DNA from: Streptomyces aurantiacus
GTDB taxonomy: Bacteria > Actinomycetota > Actinomycetes > Streptomycetales > Streptomycetaceae
Length of the DNA: 64,000 nt
NCBI RefSeq assembly: GCF_027107535.1
Contig: NZ_CP114283.1
Span: 1,798,001 to 1,862,000 of the forward strand
Direction: 5' to 3'
In this document: in pieces, positions 1-64,000 of the stretch
Layout: each line of letters opens with the position of its first letter
Position numbering within the stretch: position 1 is the stretch's first letter
Position numbers and translations under genes: made by a program
Notes under the pieces: generated by a model
What the model was told of the DNA's origin: nothing
Database searches by the model: none
What the model saw: only the letters and a program-made list of their open reading frames with translations

Positions 1-1
1 G

Positions 2-622
2 CGCAGGCACCGGATCGTCGGGATCACCCGCCGCCGGCGGCGGGGCCTGACCCGGCAGGCGAAGCGGGCGGTGTTCGCGCTCGACCTGATCGGCCGGGAC
101 TTCACCGCGCCCCGGCCCGGGATGCGGCTCGTCGGCGACATGACTGAACTCAGCACGCTGGAAGGGAAGTTGTATCTGGCGACCTGTATCGATCTCGCGA
201 CGCGGGAGGTGGTCGGCTGGGCGGTGGCCGACCACCACCGCGCCGAGCTGCCGGTCAATGCCCTGCGGATGGCGGCCGGGCGTGGCGGCCTGGAACACGG
301 TTGCATCATGCATACGGATCGCGGCAGCGAGTACACGAGTGACGAATTCCGCACAGAAATACGCAAGTTGCGCATGAGGCAGTCGATGGGGCGCGTCGGT
401 TCTTGTTACGATAATGCCGCCGCGGAGAGCTGGTTCGCCCTCCTGAAAGCGGAGATCGGGACGACCATGTGGGAGACCCGCGAGGCCGCCCGGGCCGACG
501 TTTTCCGCTACGTCGAGGTCGAGTACAACCGCAGTCGGCTCCGTCGGCACCCCGACTACGGGTACGTCACCCCGCTCGAAACGAGATCCTTGCTCAGGCA
601 GAGCCTCGTCCCGGCAGCGTAA
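2..622 (+). CDS. IS3-family transposase (orfB-type DDE integrase), 5' end outside window
   Basis: This is the C-terminal part of an rve-type DDE transposase that cuts and joins IS ends. The reading frame is open from base 2, so the N-terminus lies outside the window. The catalytic triad is visible: Asp at 137-139 (GDMTEL), Asp at 317-319 (HTDRGSEY) and Glu at 425-427 (AAAESWF). The last two are separated by 35 residues, the D,D(35)E spacing of IS3 elements. The C-terminus has the usual YN-R-R-H-x-x-x-GY-x-x-P motif. The right end of the element should lie within a few tens of bases of the stop, because LanC-like sequence resumes by about 652. The surviving part looks intact; whether orfA and the left end exist cannot be seen. 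Confidence 0.92.
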   Translation, partial: RRHRIVGITRRRRRGLTRQAKRAVFALDLIGRDFTAPRPGMRLVGDMTELSTLEGKLYLATCIDLATREVVGWAVADHHRAELPVNALRMAAGRGGLEHGCIMHTDRGSEYTSDEFRTEIRKLRMRQSMGRVGSCYDNAAAESWFALLKAEIGTTMWETREAARADVFRYVEVEYNRSRLRRHPDYGYVTPLETRSLLRQSLVPAA

Positions 623-651
623 ACACCCGCTGTCCAGTTCGCGGGGGGAAC

Positions 652-1056
652 TTCAGAGCCCTCGCGTACCTGGTGCGACGGACCGAACTGATCACGATCG
701 ACGCGCAGCCCATGCCGGGCTGGTGGACCAGCGGCAGCCCTGACCGGCAACCTTCGCCACGATGACCTGGCGGACACGGCAACCTCGGCCTTACCCACGG
801 CATAGCCGGACCCTTCGAGCTGCTGGCCACGGCCACACGGTGCCAGGACAGACGCAAGCCATCACCGGGATCTGCGACTGGCTCGACCACTGGCGCACCG
901 GCACCGGCTCGCGCGCCTGGTGGCCGGGCCTGATCACACCGAGACGAACACCGGCGCGACAAACTCCAGAGCCCAGGACCGACACGCCCGTCCTGGTGCT
1001 ACGGCACCCCGGCATCGCCGACGCCTCCACTGCGCACTTGGCGCGTAGACGCCCCT
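652..1056 (+). pseudogene. LanC-like (lanthionine synthetase C) remnant, frameshifted
   Basis: Three pieces of a LanC-like zinc cyclase follow one another in switching frames. Frame 1 from 652 reads ALAYLVRRTELITID then PGWWTS, has a TGA at 763-765, and resumes with GGHGNLGLTHGIAGPFELL, the LanC GHGxxGxxHGxxG-type motif. Frame 3 from 840 gives VPGQTQAITGICDWLDHW and RAWWPGLI. Frame 1 returns at about 958 and gives RPSWCYGT with the zinc-ligand Cys (codon 997-999), and one more shift gives PGIADA. The order and spacing match the second half of LanC proteins. With one stop and about three frame changes it cannot make an enzyme. The IS3 element ends just upstream, so insertion into the gene, followed by decay, is the simple reading. 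No precursor peptide gene is recognised. Confidence 0.75.
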
Positions 1057-1150
1057 AGGCGGAATCCGCTGGTGGTCGGGTGCGCAACAGCGTCTTCCGG
1101 GGCGGTTATGCAGGTGCCGCTTGGTCCGCGACTCCATCTGCGCAGCCGTC

Positions 1151-1196
1151 CACGAGCACTGCGCATCCACTGCGCACTCGATGCGCAGTGCTCGTG
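1151..1196. repeat. Perfect 16-bp inverted repeat
   Basis: Arms at 1151-1166 (CACGAGCACTGCGCAT) and 1181-1196 are exact reverse complements around a 14-bp spacer that itself contains TGCGCA. TGCGCA-containing words recur through 1020-1530, including inside the neighbouring 33-bp repeats. It could be a protein-binding palindrome, a cruciform or a strong hairpin. No gene is evident on either strand here. Confidence 0.7.
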
Positions 1197-1215
1197 CGTA
1201 TCACTGTGACCTGCT

Positions 1216-1399
1216 GTGGTCGGGCCTTGCGCAGGTGTGGTCGGGTCCGTGGTCGGGCCTTGCGCAGGTGTGGTCGGGTCCGTGGTCGGGCCTTGCGCAG
1301 GTGTGGTCGGGTCCGTGGTCGGGCCTTGCGCAGGTGTGGTCGGGTCCGTGGTCGGGCCTTGCGCAGGCGTGGTCGGGCTCATGGTCGGGCCTTGCGAAG
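1216..1399. repeat. 33-bp tandem repeat array, about 5.6 copies
   Basis: Units starting GTGGTCGGGCCTTGCGCAGG begin at 1216, 1249, 1282, 1315 and 1348, and a partial, more diverged unit begins at 1381. The first four are essentially identical; the last two carry substitutions. Each unit contains two GTGGTCGGG words and one TTGCGCAGG. The array lies between the LanC remnant and the 3' end of the replication-relaxation gene. Because 33 is divisible by three, all frames stay open and give an artificial 11-residue repeat. Iteron-like DNA, a minisatellite, or a regulatory array are all possible. Confidence 0.85.
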
Positions 1400-1435
1400 C
1401 TGCCACGCGCGGACGGTGCGCGCTGCGCAGGGCGC

Positions 1436-2329
1436 CTACAAGAGCGACTGGCTCCAGGTGACTGCGGCGCCGGGGTCTTGGACGGGGTGCCAGACGGGTG
1501 CGGAAGGGCCGTCGCTGCGCAGGTCTGTCAGTGACGCCACGAGGACGGGAACGTAGCGGAGGAAGCCGTCCGCAGCCGGGTCCTGGGCAGCTGCATGCAG
1601 GGCGCGGATGCGTGTGGTGACGCCTACTGGGCCGGTGCCGTCCAGGACGAACAGGACGCGAGGAAAGAGCGGATAGCGCCGCCGCCATTCCTCCTCCACC
1701 AGGTCCTGCGTGAAGGCGGTTCGGCGGCGGGCGACGGGAGTGGGGGTGTAGCGGTGAAGGCGAGCGTAGGCGCCGATTTTCGCGGCCAGGCGTTCCGGGC
1801 CCATGGTGGCCCGGTCAACCTCGATGAAAGCTCGCAGCATTGACCCGCCATCGGCGGGACCTCGCTGGTAGTACATGAGGGCGTCGGGTATGACAGCCTC
1901 GCCGGCTCCGAGGGAGTGGTGGACCTCGGGGATCCAGTCCAGAGGCCGGCACAGATCGCCGCATCGGCGCGCGTCTTCGACGAAGGCAAGCGCGGTATCG
2001 GTCACCGTCAGCGTGTGTCCTGTCCGCAGTCTTGCCGCTGTCGGGTCGGACACCGTCTTCGGTGGTCGCCGACCGCGCAGCTCCGGCCATTCCGAGGCGA
2101 TGTGCGCGCCGTAGGACGTCGGAAACCACACGCGCAGCCGTCCCGCCCGGGGCAGGGTGATGCGGTCGACCAGTCCCTCATTGCGCAGCTTGGCCATCCG
2201 TCGCCGCGTCTGTTCGCTACGTACCCCCGGTGCGATCAGCCGGTGCAACTGCTCGGTGGTGGCCATCCGGTACTGCGTCAGCACCGCCAGTGCCAGGCGG
2301 TCCCCACCGCCTGTATCCACGTCCGTCAT
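1436..2329 (-). CDS. Replication-relaxation family protein
   Basis: This 297-residue protein resembles the replication-relaxation (Replic_Relax) family found on actinobacterial plasmids and integrative elements. The N-terminal third is a winged-helix-like segment (LAVLTQYRMATTEQLHRLI, then a TRRRMAKLRNEGLVDRI recognition-helix region). The middle has the family signature HxLxVTDTALAFV near residue 110, and a PDALMYY segment and an acidic FIEVDRATMGPERLAAKI segment near residues 165-185, resembling a degenerate nuclease-fold core. The ATG start gives the full family-like length. It is separated from the jet operon by about 0.5 kb and is convergent with nothing on its 3' side except the 33-bp repeats. 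It marks the region as plasmid- or ICE-derived. The precise biochemical role is not known from sequence. Confidence 0.75.
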   Translation of the reverse strand: MTDVDTGGGDRLALAVLTQYRMATTEQLHRLIAPGVRSEQTRRRMAKLRNEGLVDRITLPRAGRLRVWFPTSYGAHIASEWPELRGRRPPKTVSDPTAARLRTGHTLTVTDTALAFVEDARRCGDLCRPLDWIPEVHHSLGAGEAVIPDALMYYQRGPADGGSMLRAFIEVDRATMGPERLAAKIGAYARLHRYTPTPVARRRTAFTQDLVEEEWRRRYPLFPRVLFVLDGTGPVGVTTRIRALHAAAQDPAADGFLRYVPVLVASLTDLRSDGPSAPVWHPVQDPGAAVTWSQSLL

Positions 2330-2861
2330 CGTGGGCCTGCCTCTCGTTTGCAGGTGGCGCCGACCTGACCGGTGCCACGCGTACGGTCACAGCAGCAGCC
2401 GACCCCGACCACCCGTGCGACCACCAAGACCCGACCACGGTCACGATGCGACAACACTCCTGCTGACCAGGCTGATATCCCCGCCGACAATCCCCGCGAA
2501 AGCTGTCCGTGCCTTGCGCGCCATGGGCGGCGTACCTGCAGGTCACCACGCCCTCGCTGGCGTGGTCGCCAGCCCGACATCCCCCTCTGCACACCCCCAC
2601 GCTCGCCCCGAAATCAGAAGAAGGGCAGGGGACGGCGGGCGAACGGGCGGGCGCGGGCCGCCGGGGGATCGGGGCGCCGCTGGTGAGGTTGCGCGCCGGC
2701 GGGGGCCAGCGCGCTCGCGCCGCGGATCCGGCGCTGGTCCGCAGCGCCATCACGCGCCACCGGAGCCGGGGCGTCAGGCACGCCCGCTACAGCGGTCGAG
2801 CGATCCGAGCAGCAGAGCCTGCACGCCCGGCCGGATTCTCCGAACCTTCTCCGGAGTCTCA
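2330..2861. other. Intergenic region without a supported gene
   Basis: This is about 530 bp between the divergently transcribed replication-relaxation gene and jetA. Open frames here lack ribosome-binding sites and recognisable protein motifs. An 8-bp perfect stem with a 6-base loop (2545-2552 / 2559-2566, CCACGCC-CTCGCT-GGCGTGG core) is the only clear structure. The jet promoter should lie in the last 100-200 bases but no confident -35/-10 pair is seen. Confidence 0.5.
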
Positions 2862-2864
2862 GTG
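2853..2864 (+). promoter_or_regulatory. Possible ribosome-binding site for an upstream GTG start of jetA
   Basis: GGAG at 2853-2856 stands five bases before an in-frame GTG at 2862. The ATG at 2886, eight codons downstream, has no Shine-Dalgarno sequence. If GTG 2862 is used JetA gains VPVRTLDS at its N-terminus. Family similarity begins later, so sequence alone does not decide; the gene is listed from ATG 2886. Confidence 0.45.
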
Positions 2865-2885
2865 CCGGTCCGTACGCTCGATAGC

Positions 2886-4493
2886 ATGGTGGGGGACGAA
2901 CTGTACGAAGAACCACATGCCGAGCGGTCCGGAAAGGAGAGCGACACCGAGACCTGGCAGCGGCTGAGCGCGTACGCCTACCTCAGCGCGCCCGAGCGGT
3001 TGGAGTACGTCGCGGTGATGCGGGTGTTCTGCGGCACCCTGCTCGCGGACCTGGCCGTACCCGAGGTGCTCGCCAAGCTGGCACAGGCCAGGCAGCCGGC
3101 GGCAGCGCTCGGCGCGGAGACACTGACCGCGCGGCTCGAACAGCTCGTGCGCTGGGGCAATCTGCTGCGCAGCACGCACACGGTCACCGCGACCAGCATC
3201 GCCGAGTACCAACGCTCCCGGTCCCGCTACCAGCTGTCCAAGCTGGGCGAACGCGTACAGCGCGACGCCGACGAGGTGCTGGCGGGAGCGGACGCCGCGC
3301 GTGAGGTCAGCAGTGAGCTGCTCACCCTCGTCGACCGGGGACTCAAAGAGATCGCCGCCCTGGCCGCCACGCCGGGCGGCACGGACCCGCAGCAGGCACT
3401 GGAAAAGATCAGCACCCTCTTCGCACAGTTCGCCGAATTCGCCGAGTCGGTACGGGACTTCTACGCCTACCTCGGCCAGGTGCTCGCCCGCTACGACCTC
3501 GACGGAGCCGAGTACCAGGGGTTCAAGGAACTGCTGCTCGACTACGTGGAGGCGATCACTGAGGACGTGTCCTTCCGCGCCCCGCGCATCGCCGCCCACC
3601 TGCGGGAGATCTGGCCGCACCTGCCCACGCTGCTGAACCGCATCGACACCCATGCGACAGGCCTGGGAGCACTGTCCGACGCCCTGCCCGAGACGCGGGT
3701 GCAGCGCAGCCGGGGACGGGCACTGGCCGACTGGGAGGGGCTGCGCGACTGGTTTGCCGACAGCGACGGCCACGGCAGCCAAGTGGACCAGCTCCGGGAC
3801 GCGACCCTGCGCGCCCTGCAGTCGCTGCTCGCCAACGCCAAGCGGATGCTGCGCTCCGCGTCGGGGGAGATGTCCCGCCGCAAGGACCTGCTCAGGCTCG
3901 CGGCCTGGTTCGACGCCGCGGAGCCCGAGGAGGCCCACGACATCGCGGTCGCCGCCTTCGGGCTGTACGGGGCACGGCATCTGGGCGTGGCACCGGATCC
4001 CGACCAGTCCGTACCGGCGTACGTGAGCTGGTGGACCGGGCCCGTCGTGGACGTGCCGGTGGCGTTGCGCGAGCGAGGCAGCCGGGCCCCGCGCGGGAGG
4101 TCGGCGGCCATGGAGGACCACCGCGAGCAGAAGTGCCGCCTCCTGGAGCAGGCGCGCGAGCAGGCCGCCGCCCGCCGGGATGCGGCCGCCGAACTGCGCA
4201 GCGCATCGGGCCGGTTCGACCAGGTGAGGCTGGGCTCCGCCGCCATGCGGTTACTGCTGGAACTGCTCACCGCAGCCCTCGGCCACGCTCAACTGCACAA
4301 GGAAGCCGGTGACTTCCAGCTCGACGGCGCGCAGGCAGGTGACGCGGATCTGGGCATCAGGCTGACGGTGTGGCGCACCCCGGGCAGACACACCCTGCTG
4401 CGCTCCGTGGACGGCGACCTGACGGCGGACGATCTCACCCTGGCCGTCGAAAGCGCCTCGGCGTCCGCCGCAGCCGAGGAGGCGAGCGCCTGA
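2886..4493 (+). CDS. jetA: Wadjet JetA, kleisin-like subunit (DUF2397 / TIGR02677)
   Basis: This is the first gene of a four-gene Wadjet anti-plasmid operon (535 residues). The N-terminal segment AYLSAPERLEYVAVMRVFCGTLL and the following long helical body fit the DUF2397/TIGR02677 family, the kleisin-like component that bridges the SMC heads in this Wadjet class. The middle (ARYDLDGAEYQGFKELLLDYV, about residues 198-218) and the C-terminal VRLGSAAMRLLLELL region are family-typical. The stop codon overlaps the jetB start (TGATG), implying translational coupling. Codon 456 (4251-4253) is TTA, the leucine codon that in Streptomyces is read only by the bldA tRNA, so full-length JetA may be limited to late growth or differentiation. 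An alternative GTG start at 2862 has a better ribosome-binding site. Family assignment is firm; the kleisin role is from work on Wadjet homologues. Confidence 0.9.
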   Translation: MVGDELYEEPHAERSGKESDTETWQRLSAYAYLSAPERLEYVAVMRVFCGTLLADLAVPEVLAKLAQARQPAAALGAETLTARLEQLVRWGNLLRSTHTVTATSIAEYQRSRSRYQLSKLGERVQRDADEVLAGADAAREVSSELLTLVDRGLKEIAALAATPGGTDPQQALEKISTLFAQFAEFAESVRDFYAYLGQVLARYDLDGAEYQGFKELLLDYVEAITEDVSFRAPRIAAHLREIWPHLPTLLNRIDTHATGLGALSDALPETRVQRSRGRALADWEGLRDWFADSDGHGSQVDQLRDATLRALQSLLANAKRMLRSASGEMSRRKDLLRLAAWFDAAEPEEAHDIAVAAFGLYGARHLGVAPDPDQSVPAYVSWWTGPVVDVPVALRERGSRAPRGRSAAMEDHREQKCRLLEQAREQAAARRDAAAELRSASGRFDQVRLGSAAMRLLLELLTAALGHAQLHKEAGDFQLDGAQAGDADLGIRLTVWRTPGRHTLLRSVDGDLTADDLTLAVESASASAAAEEASA

Positions 4494-5836
4494 TGCCCCT
4501 GCCCTCCGCCCACGATGTGGCACTTGCCGCCGAACGCCGCACCGCCGCCCGCCTGCTGCTGGCCCACCCCCTGATCACCAGCAACGGCCCGCACAGCGAC
4601 ACCTTCCCGCTGATCCGCCGCCACGCCGACTGGCTCGCCCAGCGTTTCCAGCAGGTGTTCGGCTACCGACTCCTCGTCGAGGCGTCCTACGCCCGCCTGT
4701 TCAAGGCCGGCCTCGGCCCTGGCTCCGGCCACCGCCTGGAGCGGCCCTCCACCGGCACGCCGTTCACTCCACGGACGTACGCCTATCTGGCACTCGCCCT
4801 CTCAGTCCTGGTCACCGCCCCCGAGCAGCTCCTGCTCTCCCGGCTCGTAGCCGACCTGCGGGCCGCGGCCGTGGACGCCGGGATCGAAATCAGTGACACC
4901 GGCCGTCAGGCGGAGCGGCGCACCCTCGCCGCCGCGCTGCGCCAACTCGTCGACTGGGGCGTGCTGGCAGAGACCGAGGGCCACGTCTCGTCGGTCGCCG
5001 CGGAACAGGGCGGCGAGGCGCTGCTGACCGTGGACCGCGAGATCGCCCGCGCGGTCGCCGCCGGACCGCTGGCGCAAAGCCGCGACGGAGCAGATCTCGT
5101 CCGCCGGGCCGCCGACCCCGGCTTCGGCGGCCCGCGCACGTACGTGCGCAGACGCCTCGTCGAGACACCCGCCGTCCACCTCGACGACCTCACCGGCGCC
5201 GAGCGGGAATGGCTGCGGACCCGGCAGCGCCGTGAATCCCAGGCGTTTTCCGAACTGCTGGGCCTGGAGGCCGAGATCCGTGCCGAGGGCATCGCCCTCG
5301 TCGACCCGGACGGCGACCTCACTGACCTGCACCTGCCCGGCACCGGCACCGTCGCCCAGGCGGCGCTGCTGCTGATCGGACGGCTGGTCGACCGACTGCG
5401 CCCCGAGGATCCCGGCCACCCCGCGGTCGGCGGGCAACTGGTCATCGGCGTGCCCGTCCCGGACGGGCTGCTGCCCGAACTGCTCGATGAACTCGTCGAC
5501 GAGTACGGCCGACGCAGCAACTGGCAGCGAGGCCTGCTGGACAACCGCGACGGGCTGCTCGCCGCCGTCCTGGATCTTCTGGTCCGCATGCACCTGATGG
5601 CACCCGTCGGCGCGGTGCGCGCCGACGGCCACGGCCTGCCCGAGAAATACGAGGAGGCAGCGCTGGACGGCCGGTCCGTCACGGACGTCTCGGGTGCCCG
5701 GGGGCAGGACGGGGCGGGCGGGTGGGTGCTGCTTGCCGCGGCCGCTCGGTTCGCCACCACGGTGGCCGTCACCTCCCGTACCGAGCAGCCCCCAGCGGAC
5801 GACGTCTCGCAGGAGCTTAAGGAGCCGACCCGGTGA
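4493..5836 (+). CDS. jetB: Wadjet JetB, KITE-like subunit (DUF2398 / TIGR02678)
   Basis: A 447-residue protein starting at the ATG that overlaps the jetA stop. The opening (AAERRTAARLLLAHPLI, then FPLIRRHADWLAQRFQQVFGYRLLV) and the following TPRTYAYLALALSVL segment are characteristic of DUF2398/TIGR02678, the tandem winged-helix KITE partner in Wadjet complexes of this type. The LDNRDGLLAAVLDLLVRM segment near residues 346-363 sits in the C-terminal winged-helix part. The gene ends inside the jetC start (GTGA), so the two are probably co-translated. There are no catalytic motifs, as expected for a structural subunit. The C-terminal 40 residues look less conserved and are rich in Thr, Glu and Pro. 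Confidence 0.88.
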   Translation: MPLPSAHDVALAAERRTAARLLLAHPLITSNGPHSDTFPLIRRHADWLAQRFQQVFGYRLLVEASYARLFKAGLGPGSGHRLERPSTGTPFTPRTYAYLALALSVLVTAPEQLLLSRLVADLRAAAVDAGIEISDTGRQAERRTLAAALRQLVDWGVLAETEGHVSSVAAEQGGEALLTVDREIARAVAAGPLAQSRDGADLVRRAADPGFGGPRTYVRRRLVETPAVHLDDLTGAEREWLRTRQRRESQAFSELLGLEAEIRAEGIALVDPDGDLTDLHLPGTGTVAQAALLLIGRLVDRLRPEDPGHPAVGGQLVIGVPVPDGLLPELLDELVDEYGRRSNWQRGLLDNRDGLLAAVLDLLVRMHLMAPVGAVRADGHGLPEKYEEAALDGRSVTDVSGARGQDGAGGWVLLAAAARFATTVAVTSRTEQPPADDVSQELKEPTR

Positions 5837-8800
5837 ACCGCCCCCCTTTCCCGCACCGCTACCGCCTGCACCGCGCCGGCATCCGCAACGTCTGGCAGTA
5901 CGACGAGCAGGAGTTCGCCTTCGGCGACGGCCGCCTGCTGCTGCGCGGCAAGAACGGCGCCGGCAAGTCCAAGGCCCTGGAGATGCTGCTGCCGTACCTC
6001 CTCGACGGTGACGCCCGCGCTCTGGATGCCACCGGGACCGGCCGGACCACGCTCCTGTGGCTGATGCTGGACGGTTTCGAGCAGACCAACCGGCTGGGCT
6101 ACCTGTGGGTGGAGTTCGTGCGCACGGACGAGGAGGGCAACGACCACCACCTCACGCTCGGTGCGGCCGTCCGCGCCTCCCAGTCGACCAGGACGGCCAA
6201 GCCGTTCTTCTTCGTCACCCCGCTGCGGGTGGGCGAGGACCTGCACCTGGCCGTCGCCGGTCAGCCGTTGCCGATCGAGCAGCTCAAGTCGCTCGTCGGC
6301 CCGGAGTACGTCACCGACCGTGCCGTGGAGCACCGGGCCAGGGTCGCCCGCCACCTGTTCGGCCTCACCGATCCGGCGCGCTACCGCAACCTGCTGCATC
6401 TGCTGCACCGCCTGCGCCGCCCCACCATCGGCGACCGTATCGATTCCGGCGGTCTGGTCTCCGTCCTCGCGGAGACGCTTCCCGCGCTCGACGACGAGGT
6501 CGTGGACAAGGTGGCCCGCAACCTCGACGATCTGGACGCCGTACGGACCGACCTCGGGCGCCTGGAGCGGACCGACGAGGCACTGCGGACCTTCCTCACC
6601 GGGTACCGCGGCTACCTGCACGGGGCCCTGCGCCGCCGGGCTGATGAGGTGAACGGCGAACTGGAACGGCTGACGGAGCATCGGCGCTCGGCCGGCGAAG
6701 CGGTGAAGAAGGTGGCGGCGCTCCGCACGCGTGAGGACGAACTCGCCGCCCGCCTCGACACCCTCACCTCGCAGGCGGAGGAGGCCGAGACCGACCTCGC
6801 CGCCCTGCACGCCAGCACTGCCTACCGAAGCCTGCAGGAACTCGGCGAAAAGCGCGCCACCGTGACCGCCCTGCACAGTGCGGCAGCGACCGCATTCAAG
6901 GCCCTGCGCCAGGCCCACAGCAGCCAGGAAGAGACAGGACACCGGCTCACCGAGGAAGCCGGGAGGCTCGGCGCGGAACTCGTCGAACTCAGCACCACAT
7001 ATGGTGAGTTGCTGCGTGAGGCGGAGCGTGTCGGTCTCGACCCCGCGCACCTGGGCGAGCCCGTGGCGGCCCCCGTCACCCCGGTCGCGGATGCGACAGT
7101 GGCCGAACTGACCGCCCCCGACGGTGATTTCCACCTCGTGCGGCACAACGAGGTGCTGGCCATCGACACGGAGACCTGCGCGGGTGCCCTGCTCGCCCTG
7201 GACTCCCAACTGGACGCCGCTGGACCCGTCATCAGGAACCGCACCCGGGCCGTGACCGAGTTGGCCGCGCTCATCGACACGACGCGCCGGGCCCAGCAAG
7301 AGGCGCACGAGGCCGATGCCGCCCGGGAGCGTCTGGAGGAGCAGGCGGACGAGGCACGTGAGCGGGCCGGACGCCGATGGGAGGAGACGGCACGTGAAGG
7401 GCAGGCCTACACGGACGCCGTACGGACCTGGACCGAGCAGGTGCACAGTCTCACCAGCGTGTCCCTCGACGCCGTGCACGCCCTGATCGCCCACGACCCG
7501 GCGGAGGGCCCGCTGCCCGCCCACGCCCCCGACGAGGTGGCCGACACCGCCCGGTCGGCCGTCGAGCCGTGGCTTGCGGCACTGGGCGAACAGCGCGACG
7601 CACGGGCGGTGGCCATCCGCGAACTGGCCGCCGAACAAGACCGCCTGGCGCGTGAGCGGAAGGACTGGGAAGCCCGCACCGACCCCGAGCCAGCCCCTGC
7701 GCCCCACCGCTCGGCCCCCCGCACGCCCGGCACCGGCGCACCCCTGTACCGGCTCGTGGACTTCGCCGACGGCCTGGAGCCCGAGGCACGGGCGGGCCTG
7801 GAAGCCGCACTCGAGGCCAGCAGTCTGCTCGACGCCTGGGTGTGCTCCGACGGCACCGTCCTGGACCCGGCCACGCGCGACACCCTCCTCACCCCCGGCA
7901 CACCGGCCGCCGAACCCACACTCGCCGAGGCACTGCGCCCGGTCCCGGCACCGGACAGCGCGGTGAGCACCGAGCAGGTCGAGCGTCTGCTCCATACCGT
8001 GGCCCTGGTCACGGACGCGACCAGGGGCACGATGGCGGAATCCGCGATCGGCACCGACGGCTCCTGGAAGCTGGGCGTCGCCCGGGGCCGTCACACCAAG
8101 CAGACCGCCGAGTACGTCGGCGCCGAGGTACGCGCCGAAACCCGCCGCCGGGCCCTGACCGAACTCGACCGGCGACTCGCTCATGTACAGGAGAAGTTGA
8201 CAGAGCAGGAGCAAGGCCTGCGGATCCTGTCGGAGCACCGCGCACACGTGACCGACACCCTGAGCCACCCGCCCACAGCACGCCCACTGACCGACGCGTG
8301 GGCCCGCACCACCGAGGCCGAGCGCGCCGCACACGTACTGGCCGGCAAGGCATCCGCAGCCGCCCGCGAAGCGGAGCAGGCCCGCGCCCGGGCAGTCGCC
8401 GCCAGACGTGAGGCCGAGGCGACCGCGAGCGCGAACGACCTCCCCATCGACCCGGCCGCGCTCGACTCCGCACGCCTCTCCCTGGACCGCCTCGGCACAG
8501 GCACGGAACGACTGCGCCGACGGCTGCACGCGATCACGTCCGCCACCGACGCCCACCGCCAGGGCCGCGAAGCCCACGACCGCGCCCTGACATCCACTCG
8601 GGAAGCACAGTCCGACTACACCGAGCCGCTCACGCGCCTGGAGGCCGCACGCCGCACGGTCCTGGGCCTGGAGCAGGCGCTGGACGCGCCGGAACAAGAA
8701 ATCCTCGCCCGCGAGGACGAGGCGAAACGACGCCTGGAGGCGGTGAGGCGCCAACTCCCCGGCGCAGCACGAGACGTGAACGCCGTACACGACGAACGCG

Positions 8801-10008
8801 TGCGCGCAGAGGAAGACGAGAGGGTCCGACGGGCCGCGCTGGCCACGCAGGAGGGCGAGACGATCGACAAGGGCAGGCGACTGCGTACAGCGCTGTCCCT
8901 GCCGGGCGTGACCAAAGGCGCGGGCCTCGACACACGAGCACAGGACGCGGAAGGCCAGCCCCCCTTCGCCAAGGACGGCACACACGACCGCACCAAGGCA
9001 CTGCGCCGGCTCGTGGAAACCGTACGCAACAGCCTCGACACCGAGCGCCGCGACATCTCGGACACCACCCTCCTCAACCGCCACACCGAGCTGCGCGACC
9101 AGCTCTCCGGAGGCTACGACGCCACACTGGAGGAACACGACGGCATCAAGGTCTGCCATCTCGTCGACGACCACGGCCCGCACGACATCGCCGCGGTCGG
9201 AGAACGCATCGCCGCCCAGGCCGCCGACGCACGCGAACGGTTGACGGAGCGCGAACGAGAGGTGTTCCAGCGGTTCCTGACCGGCGAGCTGGGCGACCAC
9301 CTCTCCGGTCAGGTCCTGGCCGCGGGCGCCCTGGTCGCCGCTCTGAACGGCACCCTGTCCACCGTCCGCACCTCACACGGGCTGGGCGTCACACTCGACT
9401 GGAAACTGGCGGACGGCGTGGAGGCCGACGTCAAGGCAGCGGTCGACCTCCTGCGCAGCCCCTCCGGCCTGCGCACCCGCGAGGAGTCCGAACAGCTCCG
9501 CGACGTACTCCAGCGGCGCATCGAGGACGCTCGCCGCGCAGACCCGGGCGCGGGCTACGCGGCCCACCTGCGCACCGCCCTCGACTACCGCGCCTGGTTC
9601 ACCTTCACCCCCTGGGTGGTCAACGACGCAGCACCCGGCAGCCGCCGCAAACTCACCGGCCGTACGGGCCTCAGCCAGGGCGAGCAACGCGTCCTGTCCT
9701 ACCTCGTCCTCTTCGCCGCCGCAGCCGCCCACTTCACCAGCCTCGCCGACACCGCCCCGTACGCCCCCCGGCTGATCCTGCTGGACGACGCGTTTGCCAA
9801 GGTCGACGAACCCACCCACGCGCGCCTGGGCCGCATCCTGGTCGACCTGGACCTGGACTTCGTCCTCACCAGCGAACGCCTCATCGGCAACTGGCCCGAC
9901 GTGCCCTCGCTGCACATCTACGAGTGCCTGCGTGATCCGCACGTGAGGGGAGTGGCAACCCTCCATTACACGTGGAACGGTCGGCAGAGGCGGCTGGTGT
10001 CGGTATGA
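5833..10008 (+). CDS. jetC: Wadjet JetC, SMC-like ATPase (TIGR02680 / SbcC-like)
   Basis: A 1391-residue SMC-family motor. The N-terminal head has Walker A GKNGAGKS at residues 39-46. Two long coiled-coil stretches rich in Arg, Glu, Ala and Leu (about 240-420 and 760-1090) flank a hinge-like globular part with PLYRLVDFADGL near 640. The C-terminal head has the ABC signature LSQGEQRVLSYLVLF at about 1280 and Walker B LILLDDAFAKVDE with Asp1318. GTG start overlapping the jetB stop; its own stop overlaps the jetD ATG (ATGA). In Wadjet the JetABC complex extrudes DNA loops using ATP to sense small circular DNA; that mechanism is from studied homologues. All ATPase motifs are intact, so an active motor is expected. 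A very long antisense open frame over this gene is a codon-bias shadow. Confidence 0.92.
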   Translation: MNRPPFPHRYRLHRAGIRNVWQYDEQEFAFGDGRLLLRGKNGAGKSKALEMLLPYLLDGDARALDATGTGRTTLLWLMLDGFEQTNRLGYLWVEFVRTDEEGNDHHLTLGAAVRASQSTRTAKPFFFVTPLRVGEDLHLAVAGQPLPIEQLKSLVGPEYVTDRAVEHRARVARHLFGLTDPARYRNLLHLLHRLRRPTIGDRIDSGGLVSVLAETLPALDDEVVDKVARNLDDLDAVRTDLGRLERTDEALRTFLTGYRGYLHGALRRRADEVNGELERLTEHRRSAGEAVKKVAALRTREDELAARLDTLTSQAEEAETDLAALHASTAYRSLQELGEKRATVTALHSAAATAFKALRQAHSSQEETGHRLTEEAGRLGAELVELSTTYGELLREAERVGLDPAHLGEPVAAPVTPVADATVAELTAPDGDFHLVRHNEVLAIDTETCAGALLALDSQLDAAGPVIRNRTRAVTELAALIDTTRRAQQEAHEADAARERLEEQADEARERAGRRWEETAREGQAYTDAVRTWTEQVHSLTSVSLDAVHALIAHDPAEGPLPAHAPDEVADTARSAVEPWLAALGEQRDARAVAIRELAAEQDRLARERKDWEARTDPEPAPAPHRSAPRTPGTGAPLYRLVDFADGLEPEARAGLEAALEASSLLDAWVCSDGTVLDPATRDTLLTPGTPAAEPTLAEALRPVPAPDSAVSTEQVERLLHTVALVTDATRGTMAESAIGTDGSWKLGVARGRHTKQTAEYVGAEVRAETRRRALTELDRRLAHVQEKLTEQEQGLRILSEHRAHVTDTLSHPPTARPLTDAWARTTEAERAAHVLAGKASAAAREAEQARARAVAARREAEATASANDLPIDPAALDSARLSLDRLGTGTERLRRRLHAITSATDAHRQGREAHDRALTSTREAQSDYTEPLTRLEAARRTVLGLEQALDAPEQEILAREDEAKRRLEAVRRQLPGAARDVNAVHDERVRAEEDERVRRAALATQEGETIDKGRRLRTALSLPGVTKGAGLDTRAQDAEGQPPFAKDGTHDRTKALRRLVETVRNSLDTERRDISDTTLLNRHTELRDQLSGGYDATLEEHDGIKVCHLVDDHGPHDIAAVGERIAAQAADARERLTEREREVFQRFLTGELGDHLSGQVLAAGALVAALNGTLSTVRTSHGLGVTLDWKLADGVEADVKAAVDLLRSPSGLRTREESEQLRDVLQRRIEDARRADPGAGYAAHLRTALDYRAWFTFTPWVVNDAAPGSRRKLTGRTGLSQGEQRVLSYLVLFAAAAAHFTSLADTAPYAPRLILLDDAFAKVDEPTHARLGRILVDLDLDFVLTSERLIGNWPDVPSLHIYECLRDPHVRGVATLHYTWNGRQRRLVSV

Positions 10009-11303
10009 CGGGCCACCGAGCGGCGAACAGCACGCCCCTGGACGCCGAGACACTGGCCTTCCTCACCCGGCCCGGCCTCGCCCGCCTCTGGACAGCCGCA
10101 CGTACCCGCCTCGAACGCAACGGCCTGCAACCGACCGGCACAATCAGACTCCAGCACCTGGACACGCAGGAACGCCAGGACCTCTCCCTCCTCCTCGCGA
10201 AACCGCTCACCACCTCCACCGCCACGATCCACCTGCCAGACCTGAACACCCGTCTACGCACCAGCGCGGCCGGCCGCGGCCTGGCCGAGACCCTGACGGC
10301 ACTGGGCCCGGCCCTGACCGACCGCCGGGCGGCGCGGGACGCAGCCGCGGCGCAACGCGCCAGCCTGTGGTCCGCGGCGGAAGCGGCCCTCGCCGACACA
10401 CCACTGGCCCCCCAACCCTGGACGGCCCGGTGGATGGAGGAGATACGACGCGCAGGGACGCTCGCCCGCCAGGACCAGCACACCGCGACCACGATCATCC
10501 ACCAGGCGATCCGGACGCTGGCCACGCTCTTCCCCGGCCCGCACGCGGAACACACCCCAGCCGTCTGGGGCCGCGGCGAACTCGCCACCCGCACCACTGG
10601 CTCGGCCCATGGCCTGGACGACGGCACCCTGCTCTCCCGTCTGGTCCTGCGCGGCATCGCCCTGGCATCCGACACGCACGTCCCCGCTGACGCACCGGGC
10701 CGCCGGACCTTGTGGCGTCAGGCCTCGGTCACCCCGGACGAGGTGTCCAGCACAGTCCTCAGCTACGGCTTGCGGCCCACAGGCGCGAGCTGGGGCGAGA
10801 AGATCCTGCAAGAGCGCGCGGACCACAATCTGGAGACCCACCTCACCCTGCGCGAACTACGCACCCTCCACCTGGAGATGCCACCCCGCACCCGGATCCA
10901 CGTATGCGAGAACCCACGCGTGGTCGAAGCCGCCGCCGACGCCGGTTGTACCGCAACCCTGGTCTGCACTTCCGGCAGCGCGACGACGGTCGTCCGCACC
11001 CTGCTCGACGCGCTGGCCACCGCCGGCTGCGCGTTCGCATACCACGGTGACTTCGACTGGCCGGGGATCACACTGGCCAACCGCGTCGTGGAACGGTACA
11101 GAGCGCAGGCATGGCGCATGAGCGCGCAGGACTACGAGTACCTCGCGACCCGCACCCAGATACACGGCACTCCGCAGCTTCTCCTCACCGGTCCGCGCGT
11201 GGAAGCCGTATGGGACATAGAACTGGCACCGACCATGGACGCCCTGGGCATCGCCCTCCACGAGGAGGCGGCGCTCGACCTGCTTTTGGAGGACCTCGCC
11301 TGA
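10005..11303 (+). CDS. jetD: Wadjet JetD, Toprim-like DNA nuclease subunit (DUF2399 / TIGR02679)
   Basis: The last gene of the Wadjet operon (432 residues). The N-terminal half (LARLWTAARTRLERNGL onward) matches the TIGR02679/DUF3323 type. The C-terminal DUF2399 domain has the topoisomerase-VI-like Toprim signature: Glu302 in VCENPRVVEAA and the acidic pair Asp349/Asp351 in YHGDFDWPGI. These residues coordinate the metal used for DNA cleavage in characterised JetD proteins. The start ATG overlaps the jetC stop. With all four genes present, in order, tightly coupled and with catalytic residues intact, the system looks functional and would cleave invading circular plasmids. No recognisable gene follows in the same direction; a hairpin lies 34 bases after the stop. 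Confidence 0.9.
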   Translation: MTGHRAANSTPLDAETLAFLTRPGLARLWTAARTRLERNGLQPTGTIRLQHLDTQERQDLSLLLAKPLTTSTATIHLPDLNTRLRTSAAGRGLAETLTALGPALTDRRAARDAAAAQRASLWSAAEAALADTPLAPQPWTARWMEEIRRAGTLARQDQHTATTIIHQAIRTLATLFPGPHAEHTPAVWGRGELATRTTGSAHGLDDGTLLSRLVLRGIALASDTHVPADAPGRRTLWRQASVTPDEVSSTVLSYGLRPTGASWGEKILQERADHNLETHLTLRELRTLHLEMPPRTRIHVCENPRVVEAAADAGCTATLVCTSGSATTVVRTLLDALATAGCAFAYHGDFDWPGITLANRVVERYRAQAWRMSAQDYEYLATRTQIHGTPQLLLTGPRVEAVWDIELAPTMDALGIALHEEAALDLLLEDLA

Positions 11304-11336
11304 CCCGCGAGGACACTGGCACGCCCAGACGACGCG

Positions 11337-11378
11337 ATACGAGTTGAACCTGTCCCCGGCGTACAGCCCGACTCGTAT
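11337..11378. terminator. Hairpin after jetD, possible operon terminator
   Basis: Arms ATACGAGT (11337-11344) and ACTCGTAT (11371-11378) are perfectly complementary across a 26-base loop, 34 bases after the jetD stop. There is no U-run, which is common for streptomycete terminators. Read on the minus strand the loop carries GGTTCAA next to the 3' arm, faintly like a tRNA T-arm, but it is far too small for a tRNA. The right half overlaps one copy of a 19-bp direct repeat. Confidence 0.4.
11358..11376. repeat. 19-bp direct repeat, left copy
   Basis: GGCGTACAGCCCGACTCGT is repeated exactly at 13670-13688. The two copies bracket the methyltransferase/HEPN gene pair (about 2.3 kb). Such flanking repeats can arise from site-specific integration or from recombination between short homologies. 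Confidence 0.6.
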
Positions 11379-11678
11379 GCCGCCACTTGCGGCGTTGCCT
11401 TGGAAAGGGTCTCTGATCTGCGACGGAAGCCCTTTCCGATCTTTCAGGGGCTTGTCGCGTTGGGCAGCGAAAAGTCCCTCGGAAGTCCCTCAGAGAGCTG
11501 AAAGTCCCTGGAGTGGAGGGGCGCGCGACGGGCTCTGGCTGGTTCGGATCGACTCTCTACGGAGCCGTCGCCGATCTCGGTACCGACTGCGAACTCATCA
11601 TCCAGGTTTGTCGTTGGAGGCGGTACCCGACGTCGCCGGGTACCGCACTTTGGTCTGGCTCGAACTCAGCTCTTCCGC

Positions 11679-12599
11679 TCACCAAGGGCCATCCTTCGAC
11701 TCGCCGGTGTGCGGGTCGGTGGTGAGCGCGGCCGCGGCGACGGCGGTCCGCGGCTCGGCCGGGTCGTCGGGGTCGTCCGCCGGGGTGAGATCGGCGAGGT
11801 GGGCGTCAAGGTTGACGATGGTGTCGACGAAACCGTCGTATCGCACGATCCGGAAGTCCAGACCCAGCATCCGATGCAGAGCGCCGGGCGCCGCGCCACC
11901 GTCGTCGTCCACCACGACGAACCGGGTGAGCTTGGGCAGCCGGGTGCGCAGCAGCTCGCCACCGCTCGCGGCAAGGACGGTGTTCAGATCGTCCGCGTCC
12001 CTGGAAAGCATCAGCTCCACATACTCCAGGCGCATCCCCGACTCGCGGCAGAAGAGCTGGTACACGGTGTCGGGGCTGAGGACGAACCGCTTGGCCTGCC
12101 GGTAGCCGAGCGTGACGTACAGCCCGGCCAGGAACTCGCAGCGGCGAGCCACCTCGGGCGCCATGTCCGGTTCACCGCCCAGAAGCGCCGCGCTTCCGGT
12201 GTTGGTGAACCAGACCAGCACGTCGACGAGCCGGCGGACCGCCAGCAGCCCGTCTTCGTCACTGATGTCGTACCCGTCGTGCGTGGACCGGTTGCGGAGC
12301 CGACGGATGTCTTCGAGTGCGTCGATGACCGTGCTGCTGCGTATGTGCGGACGACAGCGTTTGACGAGGTCGTTCAGGGCCTTGGTCGAGGGGTCGCCCT
12401 CGATGCCGTGGTGGCGCTACAGCTCCTTGAGTAACTTCTCGGTCAGTTTGCCGATCAAGGCGACGGCGTTCTCGGGATAACCGTCGTTGAGGGACCTCAG
12501 CGGCCGTTCCAGATCGAGCCCCAGCCGATCGGCGATCCGCGAGTGATCGTCGAGTTCACTCCGTAGGCGCCTCAGCCGCTCGTCGACCACGGTACTCAC
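11679..12599 (-). pseudogene. HEPN-domain-like protein interrupted by an in-frame TAG
   Basis: The frame from GTG 12599 encodes 60 residues (MSTVVDERLRRLRSELDD onward), meets TAG at 12417-12419, then continues in the same frame, without indel, for 245 more codons to TGA at 11679. The part after the stop contains RLRNRSTHDGYDI: R102-N103-x3-H107 is the RN-x3-H active-site motif of HEPN ribonucleases. The context (KLLKEL-stop-RHHGI) suggests a Trp TGG to TAG change, as LW-RHH would fit the helix. The start overlaps the methyltransferase stop as GTGA, so the pair was an operon. Codon 56 is TTA (12432-12434). Either the gene is dead, a shorter product starts downstream (GTG near 12221), the amber is read through, or it is a sequencing error. 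HEPN assignment rests on the motif and helical pattern only. Confidence 0.6.
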
Positions 12600-13423
12600 G
12601 CGTCTTCACTCCCTCGTTGTCCGAGGATGAACGCGAACCGGTCGGGAAACACCAGGACGGGCTCCGGATGGGCGATCCGCATCTCTTCGACGCCCTTCTC
12701 GATCTCACTGTCGCTGAAGGTGGAGAGCAGGGACATGTAGCGGGCTCGGACCATGCCGAGGTACTTGTCCCGGCCGATGCGCAGCTCGTGCTCGACGTGG
12801 GTGAGTTCGGCTTGAAGCCCTGCCGCGCGCAGATGCCGCTCGATGGCGGCGGGGGCCGGCTGCAGCTCCTCGAAACGGTCGAGGGCCGCGCTGAACAGCG
12901 GGTACTGGATGGTGGCAGGGAGCATCACCACCAGCAGTCGACCTCCGGGGGCCAGTTGGTCGCTGAGACCCTGGAGTGTGCGCGCGGGGTCGGCCACATG
13001 GTGCACCGACTCCTTCAACCACATCGCGTCGAGCTGCTCGTACGGCAGGTGGGCGCGCCCTTCGGCGATGTCCTCGGCGGAGGCGACGACCGGCGTCAGA
13101 TCGGGCGGCGGCGGTGTGCCGAGCCAGCGGAGCATCGCCTCGGACGGATCGACGCACAGAAGGGGACGGCGTGGTTGGACCTGCCTGGCTACTTCTTTGG
13201 CGAACAGGCCGGTGCCCGAGCCGATGTCGGCGATCCGGTCCGTGGGGCCGAGCTGCAACGCCTCGGCGATCCGGCCGGACATCCAGGGAACATAGTCGGG
13301 GCCGTAGACCCAGTGCTCGTCGTACTCTGCTGCCAGCTCCTCGTAGTGCCCACGCGCGTCGCGCCGCTCCACGATCCCCCTCGTGCCCCGTGTGTCACCG
13401 CCTGTGCTGTGTCCTTCGTCCAT
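12596..13423 (-). CDS. Class I SAM-dependent methyltransferase
   Basis: A 275-residue Rossmann-fold methyltransferase. Motif I IADIGSGTGLFAKEV lies at about residues 62-76 and binds the SAM methionine and ribose. The acidic end of strand 2 is CVDPSEAMLRWL near residue 90. LDAMWLKESVHHVADP and APGGRLLVVMLPA are motifs II and III. The N-terminus (HYEELAAEYDEHW) is typical of small-molecule or Methyltransf_11/25 enzymes. The substrate cannot be told. It is upstream of, and overlaps by four bases, the HEPN-like gene, so the two were co-expressed. ATG 13423 gives the longest frame. A pairing with a HEPN protein in a defence island suggests a modification role, but this is inference. Confidence 0.82.
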   Translation of the reverse strand: MDEGHSTGGDTRGTRGIVERRDARGHYEELAAEYDEHWVYGPDYVPWMSGRIAEALQLGPTDRIADIGSGTGLFAKEVARQVQPRRPLLCVDPSEAMLRWLGTPPPPDLTPVVASAEDIAEGRAHLPYEQLDAMWLKESVHHVADPARTLQGLSDQLAPGGRLLVVMLPATIQYPLFSAALDRFEELQPAPAAIERHLRAAGLQAELTHVEHELRIGRDKYLGMVRARYMSLLSTFSDSEIEKGVEEMRIAHPEPVLVFPDRFAFILGQRGSEDA

Positions 13424-13720
13424 GCAGCCTCGTGGCGTCTGTGTCCGGACATCGGCAGGCTATCGCGGGTGCCTGAACGGCAACAGTGCGTAATACGTCA
13501 GTGGTTGGGTGATTGCGCGCGTCGTTGGCAGTGATTGCCGTTCACCGCCCTGGACAACGTGACCCGCCCGGCGCACACGATGGCCCGACGCGCAACGCTC
13601 TCTCGAAGGTCGCCGACTCGAACCAGGCGACGCGCTCGAAGGTCGCCCCCGGAATCAGGCGACGCGCTCGGCGTACAGCCCGACTCGTCTGCCACTCATC
13701 GCACTCCGCCCCAGTGCGCT
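13424..13720. other. Intergenic region with imperfect direct repeats
   Basis: This is the upstream region of the methyltransferase (minus strand) and the left edge of the truncated propeller gene. CTCGAAGGTCGCC occurs twice between about 13600 and 13650, each followed within about 20 bases by AGGCGACGCGCTCG-like sequence, so a unit of about 33 bases is nearly duplicated just before the 19-bp repeat. No gene is supported. Confidence 0.45.
13670..13688. repeat. 19-bp direct repeat, right copy
   Basis: An exact copy of GGCGTACAGCCCGACTCGT at 11358-11376. It lies about 50 bases before the point where coding sequence of the truncated nucleosidase/propeller gene becomes recognisable. Confidence 0.6.
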
Positions 13721-14806
13721 GTGGCCGCAGCGCGCCCCCTGAACGCGGGAACCGGCGCCCTCGTGGTGCGGGGGATCTCGGACCGGCTCTCCGACAAGGG
13801 TGACGACAACGACCGCGTCTGGCAGCCGGCCGCCTCCCGCCACGCCGCCGCGTTCACGTTCGAGTTGCTCTACAACCTCACCGTCTCTCCGTCCTCCCGA
13901 GCGGGGTTGGGCGACGGGGTCCGGCAGATGCGCCGGACCCGCCGGACCGACGGGCAGTCGACGATCGGCTTCGGTCCCGACCACACGGCCGTCGTCGTAG
14001 CGGGGGACGGCGCGGTCGAGCGGTGGGATTTGAACTCGGGGGAGGAACTGCCCGGGGTGCCCGGCGGAGCCGAACTCCGCCTGGGCCACCAGGCCATCGT
14101 GTCCCCGACCCGGCACAGTGTCGCGGTGGCCCGTCCCAGGAGCCTGGACGTCGTGAACTTCTCGGGCAGGTCGGGCGAGCACCAGTACCGGTCGGTCCCG
14201 CTGCGCACCGATGAGTTCCTGGTCACCAGCGGGGGAGAGGTGCTCGCCACCCACGACAAGCGCCGGTTGGCCGTACGCAGCTTCGACGACGGCCGCATCC
14301 TCCGGGAGGTGCCCTGCCCGGCCGGGCTCGCGGCCACGTCGATCAGTGCGAACGGTTCGGTGGTCGCCATGGCCACCACCAACCGCGTCCATGTCCACCG
14401 TGAGAACGGACCGCCGGTCGAGAAGCGGATCCGCAACTGGATGGAGGTCCTCAAGCCGGGCTGTTGGCTCGCCGTCTCACCGTCGGGCCGGTATGTCGCC
14501 TGTGCGAGCTTCCGTGAGCTGATCGTCTGGCGGACGGGCACCGATGACGTCGTCCTGCACCGCGAGTTCAGCGGGCAGGAACGCTTCGACGGGTTCGGGG
14601 CCAAGGGCATGCGTCTGGTGTGCGCCGACGAGGGCCGTGTGCTGTGGCTGCGGCGCGGTCTTCTGTCGGAGGTGACCGCCGGCCCGGAGATCACGCACCT
14701 GGAACAGGCCGGTCGGTACGACGACTTCGCCGTCCACCCCGACGGTGATCTGCTGGCCGCCGTGGGCAGTACCGAGTTGGTGCGGGTGTGGCAGTGGAAC
14801 GGCTAG
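13721..14806 (+). pseudogene. 5'-truncated nucleosidase-beta-propeller protein
   Basis: The readable protein (about 361 residues from a GTG at 13721) begins with ALVVRGISDRLSDKGDDN then WQPAASRHAAAFTFELL. This is the C-terminal end of an MTA/SAH-nucleosidase-like phosphorylase domain; the catalytic body is missing. The rest has repeated beta-strand pattern with WD/YVTN-like blades (VERWDLNSGEELP, LIVWRTGTDD, VRVWQWNG at the end), about six or seven blades. Nucleosidase-WD40 fusions occur among NTPase-like defence and regulatory effectors. The missing N-terminus coincides with the 19-bp repeat boundary, so rearrangement probably removed it. The open frame extends upstream to 13535 but that part looks non-coding. 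A shorter functional propeller protein cannot be excluded. Confidence 0.55.
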
Positions 14807-14847
14807 CGCCGCGCTGACCGGGGCCTTCGCGGAGCTCGGTGCCGTGG

Positions 14848-15621
14848 TCATCCGGGATCCGCGGTCCCGGCTGTCCTTTGTGGCCCTTGTGGCCCGGGTG
14901 TCCAGCCCGCCGCCTTCGCCGTGCCGATGAGGAGCGGCCAGAGGGCGGCGGCCATAGCCTCGGGCGTGCCGGGACAGTCGCGGCGCAGCCAGTCGATGAC
15001 GGTGCTGAGAACCGCGCCCGCCACGAACACGGCGGCCGGATCGTGCGGGACGTCCACCGAATCCTCGGCGCCGAACGGGGTGAGCGGCACGGTCGGCCCG
15101 ACCGGCCCGACCGGCCCGACCGGCCCGACCGGCCCGACCGGCCCGACCGGCCCGACCGGCCCGACAGGTCCGGCCGAAGGGATCGTGGCGAGCGGGGCCT
15201 CCGCGTCGGCCGGGACGCGGCGCACGAGGGCGGCGACCGCCATGCGATGGAGCAGGTGGTTGATGACACGGGCGCTGCCGTCGTCACCCAACAGGGCCTG
15301 GTAGAGCGGGGCGTTCTCGGCGACGTGTGCGAACAGGTCCGGCAACGGGTCGGCCACGGGAACGCCCTCGGCGTCGAGCGGCGCGAGGGGTACCGGACTG
15401 GCGGCCACCAACTCGTCGAAGACCGACGTGCACGCGGCGGCGGCCAGATCGTGCACGTCCGTGTAGTGCTCGTAGAACGTCGACCGGTTGACACCCGCGC
15501 GCTTGGTGATGTCGGAGACCGAGAGCTGGCTGAGGTCCCGCTCGGTGATCAGTTCCCGCAGGGCTGTCTCCAGGGCCGAGCGAGAGCGGCGGGTGCGGGG
15601 ATCCATGGCGGACGCGGGCAT
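14848..15621 (-). CDS. TetR/AcrR family transcriptional regulator with GPV-repeat insert
   Basis: A 257-residue repressor-type protein. The N-terminal helix-turn-helix is clear: [40 protein letters not shown] at about residues 19-58. The C-terminal ligand domain is interrupted at about residues 150-175 by some eight Gly-Pro-Val triplets encoded by a 9-bp tandem repeat. Such a proline-rich loop should be a flexible, length-variable surface insert. The gene is divergent from the hydrolase-SDR operon, and a palindrome in the shared intergenic region is a likely operator. The inducer is unknown. An alternative ATG is five codons downstream (15606). Confidence 0.85.
15092..15175. repeat. 9-bp tandem repeat (about eight units) inside the TetR gene
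   Basis: GGCCCGACC is repeated about eight times without interruption and encodes Gly-Pro-Val triplets on the minus strand. It is a coding microsatellite that can change length by slippage without breaking the frame. Confidence 0.85.
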
Positions 15622-15644
15622 GGGCCGAGCTTAGCCTTTCCGCC

Positions 15645-15666
15645 ACTTGTCGGATAACCGACATGT
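15645..15666. promoter_or_regulatory. Putative TetR operator, palindrome
   Basis: ACTTGTCGG-ATAA-CCGACATGT is an inverted repeat with the core TGTCGG/CCGACA at 15648-15653 and 15658-15663. It sits 24 bases upstream of the TetR start and about 350 bases upstream of the hydrolase start. A related sequence, ACTTGTCGGTAAC, occurs at 18519-18531 before the enoyl-CoA hydratase gene. Confidence 0.6.
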
Positions 15667-16020
15667 GCTGGATAGTGGCCCCGGGGAGCGCCCGGCGCTG
15701 CCGGAGGAGGAGCGGCCGTGCCAACCGTGCATCCGTGCCAACTCTGGCATCCGTGCCATCCGTGCCATAGGACACCGCAGCTGGCGACGGCGTCAGCGTC
15801 GACATCAACAACGGCGCGTCTGGCGCCGGCGGGACGGAGTCGGCCGTCGCCCCGCGCGACCGCTCCGGCGCGCGTCCACCGGGTCCCCGCGGGCCGGGCA
15901 CATCATGATCGGCTGAGGCCGGATCCGGTCCCCGCCCCCCGCCCTCGCCGACGGGCAGGATCCGTCACGTCGGCCGCCCCCTCACGGCCCGCCTCCTCGC
16001 CCCACCGAACGGAGCAAGTC
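15667..16020. other. Leader region of the hydrolase operon
   Basis: No gene is supported. ATCCGTGCCA-like words are repeated three times between 15731 and 15768. The hydrolase ribosome-binding site GGAG stands just before 16021. A long open frame through the region lacks coding features before 16021. Confidence 0.45.
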
Positions 16021-16980
16021 ATGCCCCTCCTCGCCCGCCCGGCGGTGGCCTCCCTCGTCGCCAGAGCGATGCAGCGGGTCAACAGCCTGGTGATCGAACG
16101 GCACCTCGCGTCCTCCCTCTACAAGCGTTATCCGGAGTACCCCCGCACCACCCGCGAGCTGACCGTCCCGACCTCGGTCGCGCCGGCCCGTGCCGTGGTC
16201 TACCTGCCGGACATCGCCCCGGGCACGCCTGTGCCGGTGCACGTCAACTTCCACGGGGGTGGCTATGTCCTGCCGCCGATCGGGCTGGACGACCCCCTGT
16301 GCCGGTTCCTCGCTGCGGAGGCCGGGGTGGCCGTGGTCAACGTGGACTACGCCGTCGCTCCTCAGCACCCGTTCCCCGCCCCGCCCCGACAGGCGTACGA
16401 GATCGTCCGCTGGGTCGCCGAACACGGCGCGGAGCACGGCTGGGACGGCACCCGGCTCACGGTGGGCGGGCAGAGCGCCGGTGGCGGCCTCGCGGCGGCG
16501 GTCGCCCGGCAGGCCCTGGACGCCGGGGACGAGGGCGCGCCGGTCATCGCGCTCCAGGTGCTCCACTACCCGCCCTTCGACCTCGCGACCGGCGCCCGCG
16601 ACAAGCGCGCGGCCATCGCCAGGCCGATGCTGCGCCCCTGGATGGCGGACGTCTTCGACTCCTCGTACGTACCGGATCCGCGTCAGCGCACCGACCCTCT
16701 GGTCTCCCCGGCCCATCCGTCGGACACGGCCGACCTCACGGGTATCGCCCCCGCCTTCGTCGTCACCGCCGAGAACGATCTCCTGCGCGCGGAGGGCGTC
16801 CGCTACGCCGAGCGGCTGCGTGGGGTCGGCGCGCTGCTCGGTCACTACGACGTTCCGGGCGCCGATCACGGTTACGACCAGAAGGACGCCGAAACGGCCA
16901 GAGGCGTGTACGCCCTGATCGCCGAGCGCGTACGACGGGCCACCGCGCCCGACGAGACCCTCAAGGAGGAGCAGCGATGA
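16021..16980 (+). CDS. Alpha/beta hydrolase (hormone-sensitive-lipase-type esterase)
   Basis: A 319-residue esterase of the HSL/bacterial family IV type. The oxyanion-hole motif is HGGGYV at about residues 79-84, the nucleophile motif GQSAGG at about 150-155, the acid Asp lies in ENDLLRAEG near 255, and the His in GADHGYDQ near 283. There is no signal peptide, so it acts in the cytoplasm on small acyl or aryl esters. A GGAG ribosome-binding site supports ATG 16021. The stop overlaps the next ATG (ATGA), so it is co-translated with the SDR. Control by the divergent TetR regulator is likely. The substrate is unknown; with the SDR and the nearby enoyl-CoA hydratase a catabolic route for an ester or lipid-like compound is plausible. 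Confidence 0.88.
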   Translation: MPLLARPAVASLVARAMQRVNSLVIERHLASSLYKRYPEYPRTTRELTVPTSVAPARAVVYLPDIAPGTPVPVHVNFHGGGYVLPPIGLDDPLCRFLAAEAGVAVVNVDYAVAPQHPFPAPPRQAYEIVRWVAEHGAEHGWDGTRLTVGGQSAGGGLAAAVARQALDAGDEGAPVIALQVLHYPPFDLATGARDKRAAIARPMLRPWMADVFDSSYVPDPRQRTDPLVSPAHPSDTADLTGIAPAFVVTAENDLLRAEGVRYAERLRGVGALLGHYDVPGADHGYDQKDAETARGVYALIAERVRRATAPDETLKEEQR

Positions 16981-17744
16981 GTTCCACCACAGGTCTGTCG
17001 GGCCGGGCGGTCGTCGTCACGGGGGCCGGCTCCGGCATAGGCCGCGCGGCCGCGCTGCGGTTCGCGGCGGAGGGCGCCCGCGTGGTCCTCGCCGACATCA
17101 ACGGGGAGGGCGCCGAGGCGGCCGCCAGGGAGATCTCCGCGGCCGGCGGCACCGCCGTCACCGTGATCGGGGACCTCAGCGATCAGCAGGTCGTCGACCG
17201 GGTCGTGGCCACCGCCGTGGACGCCTTCGGAGGCATCGACGTACTGGTCAACAACGCGGGCGTCATGGACAGGATGTCGGCCGCGGCCGACACGAGCGAC
17301 GCCGAGTGGGAGCGCGTCCTGGGGATCAACCTCACCGCGCCGTTCCTGCTCAGCCGCGCCGCGCTGCCCCACCTCCTCGCGAGCGGCAACGCCGCGATCG
17401 TGTTCACCGCCTCCGAGGCGTCCCTGCGCGGCAGCGCCGCCGGTACCGCGTACACGGTCGCCAAGCACGGCATCGCCGGCCTCACCAGGTCCCTCGCCGT
17501 CATGTACCGCGACAAGGGAGTGCGGACGAACGCGATCGCCCCCGGCGGCACCGTGACGAACATCCAGGTCGAGTTGGACCGGGACGCGCACGGACCGTCC
17601 GTGATCATGCGCCATCTGGGCAACGCCGGCCGTACGGCGACCGCGGACGAGCAGGCGGCCGCCATCGTCTTCCTGGCCTCCGACGCCGCGAGCAACGTCA
17701 ACGGCGTCATCCTCCCGGTCGACAACGGCTGGTCCGCCGTCTGA
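16977..17744 (+). CDS. SDR family NAD(P)-dependent oxidoreductase
   Basis: A 255-residue classical short-chain dehydrogenase. Cofactor motif TGAGSGIG at residues 15-22, Asp39 in VLADINGE suggests NAD preference, NNAGV is near 90, and the catalytic Ser and YTVAK are near 142 and 157-161. The C-terminus has the usual VNGVILPVDNGWS. It is the second gene of the operon with the esterase, overlapping by four bases. It would oxidise an alcohol or reduce a ketone, perhaps the alcohol released by the esterase; the substrate is not evident. The gene ends 30 bases before the convergent enoyl-CoA hydratase gene. Confidence 0.9.
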   Translation: MSSTTGLSGRAVVVTGAGSGIGRAAALRFAAEGARVVLADINGEGAEAAAREISAAGGTAVTVIGDLSDQQVVDRVVATAVDAFGGIDVLVNNAGVMDRMSAAADTSDAEWERVLGINLTAPFLLSRAALPHLLASGNAAIVFTASEASLRGSAAGTAYTVAKHGIAGLTRSLAVMYRDKGVRTNAIAPGGTVTNIQVELDRDAHGPSVIMRHLGNAGRTATADEQAAAIVFLASDAASNVNGVILPVDNGWSAV

Positions 17745-17774
17745 GGCCCCGCCCGGACGAGGCCGGAACCGGGT

Positions 17775-18446
17775 TCAGCCGAGAGGGTTGTCCCCGTTCC
17801 GCAGCGCGTCCAGGGCGGGCGCGTACATACGGGCCTTGATGGTGCCGAGCGTGGGGCCCGCCTTGCCGGCTTGGGCCCGGGCGAGCTCCACCGCGGTGCG
17901 GCGTACGGCGTCCTCGGCCACCGAGTGGTCGACGAGCCCGGCGGCGAGGGCGTCGTCGCCTCCGAAGCGGCGGGCGGTGACCATGGCCTCGTGCGCGGTG
18001 CGCGGCGTCAGCCGGGACTGGATCAGCGCGGACATGCCCGGGGTGAAGGGGATGTTGATGTCGGCCTCGGGCAGGCACCAGTAGCCGCGGTCGGCGCGCA
18101 TCACCCGGAAGTCGTGGGCCAGGGAGAACATCGCGCCGGCCGCGAAGGTGTGCCCCTGCAGGGCGGCCACGGTGACCAGCGGCAGGGAGAGCGTCCGCGC
18201 GAACAGCTCGTGGACGCCGACGACGTACTCCTGGTGCTGGTCGGCATGGGCGAACAGCCAGTCCAGGTCAAGGCCGTTGGAGTAGAACTTGCCGGTGGCG
18301 GCGGTCACCAGGGCCCGCGGGCCCTCCGCCTTCTCCACCTCGTCCAGGGCCGCGTTCACGGAGGCCAGCCAGTCGGGGTGGAATCGGTTCTCGCCGTCTC
18401 CGAGGTCGAGGACGAAGACGTCGTCCTGGCGGTCGAGTACGGGCAT
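17775..18446 (-). CDS. Enoyl-CoA hydratase/isomerase family protein
   Basis: A 223-residue crotonase-fold protein. KFYSNGLDLDWL near residues 51-62 and LQGHTFAAGAMFSLAHDFRVM near 95-115 are the two oxyanion-hole regions that hold the acyl-CoA thioester. PFTPGMSALI follows the position of the catalytic Glu; only one acidic residue is evident nearby (PEADIN), so isomerase rather than hydratase activity is possible. It is shorter than typical hydratases (about 255) and lacks part of the C-terminal helix. The start at ATG 18446 is chosen because MPVLDRQDDVFVLDL begins the fold; the open frame runs further upstream without coding features. A TetR-operator-like half site lies about 75 bases upstream. 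Confidence 0.82.
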   Translation of the reverse strand: MPVLDRQDDVFVLDLGDGENRFHPDWLASVNAALDEVEKAEGPRALVTAATGKFYSNGLDLDWLFAHADQHQEYVVGVHELFARTLSLPLVTVAALQGHTFAAGAMFSLAHDFRVMRADRGYWCLPEADINIPFTPGMSALIQSRLTPRTAHEAMVTARRFGGDDALAAGLVDHSVAEDAVRRTAVELARAQAGKAGPTLGTIKARMYAPALDALRNGDNPLG

Positions 18447-18518
18447 GGTGCCCCCTTCGGGCTGGGTGGCGAGCCTCTGCCGACGCGAGTGGGCGGGCCG
18501 AGCCTCGACCATGAAGCT

Positions 18519-18538
18519 ACTTGTCGGTAACTTATGAC
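18519..18538. promoter_or_regulatory. Candidate TetR-type operator before the enoyl-CoA hydratase
   Basis: ACTTGTCGGTAACTTATGAC contains the same ACTTGTCGG half site as the palindrome at 15645-15666, followed by a GAC(A) on the other side. Its position upstream of a minus-strand lipid-type enzyme gene suggests shared control with the hydrolase-SDR operon. Confidence 0.4.
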
Positions 18539-18648
18539 ACGGGACATAGAGCCTGCAAGAGGTCCGCGAAACACGCTGCCGATACGGCCTGTTGGGGCGG
18601 TCCGTCGAAACGCGCCATACGTAGTGGCCGGTTTCGGTCTCCACCCTG

Positions 18649-18662
18649 TGGGAGCGCTTCCA
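18649..18662. promoter_or_regulatory. CebR-like operator
   Basis: TGGGAGCGCTTCCA differs at one base from the streptomycete CebR (cello-oligosaccharide sensor) palindrome TGGGAGCGCTCCCA. It lies about 90 bases before the CBM2-bearing esterase gene, the kind of gene CebR controls. Confidence 0.75.
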
Positions 18663-18752
18663 CGACAGTCATGACCATGCCATGCGACCGGCCCCGTCGC
18701 GTGGTGTCGCTGCGCCGTGCCATCCCCCAGTCGTGATCCGGAAGGGACCGAC

Positions 18753-20075
18753 ATGTCCGCCACTGGCAGCAACACCGTCGGGAGACCGTCGCGTTCGGGG
18801 CTCGCAGTGCTCTTCGGAGCGCTCGTGTCCCTGCTCGCCGCGATGCTCCTGAACGCACCCGGAGCCGCCGCCCGCGAAAGCGCCGAGGCGGCTCCCACCG
18901 CGGCGCTCACCGAGGTCACCAACTTCGGCAGCAACCCCAGCAACCTGCAGATGTACCTGTACGTACCGGACAGCGTCACCGCGAACCCCGCGGTCGTGGT
19001 GGCCGTCCACTACTGCACGGGATCCGGCCCGGCGATGTACTCCGGCACCGAGTACGCCTCCCTCGCCGACCGCTACGGCTTCATCGTCGTCTACCCGTCG
19101 GTCACCCGCGCCAGCAAGTGCTTCGACGTCGCCTCGCCCCAGGCACTGAAGCGCGGCGGCGGCAGCGACCCCGTCGGCATCAAGTCGATGGTCGACTGGG
19201 TCACCCGCACCTACTCCGCCGACACCGGCCGGATCTTCGCCACCGGCATCTCCTCCGGCGCGATGATGACGAACGTCCTGCTGGGCGACTATCCGGACGT
19301 GTTCGCGGCAGGGGCCGCGTTCTCCGGCGTGCCGTTCGGCTGCTTCGCCACCACCAACGGCTCCGAGTGGAACAGCGAGTGCTCCGGCGGCAACTCGATC
19401 CACACCCCGCAGGAATGGGGCGACCTGGTCCGCAACGCCTACCCCGGCTACACCGGCCCCAGGCCGCGCATGCAGGTCTGGCACGGCACCGAGGACGACG
19501 TGCTGCGCTACCCCAACTTCGGTGAGCAGATCAAGCAGTGGACCAACGTGCTGGGCGTCAGCCAGACCCCGGCCGCCACCGACTCACCCCAGTCCGGCTG
19601 GACCCGCACCCGCTACGGCGCCACCGGCGACCGGGCCCCCGTCGAGGCGATCAGCCTCCAGGGCGTGGGCCACAACCTGTACGCCAATGGCATGGCGGCC
19701 CGGGCCCTCACCTTCTTCGGCCTGGACAGCTCGGGACCCGCGCCCCAACCTCAGCCGGGCGCCTGCAAGGTGACCGCCACGACCAGTGCCTGGAGCACGG
19801 GACTGACCGGCTCCGTGACGATCACCAACACCGGCACCACCCGCATCGACGGCTGGAAGCTGGGCTTCACCCTGCCGTCCGGGCAGAGCATCACCAACGG
19901 CTGGGGTGCCACGTACGCCCCGGCGAGCGGCGCGGTGACGGCCACCAACGCCGCGTACAACGGCACGATCGCGGCGAACGCGAGCGTCAGCATCGGATAC
20001 CAGGCGAACCACACCGGGAACAGCGCGCGCCCCGGCACCTTCACCCTCAACGGAACGACCTGCAGCAGCAGTTGA
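18753..20075 (+). CDS. Secreted PHB-depolymerase/acetyl xylan esterase-type esterase with CBM2
   Basis: A 440-residue secreted polysaccharide esterase. Residues 1-41 are a signal peptide (basic start, LAVLFGALVSLLAAMLL, then AAA). The catalytic domain (about 50-335) is of the CE1/PHB-depolymerase-like type: oxyanion region HYCTGSG, nucleophile GISSGAMM near 169, and a late His in VGHNLYANG. A PQPQP linker leads to a family 2 carbohydrate-binding module of about 100 residues with the typical CKVTATTSAWSTGLTGSVTITN opening (first Cys pairs with the final TTC). CBM2 binds cellulose or xylan, so the enzyme probably removes acetyl or feruloyl groups from plant cell wall. A CebR-like operator upstream fits induction by cellobiose. 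GGAAGGGA ribosome-binding site. Confidence 0.9.
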   Translation: MSATGSNTVGRPSRSGLAVLFGALVSLLAAMLLNAPGAAARESAEAAPTAALTEVTNFGSNPSNLQMYLYVPDSVTANPAVVVAVHYCTGSGPAMYSGTEYASLADRYGFIVVYPSVTRASKCFDVASPQALKRGGGSDPVGIKSMVDWVTRTYSADTGRIFATGISSGAMMTNVLLGDYPDVFAAGAAFSGVPFGCFATTNGSEWNSECSGGNSIHTPQEWGDLVRNAYPGYTGPRPRMQVWHGTEDDVLRYPNFGEQIKQWTNVLGVSQTPAATDSPQSGWTRTRYGATGDRAPVEAISLQGVGHNLYANGMAARALTFFGLDSSGPAPQPQPGACKVTATTSAWSTGLTGSVTITNTGTTRIDGWKLGFTLPSGQSITNGWGATYAPASGAVTATNAAYNGTIAANASVSIGYQANHTGNSARPGTFTLNGTTCSSS

Positions 20076-20194
20076 CGGCCGCCTCCCCATCCGACAGTTG
20101 CTGACGTCCCGTCATGTCCTGGTGGCCGGTGAAGAGTTACCGGCCACCGGGGCCCGTCTTCCGCTCCAGAAGTCCAGAAGGAGAAGCCGCGCCC

Positions 20195-21589
20195 GTGAAG
20201 CCGTCGACATCCGTGAAGCCGCCGTCCTCCGTGAAACCGCCGAGAGGGTCGACCTCGTCCAGAACGCCGTCGCCCGCCCACCTGATCACCACCTGCGTAC
20301 TGGTCCTGGCCCTCCTCGTGACCGCGTCCGCGGTGGTGGCCCTCGCCAAGGGCCCACGGCCCGCGGACCGTGCCGCCGCTCCGGCCGCGTCCTCCGCCCG
20401 GCACTGGGTCAACACCTGGACCGCGATGCCGCAGCTCACCGAGCCCGGCAACATGCCGCCTCCGCCGTTCACCGAGGACCGTGCGGTCCTGGTCGACACG
20501 ACGCTGCGACAGACCGTGCGCGTCTCGACCGGCGGCGGACGCATGCGGCTGCGGTTCTCCAACGCCTTCGGCGACACCCCGCTGCCTCTGACCGCGGTGA
20601 CCGTGGCTCTCCCGCTCGACGGCCGGGCGGGTGTCAGCGCGGTCGAACCGGGCTCACTGCGGCGGGTGACCTTCGCCGGACGTGCGTCGGCGACCGTGCC
20701 CGTCGGGGCCCAACTCGTCTCCGACCCACTGGACTTCGGCCTGCGGCCGGGCTCGAACCTGACCGTGACCGCCTACCTCGCCGAGGGCCAGCCCTCCCGC
20801 GCGCTCACCTCGCACCCCGGATCGCGTACCACCTCGTACCTCCAGAAGGCCGACCACACCCGGGACCCGGACCTCCCACAGGCCACCGCCGTCAACCACT
20901 GGTACCTGCTCAGCGACGTCGAGGTGCTCTCCGGTCCCGACGCGGCGGCGGTCGCCGTCGTGGGCGACTCGCTGACCGACGGCCGCGGCTCCACCACCAA
21001 CGGCAACGACCGGTGGACCGACCGCTTCCTGGACCGGCTGCGCGCGCACCCCGCGACCGACGAGGTCGCGGTCCTCAACCAGGCCGCCGGAGGCAACCGC
21101 GTCCTCAACGACGGCCTCGGCCCCAACGTCCTCGCCCGGCTCGACCGGGACGTCCTGTCCCGCAGCGGAGTCTCCTGGCTGGTCCTCTTCGAAGGGGTCA
21201 ACGACGTCGGCACCGCCGCCGCCACACCCGCGGCCCAGCGCGACGTCACGGCCGCACTGATCGCCGCGTACGAACAGATCGTCGTCCGGGCGCACGCGCA
21301 GGGCATCCGCGTGTACGGGGCCACGCTGACCCCGTTCGGCGGCAACACGATGTACGACGATCCCGCCGGGCACCGCGAGGCGTCCCGGCAGGAGATCAAC
21401 ACCTGGATCCGTACGAGTGGACGGTTCGACGCGGTCGTCGACTTCGACCGTGCCGTACGCGACCCGCAGGACCCGCGGCGCCTGAGGCCCACGCTGCACG
21501 ACGGGGACTGGCTGCACCTCAACCCCGAGGGCTACCGGACCCTGGCGGCAGCGGTGCCCCTGCGGCTCTTCCACGGCCGGGCGGGCTGA
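20195..21589 (+). CDS. Secreted SGNH/GDSL hydrolase
   Basis: A 464-residue SGNH-fold esterase/lipase. The GTG at 20195 is preceded by AAGGAG at 20178 and is preferred over an ATG at 20114. The N-terminus has VKPxS repeats, then one hydrophobic helix (LITTCVLVLALLVTASAVVAL), so it is exported or membrane-anchored. SGNH blocks are visible: VVGDSLTDGRG (nucleophile Ser), AAGGNRVL (Gly), LFEGVNDVG (Asn) and DWLHLNPEGY (Asp/His). An N-terminal beta domain of about 180 residues with RLRFSNAFGDTPL precedes them, as in the COG2755-type proteins acting on sugar esters. It lies downstream of the CBM2 esterase and could act on the same plant material. The substrate is unproven. Confidence 0.85.
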   Translation: MKPSTSVKPPSSVKPPRGSTSSRTPSPAHLITTCVLVLALLVTASAVVALAKGPRPADRAAAPAASSARHWVNTWTAMPQLTEPGNMPPPPFTEDRAVLVDTTLRQTVRVSTGGGRMRLRFSNAFGDTPLPLTAVTVALPLDGRAGVSAVEPGSLRRVTFAGRASATVPVGAQLVSDPLDFGLRPGSNLTVTAYLAEGQPSRALTSHPGSRTTSYLQKADHTRDPDLPQATAVNHWYLLSDVEVLSGPDAAAVAVVGDSLTDGRGSTTNGNDRWTDRFLDRLRAHPATDEVAVLNQAAGGNRVLNDGLGPNVLARLDRDVLSRSGVSWLVLFEGVNDVGTAAATPAAQRDVTAALIAAYEQIVVRAHAQGIRVYGATLTPFGGNTMYDDPAGHREASRQEINTWIRTSGRFDAVVDFDRAVRDPQDPRRLRPTLHDGDWLHLNPEGYRTLAAAVPLRLFHGRAG

Positions 21590-21606
21590 CCGGGCCCGCT
21601 CGACGT

Positions 21607-21666
21607 CCGAAGGCCCGGACGCTCCGCCGATCCCGCACTCCGGTTTCCCGGCGTCCCGGCCTTCGG
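21607..21666. terminator. Possible bidirectional terminator
   Basis: CCGAAGGCC (21607-21615) and GGCCTTCGG (21658-21666) are perfectly complementary and lie between two convergent genes, with a 42-base GC-rich loop. The right arm touches the MarR stop codon. Confidence 0.4.
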
Positions 21667-22188
21667 TTACGCGCGCTTCTCGGGGGTGTGCCCCTCGGTG
21701 TCCGGGTCCGGCGGTACCGGCAGCAGATCGTGCAGCTGCGTGTACCGCTGGGCGCAGGCAGTCTGCGCGATGGCCTGCGAGACGGCGTCGGCCAGCGGGC
21801 GTGTGGACTCGCTCACCAGGCGGCGGGCCTTGTCCGTGAGGGCCACCTCGATGCCGCGCCGGTCGCCGCACGCCGCGTTCTTGGTGATCAGCCCCGCGTG
21901 CTGCAGACAGGCCACCTGATAGGTCAGCCGTGTCTTCGGGCGGCCCAGCAGCTCGGCGATCCGGGTCATCCGCAGGGTGGCGCCGGGCTGGTCGGCCAGC
22001 AGGCACAGGACCAGGAACTCGTCGTGCGAAACGCCCATGACGTCCTTCACGCGGGACCGCAGCAGCTGCTCGATCGCCCCGGCCGCGGCCAACAGGCGCA
22101 TCCAGGACCGCAGTTCGGCCGGCAGCAGCCCGGAGTCACCCGTCGGCTCGTGTTCGGGCTGGTCAGCAGGGTCGGAAGAGGCGGCCAT
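21667..22188 (-). CDS. MarR family transcriptional regulator
   Basis: A 173-residue winged-helix regulator. The DNA-binding part is at about residues 50-115: DEFLVLCLLADQPGATLRMTRIAELLGRPKTRLTYQV recognition region, then the wing NAACGDRRGIEVALTDKARRL with the MarR D-x-R-G signature. ATG 22188 is used; a GTG two codons upstream is possible. It is divergent from yceI-like and the intergenic region holds two palindromes, so it probably represses both itself and the YceI gene. The inducer is unknown, often phenolic or oxidant in this family. Confidence 0.88.
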   Translation of the reverse strand: MAASSDPADQPEHEPTGDSGLLPAELRSWMRLLAAAGAIEQLLRSRVKDVMGVSHDEFLVLCLLADQPGATLRMTRIAELLGRPKTRLTYQVACLQHAGLITKNAACGDRRGIEVALTDKARRLVSESTRPLADAVSQAIAQTACAQRYTQLHDLLPVPPDPDTEGHTPEKRA

Positions 22189-22209
22189 AGTCACCCAGTC
22201 TACCCATTG

Positions 22210-22255
22210 TTCAAATTTGGATGATGGGCTAGCGTGTGGTCATCCAAATTTGGAT
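22210..22255. promoter_or_regulatory. Twin MarR operators
   Basis: TTCAAATTTGGATGA at 22210-22224 and the perfect palindrome ATCCAAATTTGGAT at 22242-22255 share the core CCAAATTTGG/TCAAATTTGG and are 32 bases apart, about three helical turns. They lie between divergent marR-type and yceI-type genes. AT-rich blocks are rare in this DNA, which makes them stand out. Confidence 0.8.
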
Positions 22256-22293
22256 TACTGAGTGCATCGCTCGCAACCACCAGGAGAAGTCCC

Positions 22294-22809
22294 ATGACCG
22301 TTGCCGTGGAAACCGGACTGTGGCAGCTCGACCCCGCCCGCTCCACCGTCGCCATCAAGCACCGGACGATGTGGGGCATGGTCACGGTGAAGGGTGCCTT
22401 CGGCGGCGTCACCGGCGAGGGCGAGGTCCGGCCGGACGGCACCGCGCGCGGCACGATCACCGTGGACGCCGCGTCCCTGGACACCAAGAACGGCAAGCGG
22501 GACGAGCACCTGCGCGGCGGCGACTTCTTCGACGCCGAGCGGCACCCCTCGCTCGTCTTCGCCGTCCGCGACGCCGTGGTCCGCCAGGACGACACGGCCG
22601 AGATATCCGGTCAGCTGACCGTCCGCGGCATCAGCCGACCGCAGTCCGTCACCGCCCGGGTCACCGGAGCGAGCGCCGACGCGGTCACGCTCACCGCGGA
22701 GTTCACCGTGGACCGGGACCAGTTCGGCATGGGCTGGAACCAACTGGGCATGATCCGCGGCCTGACCACGGTCACGGCGACGCTCGGCTTCACGCGCACG
22801 CCCGCGTAG
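22294..22809 (+). CDS. YceI family protein
   Basis: A 171-residue lipocalin-like beta-barrel. Typical YceI pattern: WQLDPARSTVAIKHRTMWGMVTVKGAF at the start, KRDEHLRGGDFFDAERHPSLVF in the middle and LTVRGISRPQSV near 105. The family binds polyisoprenoid or other lipid-like molecules. There is no signal peptide, so this one is cytoplasmic, as in many actinobacterial copies. GGAG ribosome-binding site nine bases upstream. Its divergent MarR gene and twin operators suggest induction by a stress ligand. Confidence 0.9.
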   Translation: MTVAVETGLWQLDPARSTVAIKHRTMWGMVTVKGAFGGVTGEGEVRPDGTARGTITVDAASLDTKNGKRDEHLRGGDFFDAERHPSLVFAVRDAVVRQDDTAEISGQLTVRGISRPQSVTARVTGASADAVTLTAEFTVDRDQFGMGWNQLGMIRGLTTVTATLGFTRTPA

Positions 22810-22874
22810 GAGGCCCGCGTAGGAGGGGCGACAGCGCACGGCACCCGCCGCCGGCAGACCGACCGGCTCCCGCG

Positions 22875-24182
22875 TCAGGGTGTCGGGCGCTTCCCACGCG
22901 TCCCCACCGCGGGGAGCAGGGCCGTGACCTCCCAGCCGGTGTCCGGGCGTGGCCCGGTGCGCAGTTCCCCGCCGAGCGCGGTGACGCGTTCGGTGAGGCC
23001 GACGATCCCGAAACCGCCGCCACGGGCCGCGTGCGGCATCTGCGTGCCGCCCCGGCCGTCGTCGCGCACCAGCACCCGCAGGGTGCCCTCCGCGTACGTC
23101 AGACGGACCGTGACCTCGGTGGCGTCGGCCGCGTGACGGCGTACGTTCGTCAGCGCCTCCTGGACGACCCGGTGCGCGGCGGCCTGCACCTCGTGGGGCA
23201 GGCTGCCGGGCACCGAGGGGTCGCGGTCCAGCAGTGCCCGGGGCCCGGCCGGACCGCCGAACCTCTCGACCAGGTCGGCGAGCGCCGCCAGGTCGCCCGC
23301 GGGGTGGAGACCGGCGGTCTCCGGCCCGGTGTTCGCCGGTCCGCCGCCATCCGGCCCGGCGCCGTTCGACCCGCCGCTCTCCGGTCCGGCGGTCGGGTGC
23401 GGGGCCTCGCGCAGGATGCCGACCGTACGGCGCATCGAGGCGAGGGCCTCGGTGGCGGCGTTCTGGATGCCCGCCAGGACCGGGTCCAGGTTCTCGGGCT
23501 CGGTGGTGACCATCATGCGGGCCACCTGGGTCTGGACGAGGATGCCGGTGACGTGGTGGGCGACGAAGTCGTGCAGGTCGGCGGCCATGGCGAGGCGTTC
23601 CGAGCGGCGGGTCTCGGTCACCGCGACCCCTCGCCGATGGTCCAGGGTCCGCAGGTAGCCGCCGAGCCCGGCCATGATGCCGACCAGCAGCAGAAGCACC
23701 AGCGTGGCCCCGAAGAGGCTCGAGGTGTCGTTCATCTTCAGGGCGTCCTGCACCATCCGCAGCGGCTGGACCACGACGGCCGCGCCGTCCAGTACGGCAC
23801 ACATGACCGCCCATTGCGGCGGGCAGTCGCGCACGGCCACCAGCAGCAGGCAGAGCAGGATCGCGATCTCGCCCGGTCCGAACCCGTCCATCCGGCCGCT
23901 CGGTGCGGCCACGGCGGTCAGCGCCAGGGAGACGCCCGCGGGCACGCCCGTACGCACCTGTGGGGTGAGCCACTCGGGACGGTGGCCGACCGGCCAGAGC
24001 AGGGCCGCGAGCCCCAGGGGAAGCACCACGAACAGCGGCCACACGGCGCTGTTCCCGGAGGCCGCGATCAGCAGGTCCACGAGGGCCAGCAGAACCAGGA
24101 CGGTGACGCCGGCCGTCCGCAGGCAGCTCTGCCGGCGGGAACGGGGCGCGGTGGGGTCGTCGGTCGGACGCACGAGATTCAC
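22875..24182 (-). CDS. Two-component sensor histidine kinase (HisKA_3 type)
   Basis: A membrane histidine kinase of about 435 residues. The N-terminal half has about six hydrophobic helices and little extracellular sequence, suggesting it senses through the membrane or a partner protein. The phosphoacceptor is in ERLAMAADLHDFVAHHVTG (HisKA_3 helix), followed by a Gly/Pro/Ser-rich low-complexity linker and the HATPase motifs: EALTNVRRHA (N box), VRDDGRGG (G1) and GFGIVGLTERV (G2). GTG 24182 is chosen for a GGTGAG upstream; GTG 24191 is also possible. The matching LuxR-type response regulator is probably the one at 27870, with a DUF4333 protein and an ABC transporter between them. The group looks like an envelope-stress module. 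Confidence 0.87.
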   Translation of the reverse strand: MNLVRPTDDPTAPRSRRQSCLRTAGVTVLVLLALVDLLIAASGNSAVWPLFVVLPLGLAALLWPVGHRPEWLTPQVRTGVPAGVSLALTAVAAPSGRMDGFGPGEIAILLCLLLVAVRDCPPQWAVMCAVLDGAAVVVQPLRMVQDALKMNDTSSLFGATLVLLLLVGIMAGLGGYLRTLDHRRGVAVTETRRSERLAMAADLHDFVAHHVTGILVQTQVARMMVTTEPENLDPVLAGIQNAATEALASMRRTVGILREAPHPTAGPESGGSNGAGPDGGGPANTGPETAGLHPAGDLAALADLVERFGGPAGPRALLDRDPSVPGSLPHEVQAAAHRVVQEALTNVRRHAADATEVTVRLTYAEGTLRVLVRDDGRGGTQMPHAARGGGFGIVGLTERVTALGGELRTGPRPDTGWEVTALLPAVGTRGKRPTP

Positions 24183-24357
24183 GCCGCTCACCGTACGGAG
24201 CGGGGGAGGGCGGGTGGATCGGCCGATCGGCTGACCCGGTGGCACACGTACCCCGGGGACAGTGGCCGTTCGGCCGAGGCGCCGGGGGCCGGGCGGAGGC
24301 GAGAGTCGAGGCATGTCGAACACCTCGACGCCAACCCCCGGCTCCAAGGAGAACCCC

Positions 24358-24726
24358 ATGCAGCGCAGGCACATGATCGTCGTCGGTGCCACGGCCACCG
24401 TCCTCGTCGGCGCGGGCGCCGGAGTGACCTACGCGGTCAGCGGCACCCAGTCGACCACGGGACTGGACAAGTACTCCAGTGTGACCGTCGACGGCCACAA
24501 GGCACTCAGCGCCGACATCCTCCAGGGCCGTATCGAGTCCAAGTACCAGCCGCTGCCGTGGGTCGGCCGTGACATCGGCGCGGTGTCCTGCCCGAGCGGC
24601 CTGAAGGCGGTGGCCGGCGCGTCCGTCACCTGCACCGCGAAGACGCCGGACGGCAAGCGCGTGGAGATCCCGGTGCGTGCCGTCGAGGCGACCGGCACGT
24701 CGATCACCTGGAAGTTCGAACGCTGA
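24358..24726 (+). CDS. Secreted DUF4333 domain protein
   Basis: A small exported protein of 122 residues. ATG 24358 has AAGGAG six bases upstream, better than the ATG at 24313. The N-terminus MQRRHMIVVGATATVLVGAGAGV is a signal sequence or anchor without a lipobox Cys. The rest fits DUF4333: two Cys (DIGAVSCPSGLKAVAGASVTCTAK) that probably form a disulfide, and the ending TSITWKFER. The function of the family is unknown. It is divergent from the histidine kinase and just upstream of an ABC transporter, and may be a signal-sensing or target protein of that module. Confidence 0.8.
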   Translation: MQRRHMIVVGATATVLVGAGAGVTYAVSGTQSTTGLDKYSSVTVDGHKALSADILQGRIESKYQPLPWVGRDIGAVSCPSGLKAVAGASVTCTAKTPDGKRVEIPVRAVEATGTSITWKFER

Positions 24727-24818
24727 GACGCGTCCTGACGCCCGGCGAAAAACCGCGAACCGCGAACCGCGAACCGGGCACGGCGAATTGAGAATCGAGA
24801 AGGGAACGGCACACGATC

Positions 24819-25544
24819 ATGGGCACCGTCCTGTCCGGGCTCGGCCTGGTCAAGAAGTACGCGTCCGCCACGGCACTCGACGGAGTCGACGTCGAGGTCG
24901 GCGAGCGCGAGTCGCTGGCCATCATGGGCCCGTCCGGGTCCGGCAAGTCGACACTCCTGCACATCCTCGCCGGGATCATCCGCCCGGACGCCGGGCAGGT
25001 CCTGCTGCGGGGCGAGCGAAGCGAGATGGGGGTCCCCCCGGCCGAAGGCTGGGGGCGCATCGACACCTGGGGCGAGAACCGGCTCAGCGCGATGCGCAGG
25101 CGGCGGTTCGGCTTCGTCTTCCAGTTCGGCCAACTGCTGCCGGAGCTGCCTGCCGAGGAGAACATCGCCCTGCCGCTGATGCTGGAGGGCGTACCGCGCA
25201 AGCAGGCCGTCGCCCGGGCCCGGCGCTGGTTCGCCCCGCTCGGCCTGGACGGGCTGGAGCAGCGCCGCCCCGGACAGCTGTCCGGCGGGCAGGCCCAGCG
25301 GGTCGCCATCGCCCGCGCGCTGGCCGTCGAGCCGGACGTGGTCTTCGCCGACGAGCCGACCGGCGCGCTGGACCAGACCACCGGCGAGGAGGTCGTCCGG
25401 CTGCTCACCCGGGTCACCCGCGAACAGGGCGCGTCGCTGGTCATGGTCACGCACGACGCGGATGTCGCCGCCCACTGCGACCGGGTCCTCCAGGTCCGCG
25501 ACGGCCGGGTCCTCGGGTTCAGCCAGTACACGGTGGCCCCCTGA
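24819..25544 (+). CDS. ABC transporter ATP-binding protein (MacB/LolD/FtsE-like)
   Basis: A 241-residue ATPase. Walker A GPSGSGKST at about residues 37-45, Q-loop FGFVFQFGQLLPEL, signature LSGGQAQRVAIARAL near 150, Walker B VVFADEPTGALD and H-loop VTHD. It pairs with the FtsX-like permease that follows 47 bases later. This type couples ATP hydrolysis to mechanical work in the membrane, often lipid or peptide extrusion, rather than transport through a channel. A short extra segment around residues 68-85 (SEMGVPPAEGWGRIDTWG) is not usual in the family. Confidence 0.9.
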   Translation: MGTVLSGLGLVKKYASATALDGVDVEVGERESLAIMGPSGSGKSTLLHILAGIIRPDAGQVLLRGERSEMGVPPAEGWGRIDTWGENRLSAMRRRRFGFVFQFGQLLPELPAEENIALPLMLEGVPRKQAVARARRWFAPLGLDGLEQRRPGQLSGGQAQRVAIARALAVEPDVVFADEPTGALDQTTGEEVVRLLTRVTREQGASLVMVTHDADVAAHCDRVLQVRDGRVLGFSQYTVAP

Positions 25545-25591
25545 CCGAGAGCCCTGCCGTCCACCCCCGACCCGTACCACCGGAGCCCCGT

Positions 25592-27613
25592 ATGCCCTCC
25601 CCCCTCTTGCCCCTGACCTGGCACCTCGCCCGCCGCTCCGGCCGCCGCGGACTGCAGTCCCATCTGCTGGCCGCCGGAGCCGCCGCCGTCAGCGCCCTGG
25701 TGCTGCTCGTCCTGCTCGCCGCGTGGTCCGGGGCCGGCACACGGGCCGACCGCACCGACTGGCGGACGCCGCAGCCCGACAGGAACGGGACCGCCGTCCA
25801 GACCCTGTCCACCACCTTCGTACGCGGCGAACCGGTCACCGTCGTCGACCTCGCCCAGCTGCCGGGCCGCGAGGCCACCCCCGCACCGCCCGGCGTGGCC
25901 GCCTTCCCGAAGCCGGGCCAGGTCTACCTCTCGCCCGCCCTCGCCGAGCTGGTGCACAGGCTGCCCCGCAACCAGCTCGCCGACCGGTTTCCCGAGCCCC
26001 GGGCGTACGGGACGGTCGGTGACGCCGGACTGGCCGCCCCCGGCGAACTCCTCGCCGTGATCGGCCGGGCTCCCTCCGACCCGGCGGTGTCCGAGGCCGC
26101 GGGTCAGCCGGTGATGGACTCCGGGCTCGCCGGCCGCGCGGTCGTCTCCGGCTTCTCCGGCACCACCCCAAGCGTGTTCACCGCACAGGACCGGTCCGGG
26201 GCGCTGATCGGCATCGGCCTGCTCGTCGTGCCGGTGATCGTGCTGGCCACCGCCGCCGGGCGGCTCGGCGCCGCCCGCCGCGAACAGCGCCTCGCCGCGC
26301 TGCGACTGGCCGGGGCGACACCCCGGCAGATCCTCGCGATGACCGGCGCCGAGGCGGCGGCCGTCGGCGCGGCGGGCGCGGCCACCGGCGCCCTCGCCTA
26401 CGCGGCGCTGCTGCCCGCCCTGGCCGGCCTGCCGTTCGGTATCGGCACCTGGTTCGCCGCGGACCTGTGGGTCGGCGTGGCCGGGTCGGCCGCCGTGGTC
26501 GCCTCGGTGGCCTCGCTCACCGCACTCAGCGCCGTCAGCGCGCTGCGCGAGGTGGTGCGTTCACCTCTCGGTGTCGCCCAGCAGTCCGACCCGCGGCGCA
26601 CCCGCATGATCCGCCTGGTCCTCTTCGCCGGCCTCGTGCTCTACGTCGTCGTCACGGCGCGGGACGGCGGCCTGAGGATCTCCCAGCAGGTCGCGCTGCT
26701 GATCCTCTTCTACGGGGCCTTCTGGATCGTCGGCCCGTGGGCGACCGACCGGATCGGCAGGGTGCTGGCCCGGTTCGCCCGCAGGCCTGCCACCCTGCTG
26801 GCCGCCCGCAGGCTCAGCGACGACCCGCGCGGAGCCTGGCGCACCGTCAGCGGCCTGGTCCTGGCGGGCTTCGTGGCCGGGTTCTTCTCCGTCGCGCACC
26901 TGAGCTTCGACACCTTCGAGCACCCGGACCAGGTCGCGGTCGCCGCCCCGGACGGGGCACATGGGCGGGCCGCCGTACGGGAGAGCGCGGACCGGGCCCG
27001 CGAACTGCTGAAGGACGCCGGGGTGCCTGCCACCGTCCAGGCCCTCACCGGGGATCGGTCCGACGGGTCACTGCTGTTGGGCGGCCCGGGCATCCTGGCC
27101 CGGATCTCCGGAAGCGACCCGGCCCGGCTCGATGCCGCCGCGACCGCGCTGGCGCCGCTGAACCCCGTCTCACCCCCATACACCGACAAGAGCCTCACCG
27201 CGGTGGACGATCTCGTGCAGGACCAGCTGCGGGATCTGAGCCTCGCGTCGATGGCGGTGAGCTTCCTCGTCGCCACCGCCTCAGCCGGTCTCACGGCCGC
27301 GGCGAACGTCCTGGACCGCCGCCGCGTCTACGGCCTGCTCCGGCTGGCCGGTACCCCGCTCCGGGTTCTGGACCGGGCCAGGGTCCGGGAGACCGTGGTC
27401 CCGCTCGTCCTCCTTGCCGGAACCATGACGGGGTGCGGTGTGTACGCGGCGGTGAAGCTGAACGAGGCCGGCGGCACCACGCTCGACGCGACCGGCGCGC
27501 TGCGACTGGGGCTCTGCGCCCTGCTCGGCGCGGCCGCGATGTTCACGGCGATCGGGGCCAGCCGCCCGCTGCTCCGCGCGGTCACCGACAACCCGTCCCA
27601 GCAGCCGGACTGA
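25592..27613 (+). CDS. FtsX-like ABC permease
   Basis: A 673-residue permease with an N-terminal helix (VSALVLLVLLAAWSGAG), a periplasmic-side domain of about 140 residues, a first FtsX block (three or four helices, around 190-330) with the REQRLAALRLAGATPRQI coupling segment, two more helices, and a second FtsX block at the C-terminus with RRRVYGLLRLAGTPLRVL. The duplicated layout matches MacB/BceB-like exporters of actinomycetes. ATG 25592 follows GGAG; longer upstream open frame is non-coding. With the ATPase and the two-component genes it probably responds to cell-envelope damage or peptide antibiotics. Confidence 0.86.
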   Translation: MPSPLLPLTWHLARRSGRRGLQSHLLAAGAAAVSALVLLVLLAAWSGAGTRADRTDWRTPQPDRNGTAVQTLSTTFVRGEPVTVVDLAQLPGREATPAPPGVAAFPKPGQVYLSPALAELVHRLPRNQLADRFPEPRAYGTVGDAGLAAPGELLAVIGRAPSDPAVSEAAGQPVMDSGLAGRAVVSGFSGTTPSVFTAQDRSGALIGIGLLVVPVIVLATAAGRLGAARREQRLAALRLAGATPRQILAMTGAEAAAVGAAGAATGALAYAALLPALAGLPFGIGTWFAADLWVGVAGSAAVVASVASLTALSAVSALREVVRSPLGVAQQSDPRRTRMIRLVLFAGLVLYVVVTARDGGLRISQQVALLILFYGAFWIVGPWATDRIGRVLARFARRPATLLAARRLSDDPRGAWRTVSGLVLAGFVAGFFSVAHLSFDTFEHPDQVAVAAPDGAHGRAAVRESADRARELLKDAGVPATVQALTGDRSDGSLLLGGPGILARISGSDPARLDAAATALAPLNPVSPPYTDKSLTAVDDLVQDQLRDLSLASMAVSFLVATASAGLTAAANVLDRRRVYGLLRLAGTPLRVLDRARVRETVVPLVLLAGTMTGCGVYAAVKLNEAGGTTLDATGALRLGLCALLGAAAMFTAIGASRPLLRAVTDNPSQQPD

Positions 27614-27869
27614 CGCCCGACGCGTGCGCCGAGGGGGAGGCGGCCTCTGATCGCGCGGATCCGGCCCGGCACATGGCTGCCCGGCTCCGGCCCGGCTCAT
27701 GACCTCCGGGCCCCCACCCCGCACCCCTCCCCACCCCCGCACCCCGCACCCCGCACCCCCAGCGGGGTACGCCCGAGCCCCGAGCGGGGTACGCCCGAGC
27801 CCTCCGCCCGGGCGCACCCCGCCCGGGCTTCTCTCCCGTTCCGTCCTTCACGTCAGGCAAGATGCGCCC
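27614..27869. repeat. C-rich and duplicated leader before the response regulator
   Basis: The spacer holds CCGCACC-type short repeats (27732-27760) and a 20-bp direct duplication, AGCGGGGTACGCCCGAGCCC, at 27761-27780 and 27783-27802. No gene is seen. The duplicated unit could be a binding site for the adjacent response regulator. Confidence 0.5.
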
Positions 27870-28562
27870 ATGACCGACCGCACCCCGATCCGTGTCCTGA
27901 TCGCCGATGACCAGGACATGGTCCGTACGGGATTCCGCTTCTTCCTCGACGCGCAGCCCGACATCACGGTGGTCGCCGAGGCCTCCGACGGCGAGGAGGC
28001 CGTGACACTGGCCCGGCGGCTACGGCCCGACGTGTGCCTGCTGGACATCCGTATGCCGAAGCTGGACGGGCTGGAGGCCACCCGTCTGCTGGCGGGGCCG
28101 GGCGTCCGCGACCCGATGCGGGTCGTCGTGGTCACCACCTTCGACCTCGACGAGTACGTCTACGGCGCCCTGAACGGCGGCGCCTGCGGTTTTCTCCTCA
28201 AGGACTCCGGGCCGGTCCTCCTCGCCGAGGCCGTCCGGGCCGCTGCCGTCGGCGACTCGCTGGTGTCCCCGTCCGTCACCGTGCGTCTCCTCCAGCACGT
28301 CACGGCCACCCGGGCACCGGCGCCGTCACCCCTCGCGTCCGCTCCCGCCCACCCCCAGGAACCCTTGACCGAGAGGGAGTTGGACGTCGTGCGGCTGGTG
28401 GCCCTGGGGCACACCAACGCCGAGATCGCCGCGTCCCTGTTCGTCTCCCTCTCGACGGTGAAGACGCACCTCACCAGCGTCCAGCACAAGCTCCCGGCCC
28501 GGAACCGTGTGGAGATCGCCGCCTGGGCCTGGCGGACCGGCCACGCGGACGGCCGGACGTAG
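27870..28562 (+). CDS. LuxR-family response regulator (NarL type)
   Basis: A 230-residue regulator. The receiver domain has DDQ at residues 11-13, phospho-acceptor Asp57 in CLLDIRMP, and Lys near 107 in FLLKDSGP. The C-terminal helix-turn-helix is LTERELDVVRLVALGHTNAEIAASLFVSLSTVKTHLTSV near residues 168-206. ATG 27870 is supported by the start of the receiver fold. The cognate kinase is probably the HisKA_3 protein 3.7 kb upstream on the other strand. Likely targets are the ABC genes before it and its own promoter. Confidence 0.9.
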   Translation: MTDRTPIRVLIADDQDMVRTGFRFFLDAQPDITVVAEASDGEEAVTLARRLRPDVCLLDIRMPKLDGLEATRLLAGPGVRDPMRVVVVTTFDLDEYVYGALNGGACGFLLKDSGPVLLAEAVRAAAVGDSLVSPSVTVRLLQHVTATRAPAPSPLASAPAHPQEPLTERELDVVRLVALGHTNAEIAASLFVSLSTVKTHLTSVQHKLPARNRVEIAAWAWRTGHADGRT

Positions 28563-28587
28563 CGGACGGGAAGCACTCCCGGAGCCC

Positions 28588-28616
28588 TACATGTAAATGG
28601 GATCCATTTTCATGTA
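28588..28616. promoter_or_regulatory. Zur/Fur-type palindromic operator
   Basis: TACATGTAAATGG-GAT-CCATTTTCATGTA is a near-perfect 29-bp palindrome (12 of 13 arm bases pair), 51 bases before the G3E GTPase gene. AAATGG/CCATTTT arms and the gene class (zinc-responsive CobW proteins) fit a zinc-repressor (Zur) site. Confidence 0.7.
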
Positions 28617-28667
28617 GCGTGTGCGTCGCTCACCCGGCCGGGGGAGCGACCGGACCAGGAGCGTGAC

Positions 28668-29885
28668 ATGACCGTCCCCGCGACCACTCAGAACCTTGAC
28701 CGCGACGGGGGCGGCGACGAGGGCCCCGACCCCCGGCTCCCGGTGACCGTGCTCTCCGGGTTTCTCGGGGCGGGCAAGACCACCCTCCTCAACCACGTCC
28801 TCGGCAACCGCGAAGGGCTGCGCGTCGCCGTCATCGTCAACGACATGAGTGAGATCAACATCGACGCCGCGCTGGTCCGCGGCGGCGAGGCCGCTCTCTC
28901 GCGTACCGAGGAACGCCTGGTCGAGATGACCAACGGCTGCATCTGCTGCACCCTGCGCGACGACCTGCTGGAGGAGATCGACCGGCTGGCCCGCGAGGAC
29001 CGCTTCGACCACCTGCTCATCGAGTCGAGCGGCATCTCGGAACCGCTGCCCGTCGCCGCCACCTTCGCCTTCCCGCGCGACGACGGGGCCACGCTCGGCG
29101 ACCTGGCACGCCTCGACACCATGGTCACCGTGGTCGACGCCGTGAACTTCCTGCCGGAGCTCGCGGCAGGGGACGAGCTGGCCGAGCGCGGGCTCGCCCC
29201 GTTCGAGGACGACGAGCGGACCGTCAGTGATCTGCTCGTGGACCAGGTCGAGTTCGCCGACGTCATCGTCCTCAACAAGCTCGACCTCGTCGACACGGAG
29301 ACCGCCGACGAGCTGCGGGCCGCGCTGACCCGCCTCAACCCGGTGGCCCGTGTCCTTTCGGCCACACTGGGCCGCGTGGACCTGACGGAGGTGCTCGGCA
29401 CGGGACTGTTCGACCTGGAGCGGGCCCAGCAGGCGCCGGGCTGGGTCATGGAGCTCAACGGCGAACACGTGCCGGAGACCGAGGAGTACGGCATCTCCAG
29501 TACGGTCTTCCGTTCCGAACTGCCCTTCCATCCGGCCCGGTTGTGGACCTTCGTCACCGAGGAACTCGACAGCGGGGCCTTCGGCCGGGTCCTGCGTTCG
29601 AAGGGGTTCTTCCGGCTGGCCAGTCGTCCGTACGTGACCGGCCTGTGGTCGCAGGCCGGCTCCGTCGCCCGCTTCGAACCGTCGGCGGCCGAGGACCCCG
29701 AGGTCGTCCCGGGGCAGGAGCTGGTCTTCATCGGCGTCGGACTGCGCGCCGAGCCCCTGCGCGCGGCGCTGACGAAGTGCCTCCTGACCCAGGCCGAACG
29801 CCCGCCGTACGACGACCCGTTCCCCGCCTGGGACACCGCGGGCATCGACGACACCTGCGAACACGAGCATGCGGCCGCCTCCTGA
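28668..29885 (+). CDS. CobW/G3E family GTPase, probable zinc metallochaperone
   Basis: A 405-residue G3E GTPase of the COG0523 group. Walker [12 protein letters not shown] at about residues 31-41, the metal-binding [12 protein letters not shown] near 85-95 (CxCC), a [10 protein letters not shown] motif, and NKLDL (guanine recognition) near 205. A CobW C-terminal domain follows, with the short ending [10 protein letters not shown] as a possible additional metal ligand. Family members with an upstream Zur box deliver zinc to proteins under zinc limitation; the palindrome upstream supports that. Ribosome-binding site AGGAG. Cobalamin synthesis is an alternative role but no cob genes are near. 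Confidence 0.88.
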
Positions 29886-29925
29886 GGGGTGAGGAGGGGG
29901 GCGAGGGGCCCACATCCCTCAGGAG
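29879..29925. terminator. Hairpin between convergent genes
   Basis: CTCCTGAGGG (29879-29888) and CCCTCAGGAG (29916-29925) are perfectly complementary with a 27-base loop, overlapping the stop of the G3E GTPase gene and ending just before the MazG-like stop. Likely a bidirectional terminator. Confidence 0.55.
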
Positions 29926-29932
29926 CGGGCCG

Positions 29933-30256
29933 TCACCGCTCCAGCGAGCGGTCCGTCACCCGTGCCAGGTGCGTGGTGAAGACCTCACGGGCCTCCGGTG
30001 TCAGCGTCCGCAGCGCGACCGCAGCTGTGATGATCACGTCGCACAGCTCGGACCGGACGTCGTCCCAGGTGTGCGACGTGCCCTTGCGAGGGTTCTGCCC
30101 GGTGACGCCGATCACCGCCTCGGCGACCTCGCCGACCTCCTCCGAAAGCTTCAACATCCGCAGCAGAAGGGCCTCTTGAGGGGGTCGGGACGGCTGGGAG
30201 CGCACCAGCCAGTCCTGGAGGCGGTCGATGGACTCCCAGAGATCGTCGTCGCTCAT
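29933..30256 (-). CDS. MazG-like nucleotide pyrophosphohydrolase
   Basis: A 107-residue all-alpha NTP pyrophosphohydrolase. The metal-binding helix motif EEVGEVAEAVIG at about residues 41-52 and the later ELCDVIITAAV match the MazG ExxE...ExxD pattern. Such small proteins hydrolyse house-cleaning or alarmone nucleotides. The start is set at ATG 30256 (MSDDDLWE); an upstream start at 30280 (MTHDRLIA) is possible. It is convergent with the G3E GTPase gene and unlinked in function as far as can be seen. Confidence 0.82.
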   Translation of the reverse strand: MSDDDLWESIDRLQDWLVRSQPSRPPQEALLLRMLKLSEEVGEVAEAVIGVTGQNPRKGTSHTWDDVRSELCDVIITAAVALRTLTPEAREVFTTHLARVTDRSLER

Positions 30257-30358
30257 GGCGATCAGCCTGTCATGAGTCACTGACAGGCCGGTCCGGTCCG
30301 GTCATGGCCACGGACCCGGGGCGGACCCAGGAGCTGCCGGCCGCCGGCCGCGTCCGCC

Positions 30359-30925
30359 CTACGAGCCGTACGCCACGCCCTCCTCGTCGAACAACTCCCC
30401 CTGCCGGCCCTCCTTCTCGTCGCGCACCCGCTTGTAGCGGGCGCCGACCACGGCCAGCGTCGCGGCGGCCGTCCCGGCGAGGGCGACCGGCACCATCCAG
30501 CCGCGGTCGACCCGGTGCCCGAGGACATGGTCCAGGGAAAGCCGTCCGGGGCCCGTGACGGCGAGGCCCGCCGCCGCGAGTCCGAGCGACGCCGCGTGCT
30601 CGTAGCCGCCGCTCTGGGCGAAGAAGCCGTTCGGCGCATGCACCGCGGAGGCTCCCGCCATCGCCCCCGCCGCGGCCGCTCCGGCCGCCGGGGTCGCGAG
30701 GCCCAGCGCGAGCAGAGTGCCGCCGCCCGCCTCCGCCAGGCCCGCCGCGGCAGCGCTCGCCCTGCCGGGCGCGTACCCCACGGACTCCATGAACTCGCCG
30801 GTGCCGGAGATTCCGCCACCGCCGAACCAGCCGAAGAGCTTCTGTGCCCCGTGCGCCGCGAGCACTCCGCCCGTACCGAAGCGGAGCAGCAGCAGTCCCA
30901 GATCACGTCGGTCGAAAGAGGTCAC
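30359..30925 (-). CDS. DoxX family membrane protein
   Basis: A 188-residue protein with four predicted membrane helices. DoxX features: LLLRFGTGGVLAAHGAQKLFGWFGG near residues 12-36, then GFFAQSGGYEHA. Homologues form part of membrane redox or quinone-linked complexes. GTG 30925 is used because GAGGAG lies 11 bases upstream; the longer frame adds an Arg-rich tail. The cytoplasmic C-terminus (RYKRVRDEKEGRQGELFDEE) is charged. The role is unproven. Confidence 0.82.
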   Translation of the reverse strand: MTSFDRRDLGLLLLRFGTGGVLAAHGAQKLFGWFGGGGISGTGEFMESVGYAPGRASAAAAGLAEAGGGTLLALGLATPAAGAAAAGAMAGASAVHAPNGFFAQSGGYEHAASLGLAAAGLAVTGPGRLSLDHVLGHRVDRGWMVPVALAGTAAATLAVVGARYKRVRDEKEGRQGELFDEEGVAYGS

Positions 30926-31075
30926 GGTTCGCGTCACTCCTCGCACATCCACACTCGAACGGTCGCTTCGGTCTCGTACGCGCCTGCCCACCGTCGCACC
31001 GAACACTCACCCGGGTCCCGGCCCGCGCCGCCGTTCGGGTGGCGGGGGCGCCGGGGCGGTGTGAGTCTGGCGGAC

Positions 31076-31402
31076 ATGACGATTCAGGTTGCCAAGCTGA
31101 GCCACCCCGCCGTCCGGGACTTCGTCAGCGCCGTGAACGCCCACGACCGCGACGCCTTCCGGGCCGCCCTCGCGCCCGGCGCGACGATGTCCGACGACGG
31201 CTCGGAGCGTGACCTCGACGACTGGACCGCGCGGGAGATCTTCGACTCGCACGGTCACATGGAGGTCGACAAGGAGGCGGACGGCGGCCTCGCCCTCCTC
31301 GCCCGCTACAGCAACGACGCCTGGGGCGAGATGCGGACGAGGTGGAGCTTCACGGTCGACGACGGCGGCAGGATCACCCACTTCGCGACCGGCCAGGCGT
31401 AG
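31076..31402 (+). CDS. SnoaL/NTF2-like small protein
   Basis: A 108-residue protein with the cone-shaped NTF2-like fold pattern: AVRDFVSAVNAHDRDAFRAALAP near the start and TRWSFTVDDGGRITHFATGQA at the end. No catalytic motif allows a specific call; members are isomerases, dehydratases or ligand-binding proteins. It stands alone, divergent from the DoxX gene and convergent with an SDR. ATG 31076 gives the full fold. Confidence 0.72.
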   Translation: MTIQVAKLSHPAVRDFVSAVNAHDRDAFRAALAPGATMSDDGSERDLDDWTAREIFDSHGHMEVDKEADGGLALLARYSNDAWGEMRTRWSFTVDDGGRITHFATGQA

Positions 31403-31541
31403 CCGGACCCCCGGAGCGACCGGGGGCAGGGAACTGCCGGAGCGGCCGGGCACAGCGGCCTTCCGGCAGATCCGCGCGGCGTCCGTGCCGCACCCTCCAC
31501 GCCCGGCCCACCCGAGGAGCCAACTCGGCCCACCCGAGGAG

Positions 31542-32330
31542 CTACCCGCGGCCCACATAGGGCATCGCGGTGGCGAGCACCGTCGCGAACTGCACGTTCG
31601 CCTCCAGGGGCAGCTCCGCCATGTGCCGCACCGTGCGGGCCACGTCGGCGACGTCCATCACGGGCTCGGGCGCCGTCTCGCCGTTCGCCTGCAGCGCTCC
31701 CGTCTGCATGCGCTCGGTCATGTCGGTCGCCGCGTTGCCGATGTCGATCTGGCCGCAGGCGATCTTGTACGAACGGCCGTCCAGGGACAGTGACTTGGTC
31801 AGGCCGGTCAGCGCGTGCTTCGTCGCCGTGTACGCAGCCGAGTGCGGGCGGGGCGTGTGCGCCGAGATCGAGCCGTTGTTGATGATCCTTCCGCCCTGCG
31901 GATCCTGCTCCTTCATCTGCCGGAACGCCGCCTGCGCACACAGGAACGCCCCGTCGAGATTCGTGCCGACCACGTGACGCCAGGCGTCGTACGGCAGTTC
32001 CTCGAACGGCACGCCCCCGGGGCCGAACGTGCCCGCGTTGTTGAAGAGCAGGTCCAGCCGCCCGAAGCGGTCCCGCGTGGCGGCGAAGAGCGCGGCCACC
32101 TCCTCGGGCCGCGCCACATCGGTGCGCACACACAGGGACGTGCTGTCCTGCCCGGACGGCTCCCCGCCGAGGGCCGCCCGCGCGAGCTCCGCCGTCTCCT
32201 CCAGCCGCTCCGCGCGACGGCCGGCGAGCGCCACCGACCAGCCGGTCCGCAGTAGTTCGACAGCCACGGCACGGCCGATGCCCGAGCCCGCGCCTGTCAC
32301 GATCGCGATCTTCGTCCGATTGGCGTTCAT
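31542..32330 (-). CDS. SDR family oxidoreductase
   Basis: A 262-residue short-chain dehydrogenase. TGAGSGIG near residues 12-19, GRRAERL after strand 2 (Arg suggests NADP), NNAGTFGP near 92, and the catalytic Ser-Tyr-Lys in NGSISAH and YTATK around 144-164. The C-terminal [17 protein letters not shown] is the usual end for this subgroup of sugar- or keto-compound reductases. ATG 32330 ([13 protein letters not shown]) is chosen; the frame runs upstream without coding features. No partner gene reveals the substrate. Confidence 0.9.
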
Positions 32331-32473
32331 GGCCCCGCAGGGTACGGGAGCACGTCCGACGGTCCGACATTCAGTACTCATTCGTCCGACACCCGACTGT
32401 TGTGTCCGCGACAGTCCACAGTTGACCCTGACCACTCCAATAACTGGTACAACAACTGTCAGGGGAGAGCCAG

Positions 32474-34120
32474 ATGACAGCCTCAGGTCACCGGCGAACG
32501 AACGAGCATGCTCCCGAACTGCGGGCCGCCGCCCGTCACTTCGGGCGCCGCCGCTTCCTCACCGTCACCGGCGCGGCCGCCGCGCTCGCCTTCGCCACGA
32601 ACCTGCCGACCGCGGGTGTGGCGGGCGCCGCCGAGCTCGACGCGGCGAAGATCACCGAAAACCCCTTCACCCTCGGTGTCGCCTCCGGTGACCCGCAGGC
32701 CCACTCCGTGCTGCTGTGGACCAGGCTCGCGCCGACCCCGTACCAGGCCGACTCCGGCCTCCCGCCGGAACGCGTCCTCGTGCGCTGGGAGTTGGCCCGC
32801 GACGAGCGGTTCCGTCACGTGATCAGACGTGGCGCGGCCGTCGCCCACCCCGAGTTCCACCACTCCGTGCACGTCGAGGTCGGACACCTCGACTCCGACC
32901 GGGTCTTCTACTACCGCTTCCGGGTGGGCAGTTGGATCAGCGAGGTCGGCAGAACGCGCACCGCGCCCTCGTCCCGCGCGGACGTCTCCGAACTGAAGCT
33001 GGCCGCGGTCTCCTGCCAGGCCTACCACGACGGGTACTTCACCGCGTTCGGTCATCTCGCCGAGGAAGACGTCGACGTGGTGTTCCACGTCGGCGACTAC
33101 CTCTACGAGTACGCGGTCAACTCCGTGGGCGGCGCCCGCAACTACACCGACCGCGTACTGCCCGACCTCTTCAACAGGGAGACCATCACCCTGGAGGACT
33201 ACCGACTGCAGTACGCCCTCTACAAGACCGACCCCGACCTGATAGCCGTGCACGCCAAGCACCCCTTCGTGGTCACCTGGGACGACCACGAGGTCGAGAA
33301 CAACTACGCGGACGACATACCGGAGAACGCCGTACCGCCGGAGGAGTTCCTGCTGCGCCGCGCCGCCGGCTACCGCGCCTACTGGGAGAACCTGCCGCTG
33401 CGCCGCCCGCAGCGGCCCGAGGGCACCGACATGCAGCTCTACCGCCGCCTGAACTGGGGCCGGCTCGCGCAGTTCGACATCCTCGACACCCGGCAGTACC
33501 GCTCGGACCAGGCGTACGGCGACGGAGCCGACGTCCCCGGCCCCGAGACGGACGACCCGTCGCGCACGATCACCGGTGAGACGCAGGAACGCTGGCTGCT
33601 CGACGGCTGGCACGCCTCGAAGGCGCTGTGGAACGTGCTCCCGCAGCAAGTCATCTTCTCCCAGCGGAAATTCGACCTGACCGTGCCGTCCCGGGTGTCC
33701 ATGGACGCGTGGGACGGCTACCGGGCCTCGCGCGCGCGGGTACTGGCCGGCGCGAAGTCCGCCGGGATCGACAACCTGATGGTGTTCACCGGGGACGTCC
33801 ACGTCGGGTACGCCTTCGACATCAAGGACGACTTCGACGACCCCGCGTCCAGGACGCTCGGTACGGAGATCGTGACCACCTCCGTCACCAGCGGCCGGGA
33901 CGGTGCGGAGAAGCCCGCCAACTGGGACACGTACATGCAGGCCAACCCGCATCTGAAGTTCTACAACGGGCGGCGCGGCTACACGACGGTGCGGCTCGGG
34001 CGGGAGTCGGCGCGGGCCGACTTCAAGACGGTGGCGGCCGTGACGACGCCGGGGGCGCCGATCACGACCGCCGCGTCGTTCGTCACCGAGGTCGGTGATC
34101 AGGGGCTGAAGCCGGCGTAG
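32474..34120 (+). CDS. phoD: Secreted alkaline phosphatase D (PhoD) family protein
   Basis: A 548-residue Tat-exported metallophosphatase. The signal is [17 protein letters not shown] at about residues 25-41, with twin arginines. PhoD motifs: [11 protein letters not shown] at the N-terminal domain, [11 protein letters not shown] near 204 (metal-binding Asp), [15 protein letters not shown] near 273 and [13 protein letters not shown] near 436. The enzyme releases phosphate from phosphomono- and diesters (including teichoic acids) outside the cell, using Ca and Fe. The 5' region has TTGACCCTGACC-like sequence but a clear PHO box was not found. Full-length with intact residues. Confidence 0.9.
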
Positions 34121-34149
34121 GGCTCCGCCGGGGGGGGCGGGGGACTGCG

Positions 34150-34260
34150 GTGGTTCGTCGGCCGCGGGGCCGTCGTGGCCGGTCGCGCAGTTCCCCGCGC
34201 CCCTTGAGAACCGCGCAGTTCCCCGCGCCCCTGGAAGACCGCGCAGTTCCCCGCGCCCCG
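34150..34260 (+). repeat. Dispersed GCGCAGTTCCCCGCGCCCC repeat, three tandem cores
   Basis: A leader (GTCGGCCGCGGGGCCG... TGGCCGGTCGCGCAG) is followed by three copies of CGCGCAGTTCCCCGCGCCCC at about 34184, 34211 and 34239. It lies between convergent phoD and the Gfo/Idh/MocA gene. Related copies occur at 41.8, 49.7, 53.7 and 55.8 kb. Confidence 0.85.
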
Positions 34261-34274
34261 AGAACTCCAGGCCG

Positions 34275-35276
34275 TCAGGCGGGTTCTCCCGGGTAGTGGA
34301 CGCCCACGTTGTGGCGGACCGCGTCCAGGGTGCGCATGACCGCAAGGGAGCCGTCGAGGGGGACCAGCGGGGACTCGGTCTCGCCCGCGCGCAGACAGCG
34401 CATGACCTCGACGGCCTCGTGCTTGAGGCTGGCTCGGGTGCCGTCGCTCGCGCTCGCCGTGAACTCCTCCGGGTCACGGCCGTCGCGGTGCAGCAGGAAA
34501 CGGTCGGTGTGGAAGAAGCCGTACGGGATGTCGATGCGGCCCTCGGACCCGGTGACGGACGCCGAGGTCGACGTGCCGCCCACCAGGGAGCAGTGCAGCG
34601 AAGCGAGCGCGCCGCTCTCCCAGGAGAGCAGCATGCCCGTCTGGAGATCGACGCCCTCCTCCGACAGCACCGCCCGCGCCGTCACCTCGGAGGGCTCCCC
34701 GAGCAGCAGGTGCGCGAACGACACCGGGTAGACACCGAGGTCGAGGAGGGCGCCGCCGCCCTGCGCCGGATCGCGCAGCCGGTGGGTGGGAGGGAAGGGC
34801 CCCGACAGCCCGAAGTCGGCCTGCACCGTGCGGACCTCTCCGATCGCCCCCTCGTCGACCAGTGCCTTGAGGCGCCGGATCAGCGGGTTGCAGTACATCC
34901 ACATGGCCTCCATCAGGAAGCTCCCGCGCTCCTTCGCGAGGCCGACCAGTTCCTCGGCCTCGCGCGAGTTCAGCGTGAACGCCTTCTCGCAGAGCACGTT
35001 GCGCCCCGCCTCCAGGCACAGTCCGGCCGCCGCCCGGTGCGCCGAGTGCGGAGTCGCCACGTACACGACGTCCACGTCCTCGTCCGCCGCGAGGGACTCC
35101 CAGTCCCCGTACGCCCGGGGTATCCCGAACCGCTCCGCGAACGTCTTCGCCGACTCCTCGGTGCGCGACGCCACCGCCACCACCTCGGCGTCCGGCAGAT
35201 CGATGAGATCCGCAGTGAACGCCGCAGCGATCCCACCGGTCGCCAGCACACCCCACCGCACGCGTTCCTCCGCCAT
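34275..35276 (-). CDS. Gfo/Idh/MocA family oxidoreductase
   Basis: A 333-residue NAD(P)-dependent sugar- or inositol-type dehydrogenase. The Rossmann domain begins RWGVLATGGIAAAFTADL; VVAVASRTEESA follows; VVYVATPHSAHRAA and the catalytic lysine motif NVLCEKAFTLN lie around 68-99. The C-terminal GFO_IDH domain has GGALLDLGVYPVSFAHLLLG near 160-185, with the conserved Asp/Tyr. It probably oxidises or epimerises a sugar or trans-dihydrodiol-like substrate. Divergent from the MFS exporter, with a 114-bp shared promoter region. Confidence 0.9.
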   Translation of the reverse strand: MAEERVRWGVLATGGIAAAFTADLIDLPDAEVVAVASRTEESAKTFAERFGIPRAYGDWESLAADEDVDVVYVATPHSAHRAAAGLCLEAGRNVLCEKAFTLNSREAEELVGLAKERGSFLMEAMWMYCNPLIRRLKALVDEGAIGEVRTVQADFGLSGPFPPTHRLRDPAQGGGALLDLGVYPVSFAHLLLGEPSEVTARAVLSEEGVDLQTGMLLSWESGALASLHCSLVGGTSTSASVTGSEGRIDIPYGFFHTDRFLLHRDGRDPEEFTASASDGTRASLKHEAVEVMRCLRAGETESPLVPLDGSLAVMRTLDAVRHNVGVHYPGEPA

Positions 35277-35390
35277 CCCCAAACCCCTCGCTCCGTGAGC
35301 ACAAGACCCGACGGTCGACGACTCGATGGTCTCGACCACCTGTACGAGCTGAGAGCATAGGTGGCGGATTCCACAGACAGGGAGGGGCAC

Positions 35391-36734
35391 ATGCCCGAGC
35401 GGGGCCGCACCACGCGGGACCAGGACGGCCGGAAGGCACACATACCGAGCGCGGCGGTCACCGAAGAGAGCACGACCGCCGCCGCGGCGCCGCCGATCCC
35501 GCCACCGGGCGCCCGCCGCTCCGTGGGACTCCTGGTCACGCTCATCCTGGGCGGTCTCACCGCCGTACCGCCGCTGTCCATGGACATGTACCTCCCGGCG
35601 CTCCCCGAGGTCACCGACGCCCTGCACGCGTCGGCGGCCACCGTGCAGCTGACACTCACCGCGTGCCTCGCCGGCATGGCGCTCGGGCAGCTGGTCGTCG
35701 GCCCGATGAGCGACAAGTGGGGACGGCGGCGGCCCCTGATCGCCGGCCTGCTCGTCTACATCGCGGCCACCGCCGTGTGCGCGCTCGCCCCCACCATCGA
35801 ACTGCTCATCGCCTTCCGGCTGCTCCAGGGCCTCGCGGGCGCCGCCGGGATCGTCATCGCCCGGGCCGTCGTACGCGACCTGTACGACGGCGTGGACATG
35901 GCACGGTTCTTCTCCACGCTCATGCTGATCTCCGGGGTCGCGCCGATCATCGCGCCCCTCATCGGCGGGCAGGTCCTGCGGATCACCGACTGGCGGGGCG
36001 TCTTCTACATCCTGACCGTCATCGGAATCCTGCTGACCGTCGTCGTCTGGCGGCTGCTGCCCGAGACCCTCCCGCCCGGGCGCCGCCACGCCGGCGGCAC
36101 CGCCGAGGCCCTGCGCACCATGCGCGGCCTGCTCGCCGACCGCGTCTTCACCGGCTACATGCTCACGGGCGGCTTCGCCTTCGCCGCGCTCTTCGCGTAC
36201 ATCTCCGCGTCGCCGTTCGTGATCCAGGAGATCTACGGAGCCTCCCCGCAGACGTACAGCATCCTCTTCGGCGTCAACTCCATCGGGCTCGTGATCGTCG
36301 GCCAGATCAACGGCAAGATCCTCGTCGGCCGGGTCAGCCTCGACAAGGCACTCGGCGTCGGACTCGCGATCATCACCGTCGCGTCGGCCGCGCTGCTCCT
36401 GATGGCCACCGGCGCCTTCGGCGAGGTGGGACTGGTCCCCATCGCCGTCGGACTCTTCGTCCTCATGTCGGCGATGAGCCTGTGCATGCCCAACACCAAC
36501 GCGCTCGCCCTGATGCGCACCCGGCACTCCGCGGGCTCCGCGTCCGCCCTGCTCGGTACCTCCTCGTTCCTCGTCGGCGCGATCGCCACCCCCCTGGTCG
36601 GCGTCGCCGGGGAGCACACGGCCGTCCCGATGGCCGTCGTCCAGCTCGCGTGTTCACTGGTGGCCGTCGGCTGCTTCATGGCACTGTGCCGTCCCTGGCG
36701 GAATCAGACGGACGCGAAGGGAGCAGGCAGCTGA
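35391..36734 (+). CDS. MFS transporter, Bcr/CflA drug-resistance type
   Basis: A 447-residue twelve-helix exporter. An extended N-terminal tail of about 50 residues rich in Ala/Pro/Thr precedes TM1. SMDMYLPALPEVTDAL is the Bcr/CflA loop, GPMSDKWGRRRPL the MFS A motif, and RLLQGLAGAAGIVIARAVVRDLYDG motif C-like region. Family members pump out bicyclomycin, chloramphenicol, sulfonamides and cysteine. ATG 35391 follows GGAGG; a GTG at 35361 is less likely. The stop overlaps the start of the following serine hydrolase, so they are probably co-translated. Confidence 0.9.
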   Translation: MPERGRTTRDQDGRKAHIPSAAVTEESTTAAAAPPIPPPGARRSVGLLVTLILGGLTAVPPLSMDMYLPALPEVTDALHASAATVQLTLTACLAGMALGQLVVGPMSDKWGRRRPLIAGLLVYIAATAVCALAPTIELLIAFRLLQGLAGAAGIVIARAVVRDLYDGVDMARFFSTLMLISGVAPIIAPLIGGQVLRITDWRGVFYILTVIGILLTVVVWRLLPETLPPGRRHAGGTAEALRTMRGLLADRVFTGYMLTGGFAFAALFAYISASPFVIQEIYGASPQTYSILFGVNSIGLVIVGQINGKILVGRVSLDKALGVGLAIITVASAALLLMATGAFGEVGLVPIAVGLFVLMSAMSLCMPNTNALALMRTRHSAGSASALLGTSSFLVGAIATPLVGVAGEHTAVPMAVVQLACSLVAVGCFMALCRPWRNQTDAKGAGS

Positions 36735-37864
36735 GCGCACCGCGACTGCGCCCCGGCACGCCGGAACGCGCCGGGCTCGACCCGGAGGAACTCGACCGTC
36801 TCGTACGGGAGTTCCGTCGGCTCACCGACGGGGACCGGCCCTGGGCGGCGGGCGCCGTGCTCGTCGCCGGGCGGGGGCCCGTGATCGCCGTCGAGGAGTC
36901 GGCGGGATGGGCCGCACGGTACTGCGCGTACGACGAGGAGACGGACGCCGGCGTGGAGCTGCCGCGCGGGGCGTGGGTGCCGGCGACGGCGCGCACGCCC
37001 TTCGACCTGGCGTCCCTCACGAAACTCTTCACGAGCGTCGCCGCGGTGCAGCAGCTTGAGCGCGGCACGCTGGGCATCGACGCCCGGGTGGGGGCGTACC
37101 TGCCGGGCTTCACGGCGGCCGCCGAGTACGGCATCACCGTGCGGCACCTGCTCACCCACACCTCCGGGCTGCGGCCCGAGCTCCCGCTGTACGACTGCCC
37201 GGACGACAGGGCGCGGCTCGCCATGCTGCGGGCCGAGAAGCCGGTGACGGCGCCCGGCGGCGCGTACACCTACTCGGATCTCAACATGCTGCTCCTCCAG
37301 CAGGTCCTGGAACGGATCACCCGGCGCCCGCTGGACGTCCTCGTCAGGGACGGGATCACCCGGCCGCTCGGCATGACCGCCACCGGATTCGGGCCCTGCG
37401 CGGACGCGGCCGCGACGGAGGACCAGCGCCGGCCCTGGGCCAAGGCGGACCGCGGGATGCTGCGGGGCGTGGTCCACGACGAGAACGCGTGGGCGCTCGG
37501 CGGGGTCGCGGGCCACGCGGGCCTCTTCTCGACGGCGGGCGACCTCGCGGTCTTCTGCCGCACCCTGCTGGCGGGCGGCTCCTACGGCACCGCCCGGATC
37601 CTCGGCCCCGACTACGTCGAGCTCCTCCTGTCGCCGCCCGGGCTCGGATTCGCCCTCGACAGTCCGTCGTTCATGGGCGCGCTCTCCGGCCGCGGAGCCG
37701 CGGGCCACACCGGCTTCACGGGTACGTCACTGGTGATGGACCCGGCGACGGACACGTTCCTCGTCCTCCTCGCCAACACCGTCCACCCGCGCCGCCGGCC
37801 CCCGGACAACGGACCTCGCGCGGCGGCGGCCACCCGGCTGGCCAGGGCGGTACGGGGAGCGTGA
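36731..37864 (+). CDS. Serine hydrolase, beta-lactamase class C/DD-peptidase type
   Basis: A 377-residue beta-lactamase-fold hydrolase. SxxK is SLTK in FDLASLTKLFTSVAA near residue 97, the YxN-like motif is YSD in YTYSDLNMLLLQQ, and HTG in GAAGHTGFTG replaces KTG. There is no signal peptide. The best initiation site is CTG 36731, which overlaps the MFS stop as CTGA, follows AAGGGAG with a suitable gap and gives the likely family N-terminus LSAPRLRPGTPERAGLDP. No ATG or GTG lies between there and the fold (the first GTG is near 36858). The catalytic role may be an esterase or amidase. Coupled to the exporter, it might inactivate the same compound. Confidence 0.82.
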   Translation: MSAPRLRPGTPERAGLDPEELDRLVREFRRLTDGDRPWAAGAVLVAGRGPVIAVEESAGWAARYCAYDEETDAGVELPRGAWVPATARTPFDLASLTKLFTSVAAVQQLERGTLGIDARVGAYLPGFTAAAEYGITVRHLLTHTSGLRPELPLYDCPDDRARLAMLRAEKPVTAPGGAYTYSDLNMLLLQQVLERITRRPLDVLVRDGITRPLGMTATGFGPCADAAATEDQRRPWAKADRGMLRGVVHDENAWALGGVAGHAGLFSTAGDLAVFCRTLLAGGSYGTARILGPDYVELLLSPPGLGFALDSPSFMGALSGRGAAGHTGFTGTSLVMDPATDTFLVLLANTVHPRRRPPDNGPRAAAATRLARAVRGA

Positions 37865-37946
37865 GAGCCGCACCGCTCGGGGACTGCGAGGCCCGGTGCG
37901 CGACGCCCGCGGAATCCCGGGCCCGTAGCCCTCGTAGAATTCCCTC

Positions 37947-38930
37947 GTGACCGCCCCCGTTTCCCCAGCCGAGACCCTGCGCGCGGCCCTTGCGGGGCTG
38001 CTCGACGGCCTGCCGCCGAAGGTGGCCGCGCAGGCCGTCGACCGGCTGATCGCGAACTACCGGGGGACCACTCCGACGGACGCCCCGATCCTGCGCGACC
38101 GCGCGGACGTGGCCGCGTACGCCGCGTACCGGATGCCCGCGACCTTCGAGGCCGTACGGGCCGCGCTGGACGCCTTCGCGGACGCCGCGCCGGAGTGGGT
38201 GCCGGGCAGCCACGTCGACGTCGGCGGCGGCACGGGGGCGGCGACCTGGGCCGTGAACGCCACCTGGCCCGAGGAGCGGCCGGTGACCGTGCTCGACTGG
38301 GCCGACCCCGCGCTCGCCCTCGGCCGTGAACTCGCCTCGCACCACCCGCTGTTGAAGTCGGCCGAGTGGCACCGCGCCCGGATCGGGGCGGCGCTCGCCA
38401 TCGAGAGCACCGACCTCGTCACGGTGTCGTACGTACTCGGCGAGCTGACGGAGTCCGCCCGCACCGCCGTCGTGGACGCGGCGGCGGCCGCCGCTCCGGC
38501 CGTCGTGATCATCGAGCCCGGCACGCCGGACGGGTACCTCCGGATCATCGAGGCACGCGACCGCCTCATCGGCGCCGGCTTCCACATCGCCGCCCCCTGC
38601 CCGCACAGCTCGGCCTGCCCCATCGTCGCGGGCGAGGACTGGTGCCACTTCTCGGCCCGGGTCAGCCGATCCTCCCTGCACCGGCAGGTCAAGGGCGGCT
38701 CACTGGCGTACGAAGACGAGAAGTTCAGCTACGTCGCCGCCACGCGCTTCCCGGCGACCCCGGCGCCGTCGCGGGTCGTGCGGCGGCCGCAGATCCGCAA
38801 GGGCCAGGTGCTCCTGGACCTGTGCGAGACGCAGGAGCGCCTCGGCCGCTCGACGGTGACGAAGCGCCACGGCCTCCTCTACAAGGCGGCCCGCGACGCG
38901 GACTGGGGCGACAGCTGGCCGCCGGCCTAG
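37947..38930 (+). CDS. Rsm22-like small ribosomal subunit methyltransferase family protein
   Basis: A 327-residue Rsm22/METTL17-type protein. The N-terminal region has RDRADVAAYAAYRMPATFEAV (residues about 50-70), the methyltransferase-like motif HVDVGGGTGAATWAV near 90, and the hallmark Cys cluster PCPHSSACP...DWCHFSARV near 212-236, which in METTL17 proteins holds an iron-sulfur cluster. GTG 37947 is the likely start. It is thought to act in small-subunit ribosome assembly; whether it methylates rRNA is unclear in the family. It stands alone here. Confidence 0.88.
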   Translation: MTAPVSPAETLRAALAGLLDGLPPKVAAQAVDRLIANYRGTTPTDAPILRDRADVAAYAAYRMPATFEAVRAALDAFADAAPEWVPGSHVDVGGGTGAATWAVNATWPEERPVTVLDWADPALALGRELASHHPLLKSAEWHRARIGAALAIESTDLVTVSYVLGELTESARTAVVDAAAAAAPAVVIIEPGTPDGYLRIIEARDRLIGAGFHIAAPCPHSSACPIVAGEDWCHFSARVSRSSLHRQVKGGSLAYEDEKFSYVAATRFPATPAPSRVVRRPQIRKGQVLLDLCETQERLGRSTVTKRHGLLYKAARDADWGDSWPPA

Positions 38931-38981
38931 CGCCCGACAACCCCGCCGGCCCGGCGTTCAGACAGCACGGCGGCCCGTCCG

Positions 38982-38997
38982 GGAGGCTTCCGCCTCC
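38982..38997. terminator. Hairpin between convergent genes
   Basis: GGAGGC-TTCC-GCCTCC forms a 6-bp GC stem with a tetraloop, between the Rsm22-like stop and the convergent DUF6243 gene. Flanking sequence adds weaker GC pairing. No U-tract. Confidence 0.45.
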
Positions 38998-39030
38998 GGC
39001 CGGGCCGGGCCGCGTCTCCCCGCCGTACGC

Positions 39031-39255
39031 TCACGGCGTCTCGCCCGTCGCCTCCTCCTCCGGCGCGTCGCGAGCCGTGCCCTCCTGGGCCGCCTGCTTC
39101 TCCTGGAACCTGCGCAGCAGTTCCTTCTTCCGGTCCTGCGGGTCGATCCCGCCGCCCACCTGCTTGCCCCGGCCACCGCCACGCAGCGCCTTGCGGCTCA
39201 GGTTGCTGCGGCTGCCGCCGACTCCCAGCATGTTTCCGGCTCCACCTCGGCTCAT
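39031..39255 (-). CDS. DUF6243 family small protein
   Basis: A 74-residue basic protein starting MSRGGAGNMLGVGGSRSNLSR, which is the streptomycete DUF6243 signature. The middle is Gly/Arg-rich, then DPQDRKKELLRRFQEKQ forms a charged helix. The start has GGAGGAG upstream. No function is established. It is divergent from the TetR gene and may share its operators, one of which lies 26 bases upstream of this start. Confidence 0.8.
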   Translation of the reverse strand: MSRGGAGNMLGVGGSRSNLSRKALRGGGRGKQVGGGIDPQDRKKELLRRFQEKQAAQEGTARDAPEEEATGETP

Positions 39256-39280
39256 CACGGCCTCCTCCCACTCGACCCAA

Positions 39281-39336
39281 CGAGACGAACCGTCTCGATT
39301 CAGTGACTCCACTGTCCGGCGAGACGTATCGTCTTG
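39281..39336. promoter_or_regulatory. Paired TetR operators
   Basis: CGAGACG-AAC-CGTCTCG (39281-39297, perfect 7-bp arms) and CGAGACG-TAT-CGTCTTG (39320-39336, one mismatch) are 39 bases apart in the intergenic region between the divergent DUF6243 and TetR genes. Such paired GAGACG sites are typical autoregulatory operators of TetR proteins. Confidence 0.8.
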
Positions 39337-39357
39337 TCAACCTGTTAAGTTCGACCC

Positions 39358-40014
39358 ATGGCCCAAAAGTCCGCTCAGCCCCAGCAGAAGCCCGCCCCCG
39401 ACTCGGCCCGGCGCAGCGAGAGGTCCCGCCGCGCGATCTACGACGCCGCCCTCGCACTCGTGACCGAGGTCGGCTATCCCAAGACGACCATCGAGGGCAT
39501 CGCCGCCCGCGCCGGCGTCGGCAAGCAGACGATCTACCGCTGGTGGTCGTCGAAGGCCGAGGTCCTCCTCGAGGCGTTCCTCGACCTGAGCGCCCGGGCG
39601 GCCGAGGATGCGGCCCGGCCCGAGGTCATCGGGGAGTACGCGGAGTACGGGATCCCGGACACCGGTGACCTGGAGGCGGACCTCAAGGCGGTCCTGCGCG
39701 CCACCGTCGACGAACTGCTCGACCCCAGGTTCGAGGCCCCGTCACGGGCCCTGGCGGCCGAGGGCGTCGTCAACGAACAGGTCGGCCGCGAGTTCGTCGG
39801 CAGGCTCCTCGAACCCCAGCTCCAGCTGTACGTGAAGCGTCTGCGCGCCGCCCAGGAGCAGGGTGCCGTACGCCCCGACGTCGACCCCCGCATCGCCCTG
39901 GAACTCTTCGTCTCGCCGCTCGCCCAGCGCTGGCTCCAGTACACGGGCCCCATCTCGTACGAGTACACGGACAAGCTCGTCGAGTATGCACTCCACGGCC
40001 TCGCTCCCCGCTGA
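39358..40014 (+). CDS. TetR/AcrR family transcriptional regulator
   Basis: A 218-residue TetR protein. The DNA-binding domain is AIYDAALALVTEVGYPKTTIEGIAARAGVGKQTIYRWWSSKAEVL at residues about 26-70. The C-terminal domain (about 90-218) resembles the TetR_C_11-type ligand pocket with ALELFVSPLAQRWL. Two palindromes directly upstream suggest autoregulation and control of the divergent DUF6243 gene. The ligand is unknown. ATG 39358 gives a Gln/Pro-rich N-terminal arm. Confidence 0.88.
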   Translation: MAQKSAQPQQKPAPDSARRSERSRRAIYDAALALVTEVGYPKTTIEGIAARAGVGKQTIYRWWSSKAEVLLEAFLDLSARAAEDAARPEVIGEYAEYGIPDTGDLEADLKAVLRATVDELLDPRFEAPSRALAAEGVVNEQVGREFVGRLLEPQLQLYVKRLRAAQEQGAVRPDVDPRIALELFVSPLAQRWLQYTGPISYEYTDKLVEYALHGLAPR

Positions 40015-40081
40015 GTGCGGGCCCGCACGGGCGCCCACGGCCAAGTCCTCGTCCCGCGTCCTCGTGAGCGGGTCCGAGGCC

Positions 40082-40909
40082 TCACCCGCGTCGTGCCAGC
40101 CGTCCCGGCGCGTCCGTGATGATGCCGTCGCAGCCGAGCGCGAGGGCCCGGTCGCGCTGCGCGCGGGTCACCACCGTGTGCGCCCACACGCGCGGGATGC
40201 CGGACCTGACGGCCCGTACGAGATCGCGGTCACGGGCCCTGTGGTCCACGTCCAGGACGTCCACGAACGGGCGCCACCGCTCCGGCCGGTCCGTACGCAT
40301 CTGCCGGGCCGACCGCCACAACTGTGAGAGCAGGCCCATGCGGTGGGTGCGCAGGGCCACCGCGGGATGGTTGGAGTTGACCAGCACCGAGCGGGTCAGG
40401 CCGCGTGCCCTGACCATGGCGGCGAGGGCCCCCAGACTCCGCGGGTCCTTCGCCTCCAGCATCAGCACCACCCGCCCGCCGAAACGGTCCAGCACCTCGG
40501 CGAGCGTCGGCGGGCGCTCCGAACGCCAGCTGCCCGGCAGCGCGGCCCGGGGGCGCAGCCGCACGCCCTGCCAGTCCCGCCGGTCCAGCGCGTGCACAGG
40601 GCCGCCCATGTAGGTCGTGCGGTTCAGGGTCGCGTCGTGCATGACCACCACCGTCCCGTCGCGCAGCATCCGGGTGTCCAGGTCGAGCACCTGGGCCGTC
40701 CCGCGCTCGTACGCGGTCATGAGCCCCGACATGCTGTTCTCCGGGACCTCCCGGGCGCCGCCGCGGTGCGCCGTGTAGACGACGCGGGGGAGCGCGGCCA
40801 CCGTCAGCGGGCCGGCGCCCCATTCCAGCGGAGCGACCGCCCCGGCCTGCCCCACGAGAGCCAGTGACGTGAGACCGGCGATGCCCGTCAGCGCAGTCCG
40901 TGTGACCAT
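40082..40909 (-). CDS. Secreted glycerophosphodiester phosphodiesterase
   Basis: A 275-residue GDPD barrel enzyme with an N-terminal export signal (MVTRTALTGIAGLTSLALVGQAGA). Motifs: YTAHRGGAREVPENS with the catalytic His and Glu, LDLDTRMLRDGTVVVMHD with the metal-binding acids and second His, and LMLEAKD. It hydrolyses glycerophosphodiesters from lipids or teichoic acids to glycerol-3-phosphate. Together with PhoD and related enzymes it could provide phosphate, but no PHO box was found. The ATG at 40909 is preferred to 40930. Confidence 0.88.
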   Translation of the reverse strand: MVTRTALTGIAGLTSLALVGQAGAVAPLEWGAGPLTVAALPRVVYTAHRGGAREVPENSMSGLMTAYERGTAQVLDLDTRMLRDGTVVVMHDATLNRTTYMGGPVHALDRRDWQGVRLRPRAALPGSWRSERPPTLAEVLDRFGGRVVLMLEAKDPRSLGALAAMVRARGLTRSVLVNSNHPAVALRTHRMGLLSQLWRSARQMRTDRPERWRPFVDVLDVDHRARDRDLVRAVRSGIPRVWAHTVVTRAQRDRALALGCDGIITDAPGRLARRG

Positions 40910-41076
40910 GCCGACACCGTAGGCGGGCAAATCACGTCAAAGTATGTAATGACACTCGATCCTTGCCCGGGTGGGCATTGCCCCACCTACCCCGGATGTG
41001 GGCTCCGGCCCCCCGAAGCGCAGGATGGTGCGACCATGAGGCATGCTTTCCGCACGATAGCCAGGCGAGGGGATCG

Positions 41077-41808
41077 ATGAGCGCAGAGACGGGCGGCCGC
41101 TCCGGCGGGCAGGGCAGGATCTCCCAGTGGCTGCGCGGCCGGCGTCCACGGCCGGACGCCGCGGCCGACTCCGCAAGCCGTGAGGAACTGCTGCTCGCCG
41201 CCGCGGAGGCCGGGCTGCCGCTCGCGCCCGCCGCCCATCCCTCCGCCTACCGGTGTTCCTGTGATCGCGTCGGGTGTCCCACCCCCGCGCGCCACCCGGT
41301 CTCGTTCGCCTGGCAGACGCAGTCCACGACCGACCGGGCGCAGATCGAGCGGTGGGCCCGGCATCAGCCGCTGGCCAACTTCATCACCGCGACCGGCATG
41401 GTGCACGACGTGCTGGACGTGCCGCTCGAAGCCGGGCAGGAGGCGCTCGAGCGGTTGCTCGCGTCCGGTGTCGAGGTCGGGCCCGTCGCCCTCTCGGGGG
41501 ATGACCGGATGCTCTTCTTCACCGCCACGCGGGGTACGCCCGAGGACGAGGACGAGTGGTGGCCGTGCGAGCTGGACTGTCATCCCGAGACGATGGACGA
41601 GCATCCGGGGCTGCGGTGGCACTGCCGGGGGTCGTACGTGCTGGTGCCGCCGGCGCGGTTGGCCGGGGAGCTGACGGTGGAGTGGGCGCGGGGGCCCGAG
41701 CATCCGTTGCCGGATCCGTTGTCGTTGCTCGAGGTGCTGACCGACGAATGTGCTCGGTATGCGGGGGTCGAGCGGGAGCAGATTGCGGCGTGGCCGTTGC
41801 GGGGGTGA
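41077..41808 (+). CDS. Bifunctional primase/polymerase N-terminal (prim-pol)-like protein
   Basis: A 243-residue protein with the small prim-pol N-terminal domain. AAAEAGLPLAPAAHPSAYRCSCDRVGCPTPARHP resembles the Zn-like Cys/HP segment, and PLANFITATGMVHDVLDVPLEAGQEALERL the strand with the polymerase acidic position, though the second Asp is Val-Pro-substituted (LDVP rather than DLD), so activity is doubtful. Streptomycetes carry several such proteins of unknown role. RBS GAGGGG. It is followed by dispersed repeats and is convergent with a lipoprotein gene. Confidence 0.72.
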   Translation: MSAETGGRSGGQGRISQWLRGRRPRPDAAADSASREELLLAAAEAGLPLAPAAHPSAYRCSCDRVGCPTPARHPVSFAWQTQSTTDRAQIERWARHQPLANFITATGMVHDVLDVPLEAGQEALERLLASGVEVGPVALSGDDRMLFFTATRGTPEDEDEWWPCELDCHPETMDEHPGLRWHCRGSYVLVPPARLAGELTVEWARGPEHPLPDPLSLLEVLTDECARYAGVEREQIAAWPLRG

Positions 41809-41826
41809 CGGTGACTCCGTCGGGGT

Positions 41827-41967
41827 GGGTTCTTCGCCTGCGGGCCGGCTGTGGCTGGTCGCGCAGTTCCCCGCGCCCCTGAAAAGACTGCGCAGTTCCC
41901 CGCGCCCCTGAGGGTTGAGCTCTTCCCCGGGCGCCCGAAAGGACTGCGCAGCTCCCCGCGCCCCCCA
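41827..41967 (+). repeat. Dispersed GCGCAGTTCCCCGCGCCCC repeat, two and a half cores
   Basis: Leader GCGGGCCGGCTGTGGCTGGTCGCGCAG with cores near 41860, 41889 and a variant (GCGCAGCTCCCCGCGCCCC) near 41946. It lies between convergent prim-pol and lipoprotein genes, as at 34.2 kb. Confidence 0.85.
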
Positions 41968-42004
41968 CAAAAAGCCTGCCGAACCTCGCACTCCCGCTGG
42001 AGCG

Positions 42005-43009
42005 CTATTCGCCCTTCGCCGCCGTCAGGCCCTGGATTCTGCCCAGGAACTGCACCTTTGGGTTCTGTGCGGACCTCGCGGGGTCCAGGACCGCCTGGTT
42101 GGAGATGGACTCCAGGGTGAGGGACTGCTTGGGCTCGCCCGTCATCAGGGCCTTCACGTCGGCGTTGGTGACGTTGATGGGGACGCCCTGGGCCGCCGTC
42201 TGCTTCTGGTAGTGGCGGGTCGTGAAGAAGACGAGGGCGCCGCCGTCCGTGGTGCGCAGGCCGACCGGAGCGTAGTCGCCGGAGGCCAGCGGCTCGTCGA
42301 TGTACTGCTGGGCGAGACCGGGGCGGGCCGCGCTCGCCGCCCGGTCGGAGCGCCACTTGGTGGTGTGGGCGCCGGGGGCGAAGGCGTCGCCGCCGTCCTT
42401 CAGGTACGTCGCGTACTGCTGGGGCAGGCTCCTCGGGGCGACCGCCAGGTCCGCCGCGTCCGCCGTGACCGGCTCGGCCCAGCCGTCCTCGTCCTTCTTG
42501 AACTCCGGTATCTCCTTGGCGGCGGTGATCGTCAGATAGGAGACCTGCCACAGCTCGTTCGCGTCGCCACGGGTGAACACCAGCAGCCAACGGTCCTCAC
42601 CACGGCCCTTGTTGGCCTTCGAGTCGGCGACGAACCAGCGCGGCCAGCCGGCCTTCTCGGGAATGGTGAACTCGGTGTCGGTGAGCGTCAAAGGCACGTA
42701 GTCGGGATTGCCGCCCGGCTGGTTCGTGCCACCGGCCTTCAGCTTCGCCCCGTCGATGTCCCCGAGGGCGCCCGTGACCCGGTCCGCGTCCAGGGACGGG
42801 TCGTTGGCGCCGTTCGCCTCGTTGTAGGCGGCGGTGAAGTCCTTCAGGGCGCGCGCGGCCTCGGCCTTCGTGGCCCCGGGGAGGATCTCCCGTTCCCCGT
42901 GCACCACCACGCACCCGCTCGCCGTCACCGACAGCACGGTCACCGAGGCCGCTGTCAGCGCGCTCCGGCCAAGCCTGCGAGGCCTACGTGGGCCGCGATC
43001 CCTGCTCAT
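42005..43009 (-). CDS. Putative lipoprotein of unknown function
   Basis: A 334-residue exported protein. The N-terminus is basic (MSRDRGPRRPRRLGRSAL) with a hydrophobic stretch ending in the lipobox VTASGC (Cys33), so it should be lipid-anchored outside. The mature part has EARALKDFTAAYNEANGANDP and a conserved-looking WPRWFVADSKANKG segment; no enzymatic motif is recognised. It is conserved in size with hypothetical streptomycete lipoproteins, from memory only. It lies upstream (same strand) of the efe operon but about 0.15 kb separated on its far side. Confidence 0.7.
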   Translation of the reverse strand: MSRDRGPRRPRRLGRSALTAASVTVLSVTASGCVVVHGEREILPGATKAEAARALKDFTAAYNEANGANDPSLDADRVTGALGDIDGAKLKAGGTNQPGGNPDYVPLTLTDTEFTIPEKAGWPRWFVADSKANKGRGEDRWLLVFTRGDANELWQVSYLTITAAKEIPEFKKDEDGWAEPVTADAADLAVAPRSLPQQYATYLKDGGDAFAPGAHTTKWRSDRAASAARPGLAQQYIDEPLASGDYAPVGLRTTDGGALVFFTTRHYQKQTAAQGVPINVTNADVKALMTGEPKQSLTLESISNQAVLDPARSAQNPKVQFLGRIQGLTAAKGE

Positions 43010-43160
43010 CAGGTGCCTTCACCTTCCCCTTCCCGGAGGCGAAACCCTACCGGGGCCGGGAAGGACGCGGGCGGCGGGATCACGTACCGGGCCCGCACTG
43101 TGATCTATTGCGCTCGCGGCGGGATCCCGGGCGTCCGTTGCGGACCGCTTCCGCCCGGTC

Positions 43161-44018
43161 TCAGACCTCTTCGACCTCCTCGCGGAGCGGAGCGGACGGC
43201 TTCGCCCCCGCCCGGTCGGACCGTTGGGGCGCCAGGAAGAACGCGAGCGTAGGCACCAGGTACGCGACCCACACGACGACCTGGACGACGGTCGGATCGG
43301 GCTGGAAGTTGAGGACGCCCTTCAGGAGCGTGCCGTACCAGCTGTCCGGGGGGATGGTCCCGCTGATGTCGAAGGCCTTGTTCGTCAGGCCCGGCAGGAA
43401 GTCCGCCTCCTGGAGGTCGTGGACGCCGTACGCGAGGACGCCCGCGGCCACGATCACCAGCATGCCGCCGGTCCAGGTGAAGAACTTGGCGAGGTCGATG
43501 CGGACCGCGCCCCGGTAGAAGAGGTAGCCGAGCACGACCGCGGTCAGGATGCCGAGAAGCACGCCGATCAGCGGGCCCTGGGTGCCGTCGCCCGACGCGC
43601 GCACGGACGCCCAGACGAACAGGGCCGTCTCCAGGCCCTCGCGCCCCACCGCCAGGAACGCCGTCGCGACCAGCGCACCCGTACCCATCCGCAGGGCCGC
43701 GTCCAGCTTGCCGTGCAGTTCGGACCTCAGGTGCCGGGCGGTCCGCCGCATCCAGAAGACCATCCACGTCACCAGGCCGACGGCGACGATGGACAGCGAA
43801 CCACCGAGCGCCTCCTGCGCCTCGAACGTCAGCTCCTGGGAGCCGAATTCAAGGGCGAAGCCGAAGCCGAGGGCGATCCCCACCGCGACGCCGATGCCTA
43901 TCCAGACGGGCTTCAGGGCGTCCCGGCGGTCCGTCTTCACCAGGTAGGCGATGAGGATGCAGACGACGAGGCTCGCCTCCAGGCCCTCGCGCAGACCGAT
44001 CAGATAGTTGCCGAACAC
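43161..44018 (-). CDS. efeU: EfeU, FTR1-type high-affinity iron permease
   Basis: A 285-residue membrane permease with seven hydrophobic helices. The two iron-transport motifs REGLE are at residues 10-14 (LIGLREGLEASLVV) and near 126 (AVGREGLETALFV). It takes up ferric iron, or iron oxidised by the companion EfeB/EfeO. It is the third gene after efeO and efeB, with the start three bases past the efeB stop. The cytoplasmic C-terminus is charged (PLREEVEEV). Confidence 0.92.
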   Translation of the reverse strand: MFGNYLIGLREGLEASLVVCILIAYLVKTDRRDALKPVWIGIGVAVGIALGFGFALEFGSQELTFEAQEALGGSLSIVAVGLVTWMVFWMRRTARHLRSELHGKLDAALRMGTGALVATAFLAVGREGLETALFVWASVRASGDGTQGPLIGVLLGILTAVVLGYLFYRGAVRIDLAKFFTWTGGMLVIVAAGVLAYGVHDLQEADFLPGLTNKAFDISGTIPPDSWYGTLLKGVLNFQPDPTVVQVVVWVAYLVPTLAFFLAPQRSDRAGAKPSAPLREEVEEV

Positions 44019-44021
44019 GGC

Positions 44022-45395
44022 CTACGCCTCCTTGGGGTCCTTCGAGAACAGCGCCCGGCCCCACCAGTCGTCCTTGTCACGGACGCCGGGCGGAATCGCG
44101 AAGATCGCTGAACCCACGTGCTGGATGTACTCGTTGAGCGCGTCCGGCGCCAGGCTCCGCTGCACCGGGATGAAGCCCTTGCGCACGTCCCGCTGGTAGG
44201 CGAGGAAGAACAGGCCCGCGTCCAGGCGGCCCAGCCCGTCCGTGCCGTCCGTGAAGGAGTAGCCGCGGCGCAGGAGCGTCGCCCCGGCGTTGGTGTCCGG
44301 GTGCGCGAGCCGTACGTGCGCGTCGGGCTTCATCGCCTTCAGGAACGGCTTGTCCCGCTCCTTCGCCTTCCCGACCGGAGCACCCTCGCCCTTGTCGCGG
44401 CCGAAGATGTCCTCCTGCTCCTGGAGGGAGGTCCGGTCCCACGTCTCGATGTTCATGCGGATGCGCCGGGCCACGAGGTACGAGCCGCCCGTCATCCAGG
44501 CCGGTCCGTCCTTCTCCTCGACCCACACGAACTTCTTCAGCCGGTCCGTCTCCGTGCCCGCGATGTTGCGGGTGCCGTCCTTGAACCCCATGAGGTTGCG
44601 GGGGGTCTGGGCCTCCGGAGTCGTCGAGGACGTCTTGCCGAAGCCCAGCTGGGACCAGCGGACGACGACCTTGCCGAAGCCGATCCGGGCAAGGTTGCGG
44701 ATCGCGTGCACCGCGACCTGCGGGTCGTCCGCGCACGCCTGGACGCACAGGTCGCCGCCGCTGCGGTTCCCGTCGAGGTTGTCGCCCGCGAACTTCGGCA
44801 GCTCGACGAGGGCCTGCGGCCGCCGGTCCGCGAGGTCGAACCGCTCGAACAGCGAGGGGCCGAAACCGATGGTCAGGGTCAGCCGCGACGGCTTGAGCCC
44901 GAGCGCCTCACCGGTGTCGTCCGGCGGAGCCTCGGCCAGACCGCCGTACGCGCCCTCGCCCACCGCGTGCCCGGCGGTCATCCGCCGGGCCGCCTCGGTC
45001 CAGTCCTTCAGCAGCTGGACGAACGCGGCCCGGTCCGTCGTCTTCACGTCGAAGGCGGCGAAGTGCAGCCGGTCCTGCACCGGGGTGGCGATGCCCGCCT
45101 GGTGGGTGCCGTGGAAGGCGACCGCGGCGCCCGCCCCGGCGGCGGTCGGTTCGACGTCGTCGCCGCTGCGGGTCGCGGCCACCGCCCCGCCTGCCGCGGC
45201 GGCACCCAGCGCGAGCCCGGCACCGCCCCAGCCGATCAGCGAACGCCGGGACGGCGTACGGGAGTCGGAGCCCGCCCGGGCCGTGGAGTCCGCCTGGTCC
45301 GTGGAGCCGGTCCGGGCCGCGGAATCGGTCCGGCCGGCGGAATCACCGGCATTCGTGCTGTTCGCGGCGTCCGTGGGGTTCGTGGCGTCCGTCAT
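44022..45395 (-). CDS. efeB: EfeB, Tat-exported DyP-type heme peroxidase
   Basis: A 457-residue dye-decolourising peroxidase. The N-terminal 47 residues are Thr/Asn/Ala/Asp-rich, then SRRSLIGWGGAGLALGAAAAGG forms the Tat signal. DyP features: GFKDGTRN (GxxDG, catalytic Asp) near residue 272, RLAHPDTN with the proximal heme His near 365, and GLFFLAYQRD near 400. It oxidises ferrous iron or heme and passes iron to EfeO/EfeU. Second gene of the operon. The unusual length comes from the acidic repeat-like leader. Confidence 0.92.
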   Translation of the reverse strand: MTDATNPTDAANSTNAGDSAGRTDSAARTGSTDQADSTARAGSDSRTPSRRSLIGWGGAGLALGAAAAGGAVAATRSGDDVEPTAAGAGAAVAFHGTHQAGIATPVQDRLHFAAFDVKTTDRAAFVQLLKDWTEAARRMTAGHAVGEGAYGGLAEAPPDDTGEALGLKPSRLTLTIGFGPSLFERFDLADRRPQALVELPKFAGDNLDGNRSGGDLCVQACADDPQVAVHAIRNLARIGFGKVVVRWSQLGFGKTSSTTPEAQTPRNLMGFKDGTRNIAGTETDRLKKFVWVEEKDGPAWMTGGSYLVARRIRMNIETWDRTSLQEQEDIFGRDKGEGAPVGKAKERDKPFLKAMKPDAHVRLAHPDTNAGATLLRRGYSFTDGTDGLGRLDAGLFFLAYQRDVRKGFIPVQRSLAPDALNEYIQHVGSAIFAIPPGVRDKDDWWGRALFSKDPKEA

Positions 45396-45409
45396 GGCGT
45401 CAGGCCCCC

Positions 45410-46561
45410 CTACTTCACCACGGCGGCGGCGAGCTTGGACAGCGGCTCCGCGAGCGCGTTCACCGCGTCCGAGAGCTCCTTGCGGTCGGCCTTGCCGACC
45501 TTGTCGTACGAGGTGAACTCGTAGGAGTTCTTGTCCTTGCGGTACTTGTCCAGCAGCGTGTCGAGCGCCGCGAACTGCGTGTCGAGCTCCTTCGTCAGCG
45601 CCGCGTCGTTCTCCGAGGCGACCGGCTTCAGCAGCTCGTACGACTTCTCGGCGCCCTCGACGTTCGCCTTGAAGTCGACCAGGTCGGTGTGCGAGTAGCG
45701 CTCCTCCTCGCCGGTGACCTTGCCGGTGGCGACCTCGTCCAGGAGTTCCTTGGCGCCGTTGGCCATCGAGGTCGGGGTGATCTCCGCCTTGCCGACCCGG
45801 TTCTGCCAGTCCTCCAGGTCCTTGACCAACTGGTCGGCGAGCTCGGAGTCCCGGTCGGTGAGCTTCTTGTCCTTCCAGAGCGAGCGCTCCAGGCGGTGCC
45901 AGCCGGTCCAGTCCTTCTCCAGGTCCTGGCCCTCCTCCAGACCGTCCTCGCGCAGGTCGACCTTCGGGTCGATGTCGCCGAACGACTCGGCGACCGGCTC
46001 GGTCCGCTCCCAGCCGATGCGCGAGTCGGCGTAGGCCTTCTTCGCGGCCTCGATGTCACCGGCCTTGACGGCGTCGGTGAAGACCTTGGCCTTGGGCAGC
46101 GTCTCGTCCGCCTGCTCCTGCGCGTACTCCCGGTAGGAGGCGACCGCCGCGTCCAGGCGCGGGTCGCGCTCGGCGACCTTGCCGGTGCCGGTGGCCTTGA
46201 CGTCCTGACGGATGCCCTTGCCCTTCATGCCGGGCTTGCAGGCGATCCGGTAGTCGCCCGCCTTCACCTCGGCGGTGACTTTCTGGCTGGTGCCGGGGCC
46301 TATGTTCTCGCGCTCGGTGACGATCCGGTCGTCGGGGAAGAGGAGATAGACCTCGGTGACCTTGGAGCCCTTGTTGGTCACGTCGATCTGGACGTGACCG
46401 GCGGGGAACTCCTTCTTCGACACCTCGCACTTGGTGTCCGTGGCCGTCACCTCGACGACACGGTCGTCGCCGGACGCGTCGCTCTTCTCGGTGCAACCCG
46501 TGACAGCGGCCAGCGCCGCCACGGTCGCGGCGGCGGTGACGGAGAGTCGGACGGCTCGCAT
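45410..46561 (-). CDS. efeO: EfeO, periplasmic/lipoprotein iron-uptake component
   Basis: A 383-residue lipoprotein: lipobox AAVTGC (Cys22). An N-terminal cupredoxin-like domain (about 40-130) is followed by an imelysin (M75) domain with the HxxE-like GWHRLERSLWKD motif near 222. It binds ferric or ferrous iron outside and delivers it to EfeU. It is the promoter-proximal gene of efeO-efeB-efeU (15 bases before efeB); an iron box candidate lies about 57 bases upstream. Confidence 0.92.
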   Translation of the reverse strand: MRAVRLSVTAAATVAALAAVTGCTEKSDASGDDRVVEVTATDTKCEVSKKEFPAGHVQIDVTNKGSKVTEVYLLFPDDRIVTERENIGPGTSQKVTAEVKAGDYRIACKPGMKGKGIRQDVKATGTGKVAERDPRLDAAVASYREYAQEQADETLPKAKVFTDAVKAGDIEAAKKAYADSRIGWERTEPVAESFGDIDPKVDLREDGLEEGQDLEKDWTGWHRLERSLWKDKKLTDRDSELADQLVKDLEDWQNRVGKAEITPTSMANGAKELLDEVATGKVTGEEERYSHTDLVDFKANVEGAEKSYELLKPVASENDAALTKELDTQFAALDTLLDKYRKDKNSYEFTSYDKVGKADRKELSDAVNALAEPLSKLAAAVVK

Positions 46562-46617
46562 ACAGGCTCCAAGAGGGTCACAGGGCAGGCAGAGGTTCCG
46601 AGTGAGGCTGGCCTAAC

Positions 46618-46636
46618 TTATCTGAGGCTTACCTGA
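46618..46636. promoter_or_regulatory. Candidate iron box (DmdR/DtxR) upstream of efeO
   Basis: TTATCTGAGGCTTACCTGA matches about 15 of 19 positions of the streptomycete iron box TTAGGTTAGGCTAACCTAA (W positions allowed). A second imperfect match overlaps just to the left. It lies 57 bases before the efeO start. Confidence 0.55.
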
Positions 46637-46738
46637 CCGAAAGACGCCCGTCCAGTGATTCAGCTCTCATGGACGCCGTATGAGCACGACCGGGTCACGG
46701 AGGCCCAATACACCCCCCACGTAACGGTCAAAGACGGG

Positions 46739-47572
46739 TCAAGAACCCCGCACGGGGGCCACCAGGACCCCACCGGTGCGCGGGTGGGCGAAGACCTCCA
46801 CCGGCTGTTTGTAGACGTCCGAAAGCAGTCGGTCGGTGAAGACCTCGGCCGGCGCCCCGTCGGCCACCGCGCGCCCGGCGCACAGGATCACCACCCGGTG
46901 CGCGTACGCCGCCGCGAGGCCCAGATCGTGCAGCACCACGACCACCGCGTCCCCGTCGCGTGCCCTGTCCCGGCAGATCCGCAGCACCAGTTCCTGGTGC
47001 CGCAGGTCCAGAGCGGCCGTCGGCTCGTCGAGCAGCAGCAGCCGGGTCCGCTGGGCGAGCACCCGGGCGAGCGCGACCCTGGCCCGCTCGCCGCCGCTGA
47101 GCGCCGAGAAGGGCCGGGCCGCGAACTCGGTGACCTCCGTCGCCGCCATGGCCGCGGTCACCGCCTCGTCGTCCGTCTCCCTCGTGTACTCCTGCGCCCC
47201 GCCCGCCCAGGGCGCCCGCCCCATCCGTACGACCTCCTCGACCGGGAACGGGAAGGAGAGCGACGCGGACTGGGGGAGCACCGCCCGGCGCAGGGCCAGT
47301 TCGTGCGCCGACCAGCCGGACACGGGGCGGCCGTGGACGCGTACGACACCCGCGTCGGCCGGGAGGTCGGCGGCGAGCGCGCCCAACAGGGTGGACTTGC
47401 CCGCCCCGTTGGGGCCGACCAGTGCCAGCACCTCGCCCGCGCGGGCCCTGACGTCCACGCCGGACAGCACCTCGCGGGCGCCGAGCCGGACCCGCAGGGC
47501 CTCGGCCTCGGCGAGTACGTCGCCGGGCGCCACGGGGTCCGGCGGAGCGGTCCTCGTGCGGAGCCACCTCAT
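46739..47572 (-). CDS. hmuV: HmuV, heme ABC transporter ATP-binding protein
   Basis: A 277-residue ATPase. Walker A GPNGAGKST near residues 53-61, LPQSASLSFPFPVEEVVRMGRAPW (heme-type Q-loop region), signature ALSGGERARVALARV near 150, Walker B LLLLDEPTAALD and VVLHDLGLA (H-loop). The FPVEEVVRMGR sequence is characteristic of HmuV/heme and siderophore importers. The start overlaps the hmuU stop (ATGA). It powers heme uptake through HmuU. Confidence 0.92.
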   Translation of the reverse strand: MRWLRTRTAPPDPVAPGDVLAEAEALRVRLGAREVLSGVDVRARAGEVLALVGPNGAGKSTLLGALAADLPADAGVVRVHGRPVSGWSAHELALRRAVLPQSASLSFPFPVEEVVRMGRAPWAGGAQEYTRETDDEAVTAAMAATEVTEFAARPFSALSGGERARVALARVLAQRTRLLLLDEPTAALDLRHQELVLRICRDRARDGDAVVVVLHDLGLAAAYAHRVVILCAGRAVADGAPAEVFTDRLLSDVYKQPVEVFAHPRTGGVLVAPVRGS

Positions 47573-48678
47573 GCCCAGCCTCCCTGCCTGCGACGGGTCC
47601 TGCGCAGCAGCCAGAAGAAGAACGGGCTGCCGAAGAGCGCGGTCAGTACACCGAGCGGCAGCTCGGCGGGCTCGGCGACGGTCCGGGCCGCGAGGTCGCC
47701 CGCGAGCAGCACCACCGCACCGCCCAGGGCGCTGCCCGGAAGGAGGAAACGATGACCCGGGCCCGCCGCCATGCGCAGCAGGTGCGGGACGACGAGCCCG
47801 ACGAAACCGATGACGCCGGAGACGCTGACGGCCGCGGCGGTCAGCAGCGCGACCACCAGGACCAGGACGATCCGGAGCCGCTCGACGTCCACACCCAGGT
47901 GCCGCGCCGGACGCTCGCCGAGAGCCAGCAGGTCCAGCTTCCGTGCGTAGAGCGGAGCTACGACCAGTCCCGCCGCCGCGCACGGCAGCACCGCCAGCAC
48001 CTTCGGCCAGGTCGCCTGGGAGAGCGAGCCGAGCTGCCAGAAGGTGATCTGGTTCACCGCCGCGGTGTCGGCCAGGAAGATGAACAGGCCGATCAGCGCG
48101 CCCGCGAAGGCGTTCACCGCGATACCGGTGAGGATCAGCGTCACGACCTCCGTACGGCCGCCCGAGCGGGACATCGAGTACACGAGCAGCGCCGTGCCGA
48201 GCCCCGCGACGAAGGCGAAGGCCGGAACCGTCCAGGTGCCGAGGAAGCCGAGACCGAGCGAGATCGCGGCCACCGCGCCGACCGCAGCCCCCGACGAGAC
48301 GCCGATGACGCCCGGTTCGGCGAGCGGGTTGCCGAACACGCCCTGCATGAGCGCGCCCGCGCAGCCGAGCGAGGCACCGACGAGCAGTGCGAGCACGATC
48401 CGCGGGAAGCGCACGTTCCAGAGCACCGACTCGGGGACGCGGGGCAGTTCGCCGCCGCCCAGGCCCGCGCGGTGCGCGACGGACGCCAGGACGTCACCGG
48501 GCGGGATCTCGTACGCGCCGAGTCCGGCGGAGGCCAGGGTGAGCAGCAGGAGGAGGGCGGCCAGGCCGATGCCGAGCAGCCAGGTTGCGCCGCGACGGGA
48601 CCGGCGGGGAGGGGGGCTCGCGGGCGGGGCCTGCGGGACCAGGCCCTCGTGGGCGGCGGCCTTGTCGGTCACGGTCAC
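47569..48678 (-). CDS. hmuU: HmuU, FecCD-family heme permease
   Basis: A 369-residue permease with about ten membrane helices. FecCD features: RFPRIVLALLVGASLGCAGALMQGVFGNPLAEPGVIGVSSGAA near residues 92-134, ITFWQLGSLSQATW near 210, and the coupling segment GVIGFVGLVVPHLLRM near 298-313. GTG start overlapping the hmuT stop (GTGA). It forms the membrane channel of the heme importer. An Ala/Pro-rich cytoplasmic tail precedes TM1. Confidence 0.93.
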   Translation of the reverse strand: MTVTDKAAAHEGLVPQAPPASPPPRRSRRGATWLLGIGLAALLLLLTLASAGLGAYEIPPGDVLASVAHRAGLGGGELPRVPESVLWNVRFPRIVLALLVGASLGCAGALMQGVFGNPLAEPGVIGVSSGAAVGAVAAISLGLGFLGTWTVPAFAFVAGLGTALLVYSMSRSGGRTEVVTLILTGIAVNAFAGALIGLFIFLADTAAVNQITFWQLGSLSQATWPKVLAVLPCAAAGLVVAPLYARKLDLLALGERPARHLGVDVERLRIVLVLVVALLTAAAVSVSGVIGFVGLVVPHLLRMAAGPGHRFLLPGSALGGAVVLLAGDLAARTVAEPAELPLGVLTALFGSPFFFWLLRRTRRRQGGWA

Positions 48679-49676
48679 TCGGTGTCCTCGTACAACTGGC
48701 TGACGATGGACTTGAGTACCTGGTCCGTGCGGGGGCCGTAGTTGAGGAGGACACCGTCCTCGACCGAGACGACCCGGCGGTCCATCCCGGCGGGGGTCTG
48801 TGCGACGCCCGGAATCCCGACCAGGCCGTCCATGCCGCCGACGGACTCCAGGCCCTTGGACATGACGAGGATCGCGTCGGGGGCAGCCTGGGCGAGGGCC
48901 TCCGTGGTGATCGCTGTGAAGTCCTTCTTCAGACCCGCCTCGGCGCCTGCGTCCACGGCACCGGCCGCTTCGAGCAGGGAGGTGGCCCCCGAGCCCCTGC
49001 CTCCGATCAGATAGACGGACGCGGAGCCGCGGAGGTACAGGAACGCCACACGCGGCTTGTCGGTGCGCTGCGGAATGTCCTTGCGCACGGCGGCGATCCG
49101 CTGTTCGGAGCGCCGGGTCAGTTCCTTCCCCGCGGCGCTGACTCCGAGGGCGTCGGCGACCGCCTCGATCCGCGGGCCCACGTCGTCGAGGCCCCGGGCC
49201 GGGGCGACGACGAGGACGGGTATGCCCGCGTCGCGGATCTGGCTCATCGCCTCCGCCGGCCCGGTGGTCGCCTCGGCGAGCACGAGGTCGGGCTTCAGCG
49301 ACAGCACGCTCTCCGCGGAGACGTCGTGGTTGCGGGTGACCACCGGCAGTTTCTCCGCCTGCGCGAAGGTGGCGGTGATGTCACGGGCGACGACACGGTC
49401 GCCGAGGCCCAGGGTGAAGACGATCTCGCTGAGGCTGCCGGAGAGCGGCACGACGCGTCCGGCGTCCTCGACCGTGACGTCACGGCCGTCGGACGAGCGC
49501 ACGGTGACCGGGAGCCGGGGGGCGGGGGTGTCCGTCAGGGGCTCGACACGGTCTGCGGCGGCGCCGGCCCCGGCCTCGGCCGCCGGCTCGCTCGCGGACG
49601 ATCCCGCCTCGGAGGAACAGCCCGTCGCCGTGATCGCCAGCACCGCAAGCAGTGCTCCCGCCACTCGTACACGCAT
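48675..49676 (-). CDS. hmuT: HmuT, heme-binding ABC lipoprotein
   Basis: A 333-residue substrate-binding lipoprotein of the TroA-like/heme (PF01497) fold. The signal ends at the lipobox ITATGC (Cys20). The N-terminal lobe has GRVVPLSGSLSEIVFTLGLGDRVVARD; the conserved loop TRNHDVSAESVLSLKPDLVLAE contains a His/Tyr-type heme ligand candidate; the long helix links to the C-lobe with LLEAAGAVDAGAEAGL. First gene of hmuTUV with overlapping starts. An iron box lies between this gene and htaA. Confidence 0.92.
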   Translation of the reverse strand: MRVRVAGALLAVLAITATGCSSEAGSSASEPAAEAGAGAAADRVEPLTDTPAPRLPVTVRSSDGRDVTVEDAGRVVPLSGSLSEIVFTLGLGDRVVARDITATFAQAEKLPVVTRNHDVSAESVLSLKPDLVLAEATTGPAEAMSQIRDAGIPVLVVAPARGLDDVGPRIEAVADALGVSAAGKELTRRSEQRIAAVRKDIPQRTDKPRVAFLYLRGSASVYLIGGRGSGATSLLEAAGAVDAGAEAGLKKDFTAITTEALAQAAPDAILVMSKGLESVGGMDGLVGIPGVAQTPAGMDRRVVSVEDGVLLNYGPRTDQVLKSIVSQLYEDTE

Positions 49677-49717
49677 GCGTCGCACGACCGCGTCTGTCCT
49701 TCCGGTTGACCGGTACG

Positions 49718-49795
49718 GCAGGGGCCGCGCCCCTGTCAGGGGCGCGGGGAACCGCGCGACCAGCCACGACCGGCCGGCTGCCGACAAGAACCCGC
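49718..49795 (-). repeat. Dispersed repeat copy, with a 10-bp hairpin
   Basis: On the minus strand it reads as the repeat leader and GTTCCCCGCGCCCCT core seen at 34.2 and 41.8 kb. CCGCGCCCCT (49724-49733) and AGGGGCGCGG around a 3-base loop (49734-49746) make a strong hairpin. This copy sits 5' of hmuT, between it and the divergent htaA promoter region, unlike the others. Confidence 0.75.
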
Positions 49796-49843
49796 GGTCC
49801 CTCTTCTGTCTCATCCGGTGCTTCCCGCCCCGGCGGACATAGC

Positions 49844-49862
49844 TTAGGTTAGCCTTACCTAT
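49844..49862. promoter_or_regulatory. Iron box (DmdR/DtxR operator) between hmuT and htaA
   Basis: TTAGGTTAGCCTTACCTAT matches 17-18 of 19 positions of the iron-box consensus. It lies 55 bases before htaA and about 170 before hmuT, so it can control the divergent heme genes. Iron-loaded DmdR1/DtxR would repress here. Confidence 0.85.
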
Positions 49863-49916
49863 CTCGCCAGGATGGCATCACATCCGGCCAGATCCCGCCC
49901 GCTCCGGAGGACGTCC

Positions 49917-51329
49917 ATGCCCTCGCACCCACGCACCTGCGTGACCCTGCTCTGTGCAGCGGTCCTGGTGGCACTGCTCCCGGCCGGCCAGGCCCAGGCG
50001 GCGAACCGGACCGTGCAGGGCGGCCGCCTGGACTGGGGCATCAAATCCTCCTTCCAGAGCTACGTCACCGGACCGATAGCAAACGGCTCCTTCTCGCTCA
50101 CCGGTGGCGCCGCAACGGTCGGCGGCAGCCAGTTCCGCTTCCACTCGGCGACCGGCACGTACGACGGCTCCTCGGGCTCCTTCAACGCCGGTTTCTCCGG
50201 CGGAGTCCACTTCCTCGGCCACAAGAAGGGCGACGGCAGCCACCAGCTCGACCTGACGATCAGCCGCCCCACCGTCCGCCTCGCGGGCAACGGCGGCACC
50301 CTCTACGCCGACGTCACCAGCAAGGCGAAGGGCACCGGGGCGGTCACGACGTCCTCACAGGTGCCCTTCGCCTCCCTCTCGTTGGGCGGCATCGACATGA
50401 AGGGCGGCGGCAACGCCGTCCAGCTGAACAACCTGCCCGCCACGCTGACCGCCCAGGGCGCCAAGTCCTTCGCCGGGTACTACACGGCGGGCACCGCCCT
50501 CGACCCGGTCAGCCTCTCCGCGGACGTGAAGCCGGCGGCCGCCGCCGAGCCGTCGCGTACGCCGACCCCCTCCCCGTCCAAGTCCAAGGCGAAGAAGGAG
50601 ACTTCCGGCCGGATCGAGGACGGCGCCGTCGACTGGGGTGTGCGCAGGACCTTCCGCGAGTACGTCACCGGAGCCATCGCCGACGGCGAGTGGAAGCTCA
50701 GCGGGGGCGCCCAGGACGGCGGTGCGCTCTTCCGCTTCCCCGAGGGCTCGGGCACCTACGACGAGAAGAAACAGACCCTCGACGCGACCTTCGCCGGAGC
50801 CGTCCGCTTCACCGGCGAACAGGGCCTCGACCTGGAGCTCGGCAAGGTACGGACCGAGGTCACGGACAGCGGGAAGGGCACGCTCTACGCCGACGTCACC
50901 AGCGGCAGCGCCACGGAGAAGAAGGTGCCGCTCGTCATCTTCACCGCCAAGGACCTCAAGCCGAAGGACGGCCTCGCCCGGGTGACCGAGGCGCCCGCGA
51001 AGCTCACCGCCGAAGGGGCCGAGGCCTTCGGCGGGATGTACAGGGCGGGCACGGCGATGGACCCGGTCTCCCTCGCCGTCGCACTGACCGACAGCGCGGA
51101 ACTGCCCGCCCTGCCCGATCTGGGCAGCACGGAGTCGGCCACTCCCGAAGCCGCCGCGGACGAGCCGAAGACCGCGGAGCCCAGGACGGAGGCCACCGCG
51201 AGCGAGACGGGCTTCCCCGTCCTGCCCGTCGGCCTCGCGGCCGCTTCCCTGATCGCGGTGGCCGCCGCCCTTCTCGTCGTCCGCAGGCGCCGTGCGCGGC
51301 CGGCCGGCGGCGCCCCCGAAGAGAGCTGA
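49917..51329 (+). CDS. HtaA-domain heme-binding surface protein, two domains
   Basis: A 470-residue exported protein. Signal peptide MPSHPRTCVTLLCAAVLVALLPAG(Q)AQA; two HtaA domains, at about residues 32-200 and 235-395, each opening with LDWGIKSSFQSYVTG or VDWGVRRTFREYVTGAI, which carry the Tyr heme ligand region. A Ser/Pro/Lys linker and a C-terminal hydrophobic helix with a basic tail (LLVVRRRRARP) follow. The motif before it (ASETGFPVLPVG) is only weakly sortase-like. HtaA proteins capture heme or hemoglobin at the surface and pass it to HmuT. ATG 49917 follows CGGAGG. Controlled by the adjacent iron box. Confidence 0.9.
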   Translation: MPSHPRTCVTLLCAAVLVALLPAGQAQAANRTVQGGRLDWGIKSSFQSYVTGPIANGSFSLTGGAATVGGSQFRFHSATGTYDGSSGSFNAGFSGGVHFLGHKKGDGSHQLDLTISRPTVRLAGNGGTLYADVTSKAKGTGAVTTSSQVPFASLSLGGIDMKGGGNAVQLNNLPATLTAQGAKSFAGYYTAGTALDPVSLSADVKPAAAAEPSRTPTPSPSKSKAKKETSGRIEDGAVDWGVRRTFREYVTGAIADGEWKLSGGAQDGGALFRFPEGSGTYDEKKQTLDATFAGAVRFTGEQGLDLELGKVRTEVTDSGKGTLYADVTSGSATEKKVPLVIFTAKDLKPKDGLARVTEAPAKLTAEGAEAFGGMYRAGTAMDPVSLAVALTDSAELPALPDLGSTESATPEAAADEPKTAEPRTEATASETGFPVLPVGLAAASLIAVAAALLVVRRRRARPAGGAPEES

Positions 51330-51393
51330 ACTCTCCACCGCCGTCCGCCGGTCGAGCGGACTCCCGCCCACCTATCCGAGGAGAAACACGACC

Positions 51394-52863
51394 ATGGCCG
51401 CCAACCGCCGCCGTCCCACAGCCCTCGCCGCAGCCTGCGCGACCGCCCTCACGCTCGGCGCCACCGCGATCGCCGCGACCTCCGCGTCCGCCGCCGAAGT
51501 GCCGCTCAAGGGCTACGAGTTGACCTGGGGCATCAAGCAGTCGTACCGCTCGTACGTCACCGGGGTGGCGGGCGGCAGCTTCACGCCCGAGGGCGGCGCC
51601 ACCCAGGCCAAGGACAACGGCGCGTTCACCTTCGTCAACGGCACGGGGAGCTACGACTCCGAGGCCCACACCGTGGCACTCGGCTTCGAAGGTTCCCTGA
51701 AGATCGTCTCCAAGCCGCACGGCTTCGAACTCGCCCTCTCCGACGTCAAGTTCGACAGCAAGGCCGCCAAAGTCACCGCCGACGTGACGAAGAGCGGCAC
51801 GACCCAGCAGGACGTGCCGCTCGCCGAGGTCACCGTCAACCGCACGATGACGGAGATGGCGACCAAGCTGACGAAGGAGGCCGGAGACGTCCTCGGCAGC
51901 GCCAGTTACACGGGTGCGGCCGGTGACCCCCTGACCGTGCTGGAGAAGAAGACCGAGTCGCCGAACCCGACACCCTCGGGCTCCACGACCCCGTCGGCCA
52001 CCCCCTCCACCACGCCGTCCGGCACTCCCTCGGGCACTCCGTCCACCACGCCCTCCACGGACCCGACGGGGTCCACGAGCCCGGCCCCCTCGCCCACCGG
52101 GGCGGACACCGCGGGCGACATCACCGACGGCAGCCTCGGCTGGGGCGTCAAGCAGTCCTTCCGTACGTACGTCGTGGACGGCGTGGCCAAGGGCAAGGTC
52201 ACCGTCTCGGGCGGGGCCTCGCAGGCGTCCGGCAACGGGATCTTCACCTTCGCCGACGCCACCGGCACCTACGACACGGACGCCGACACCCTCAAGGCCT
52301 CCTTCAAGGGCTCGGTCAACTTCAAGGGCCACGAGGACAACGGCAGTTACGGCCTCGACCTCACCCTCAGCAACCTCAAGACGGCGATCGACGGCCGCTC
52401 CGGCAGGCTGACCGCCGACGTCGACAGCCTCGGTGAGAAGTCCGCCGACGTGACCCTCGCCGAGCTCAGGCCCAAGTCCGCCGACCTGACGGCGAAGAAC
52501 GACGTCATCACCCTCGACGACGTCACCGCCACCCTCACGAAGGCGGGCGCCGAGGCCTTCGGCGGCTTCTACCAGGCCGGCGCCGAACTCGACCCGGTCG
52601 ACCTCTCGGTGTCCCTGTCCGAGGACGCCGAACTCCCGGACACCGGCCCGACGTCGTCCACCGGCACGACGGGCGGCACGACCTCCGGCGGTGCGGGTAC
52701 GACCGGCTCCACCACGGGCGGGGTGACGGGCGGCCTCGCCTCCACCGGCTCCGACGTCCCCGTCGGCGCGCTCGGAGCCGCCGCCGCGGTCACCGTCGCG
52801 GCGGGCGCGGCCGTGGTGTTCGCCGTACGCCGCCGCCGTATGACGGGCTCCGCCCAGGCCTGA
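51394..52863 (+). CDS. HtaA-domain surface protein with LAxTG sorting signal
   Basis: A 489-residue exported protein with two HtaA domains (about 35-190 with LTWGIKQSYRSYVTGV, and 245-410 with LGWGVKQSFRTYVVDG), linked by a TPSGTPSGTPSTTPST-rich segment. The C-terminus is LASTGSDVPVG followed by a hydrophobic helix and RRRR, a typical class E sortase (LAxTG) anchor, so it is probably covalently wall-bound. It lies 64 bases after the other HtaA gene and likely shares its promoter. Wall anchorage would hold heme in the outer layers for transfer to HmuT. Confidence 0.9.
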   Translation: MAANRRRPTALAAACATALTLGATAIAATSASAAEVPLKGYELTWGIKQSYRSYVTGVAGGSFTPEGGATQAKDNGAFTFVNGTGSYDSEAHTVALGFEGSLKIVSKPHGFELALSDVKFDSKAAKVTADVTKSGTTQQDVPLAEVTVNRTMTEMATKLTKEAGDVLGSASYTGAAGDPLTVLEKKTESPNPTPSGSTTPSATPSTTPSGTPSGTPSTTPSTDPTGSTSPAPSPTGADTAGDITDGSLGWGVKQSFRTYVVDGVAKGKVTVSGGASQASGNGIFTFADATGTYDTDADTLKASFKGSVNFKGHEDNGSYGLDLTLSNLKTAIDGRSGRLTADVDSLGEKSADVTLAELRPKSADLTAKNDVITLDDVTATLTKAGAEAFGGFYQAGAELDPVDLSVSLSEDAELPDTGPTSSTGTTGGTTSGGAGTTGSTTGGVTGGLASTGSDVPVGALGAAAAVTVAAGAAVVFAVRRRRMTGSAQA

Positions 52864-52874
52864 CCCGAAGGCGA

Positions 52875-52924
52875 CACGCACCCGGCCGCCGGCCCCCGCC
52901 CCGGGGACGGCGGCCGGATGCGTG
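52875..52924 (+). terminator. Strong hairpin terminator after the second htaA
   Basis: CACGCA-CC-CGGCCGCC (from 52875) pairs with GGCGGCCG-GA-TGCGTG (to 52924) around a GC-rich loop of about 18 bases, with one internal bulge pair. It starts 12 bases after the stop and ends before the PhzF gene. Confidence 0.7.
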
Positions 52925-52955
52925 TGCGCAGGCCCGGTGGTGTTTGAATGCCCGC

Positions 52956-53600
52956 GTGACTGATTACGACGTGCTGCGGGTCTTCTGCGGGCCGCGCGGT
53001 GAGTACGGCAACGAACTCGGGGTCGTGCGGGAGGGTTCCGTACTGCCCGAGCAGGACGAGCGGCAGGCGTTCGCGGCCAAACTCGGATTCAGCGAGACGG
53101 TGTTCGTGGACGACCCCGAACGCGGGGTCATCGACATCTACACACCCAGCGTGCGGTTGCCCTTCGCCGGATACCCCTGCGTCGGTGTGGCCTGGCTGCT
53201 CGACGTGCCCGAACTCGTCACGCCCGCGGGCGTGGTGGGCACCCGGCTCGACGGAGAGTTCACCTGGATCGAGGCCCGCCCGGAGTGGGCACAGCCGCGC
53301 ACCCTGCGCAGGTACACCACGGCCGCCGAGGTCGACGCGCTGGAGGTGCCGCCGGCGGGGGACTGGGTCTACGCCTGGGCGTGGGAGGACGAGGCGGCGG
53401 GCCGCGTCCGCGCTCGTGGCTTCCCCGGCCGGGGCGACGGCGTCCAGGAGGACGAGGCGACGGGCGCCGCGGCCCTCCAGCTGACGGCCCGGCTGGGCCG
53501 CGCCCTGAACATCGTCCAGGGCGCCGGTTCACAGCTCCTCACGGCTCCGCAGCCGGAGGGCTGGGTGGAACTGGGCGGCAGAGTGTTCCTCGAACGCTGA
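52956..53600 (+). CDS. PhzF family protein (short type)
   Basis: A 214-residue diaminopimelate-epimerase-fold protein of the PhzF family. FCGPRGEYGNELGVV at the start, IDIYTPSVRLPFAGYPCVGVAWLL near 55-80 (the family P-F-A-G-x-P/H-x-x-x-G motif) and GVQEDEATGAAALQL near 163-177. It lacks the usual length (about 260-290) and probably the full second lobe. GTG 52956 gives VTDYDVLRVFCG. The function is unknown; it stands after the heme operon but past a terminator. Confidence 0.8.
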   Translation: MTDYDVLRVFCGPRGEYGNELGVVREGSVLPEQDERQAFAAKLGFSETVFVDDPERGVIDIYTPSVRLPFAGYPCVGVAWLLDVPELVTPAGVVGTRLDGEFTWIEARPEWAQPRTLRRYTTAAEVDALEVPPAGDWVYAWAWEDEAAGRVRARGFPGRGDGVQEDEATGAAALQLTARLGRALNIVQGAGSQLLTAPQPEGWVELGGRVFLER

Positions 53601-53650
53601 ACACCACGCGAGCGCACCCCGAAGGGGCACGGGACGCCGCGATCCTGTGC

Positions 53651-53730
53651 CTTCGAGGGTGCGGGGAACGGCGCAGTCCTCGAGGGGTGCGGGGAGCCGC
53701 GCGACCGGCCACAGCCGACCCGCACCCGAA
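53651..53730 (-). repeat. Dispersed repeat copy, diverged
   Basis: On the minus strand GGTCGCGCGGCTCCCCGCACCCCT and a following partial copy (CTGCGCCGTTCCCCGCACCC) match the intergenic repeat family. It lies between the convergent PhzF and heme oxygenase genes. Confidence 0.75.
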
Positions 53731-53750
53731 AACACGCCCCCGGTGGAACG

Positions 53751-54410
53751 TCACGCGCTGAGGCGGAACTCCTCGCCCAGCGCCTGGAACACCCCGGTGT
53801 TCAAAGCGAACGCCCGCCGGCACTCGGCGACGATCCGCTGCTTCTCCAGGTCGTCCGCCAGGACACCGTCGAGCAGCTCGCGATACCCCCGCTTGAACGC
53901 CGCCGGGTTCCCGATGTCCTCGAAGACGTAGAACCGCACCCCGTCGCCCTTGCGAGCGAACCCCCAGGTCTGCTCCGCCTTGCCGCGGATGATCTGCCCG
54001 CCGGAGAGGTCACCGAGGTAGCGCGTGTAATGGTGCGCGACATACCCGCCGGGCCATGTACGGGCGCACTCGGCGACCCGGGCCGCGTACTCCTCGGTCG
54101 CCGGCAGCGCGGTGAGTCCCTCGCGCCAGCCCGCACCCCGCAGATGGGCCAGATCCCGCTCCAGGGAGGCGAGCCGCAGCAGCTCGGGCCGGATGAACGG
54201 GCCCGCCACCGGATCGGCCGCCAGCTCCCGCGCGCCCGACTCCAGCGCCTCGTACACGAACCACAGCTGTTCGGTGTAGCGCGCGTACGCGTCCACGCCG
54301 AGACTGCCGCCGAGCAGGTCGCTCATGAACGTCGAGGTCTCCGCCTCCACGTGCTGCTCGTGCGACGCGGTGCGGATGAGCGTCGAGAACGGTGTGCTCG
54401 ACGAGTTCAT
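53751..54410 (-). CDS. hmuO: Heme oxygenase (biliverdin-producing, HmuO-like)
   Basis: A 219-residue heme oxygenase. STLIRTASHEQHVEAETSTFM contains the proximal heme His near residue 17-20, and YLGDLSGGQIIRGKA near 131-145 is the distal helix GDLSGGQ that lets the helix kink over heme. It opens imported heme to biliverdin, CO and iron, completing the pathway with HtaA and HmuTUV. The iron box 46 bases upstream shows shared control. It is separated from hmu genes by convergent PhzF, but clearly belongs to the same function. Confidence 0.94.
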   Translation of the reverse strand: MNSSSTPFSTLIRTASHEQHVEAETSTFMSDLLGGSLGVDAYARYTEQLWFVYEALESGARELAADPVAGPFIRPELLRLASLERDLAHLRGAGWREGLTALPATEEYAARVAECARTWPGGYVAHHYTRYLGDLSGGQIIRGKAEQTWGFARKGDGVRFYVFEDIGNPAAFKRGYRELLDGVLADDLEKQRIVAECRRAFALNTGVFQALGEEFRLSA

Positions 54411-54455
54411 GAAGACCTCCGGGGCCGAAGGGAGACGGGAGCCGGGCCCATCTTC

Positions 54456-54474
54456 TATGGTTAGGCTTACCTAA
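54456..54474. promoter_or_regulatory. Iron box upstream of heme oxygenase
   Basis: TATGGTTAGGCTTACCTAA matches about 17 of 19 iron-box positions, with the intact GGTTAGGCTTACC core. It lies 46 bases before the heme oxygenase start. Confidence 0.85.
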
Positions 54475-54540
54475 GTCAACGATTTTCCCGACGTCCTGTC
54501 GGCAAAATCGTACCCCGGATGCCCGTCCGGTCCACATGAA

Positions 54541-54573
54541 GAAGCCGCCCACTCTGTGCGAGCGGGCGGCTTC
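54541..54573 (-). terminator. Terminator after methionine aminopeptidase
   Basis: GAAGCCGCCC (54541-54550) and GGGCGGCTTC (54564-54573) form a perfect 10-bp stem with a 13-base loop, 33 bases past the map stop on the minus strand. Confidence 0.75.
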
Positions 54574-54605
54574 GGAGAAAAGGCAGGTGGGACTGGGCCC
54601 CACGG

Positions 54606-55463
54606 CTACGGGAGGGTGAGCACCTCGGCCCCGGTGTCGGTGACGACGAGGGTGTGCTCGAACTGCGCGGTCCGCAGCCGGTCCTTCGTGACGACCGTCC
54701 ACCCGTCGTCCCACATGTCGTACTCGTGGGTCCCCAGCGTCAGCATCGGTTCGATCGTGAAGGTCATCCCCGGCTGGATCACGGTCGTCGCGTGCGGGCT
54801 GTCGTAGTGGGGGACGATCAGGCCGGAGTGGAACGCCGAGTTGATGCCGTGCCCGGTGAAGTCCCGCACGACCCCGTACCCGAACCGCTTCGCGTACGAC
54901 TCGATGACCCGGCCGATGATGTTGATCTGACGGCCCGGCCGGACCGCCTTGATGGCACGGTCGAGGGACTCACGGGTCCGCTCGACGAGCAGCCGCGACT
55001 CCTCGTCCACGTCGCCGACGAGATAGGTGGCGTTGTTGTCGCCGTGCACGCCCCCGATGTACGCCGTCACGTCGAGGTTGATGATGTCGCCGTCCCGCAG
55101 GACCGTGGAGTCCGGGATGCCGTGACAGATCACCTCGTTCACGGAGGTGCACAGGGACTTCGGGAAACCGCGGTAGCCGAGCGTGGACGGGTAGGCGCCG
55201 TGGTCGCACATGTACGCGTGGGCGACCCGGTCCAGTTCGTCCGTGGTGACACCGGGCGCGATGAGCTTCGCGGCCTCCGCCATCGCCCGCGCGGCGATCC
55301 GGCCGGCGACACGCATCGCCTCGATCGTCTCGGGCGTCTGCACCTCCGGCCCGGTGTACGGGGTCGGCGCGGGTTTGCCGACGTACTCGGGGCGGCGGAT
55401 GTTTCCGGGCACGGTACGGATGGGGGACAGCTCCCCTGGAACGAGCAGCGACTGGCCAGACAT
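54606..55463 (-). CDS. map: Type I methionyl aminopeptidase
   Basis: A 285-residue MetAP. Metal ligands are in the usual order: Asp in [11 protein letters not shown], Asp in [12 protein letters not shown], His in [12 protein letters not shown], Glu in FTIEPMLT and Glu in [10 protein letters not shown]. The N-terminal 40-residue extension ([22 protein letters not shown]) is the actinobacterial MetAP1c type, which has a proline-rich linker. It removes initiator Met from nascent proteins. ATG 55463 is chosen over upstream starts. Streptomycetes usually carry several map genes; this one is single here. Confidence 0.93.
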
Positions 55464-55521
55464 GCCAGGGAGTCTAACCAGCGGGGATGGGGGAACATGT
55501 CGGTGGCGAGAGGAGCTGGTC

Positions 55522-55752
55522 ATGGCCCTGTTCAAGAAGCGGACGGTCGGGAAACCGGGCGAGTGGTACTACTGCCTGGAACACAAGAAGGTCGAGGAAG
55601 GCCCCGAGTGCCCCGCGAAGGACCGCTTCGGTCCCTACGCCACGAGGTCCGAGGCGCAGCACGCGATGGACACCGCCCGGGAGCGCAACGCCGAATGGGA
55701 GAACGACCCCCGCTGGCACGATTCCGCGGCGCGGGGCTCGGAGAACGACTAG
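55522..55752 (+). CDS. Small conserved hypothetical protein (SPOR-like)
   Basis: A 76-residue protein: [23 protein letters not shown], then [36 protein letters not shown]. The last part ([14 protein letters not shown]) resembles a SPOR-like beta-alpha unit, and Cys18/His21/Cys30 could bind a metal. AGAGGAG upstream supports the start. It is divergent from map and probably genuine because it is short, well-started and has typical composition. Role unknown. Confidence 0.7.
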
Positions 55753-55770
55753 CGGACGACCGGCCACGGT

Positions 55771-55833
55771 CGTCGGCCCGCGGGTTCGTCGTGGCCGGTC
55801 GCGCCGGTCCCCGCGCCCCTGACGGGGCGCGGG
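55771..55833 (+). repeat. Dispersed repeat copy with perfect hairpin
   Basis: Leader CGGCCCGCGGGTTCGTCGTGGCCGGTCGCGC and core GGTCCCCGCGCCCCT. CCCGCGCCCC-TGAC-GGGGCGCGGG (55810-55833) forms a perfect 10-bp stem, a probable terminator between the convergent small-protein and MFS genes. Confidence 0.8.
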
Positions 55834-55840
55834 TCCGCGG

Positions 55841-57199
55841 CTAGGAACCGCCGCCGGCGGCCGCCTCCCGCGCCTCCTTCAACCGCACCGCGTGCTCGTT
55901 GGTCCGCACGTCGTACGTCATCAGCTTGGGCAGGCACACCGCCAGCGCCCCCACCGCGGCCACGCACAGCACACCACCGGCCCACACCGACGCCCGCACG
56001 TTCATCCACGCGGCCATCCCGCCGGCACGGACCTGGCCCAGCTGGGGCCCCACCGAGTACGACAGCAGCTCGATGCCGGCCAGCCGCCCGCGCAGCTCGT
56101 CCGGGATCGTCTGGTTCCACATCGCCGCCCGGAAGATCCCGCTGACCATGTCGAAGCAGCCGCCCAGGGTCAGGAAGAGCAGCACCAGCCAGACGCTGTG
56201 AGAGGCTCCCGCGGCCACCATCGCGAGCCCCCAGAACGCCGCCGCCAGCACCACCATCCGCCCGTGCCGGTGGATCCGCGAGGTCCACCCGCTCGTCAGG
56301 CTCACCAGCAGCGCCCCGGCGGGCAGCGCCGCGTACATCAGCCCGAGCGACCACTCGGCGTCCAGCTCGTCCGCGAGGAAGGGCAGCACGGCGAGCGGGA
56401 AGGCGAAGAACATGGCGGCCAGGTCGATCGCGTACGTCCCCAGCAGCTCCTTGCGGCTCCACGCGTACCGGGCGCCCTCCACGATCGACCTCAGTGACGG
56501 CTTCGCCGCCTCGTGCGCGGCGGGGGACGAGGCGAGGCCCAGGACGAGGACGAGCGAGACCACGAAGGTCGCGAGGTCGGCGGCATAGGCCCAGCCGAGC
56601 CCCGCGTACGCCACGACGAGCCCCGCGAGGGCCGGCCCGGCGACCCCGCCGACCGTCCAGCGCAGCGAGTTGAGCGCGGCGGCCGCCGGCAGGTGCTCGT
56701 GTCTGACGATGCGCGGGGTGAGCGCGTCCAGCGCCGGCCGCTGGACCGCGACGAGCGCGGAGGAGAGCGCGGCGACGGCGTACAGCGGCCACACCACGGG
56801 ATCCGGGAGCAGCGCGTTGACGAGCAGCGCGACCGAGAGCAGCCCCTGCCCCGCCTCCGTCCAGACGATCAGCTTCCGCTTATCCAGGGCGTCGGCGAGC
56901 GCCCCGCCGTACAGCCCGAACACGATCAGCGGTACGAGTTCCACGGCGCCGATCGCGCCGACGGCCACCACGGACCCGGTGAGTTCCTTCATCTGCACCG
57001 GCAGCGCGACGAACGTCAGGAAGCTGCCGAAGTTGGTGATGAGCCCGGCCACCCACAGCCGCCGGAAGTCGGGGGAGGTCCGCCACGGGGCGAGATCGGG
57101 CAGCAGCGCGCGCAGCCGCGAGGCGCCGGCGCCGGCACCGGGGGCAGGAGCCGGGGCGCCGGCATCGTCGTCGGCATCGCGTTCCGTCAGTTCCGTCAC
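55841..57199 (-). CDS. MFS transporter (EntS/MFS_3-type)
   Basis: A 452-residue twelve-helix major facilitator. The N-terminal SPDFRRLWVAGLITNFGSFLTFVALPVQMKELTGS and GLYGGALADALDKRKL (A-motif-like) match the enterobactin-exporter/MFS_3 family. An acidic Ala/Pro leader of about 30 residues precedes. Family members export siderophores or other small molecules; no siderophore biosynthesis genes are in the window, but the neighbouring iron genes make this a reasonable role. GTG 57199 start. No iron box was seen upstream. Confidence 0.86.
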   Translation of the reverse strand: MTELTERDADDDAGAPAPAPGAGAGASRLRALLPDLAPWRTSPDFRRLWVAGLITNFGSFLTFVALPVQMKELTGSVVAVGAIGAVELVPLIVFGLYGGALADALDKRKLIVWTEAGQGLLSVALLVNALLPDPVVWPLYAVAALSSALVAVQRPALDALTPRIVRHEHLPAAAALNSLRWTVGGVAGPALAGLVVAYAGLGWAYAADLATFVVSLVLVLGLASSPAAHEAAKPSLRSIVEGARYAWSRKELLGTYAIDLAAMFFAFPLAVLPFLADELDAEWSLGLMYAALPAGALLVSLTSGWTSRIHRHGRMVVLAAAFWGLAMVAAGASHSVWLVLLFLTLGGCFDMVSGIFRAAMWNQTIPDELRGRLAGIELLSYSVGPQLGQVRAGGMAAWMNVRASVWAGGVLCVAAVGALAVCLPKLMTYDVRTNEHAVRLKEAREAAAGGGS

Positions 57200-57266
57200 G
57201 ACGGGACATGCTCCGTCGTGGGCCCGGCCGGTACAAACGCTTTTCCGGCCGCCAGAGGCTTTCAGG

Positions 57267-57869
57267 TCACCAGCGCGCCGGCGGCGGTGCCGTCAACCGG
57301 TCGGCCAGCCGCGACAACCGGTCCCCCAAACGCCGGCGGCCCCGGGGCGCGGGCAGCGAGTTCTCCCCGGCCGCCGCACTGACCAGGTGCTGCACGGTGT
57401 CCAGGTCCAGGTCCGGTTCGCACGGCACCGCCAGCGCCTCGTGCGCCATCGCGTGCAGCTCGCGGTCGCCGGAGTCCAGGGCGAGGACCGTCGCCCCGGC
57501 CCGGCGCGCGTCGTGCACCCGCTCCAGGAGCGGGGCGCCCGGCGCGCCCGGCGCCACGACGAGCAGGGTCTCGCCCCGCCGGGCCGCCTCGATCCGGCCG
57601 AGTCCCACGGCCAGATGGGCCGGGTCACCGGGCCGCGCCCCGTGCCGTACGAGCGTCGGCGTCAGCTCGGGCGTGCCCGACCAGGCGGCCTCGTCCACCA
57701 GATGCGCCGCCAGGTGCCACGGCTCGTACTCCACCGTCCCCACCAGCAGCAGCCCGCCCCCGTGGGGCAGCACGGACGACCGCAGCGCCCCCGCGAACCG
57801 CCGGGTCGCCCCCAGCCACTCGGTCCCGGCGAGCACTTCGCGCAACAAGGCCACCCGTACGGCATCCAT
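57267..57869 (-). CDS. Conserved hypothetical protein, SIS-like C-terminal half
   Basis: A 200-residue protein that cannot be named. LLLVGTVEYEPWHLAAHLVDEAAW and LLVVAPGAPGAPLLERVHDARRAGATVLALDSGDRELHAMAHEAL resemble the alternating beta-alpha pattern of SIS/phosphosugar-binding domains, without clear ligand residues. The C-terminus is basic and Pro-rich. It is 67 bases upstream on the same strand as the MFS gene and may form an operon. ATG 57869 is used; GTG 57875 is possible. Confidence 0.65.
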   Translation of the reverse strand: MDAVRVALLREVLAGTEWLGATRRFAGALRSSVLPHGGGLLLVGTVEYEPWHLAAHLVDEAAWSGTPELTPTLVRHGARPGDPAHLAVGLGRIEAARRGETLLVVAPGAPGAPLLERVHDARRAGATVLALDSGDRELHAMAHEALAVPCEPDLDLDTVQHLVSAAAGENSLPAPRGRRRLGDRLSRLADRLTAPPPARW

Positions 57870-57972
57870 GCGCACGCATCCTGCCGCAACCGGCCACTCG
57901 ACAGGTGGAGTTCACCATGAATTCGCCCGACGTGGGCAGAGTGCCCCACTCACTCGGCAAGGGGAGGTTGTC

Positions 57973-59052
57973 ATGACCAGCAGCGAGGTGTCCGTGCCGT
58001 TCCGGGCCGGACAGGAGGGCTACGCGAGCTTCCGCATCCCGGCCGTCGTCGCCACGGCGGAAGGAACCCTGCTCGCCTTCTGCGAGGGCCGGGTCGGCTC
58101 CCGCGACGACTTCGGGAACATCGACATCGTGCTGAAGCGGTCCACGGACGGGGGACTGACCTGGGGGCCGCTCCAGGTCGCCGCGGAGAACGGCGACGCA
58201 CTCGCCGGAAACCCGGCCCCCGTCGTCCTCGGCACCGGCCGGATCCTGCTCGTCCACGTCCGCAACGCCGCCCTCGCCACCGAGGACGCCATCCGCCGCG
58301 GCACGGTGAGCGCCGCCGACGGACGCCGCGTCTGGATCTGCCACAGCGACGACGACGGGCTGACCTGGTCGCGCCCGAAGGAGATCACCGGGCAGACGAA
58401 GAAGCCGGCCTGGCGCTGGTACGCCACCACCCCGGGCCACGCCCTGCGGCTGACCGGCGGACGGATCGTCGTACCCGCCAACCACTCCCTCCCGCCGGCC
58501 GGCGCCGACAACGGCACCGAGGGCAAGTACAACGGCGGGCACTGCCTGCTCAGCGACGACCACGGCGAGAGCTGGACCATCGGGTACGTCGACGACAACA
58601 CCGACGGCTACATCAACGTGAACGAGACCACCGCCGCCGAACTCCCCGACGGCCGCGTCTACTTCAACACCCGCACCGACTCCACCGCCCCCGGCACCCG
58701 CGCGGACGCCTGCTCCCGGGACGGCGGCCGGACCCTCCTCAAGCGCTTCCGCCCGCAGGCCGGCCTCACCGGTCCCGTCGTCGAGGGCAGCGTGCTCCAG
58801 CTCCGCGACCCCGACGTCCTGCTCTACTCCGGCCCCGCCGACCCAGGCTTCCGCGCCCTGATGACGATCCGCGCCAGCACCGACGACGGCGTCACCTGGC
58901 GGTCGGCGCACACCGTGGACGGACTGCCCGCCGCGTACTCCGACCTCGTGCGCGTCGACGCCGACACCCTCGGACTCCTCTACGAGACGGGCGACTTCGG
59001 CGCGTACGAGACGATCACCTTCCGGCGGATCCCCGTGACCGCCCTCACCTGA
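57973..59052 (+). CDS. Exo-alpha-sialidase-like protein
   Basis: A 359-residue six-bladed sialidase fold. FRIPAVVATAEGTLLAFCEGR is the FRIP region with the arginine triad member, and Asp-box (S-x-D-x-G-x-T/S-W) motifs appear four times: STDGGLTW near 46, SDDDGLTW near 127, SDDHGESW near 194 and STDDGVTW near 303. Tyr in YSDLVRVD near 325 could be the nucleophile Tyr. No signal peptide, so an intracellular sialidase or related glycosidase acting on imported sugar is possible. GGGGAGG before ATG 57973. Streptomycete homologues are often secreted; the absent signal is notable. Confidence 0.83.
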   Translation: MTSSEVSVPFRAGQEGYASFRIPAVVATAEGTLLAFCEGRVGSRDDFGNIDIVLKRSTDGGLTWGPLQVAAENGDALAGNPAPVVLGTGRILLVHVRNAALATEDAIRRGTVSAADGRRVWICHSDDDGLTWSRPKEITGQTKKPAWRWYATTPGHALRLTGGRIVVPANHSLPPAGADNGTEGKYNGGHCLLSDDHGESWTIGYVDDNTDGYINVNETTAAELPDGRVYFNTRTDSTAPGTRADACSRDGGRTLLKRFRPQAGLTGPVVEGSVLQLRDPDVLLYSGPADPGFRALMTIRASTDDGVTWRSAHTVDGLPAAYSDLVRVDADTLGLLYETGDFGAYETITFRRIPVTALT

Positions 59053-59089
59053 CCGGCACGGACGCGAACCACGCACGTAAGGTCGGCCC

Positions 59090-59794
59090 ATGACCTCTAC
59101 TGACAGTGCACAGAAGGCCCCCGCGAAGGACCCCTGGGACCTGCCCGACGTCTCGGGGCTCGTCGTCGGCGTGCTCGGCGGCACCGGTCCGCAGGGCAAG
59201 GGCCTCGCCTACCGGCTGGCCCGCGCGGGCCAGCCGGTGATCATCGGCTCGCGGGCCGCGGAGCGCGCGCAGGCGGCCGCCGACGAGCTCGGCCACGGCG
59301 TCGAGGGCGCCGACAACGCCGAGACCGCCCGCCGCAGCGACATCGTGATCGTCGCCGTGCCGTGGGACGGACACGGCAAGACCCTGGAGTCGCTGCGGGA
59401 GGAACTGGCCGGCAAGCTCGTCGTCGACTGCGTCAACCCGCTCGGCTTCGACAAGAAGGGCGCGTACGCGCTGAAGCCCGAGGAGGGCAGCGCCGCCGAA
59501 CAGGCCGCCGCGCTGCTGCCGGACTCCCGGGTCACCGCCGCCTTCCACCACCTGTCGGCCGTCCTGCTCCAGGACCCGGAGATCACCGAGATCGACACCG
59601 ACGTGATGGTGCTCGGCGAGGAGCGGGCGGACGTCGAGATCGTCCAGGCGCTGGCCGGGCGCATCCCGGGCATGCGCGGCATCTTCTCGGGCCGGCTGCG
59701 CAACGCCCACCAGGTCGAGTCGCTCGTGGCGAATCTCATCTCGGTGAACCGGCGGTACAAGGCCCACGCGGGTCTGCGCCTGACCGACGTGTAG
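59090..59794 (+). CDS. npdG: NADPH-dependent F420 oxidoreductase
   Basis: A 234-residue protein. VGVLGGTGPQGKGLAYRLARAGQPVIIGSR near residues 26-55 is the NADP-binding Rossmann start, and IVAVPWDGHGKTL, VDCVNPLGFDKKGAY, SRVTAAFHHLSAVLL follow the F420:NADPH oxidoreductase family (NpdG/Fno). It transfers hydride between NADPH and the deazaflavin F420, feeding F420-dependent reductases. Streptomycetes make F420. The start at 59090 is usual; an upstream extension is not. Strong match across the length. Confidence 0.9.
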   Translation: MTSTDSAQKAPAKDPWDLPDVSGLVVGVLGGTGPQGKGLAYRLARAGQPVIIGSRAAERAQAAADELGHGVEGADNAETARRSDIVIVAVPWDGHGKTLESLREELAGKLVVDCVNPLGFDKKGAYALKPEEGSAAEQAAALLPDSRVTAAFHHLSAVLLQDPEITEIDTDVMVLGEERADVEIVQALAGRIPGMRGIFSGRLRNAHQVESLVANLISVNRRYKAHAGLRLTDV

Positions 59795-59923
59795 GCGTGC
59801 GCACCCGCGGGTGTGCGGGAGGGCGTGCGGGCGCGCTCCGGACGTGGGGGACACTGGAGCCGAGCAGTGTCCCCCTCCGGGTTCCGCCGCGCGCCCCGAG
59901 TTCCCCGACAGGAGCCGACCCCT

Positions 59924-60112
59924 ATGTCCCGACTCGCCCTCTACGCCCTCGTCGTCTGCGTCCTCGCCGTCGCGGCGGCCGTCGTCTCCTTCGCCCAGGG
60001 CAGCTGGCTGGGGATCGTGTGGGTGCTGCTCGCGGGCCTGTCGTCCAACACCACCTGGTACTACCTGCGCCGGGACCGCGCGCGGCGCAGGGCGTCGTCC
60101 GTCACGGGCTGA
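59924..60112 (+). CDS. Small two-helix membrane protein
   Basis: A 62-residue protein: two hydrophobic helices (LYALVVCVLAVAAAVVSFAQG and LGIVWVLLAGLSSNTTWYYL) and a basic end RRDRARRRASS. ACAGGAG ribosome-binding site nine bases before the ATG. It overlaps the 3' end of the convergent site-2 protease gene by 11 bases. Function unknown. Confidence 0.68.
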   Translation: MSRLALYALVVCVLAVAAAVVSFAQGSWLGIVWVLLAGLSSNTTWYYLRRDRARRRASSVTG

Positions 60113-60902
60113 CCGAGCAGTACTGGTCGGTCTCCGTCCAGAACCGGTAGAGGTTCTGCCCGCAGTACGTACGGAGCTCGTCGATGTCCAGGGCGCGCAG
60201 CAGCGCGTCGATCATGTCGAAGAACACGCCGTTCACCGCCGGGATCCACAGGACGGCGATCACGAGGAGCAGCCCGAAGGGTGCGAGCGGCTCCACCTGG
60301 CGGCGGATCTTGTACGACAGCCAGGGCTCGATCATGCCGTAGCCGTCCAGGCCCGGCACCGGCAAAAAGTTCAGCAGCGCGGCCGTGACCTGCAGCAACG
60401 CCAGGAACGCCAGGGCGAACTGGAAGTCGGCCGGGACGCCGTCGAGCGCGTCCAGCCAGAACGGGGCCGTGCAGACCACCGCGAACAGCACGTTCGTCAG
60501 CGGGCCCGCCGCCGAGATCAGGCTGTGCTTCCAGCGGCCCTGGATCCGGTTCCGCTCGATCCACACCGCGCCGCCCGGCAGGCCGATACCGCCCATCATC
60601 ACGAAGATGACGGGCAGCACGATGCTGAGCAGCGCGTGCGTGTACTTCAGCGGGTTCAGGGTCAGATAGCCCTTCGCGCCGATCGAGATGTCGCCGCTGT
60701 GCAGGGCCGTGCGCGCGTGCGCGTACTCGTGCAGACAGAGCGAGACGATCCAGGCCGCTGTCACGAACAGGAAGACGGCCACCCCTGGCTGCTCGGCGAA
60801 GCCCGTCCAGGTGGCCCATCCGGTCACCGCCGCGACGGCCACGATCCCGAGGAAGACGGGACTGATCCGCCGGTCGCTGTGCCGGGTGGTGGCGCTCGTC
60901 AT
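60102..60902 (-). CDS. Site-2 protease (M50) family membrane metalloprotease
   Basis: A 266-residue polytopic protease. The zinc motif HEYAH is in SLCLHEYAHARTALHSGD near residues 58-62 and the second motif LNFLPVPGLDGYGMIE near 175-190 gives the third ligand Asp. About six helices. Family members cleave anti-sigma factors within the membrane; the substrate is unknown. The SPVFLGIVAV start and the arrangement match the rhomboid-like peptidase M50 (actinobacterial YwhC type). Confidence 0.88.
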   Translation of the reverse strand: MTSATTRHSDRRISPVFLGIVAVAAVTGWATWTGFAEQPGVAVFLFVTAAWIVSLCLHEYAHARTALHSGDISIGAKGYLTLNPLKYTHALLSIVLPVIFVMMGGIGLPGGAVWIERNRIQGRWKHSLISAAGPLTNVLFAVVCTAPFWLDALDGVPADFQFALAFLALLQVTAALLNFLPVPGLDGYGMIEPWLSYKIRRQVEPLAPFGLLLVIAVLWIPAVNGVFFDMIDALLRALDIDELRTYCGQNLYRFWTETDQYCSVSP

Positions 60903-61080
60903 GGGGTGGGACTCCCTGGATTTCTCGATCGGGGCCGGGCGTGGCGGGTCGACCGTACCGGTGCTGTGGGGGGAACGTCCTGGGCAGGGTCGGGGTTCCT
61001 GCGGCCCCCGCCTCCGTCCCAGGCTCCTCCCGGCCCACGCGGTCGAAAATCCGGGCGGGTCCGGGACGCCGACAGGGACA
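60903..61080. other. Divergent promoter region
   Basis: This 178-bp spacer separates the site-2 protease from the AfsR-like gene. No clear operator or -10/-35 pair is seen. GGGACA immediately before 61081 is a weak ribosome-binding site. Confidence 0.4.
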
Positions 61081-64000
61081 ATGGTCTCCGTGCGCTACCG
61101 CATCCTCGGCACCACCCAGGCACTACGCAACGACGGCACCCTCGTCCCGGTCGGTGGCGCGCGGCTGCGCGCCCTGCTGACCGTGCTCGCCCTGCGCCCC
61201 GGACGGGCCGTGCCCGCCGCCGTGCTGGTCGACGAGGTGTGGGGCGTCGACCCGCCGGCCGACGCCACGGGCGCGCTGCAGGCCCTGGTGGGCCGGTTGC
61301 GCAGGGCCCTCGGCGCGGACGCGATCGGCTCCGCCGACGGCGGCTACCGGCTGCGCGCCGCGGCCGACGACATCGACCTGCACCGCTTCGAGCGGCTCGC
61401 GGGCGAGGGTTCCCGCGCGCTGGCCGACGACGACCCCGGCAAGGCGGCCGTCATCCTCGACGACGCCCTCGCCCTCTGGCGGGGGCCCGCCCTCGCCGAC
61501 CTCCCGGACCGCTCGGCCGAGTCGTCCCGCTGGGAGTCCCGCCGCCTCGACGCCCGGCGGACCCGCCTCACCGCGGCCCTCGCCCTCGGCCACGCCGAAC
61601 AGTCCCTGCCCGACCTCACCGCCCTCTGTGACGCACACCCCCTGGACGAGCCCCTCCAGTCGCTGCGCCTGCGTGCCCTGCGCGACGCGGGCCGCGCCGC
61701 GGAGGCACTGGCCGCCTACGAGTCCGTACGCCAACTCCTGGCGGACCGGCTGGGCGCGGACCCGGGTCCCGAACTGCGGTCACTGCACGGAGAGTTGCTA
61801 CGGGGAACACCTGCCGGGTCCGACCCCGGCCGGTCACCGAACGGTCGTGGAGCCGGGGCGCCGGAGGGGCGGGGCCCCGGGCAGGCGCCGGCCGGGCATG
61901 GTCCCGAACCGGTCCCGGACCGCCGGGGGCCCGACCCCGCCTCGTACGGCCGTGGACCCGGTGCGGCGCCGCACCGGCCCGCCCCGGCACCGGACGAGGG
62001 GCGCCGCGGCGCCGGGTCCGAGGTGCGGGAGCGTGCCGTGGTCCCCGGCAACCTCCGGGCCCGGCTCACCTCCTTCGTCGGCCGGAGCAGCGACCTCGCG
62101 ACCATCCGCGGCGACCTCGCGTCGGCGCGGCTCGTCACGCTGCTCGGGCCCGGCGGCGCCGGGAAGACCCGGCTCTCGCAGGAGGCGGCGGAGAGCGTCG
62201 CCGAGACCCTGCCCGACGGGGTGTGGCTGGCAGAGCTCGCACCCGTGGACGACCCGGAGGCCGTCCCCGAGGCCGTCCTCACCGCGCTCGGGGCGCGCGA
62301 GACCGTGCTGCGCGGCGCCGGGGCCGAGGAGATGCGGGCCGTCACCGACCGGCACGACGACCCGCTCGTCCGGCTCACCGAGCACTGCGCCAAACGCCGC
62401 ATGCTGATCGTCCTCGACAACTGCGAACACGTCGTGGACGCCGCGGCCCGGCTCGTCGAGCAGCTGCTCGAACGCTGCCCGGGACTGACCGTTCTCGCCA
62501 CGAGCCGTGAACCTCTCGGCGTGCCGGGGGAGTTGCTGAGGCCCGTCGAGCCCTTGCCCGAGCCGTACGCGCTGAAGCTGCTCGCCGACCGGGGAGCGGC
62601 CGCCCGGCCCGGCTTCCGGATCGAGGACGCCCCGGAGGCCGCCGCCGAGATCTGCCGGCGGCTCGACGGACTGCCGCTCGCCATCGAACTCGCCGCCGCC
62701 CGGCTGCGGATGCTGACCCCGCGCCAGATCGCCGACCGACTCGACAACCGCTTCCGTCTCCTCACCTCCGGCAGCCGTACCGTACTGCCCCGCCAGCAGA
62801 CCCTGCGTGCCGTCGTCGACTGGTCCTGGGAACTTTTGGACGAGGACGAACGCGACGTACTGCGGCGGCTGTCCGTGTTCGCCGGCGGCTGCGACCTCGC
62901 CGCCGCCGAGGCCGTCTGCGGACCCGCCGCGCTGGAGGCTCTCGGCTCGCTCGTCGACAAGTCCCTTGTCGTCGCGGCGCCTTCCTCCGAAGGCGCGGCC
63001 GACGGCGGGATGCGCTACCGGCTCCTGGAGACGGTCGCCGAGTACGCCGGACAGCGGCTCGACGAGTCCGGCGACCGCTCCGCCGCCGAGCGCGCCCACC
63101 TCACGTACTACCGCGAACTCGCCCGCACCACCGACCCGAAGCTGCGCGGCCCCGGCCAGCGCGCGGCCATCGATCTGCTCCAGCTCGAAGGCGAGAACAT
63201 GCGCGCCGCCCTGCACCACGCCGTCGCCGAGCGCGACGAGCAGGAGGCGCTCTGCCTCGTCCTCTCGCTCGCCTGGTACTGGCAGATCCGCGACGCGCGC
63301 ACGGCGCTCCGCAACTGGTCACGCGAGGTCATCGCACTGGGCCCCGACCCGTTCGCGCCGCCCGCGGAGCCGGCCGTCCCGCTGTACGAACCGTGTACCG
63401 CGACGCCGCCGCCGATGCGGCCCGAGGTCCTCCAGGAGGCCCGGCGCGGTGTCCACCTCATCCATCTCGCCTGCATGGACCTGGAGCTGGAGACCTGGAG
63501 CACGCCGGAGGCCGAGGCGAAGCTGCTGGCCATCACCGAGGCGTACCGGCCGGGGTTCCCGCAGGTCTGCCGCAACCCCGGCTACCTCTGGTTCTTCGCC
63601 GTGATGCTGACCGGCGACATGGACCGGCTGCGCGAGGTGGTCGACGCGAGTATCGACACCTGTCGCGAGCTCGGTTACCGGTGGGAGCTGGCCGTCGCCC
63701 TGCAGATGCGCGCCAACGTCCTGGCCAACCGCAGCGACTGGGCCGGCGACGCGACCCGTGACGCCGACGAGTCACTGGAGATCTTCGCCGGCATCGGGGA
63801 CGCCTGGGGCACCGCCGAGGCGCTCTCCGTCCGCGGCGAGGCCCACGAACGCAAGGGCGACAACGCCCTGGCCGCCGCGGACTACACGCGGGCCATCACC
63901 CACGCCGAACGACTCGGGGCCCGCGCCCAGACGGCCATCCTCACCACCCGTCTCGGCAGCGTCCTCATCGACTCGGGCGAGACCGAGCGGGGCGAGCGGC
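61081..64000 (+). CDS. AfsR/SARP-family (BTAD) regulator with NTPase domain, 3' end outside window
   Basis: At least 973 residues, open to the window end. The N-terminal OmpR-like DNA-binding domain is ILGTTQALRNDGTLVPVGGARLRALLTVLALRPGRAVPAAVL (about 7-48), then the BTAD alpha-helical domain to about 240 (ends ADRLGADPGPELRSLHGELL). A Gly/Pro-rich linker (about 245-320, GRGPGQAP-type repeats) leads to the NB-ARC/AAA-like ATPase: Walker A GPGGAGKT at 356-363, Walker B RMLIVLDNCEHVVDAA with Asp446, and LPLAIELAAARLRML near 540. TPR-like helices follow (from about 660). Such proteins activate secondary metabolism or stress genes with ATP/ADP switching. ATG 61081 or GTG 61090. Confidence 0.88.
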   Translation, partial: MVSVRYRILGTTQALRNDGTLVPVGGARLRALLTVLALRPGRAVPAAVLVDEVWGVDPPADATGALQALVGRLRRALGADAIGSADGGYRLRAAADDIDLHRFERLAGEGSRALADDDPGKAAVILDDALALWRGPALADLPDRSAESSRWESRRLDARRTRLTAALALGHAEQSLPDLTALCDAHPLDEPLQSLRLRALRDAGRAAEALAAYESVRQLLADRLGADPGPELRSLHGELLRGTPAGSDPGRSPNGRGAGAPEGRGPGQAPAGHGPEPVPDRRGPDPASYGRGPGAAPHRPAPAPDEGRRGAGSEVRERAVVPGNLRARLTSFVGRSSDLATIRGDLASARLVTLLGPGGAGKTRLSQEAAESVAETLPDGVWLAELAPVDDPEAVPEAVLTALGARETVLRGAGAEEMRAVTDRHDDPLVRLTEHCAKRRMLIVLDNCEHVVDAAARLVEQLLERCPGLTVLATSREPLGVPGELLRPVEPLPEPYALKLLADRGAAARPGFRIEDAPEAAAEICRRLDGLPLAIELAAARLRMLTPRQIADRLDNRFRLLTSGSRTVLPRQQTLRAVVDWSWELLDEDERDVLRRLSVFAGGCDLAAAEAVCGPAALEALGSLVDKSLVVAAPSSEGAADGGMRYRLLETVAEYAGQRLDESGDRSAAERAHLTYYRELARTTDPKLRGPGQRAAIDLLQLEGENMRAALHHAVAERDEQEALCLVLSLAWYWQIRDARTALRNWSREVIALGPDPFAPPAEPAVPLYEPCTATPPPMRPEVLQEARRGVHLIHLACMDLELETWSTPEAEAKLLAITEAYRPGFPQVCRNPGYLWFFAVMLTGDMDRLREVVDASIDTCRELGYRWELAVALQMRANVLANRSDWAGDATRDADESLEIFAGIGDAWGTAEALSVRGEAHERKGDNALAAADYTRAITHAERLGARAQTAILTTRLGSVLIDSGETERGER

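Follow-up and report, generated by a model that had tools for sequence, protein, structure and literature searches.

A type II Wadjet operon of Streptomyces aurantiacus with a DNA-repair-like promoter element and a RecF-like JetC motif pair

A complete type II Wadjet operon and its described relatives

Wadjet systems are encoded by 42% of Actinobacteria, and the copies in Streptomyces lie mostly toward the chromosome ends (PMC10482375); promoters and ATPase motifs are not discussed in the relevant passages of that survey. The type II system nvJET of Neobacillus vireti cleaves naked circular DNA (PMC12647877), and structures 9qe0 and 9qe1 are probably nvJET, judging by the listing of a Structure 2025 paper among cited references. 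An actinobacterial JetABCD homologue, EptABCD, is found in Mycobacterium smegmatis, where null mutants take up plasmids better (PMC10586767; PMC12287153); EptABCD is not mentioned in PMC5656591, and we liken it to the present locus from its published description. Information on the regulation of Wadjet in native hosts has been called "very scarce" (PMC12287153).

The window, meaning the whole 64,000-nucleotide stretch of Streptomyces aurantiacus DNA analyzed here, holds at 2886-11303 a type II Wadjet (JetABCD) operon whose four genes are all present and intact, located on the chromosome of this streptomycete. The four genes are co-directional in the order A-B-C-D with starts overlapping stops, and all frames are open:

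2886-4493, + strand: jetA, kleisin subunit of 535 aa (DUF2397, TIGR02677)
4493-5836, + strand: jetB, KITE-type subunit of 447 aa (DUF2398, TIGR02678), TGATG overlap with the jetA stop
5833-10008, + strand: jetC, SMC/MukB-like ATPase of 1391 aa (TIGR02680), GTG start within a GTGA overlap with the jetB stop
10005-11303, + strand: jetD, Toprim nuclease of 432 aa (DUF3323 and DUF2399, TIGR02679), ATGA overlap with jetC

An earlier note on this DNA had described this arrangement with exact coordinates and had assigned type II from domain families, an assignment with which Pfam and NCBIfam (TIGR02677-02680, all above cut-offs) concur. The PADLOC search that it proposed was run on open reading frames in which JetA was taken from 2964, JetB from 4370 and JetD from 9972, and the top model was type II for all four subunits, each labelled JetX2. 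JetA matched PDLC00541 (E 2.3e-220, residues 1-507 of the 509 aa searched), PF09660 (436.1 bits) and TIGR02677 (206.5 bits, cut-off 165.85); JetB matched PDLC00543 (E 2.5e-125), PF09661 and TIGR02678 (154.1 bits, cut-off 124.65); JetC matched PDLC00553 (1365.8 bits, E 0) and TIGR02680 (1409.9 bits, cut-off 462.85); and JetD matched PDLC00557 (E 3.8e-134), PF11796 with PF09664, and TIGR02679 (236.1 bits, cut-off 196). Chains of 9qe0 are matched by JetA (9qe0_E, E 4.8e-18), JetC (9qe0_A, E 4.4e-67) and JetB, which had no PDB match by sequence alone but reached 9qe0_D by profile (E 1.4e-18). JetD found no PDB match by sequence alone and a single chance-level one by profile. Across 24 gene comparisons with 6 relatives dN/dS was 0.10-0.35, and the jet frames are maintained by purifying selection. 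The operon by itself is ordinary since Wadjet is common in Actinobacteria, and taken alone it is one more Wadjet among many.

The surroundings bear out the description of an accessory region. Of 121 genomes sampled from the genus, this one included, 41 have a DUF2397 gene, the operon flanks match only two of 86 Wadjet loci by blastn (S. cupreus and S. phyllanthi), and a transposase gene and a Replic_Relax gene adjoin the operon. An empty site sought among relatives with the flank at 15900-19000 revealed no insertion boundary because this flank is itself scattered among them in short pieces. Of ten neighbors checked for a defence island, three had PADLOC matches; a neighboring methyltransferase matches mad2 (47.2 bits), and viperin/kinase-type matches come from two genes located 9-11 kb before the window begins. 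Comparison of the first and last 6 kb of the two contigs by blastn showed no terminal inverted repeats, and the chromosome record starts, by our reading, inside a dnaA-like frame. The second contig has 359,958 bases, and a replicon of this size class is reported to escape Wadjet (PMC10586767).

The catalytic residues of the nuclease are retained, with Asp349 and Asp351 as the earlier note had placed them and Glu302 as the third Toprim acid:

10908-10910, + strand: JetD Toprim Glu302, Glu in 74 of 75 aligned rows and invariant in a 42-row alignment
11049-11057, + strand: JetD Toprim Asp349-Phe-Asp351, each Asp in 74 of 75 rows and invariant in the 42-row alignment

The 75 rows include our own, and the one row with none of the three acids probably represents a wrong reading frame. 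These residues bear on a very unlikely alternative in which the operon is a MukBEF/MksBEF-like chromosome organizer with JetD serving chromosome maintenance under DNA damage. The promoter described below does group the operon with repair genes, but a MukBEF or MksBEF complex would lack a JetD-type nuclease, and here jetD is intact and keeps its three Toprim acids; its patchy presence in the genus is unlike that of a housekeeping factor, and type II nvJET cuts circular DNA (PMC12647877). A MukBEF-type organizer was rejected on the intact JetD.

The ATPase head of JetC

JetC carries the three motifs of the ATPase head, read from the sequence and alignments:

5947-5970, + strand: Walker A, GKNGAGKS (residues 39-46)
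9670-9687, + strand: ABC signature, LSQGEQ (residues 1280-1285), with Gln where rows with Asp-Glu at Walker B (DE) carry Gly or Ala
9772-9789, + strand: Walker B, LILLDD (residues 1314-1319), with Asp1319 at the usual position of the catalytic Glu

All three had been called intact. Walker A, the signature and Walker-B Asp1318 are present, but in the Walker B stretch LILLDDAF (1314-1321) Asp1319 replaces the catalytic Glu, which is non-canonical. The JetC of 9qe0 differs at both sites, with SGGE and LDE in place of SQGE and LDD. The motif survey used 94 of 95 rows with near-copies kept, three of which have no letters at the motif. Among the 91 rows with letters (near-copies included), 67 have Asp-Asp (DD) and 24 DE; the signature is S[QE]GE in 67/67 DD rows and S[GA]GE in 24/24 DE rows. 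Removal of the three letterless rows and of rows at least 93% identical to a kept one left a 50-row tree (26 DD, 24 DE) with a single DD/DE change, a one-branch split that has an SH-aLRT support of only 78 and long branches. A smaller motif comparison gave letters for 21 of 30 loci, and a large protein search with 1,374 matches, in which the named organisms among the 120 listed are all Streptomyces or Kitasatospora, covered too narrow a range and was left out of the motif counts. Asp1319 is not damage because it is conserved in its JetC clade, and decay was rejected on this ground.

In these alignments the pairing of Asp1319 with SQGE/SEGE marks one JetC clade and resembles RecF. Like our JetC, RecF has LDD at Walker B and a signature that lacks the second Gly, and RecF of this genome reads SHGES and VLVLDDVFAELD. 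RecF differs in its DNA repair role and in being far shorter, and JetC resembles it only in the C-terminal head, where TIGR00611 scores 28.4 bits, far below its cut-off of 172. In the RecF-ATP structure the corresponding pair is Asp314/Asp315; no ATPase activity is reported for that RecF and negligible hydrolysis for two others (PMC5794780). From the JetC substitutions we would predict that, relative to canonical Wadjet, ATP is turned over more slowly or the closed state lasts longer. Asp1319 might alternatively be a neutral clade marker, as putting Asp in place of Glu changes little chemically and Asp-Asp is also what RecF retains (PMC5794780), but the coupling of Asp to SQGE/SEGE in all 91 rows with letters argues against neutrality. 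As a natural variant of an SMC motor, the Asp-for-Glu clade lends itself to studying how the size limit of the plasmids that are cut depends on ATP turnover.

A RecA-NDp-like element before jetA

Immediately upstream of jetA lies a candidate promoter, an element that does not appear in the earlier note:

2857-2878, + strand: RecA-NDp-like promoter, TCTCAGTG-N8-TACGCT, one mismatch to TGTCRGTG-N8-TANNNT, with the -10-like TACGCT ending 7 nt before the jetA ATG

We take TGTCRGTG-N8-TANNNT to be the RecA-NDp consensus, attributed to Gamulin 2004, and recA of this genome fits it. Given the 7 nt between the -10-like hexamer and the ATG, the jetA mRNA is probably leaderless. The promoter block is conserved across 18 aligned jetA upstream regions, our own included. 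With at most one mismatch the element is present in 39 of 94 distinct jetA upstream regions (expected 0.14; reversed control 0), loci that are related by descent so that the 39 do not represent 39 independent events, and its distance to the ATG is fixed in 28 of these 39. The 94 were drawn from 114 JetA loci after dropping those with less than 330 bp before the match and those whose C-terminal 150 residues duplicated a locus already retained; two further loci lacking a JetA match are outside the 114. A looser scoring, superseded by the 94-region count, gave our copy 10 of 12 positions, a score reached by 10 of 1,700 shuffles, with 11 or more reached by none. Chance occurrence before jetA was rejected on 39/94 against 0.14 expected, and a scan of 121 genomes of the genus agrees.

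The element follows the relatedness of the loci. It is found, with at most one mismatch, in all 19 distinct loci of at least 81% JetA identity (own included), while 34 of 43 distinct loci in the sister group (67-76% JetA identity) lack it, as do 21 of the 32 that are more distant. Among loci drawn by JetC, a set of 13 from 31 genomes, it is present in three and absent in ten. In each of these three the only occurrence on that strand within about 5.6 kb coincides with the estimated start of jetA or slightly precedes it; the element is exact in L199, from another family, has one mismatch in L204, likewise outside the family, and is exact in L210, a DE-type locus of the same genus. Since many sister, distant and JetC-drawn loci are without the element, this regulation would be clade-wise and not general to Wadjet. 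Our own copy reads TCTC for TGTC and may for this reason respond less than those of the relatives.

The same element occurs elsewhere in the genome. Exact matches followed by an RTG at 7 nt occur 18 times (reversed control 0), and by our reading of the genes nine of the 18 precede repair or replication genes; genes preceded by the element include recA, uvrB, recQ, rarA, ogt, dnaX and an AlkZ-like gene. The RTG is not necessarily the start codon because at recA it lies 12 codons before the expected start. Each of the 121 genus genomes sampled, our own included, has at least five such sites, compared to four in all of them together for the reversed control. RecA-NDp promoters are described at recA and the UV-inducible SCO6735 of S. 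coelicolor (PMC5087735) and, according to a review, extend beyond mycobacteria (PMC8223512); the passages on this regulon, including those in PMC11804915, PMC5087735 and PMC8223512, name no anti-plasmid system as a member. An initial search with the M. smegmatis PafBC motif found no conservation in S. venezuelae (PMC9380542), and the element before recA and repair genes bears on the question left open there of a RecA/LexA-independent response in Streptomyces.

Putative coupling of plasmid defence to DNA damage

The resemblance of the jetA promoter to a DNA-repair switch, with TGTCRGTG-N8-TANNNT common to jetA, recA and other repair genes here, suggests that DNA damage may be what switches on the defence against plasmids. 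PafBC is activated by single-stranded DNA (PMC11804915). This genome encodes pafB and pafC as adjacent WYL-WCX genes, one with HTH_PafC, about 2 kb downstream of a PafA-like gene (named from its sequence) and about 0.9 Mb from the jet operon. PafBC is a WYL regulator, as are the members of the BrxR family, whose homologues co-localize with defence systems including Wadjet (PMC9122601). The brxR gene adjoins its defence genes, whereas here the link is the promoter element and pafB-pafC are distant.

We consider it likely that this is an anti-plasmid Wadjet II that in its own clade is wired to a PafBC-type DNA-damage response. Possible, though in our view doubtful, is that an ordinary type II Wadjet, constitutive or otherwise regulated, stands behind a plain promoter that merely looks like RecA-NDp, with Asp1319 as the neutral marker considered above. 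The mismatch in the upstream element of our copy and the many relatives without it would fit such a promoter; it accords poorly with an element far above chance before jetA at a mostly fixed distance from the ATG, and with the same element before recA, uvrB, recQ, the AlkZ-like gene, ogt, rarA and dnaX.

Control by LexA is highly improbable. We take CGAAC-N4-GTTCG to be the LexA box consensus, which with at most one mismatch occurs in none of 112 jetA upstream regions (unthinned), a scan that is weak because even the box of recA is recovered only when two mismatches are allowed. Two weak look-alike boxes with two mismatches each lie upstream of jetA, and Streptomyces does have a LexA regulon (PMC9380542), but on these counts LexA control of jetA is unsupported.

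Under the favored PafBC-type wiring, transcription of jetA would start from a RecA-NDp-type promoter and probably yield a leaderless mRNA. In mycobacteria, promoters of this type are activated by PafBC when it senses single-stranded DNA, and DNA damage or single-stranded DNA from plasmids is for this reason expected to increase expression of the operon. By homology and on the basis of the family mechanism (PMC10586767), JetABC would extrude DNA loops powered by the JetC ATPase; a small circle fully reeled in would activate the JetD Toprim nuclease and be cut, so that small circular plasmids would be eliminated, with the chromosome and large replicons left untouched. By analogy with relatives, the operon would give this strain immunity to plasmids, and the RecF-like head (SQGE, Asp1319) may slow ATP turnover or extend the closed state of the motor.

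More tentatively, Wadjet in these actinomycetes could be an inducible defence triggered by single-stranded DNA, in which PafBC co-induces leaderless jetABCD and repair genes as one regulon. PafBC would sense single-stranded DNA that arises from plasmids on entry, from rolling-circle plasmids, or from damage through which mobile elements are excised, and a slow RecF-like ATPase would make the extruder dwell longer before release.

The promoter provides a direct and cheap handle on the regulation of Wadjet in a native host. If the proposed wiring is true, such strains could take up plasmids less readily when exposed to DNA damage or conjugal single-stranded DNA.

Identity and setting of the Wadjet operon

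The four frames of the operon and their TGATG, GTGA and ATGA joins lie exactly where the earlier note had placed them, and its type II Wadjet label was borne out by a PADLOC check in which type II models came top for every subunit. All four models of the TIGR02677-02680 set score above cut-off on JetABCD. JetA and JetC have sequence relatives in PDB entries 9qe0/9qe1, taken to be the type II Wadjet nvJET of Neobacillus vireti; a JetB relative in the same entries was reached with a profile search, and PDB sequence and profile searches with JetD gave no credible match. The window occupies positions 1,798,001-1,862,000 of a contig of 9,539,225 bases, the second contig of the assembly has 359,958 bases, and the genome holds a single DUF2397 match.

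Features of the operon and its surroundings (window positions)
-205 to 622, spanning the window start: transposase, integrase core (HTH_21 + rve), upstream of jetA
1216-1396: 33-bp tandem array, 5.5 copies, 97% matches, between the transposase and the Replic_Relax gene
1436-2329 (-): Replic_Relax gene, adjoining the operon upstream of jetA
2886-4493: jetA, DUF2397, TIGR02677-02680 set; best PADLOC match type II
4493-5836: jetB, DUF2398, TGATG join with jetA; best PADLOC match type II
5833-10008: jetC, SbcC_Walker_B (Pfam), GTGA join with jetB; best PADLOC match type II
10005-11303: jetD, DUF3323 + DUF2399 (Pfam), ATGA join with jetC; best PADLOC match type II
11679-13423 (-): 180-aa gene without family, 60-aa frame and methyltransferase, downstream of the operon

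The region had also been called accessory, and it is indeed variable and marked by mobile elements, with the transposase and the Replic_Relax gene representing mobile-element remains upstream of jetA. In a comparison with 86 Wadjet loci (L033-L118), each with flanks of at most about 10 kb, the first three downstream genes (180-aa, 60-aa, methyltransferase) recur only in S. phyllanthi (L088:3414-5131), where they lie on the opposite side of the operon, and upstream DNA from 2559 on has a blastn match only in S. cupreus (L053). A TetR regulator is also found downstream, beside the no-family gene and the methyltransferase, and genes past 22 kb have a few distant homologues in the compared loci. 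An insertion site of the operon was looked for among relatives and not found. Radical SAM, thymidylate-kinase-like and sulfatase genes cluster outside the window, some 9-12 kb upstream of its start (L002:5796-8953 in the DNA around it), and two of them gave viperin/kinase-type PADLOC matches.

Across jetABCD, dN/dS is 0.10-0.35 (24 comparisons, 6 relatives). JetD residues Glu302, Asp349 and Asp351 are each conserved in 74 of the 75 rows compared; the one that deviates is apparently in the wrong frame. In some relatives jetA or jetC is split into pieces in different frames (G078:C377, G101:C1, G119:C111; L093, L097, L111), so copies elsewhere are decaying or misassembled. Within the genus, 41 of 121 genomes, our own counted, have DUF2397; of 296 genomes sampled across the phylum, 31 match TIGR02680, 21 of them exceeding the cut-off. 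JetA matches occur in 19 of 72,556 records of a plasmid collection (16 from Streptomyces), the best four on replicons of 0.69-0.94 Mb.

The JetC ATPase head

JetC Walker B had been described as intact; the motif is there as LILLDDAFAKVDE, but Asp1319 replaces the catalytic Glu that SMC and ABC ATPases usually carry at this position. The signature reads LSQGEQ, not SGGE. PDB JetC chains 9qe0 and 9qxt combine SGGE with LDE, in contrast to SQGE with LDD here, a pair resembling the SHGES and VLVLDD of the genome's own RecF. Walker B type and signature covary without exception: 67 rows pair Asp (DD) with S[QE]GE and 24 pair Glu (DE) with S[GA]GE, from 94 rows that include near-copies and three without letters at the motif. 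A head-domain tree built from 50 thinned rows (26 DD, 24 DE; motif columns left out) needs a single change to split the two types, a result equalled by 0 of 500 label shuffles; the branch has a support of 78 in a tree with long branches. Kitasatospora, Nocardioides and Arthrobacter are among the DD rows, and the 21 phylum-wide loci with letters, our own counted, divide into 5 DD and 16 DE.

In an ATP-bound RecF structure, the active-site water is contacted by Walker B residues Asp314 and Asp315 (PMC5794780). ATPase activity was not seen for this RecF, and ATP hydrolysis by two others is called negligible (PMC5794780). We infer that SQGE and Asp1319 may slow the motor or keep the head closed for longer.

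A RecA-NDp-like element before jetA and across the genome

In an upstream alignment of 18 close operons, our own counted, set-wide conservation is confined to about 45 bp before the start. Its core, GTGTCAGTG-N8-TACGCT-N7-ATG, is what we take to be the RecA-NDp promoter, whose consensus is attributed to Gamulin 2004. By a strict count (TGTCRGTG-N8-TANNNT, at most one mismatch), 39 of 94 distinct jetA upstream regions carry the element, where first-order shuffles predict 0.14 and reversed sequence gives 0; because the loci are related, the 39 are not independent events. An in-frame ATG or GTG follows in 28 of them, always at 7 nt with 6-8 permitted. The element is present in 19/19 loci with JetA identity of at least 81% to the window, 9/43 at 67-76% and 11/32 below 40%, and accompanies heads of the DD and the DE type alike. 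Of 13 additional loci selected through JetC, 3 carry it (L199, exact, and L204, one mismatch, from other families; L210, exact, from the genus); in each, its one occurrence on that strand of about 5.6 kb is at the estimated jetA start or shortly before it. Our own copy has TCTC instead of TGTC, and two-mismatch look-alikes of a longer pattern number 6 in the whole window, this copy counted, against 1.4 expected. Allowing up to one mismatch, no LexA box was found before jetA in 112 regions, a setting that would also miss the recA box.

The exact pattern followed by RTG at 7 nt marks 18 sites in the genome (G000:C2, L181-L198) and 0 in reversed sequence. Frames starting there encode RecA, UvrB, RecQ, an AlkZ-like glycosylase, O6-methylguanine methyltransferase, MgsA/RarA, a UvrD-type helicase, DnaX and, as we read its domains, a RadA-like protein; the remaining nine are WGR, SWIM, methylthiotransferase-like, amine oxidase, DUF4253, DUF3263 and three without family. 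At recA this RTG lies 12 codons before the expected start, so an RTG at such a site does not always serve as the start codon. Each of 121 sampled genus genomes, our own counted, has at least 5 exact sites with RTG, against 4 in total in reversed sequence. A PafA-like gene, pafB and pafC cluster at 2.71-2.72 Mb of our genome.

RecA-NDp has been reported upstream of S. coelicolor recA and UV-induced SCO6735 (PMC5087735), in mycobacteria it is where PafBC acts (PMC6789036; PMC8223512), and ssDNA activates PafBC (PMC11804915). Against this, S. venezuelae did not seem to conserve the PafBC motif of M. smegmatis in a first search (PMC9380542).

Proposed working and novelty

For the family, JetABC is proposed to extrude DNA with ATP and JetD to cut a circle below about 100 kb once it has been fully consumed, while linear DNA and larger DNA escape (PMC10586767); type II nvJET cleaves naked circles (PMC12647877). 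Judging from the family, the complex here most likely works in this way, JetD cutting a small circle when it is exhausted. In this clade, ssDNA or damage may raise the amount of Wadjet complex, the rise proceeding via a leaderless transcript from a putative PafBC-type promoter.

Wadjet is reported in 42% of Actinobacteria genomes (PMC10482375), the M. smegmatis Ept system is a known actinobacterial example (PMC10586767; PMC12287153), and co-localisation has connected WYL regulators with defence loci, Wadjet included (PMC9122601). Subscription literature aside (including that on the type II structure and the PafBC regulon), the matches listed contain no link of Wadjet to PafBC, RecA-NDp or DNA damage and no mention of an SQGE/LDD JetC head. 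The operon is thus a known system, and the clade-specific head and regulatory link appear new and directly testable. A PafBC-type regulon of Streptomyces could be listed from sites of this element.
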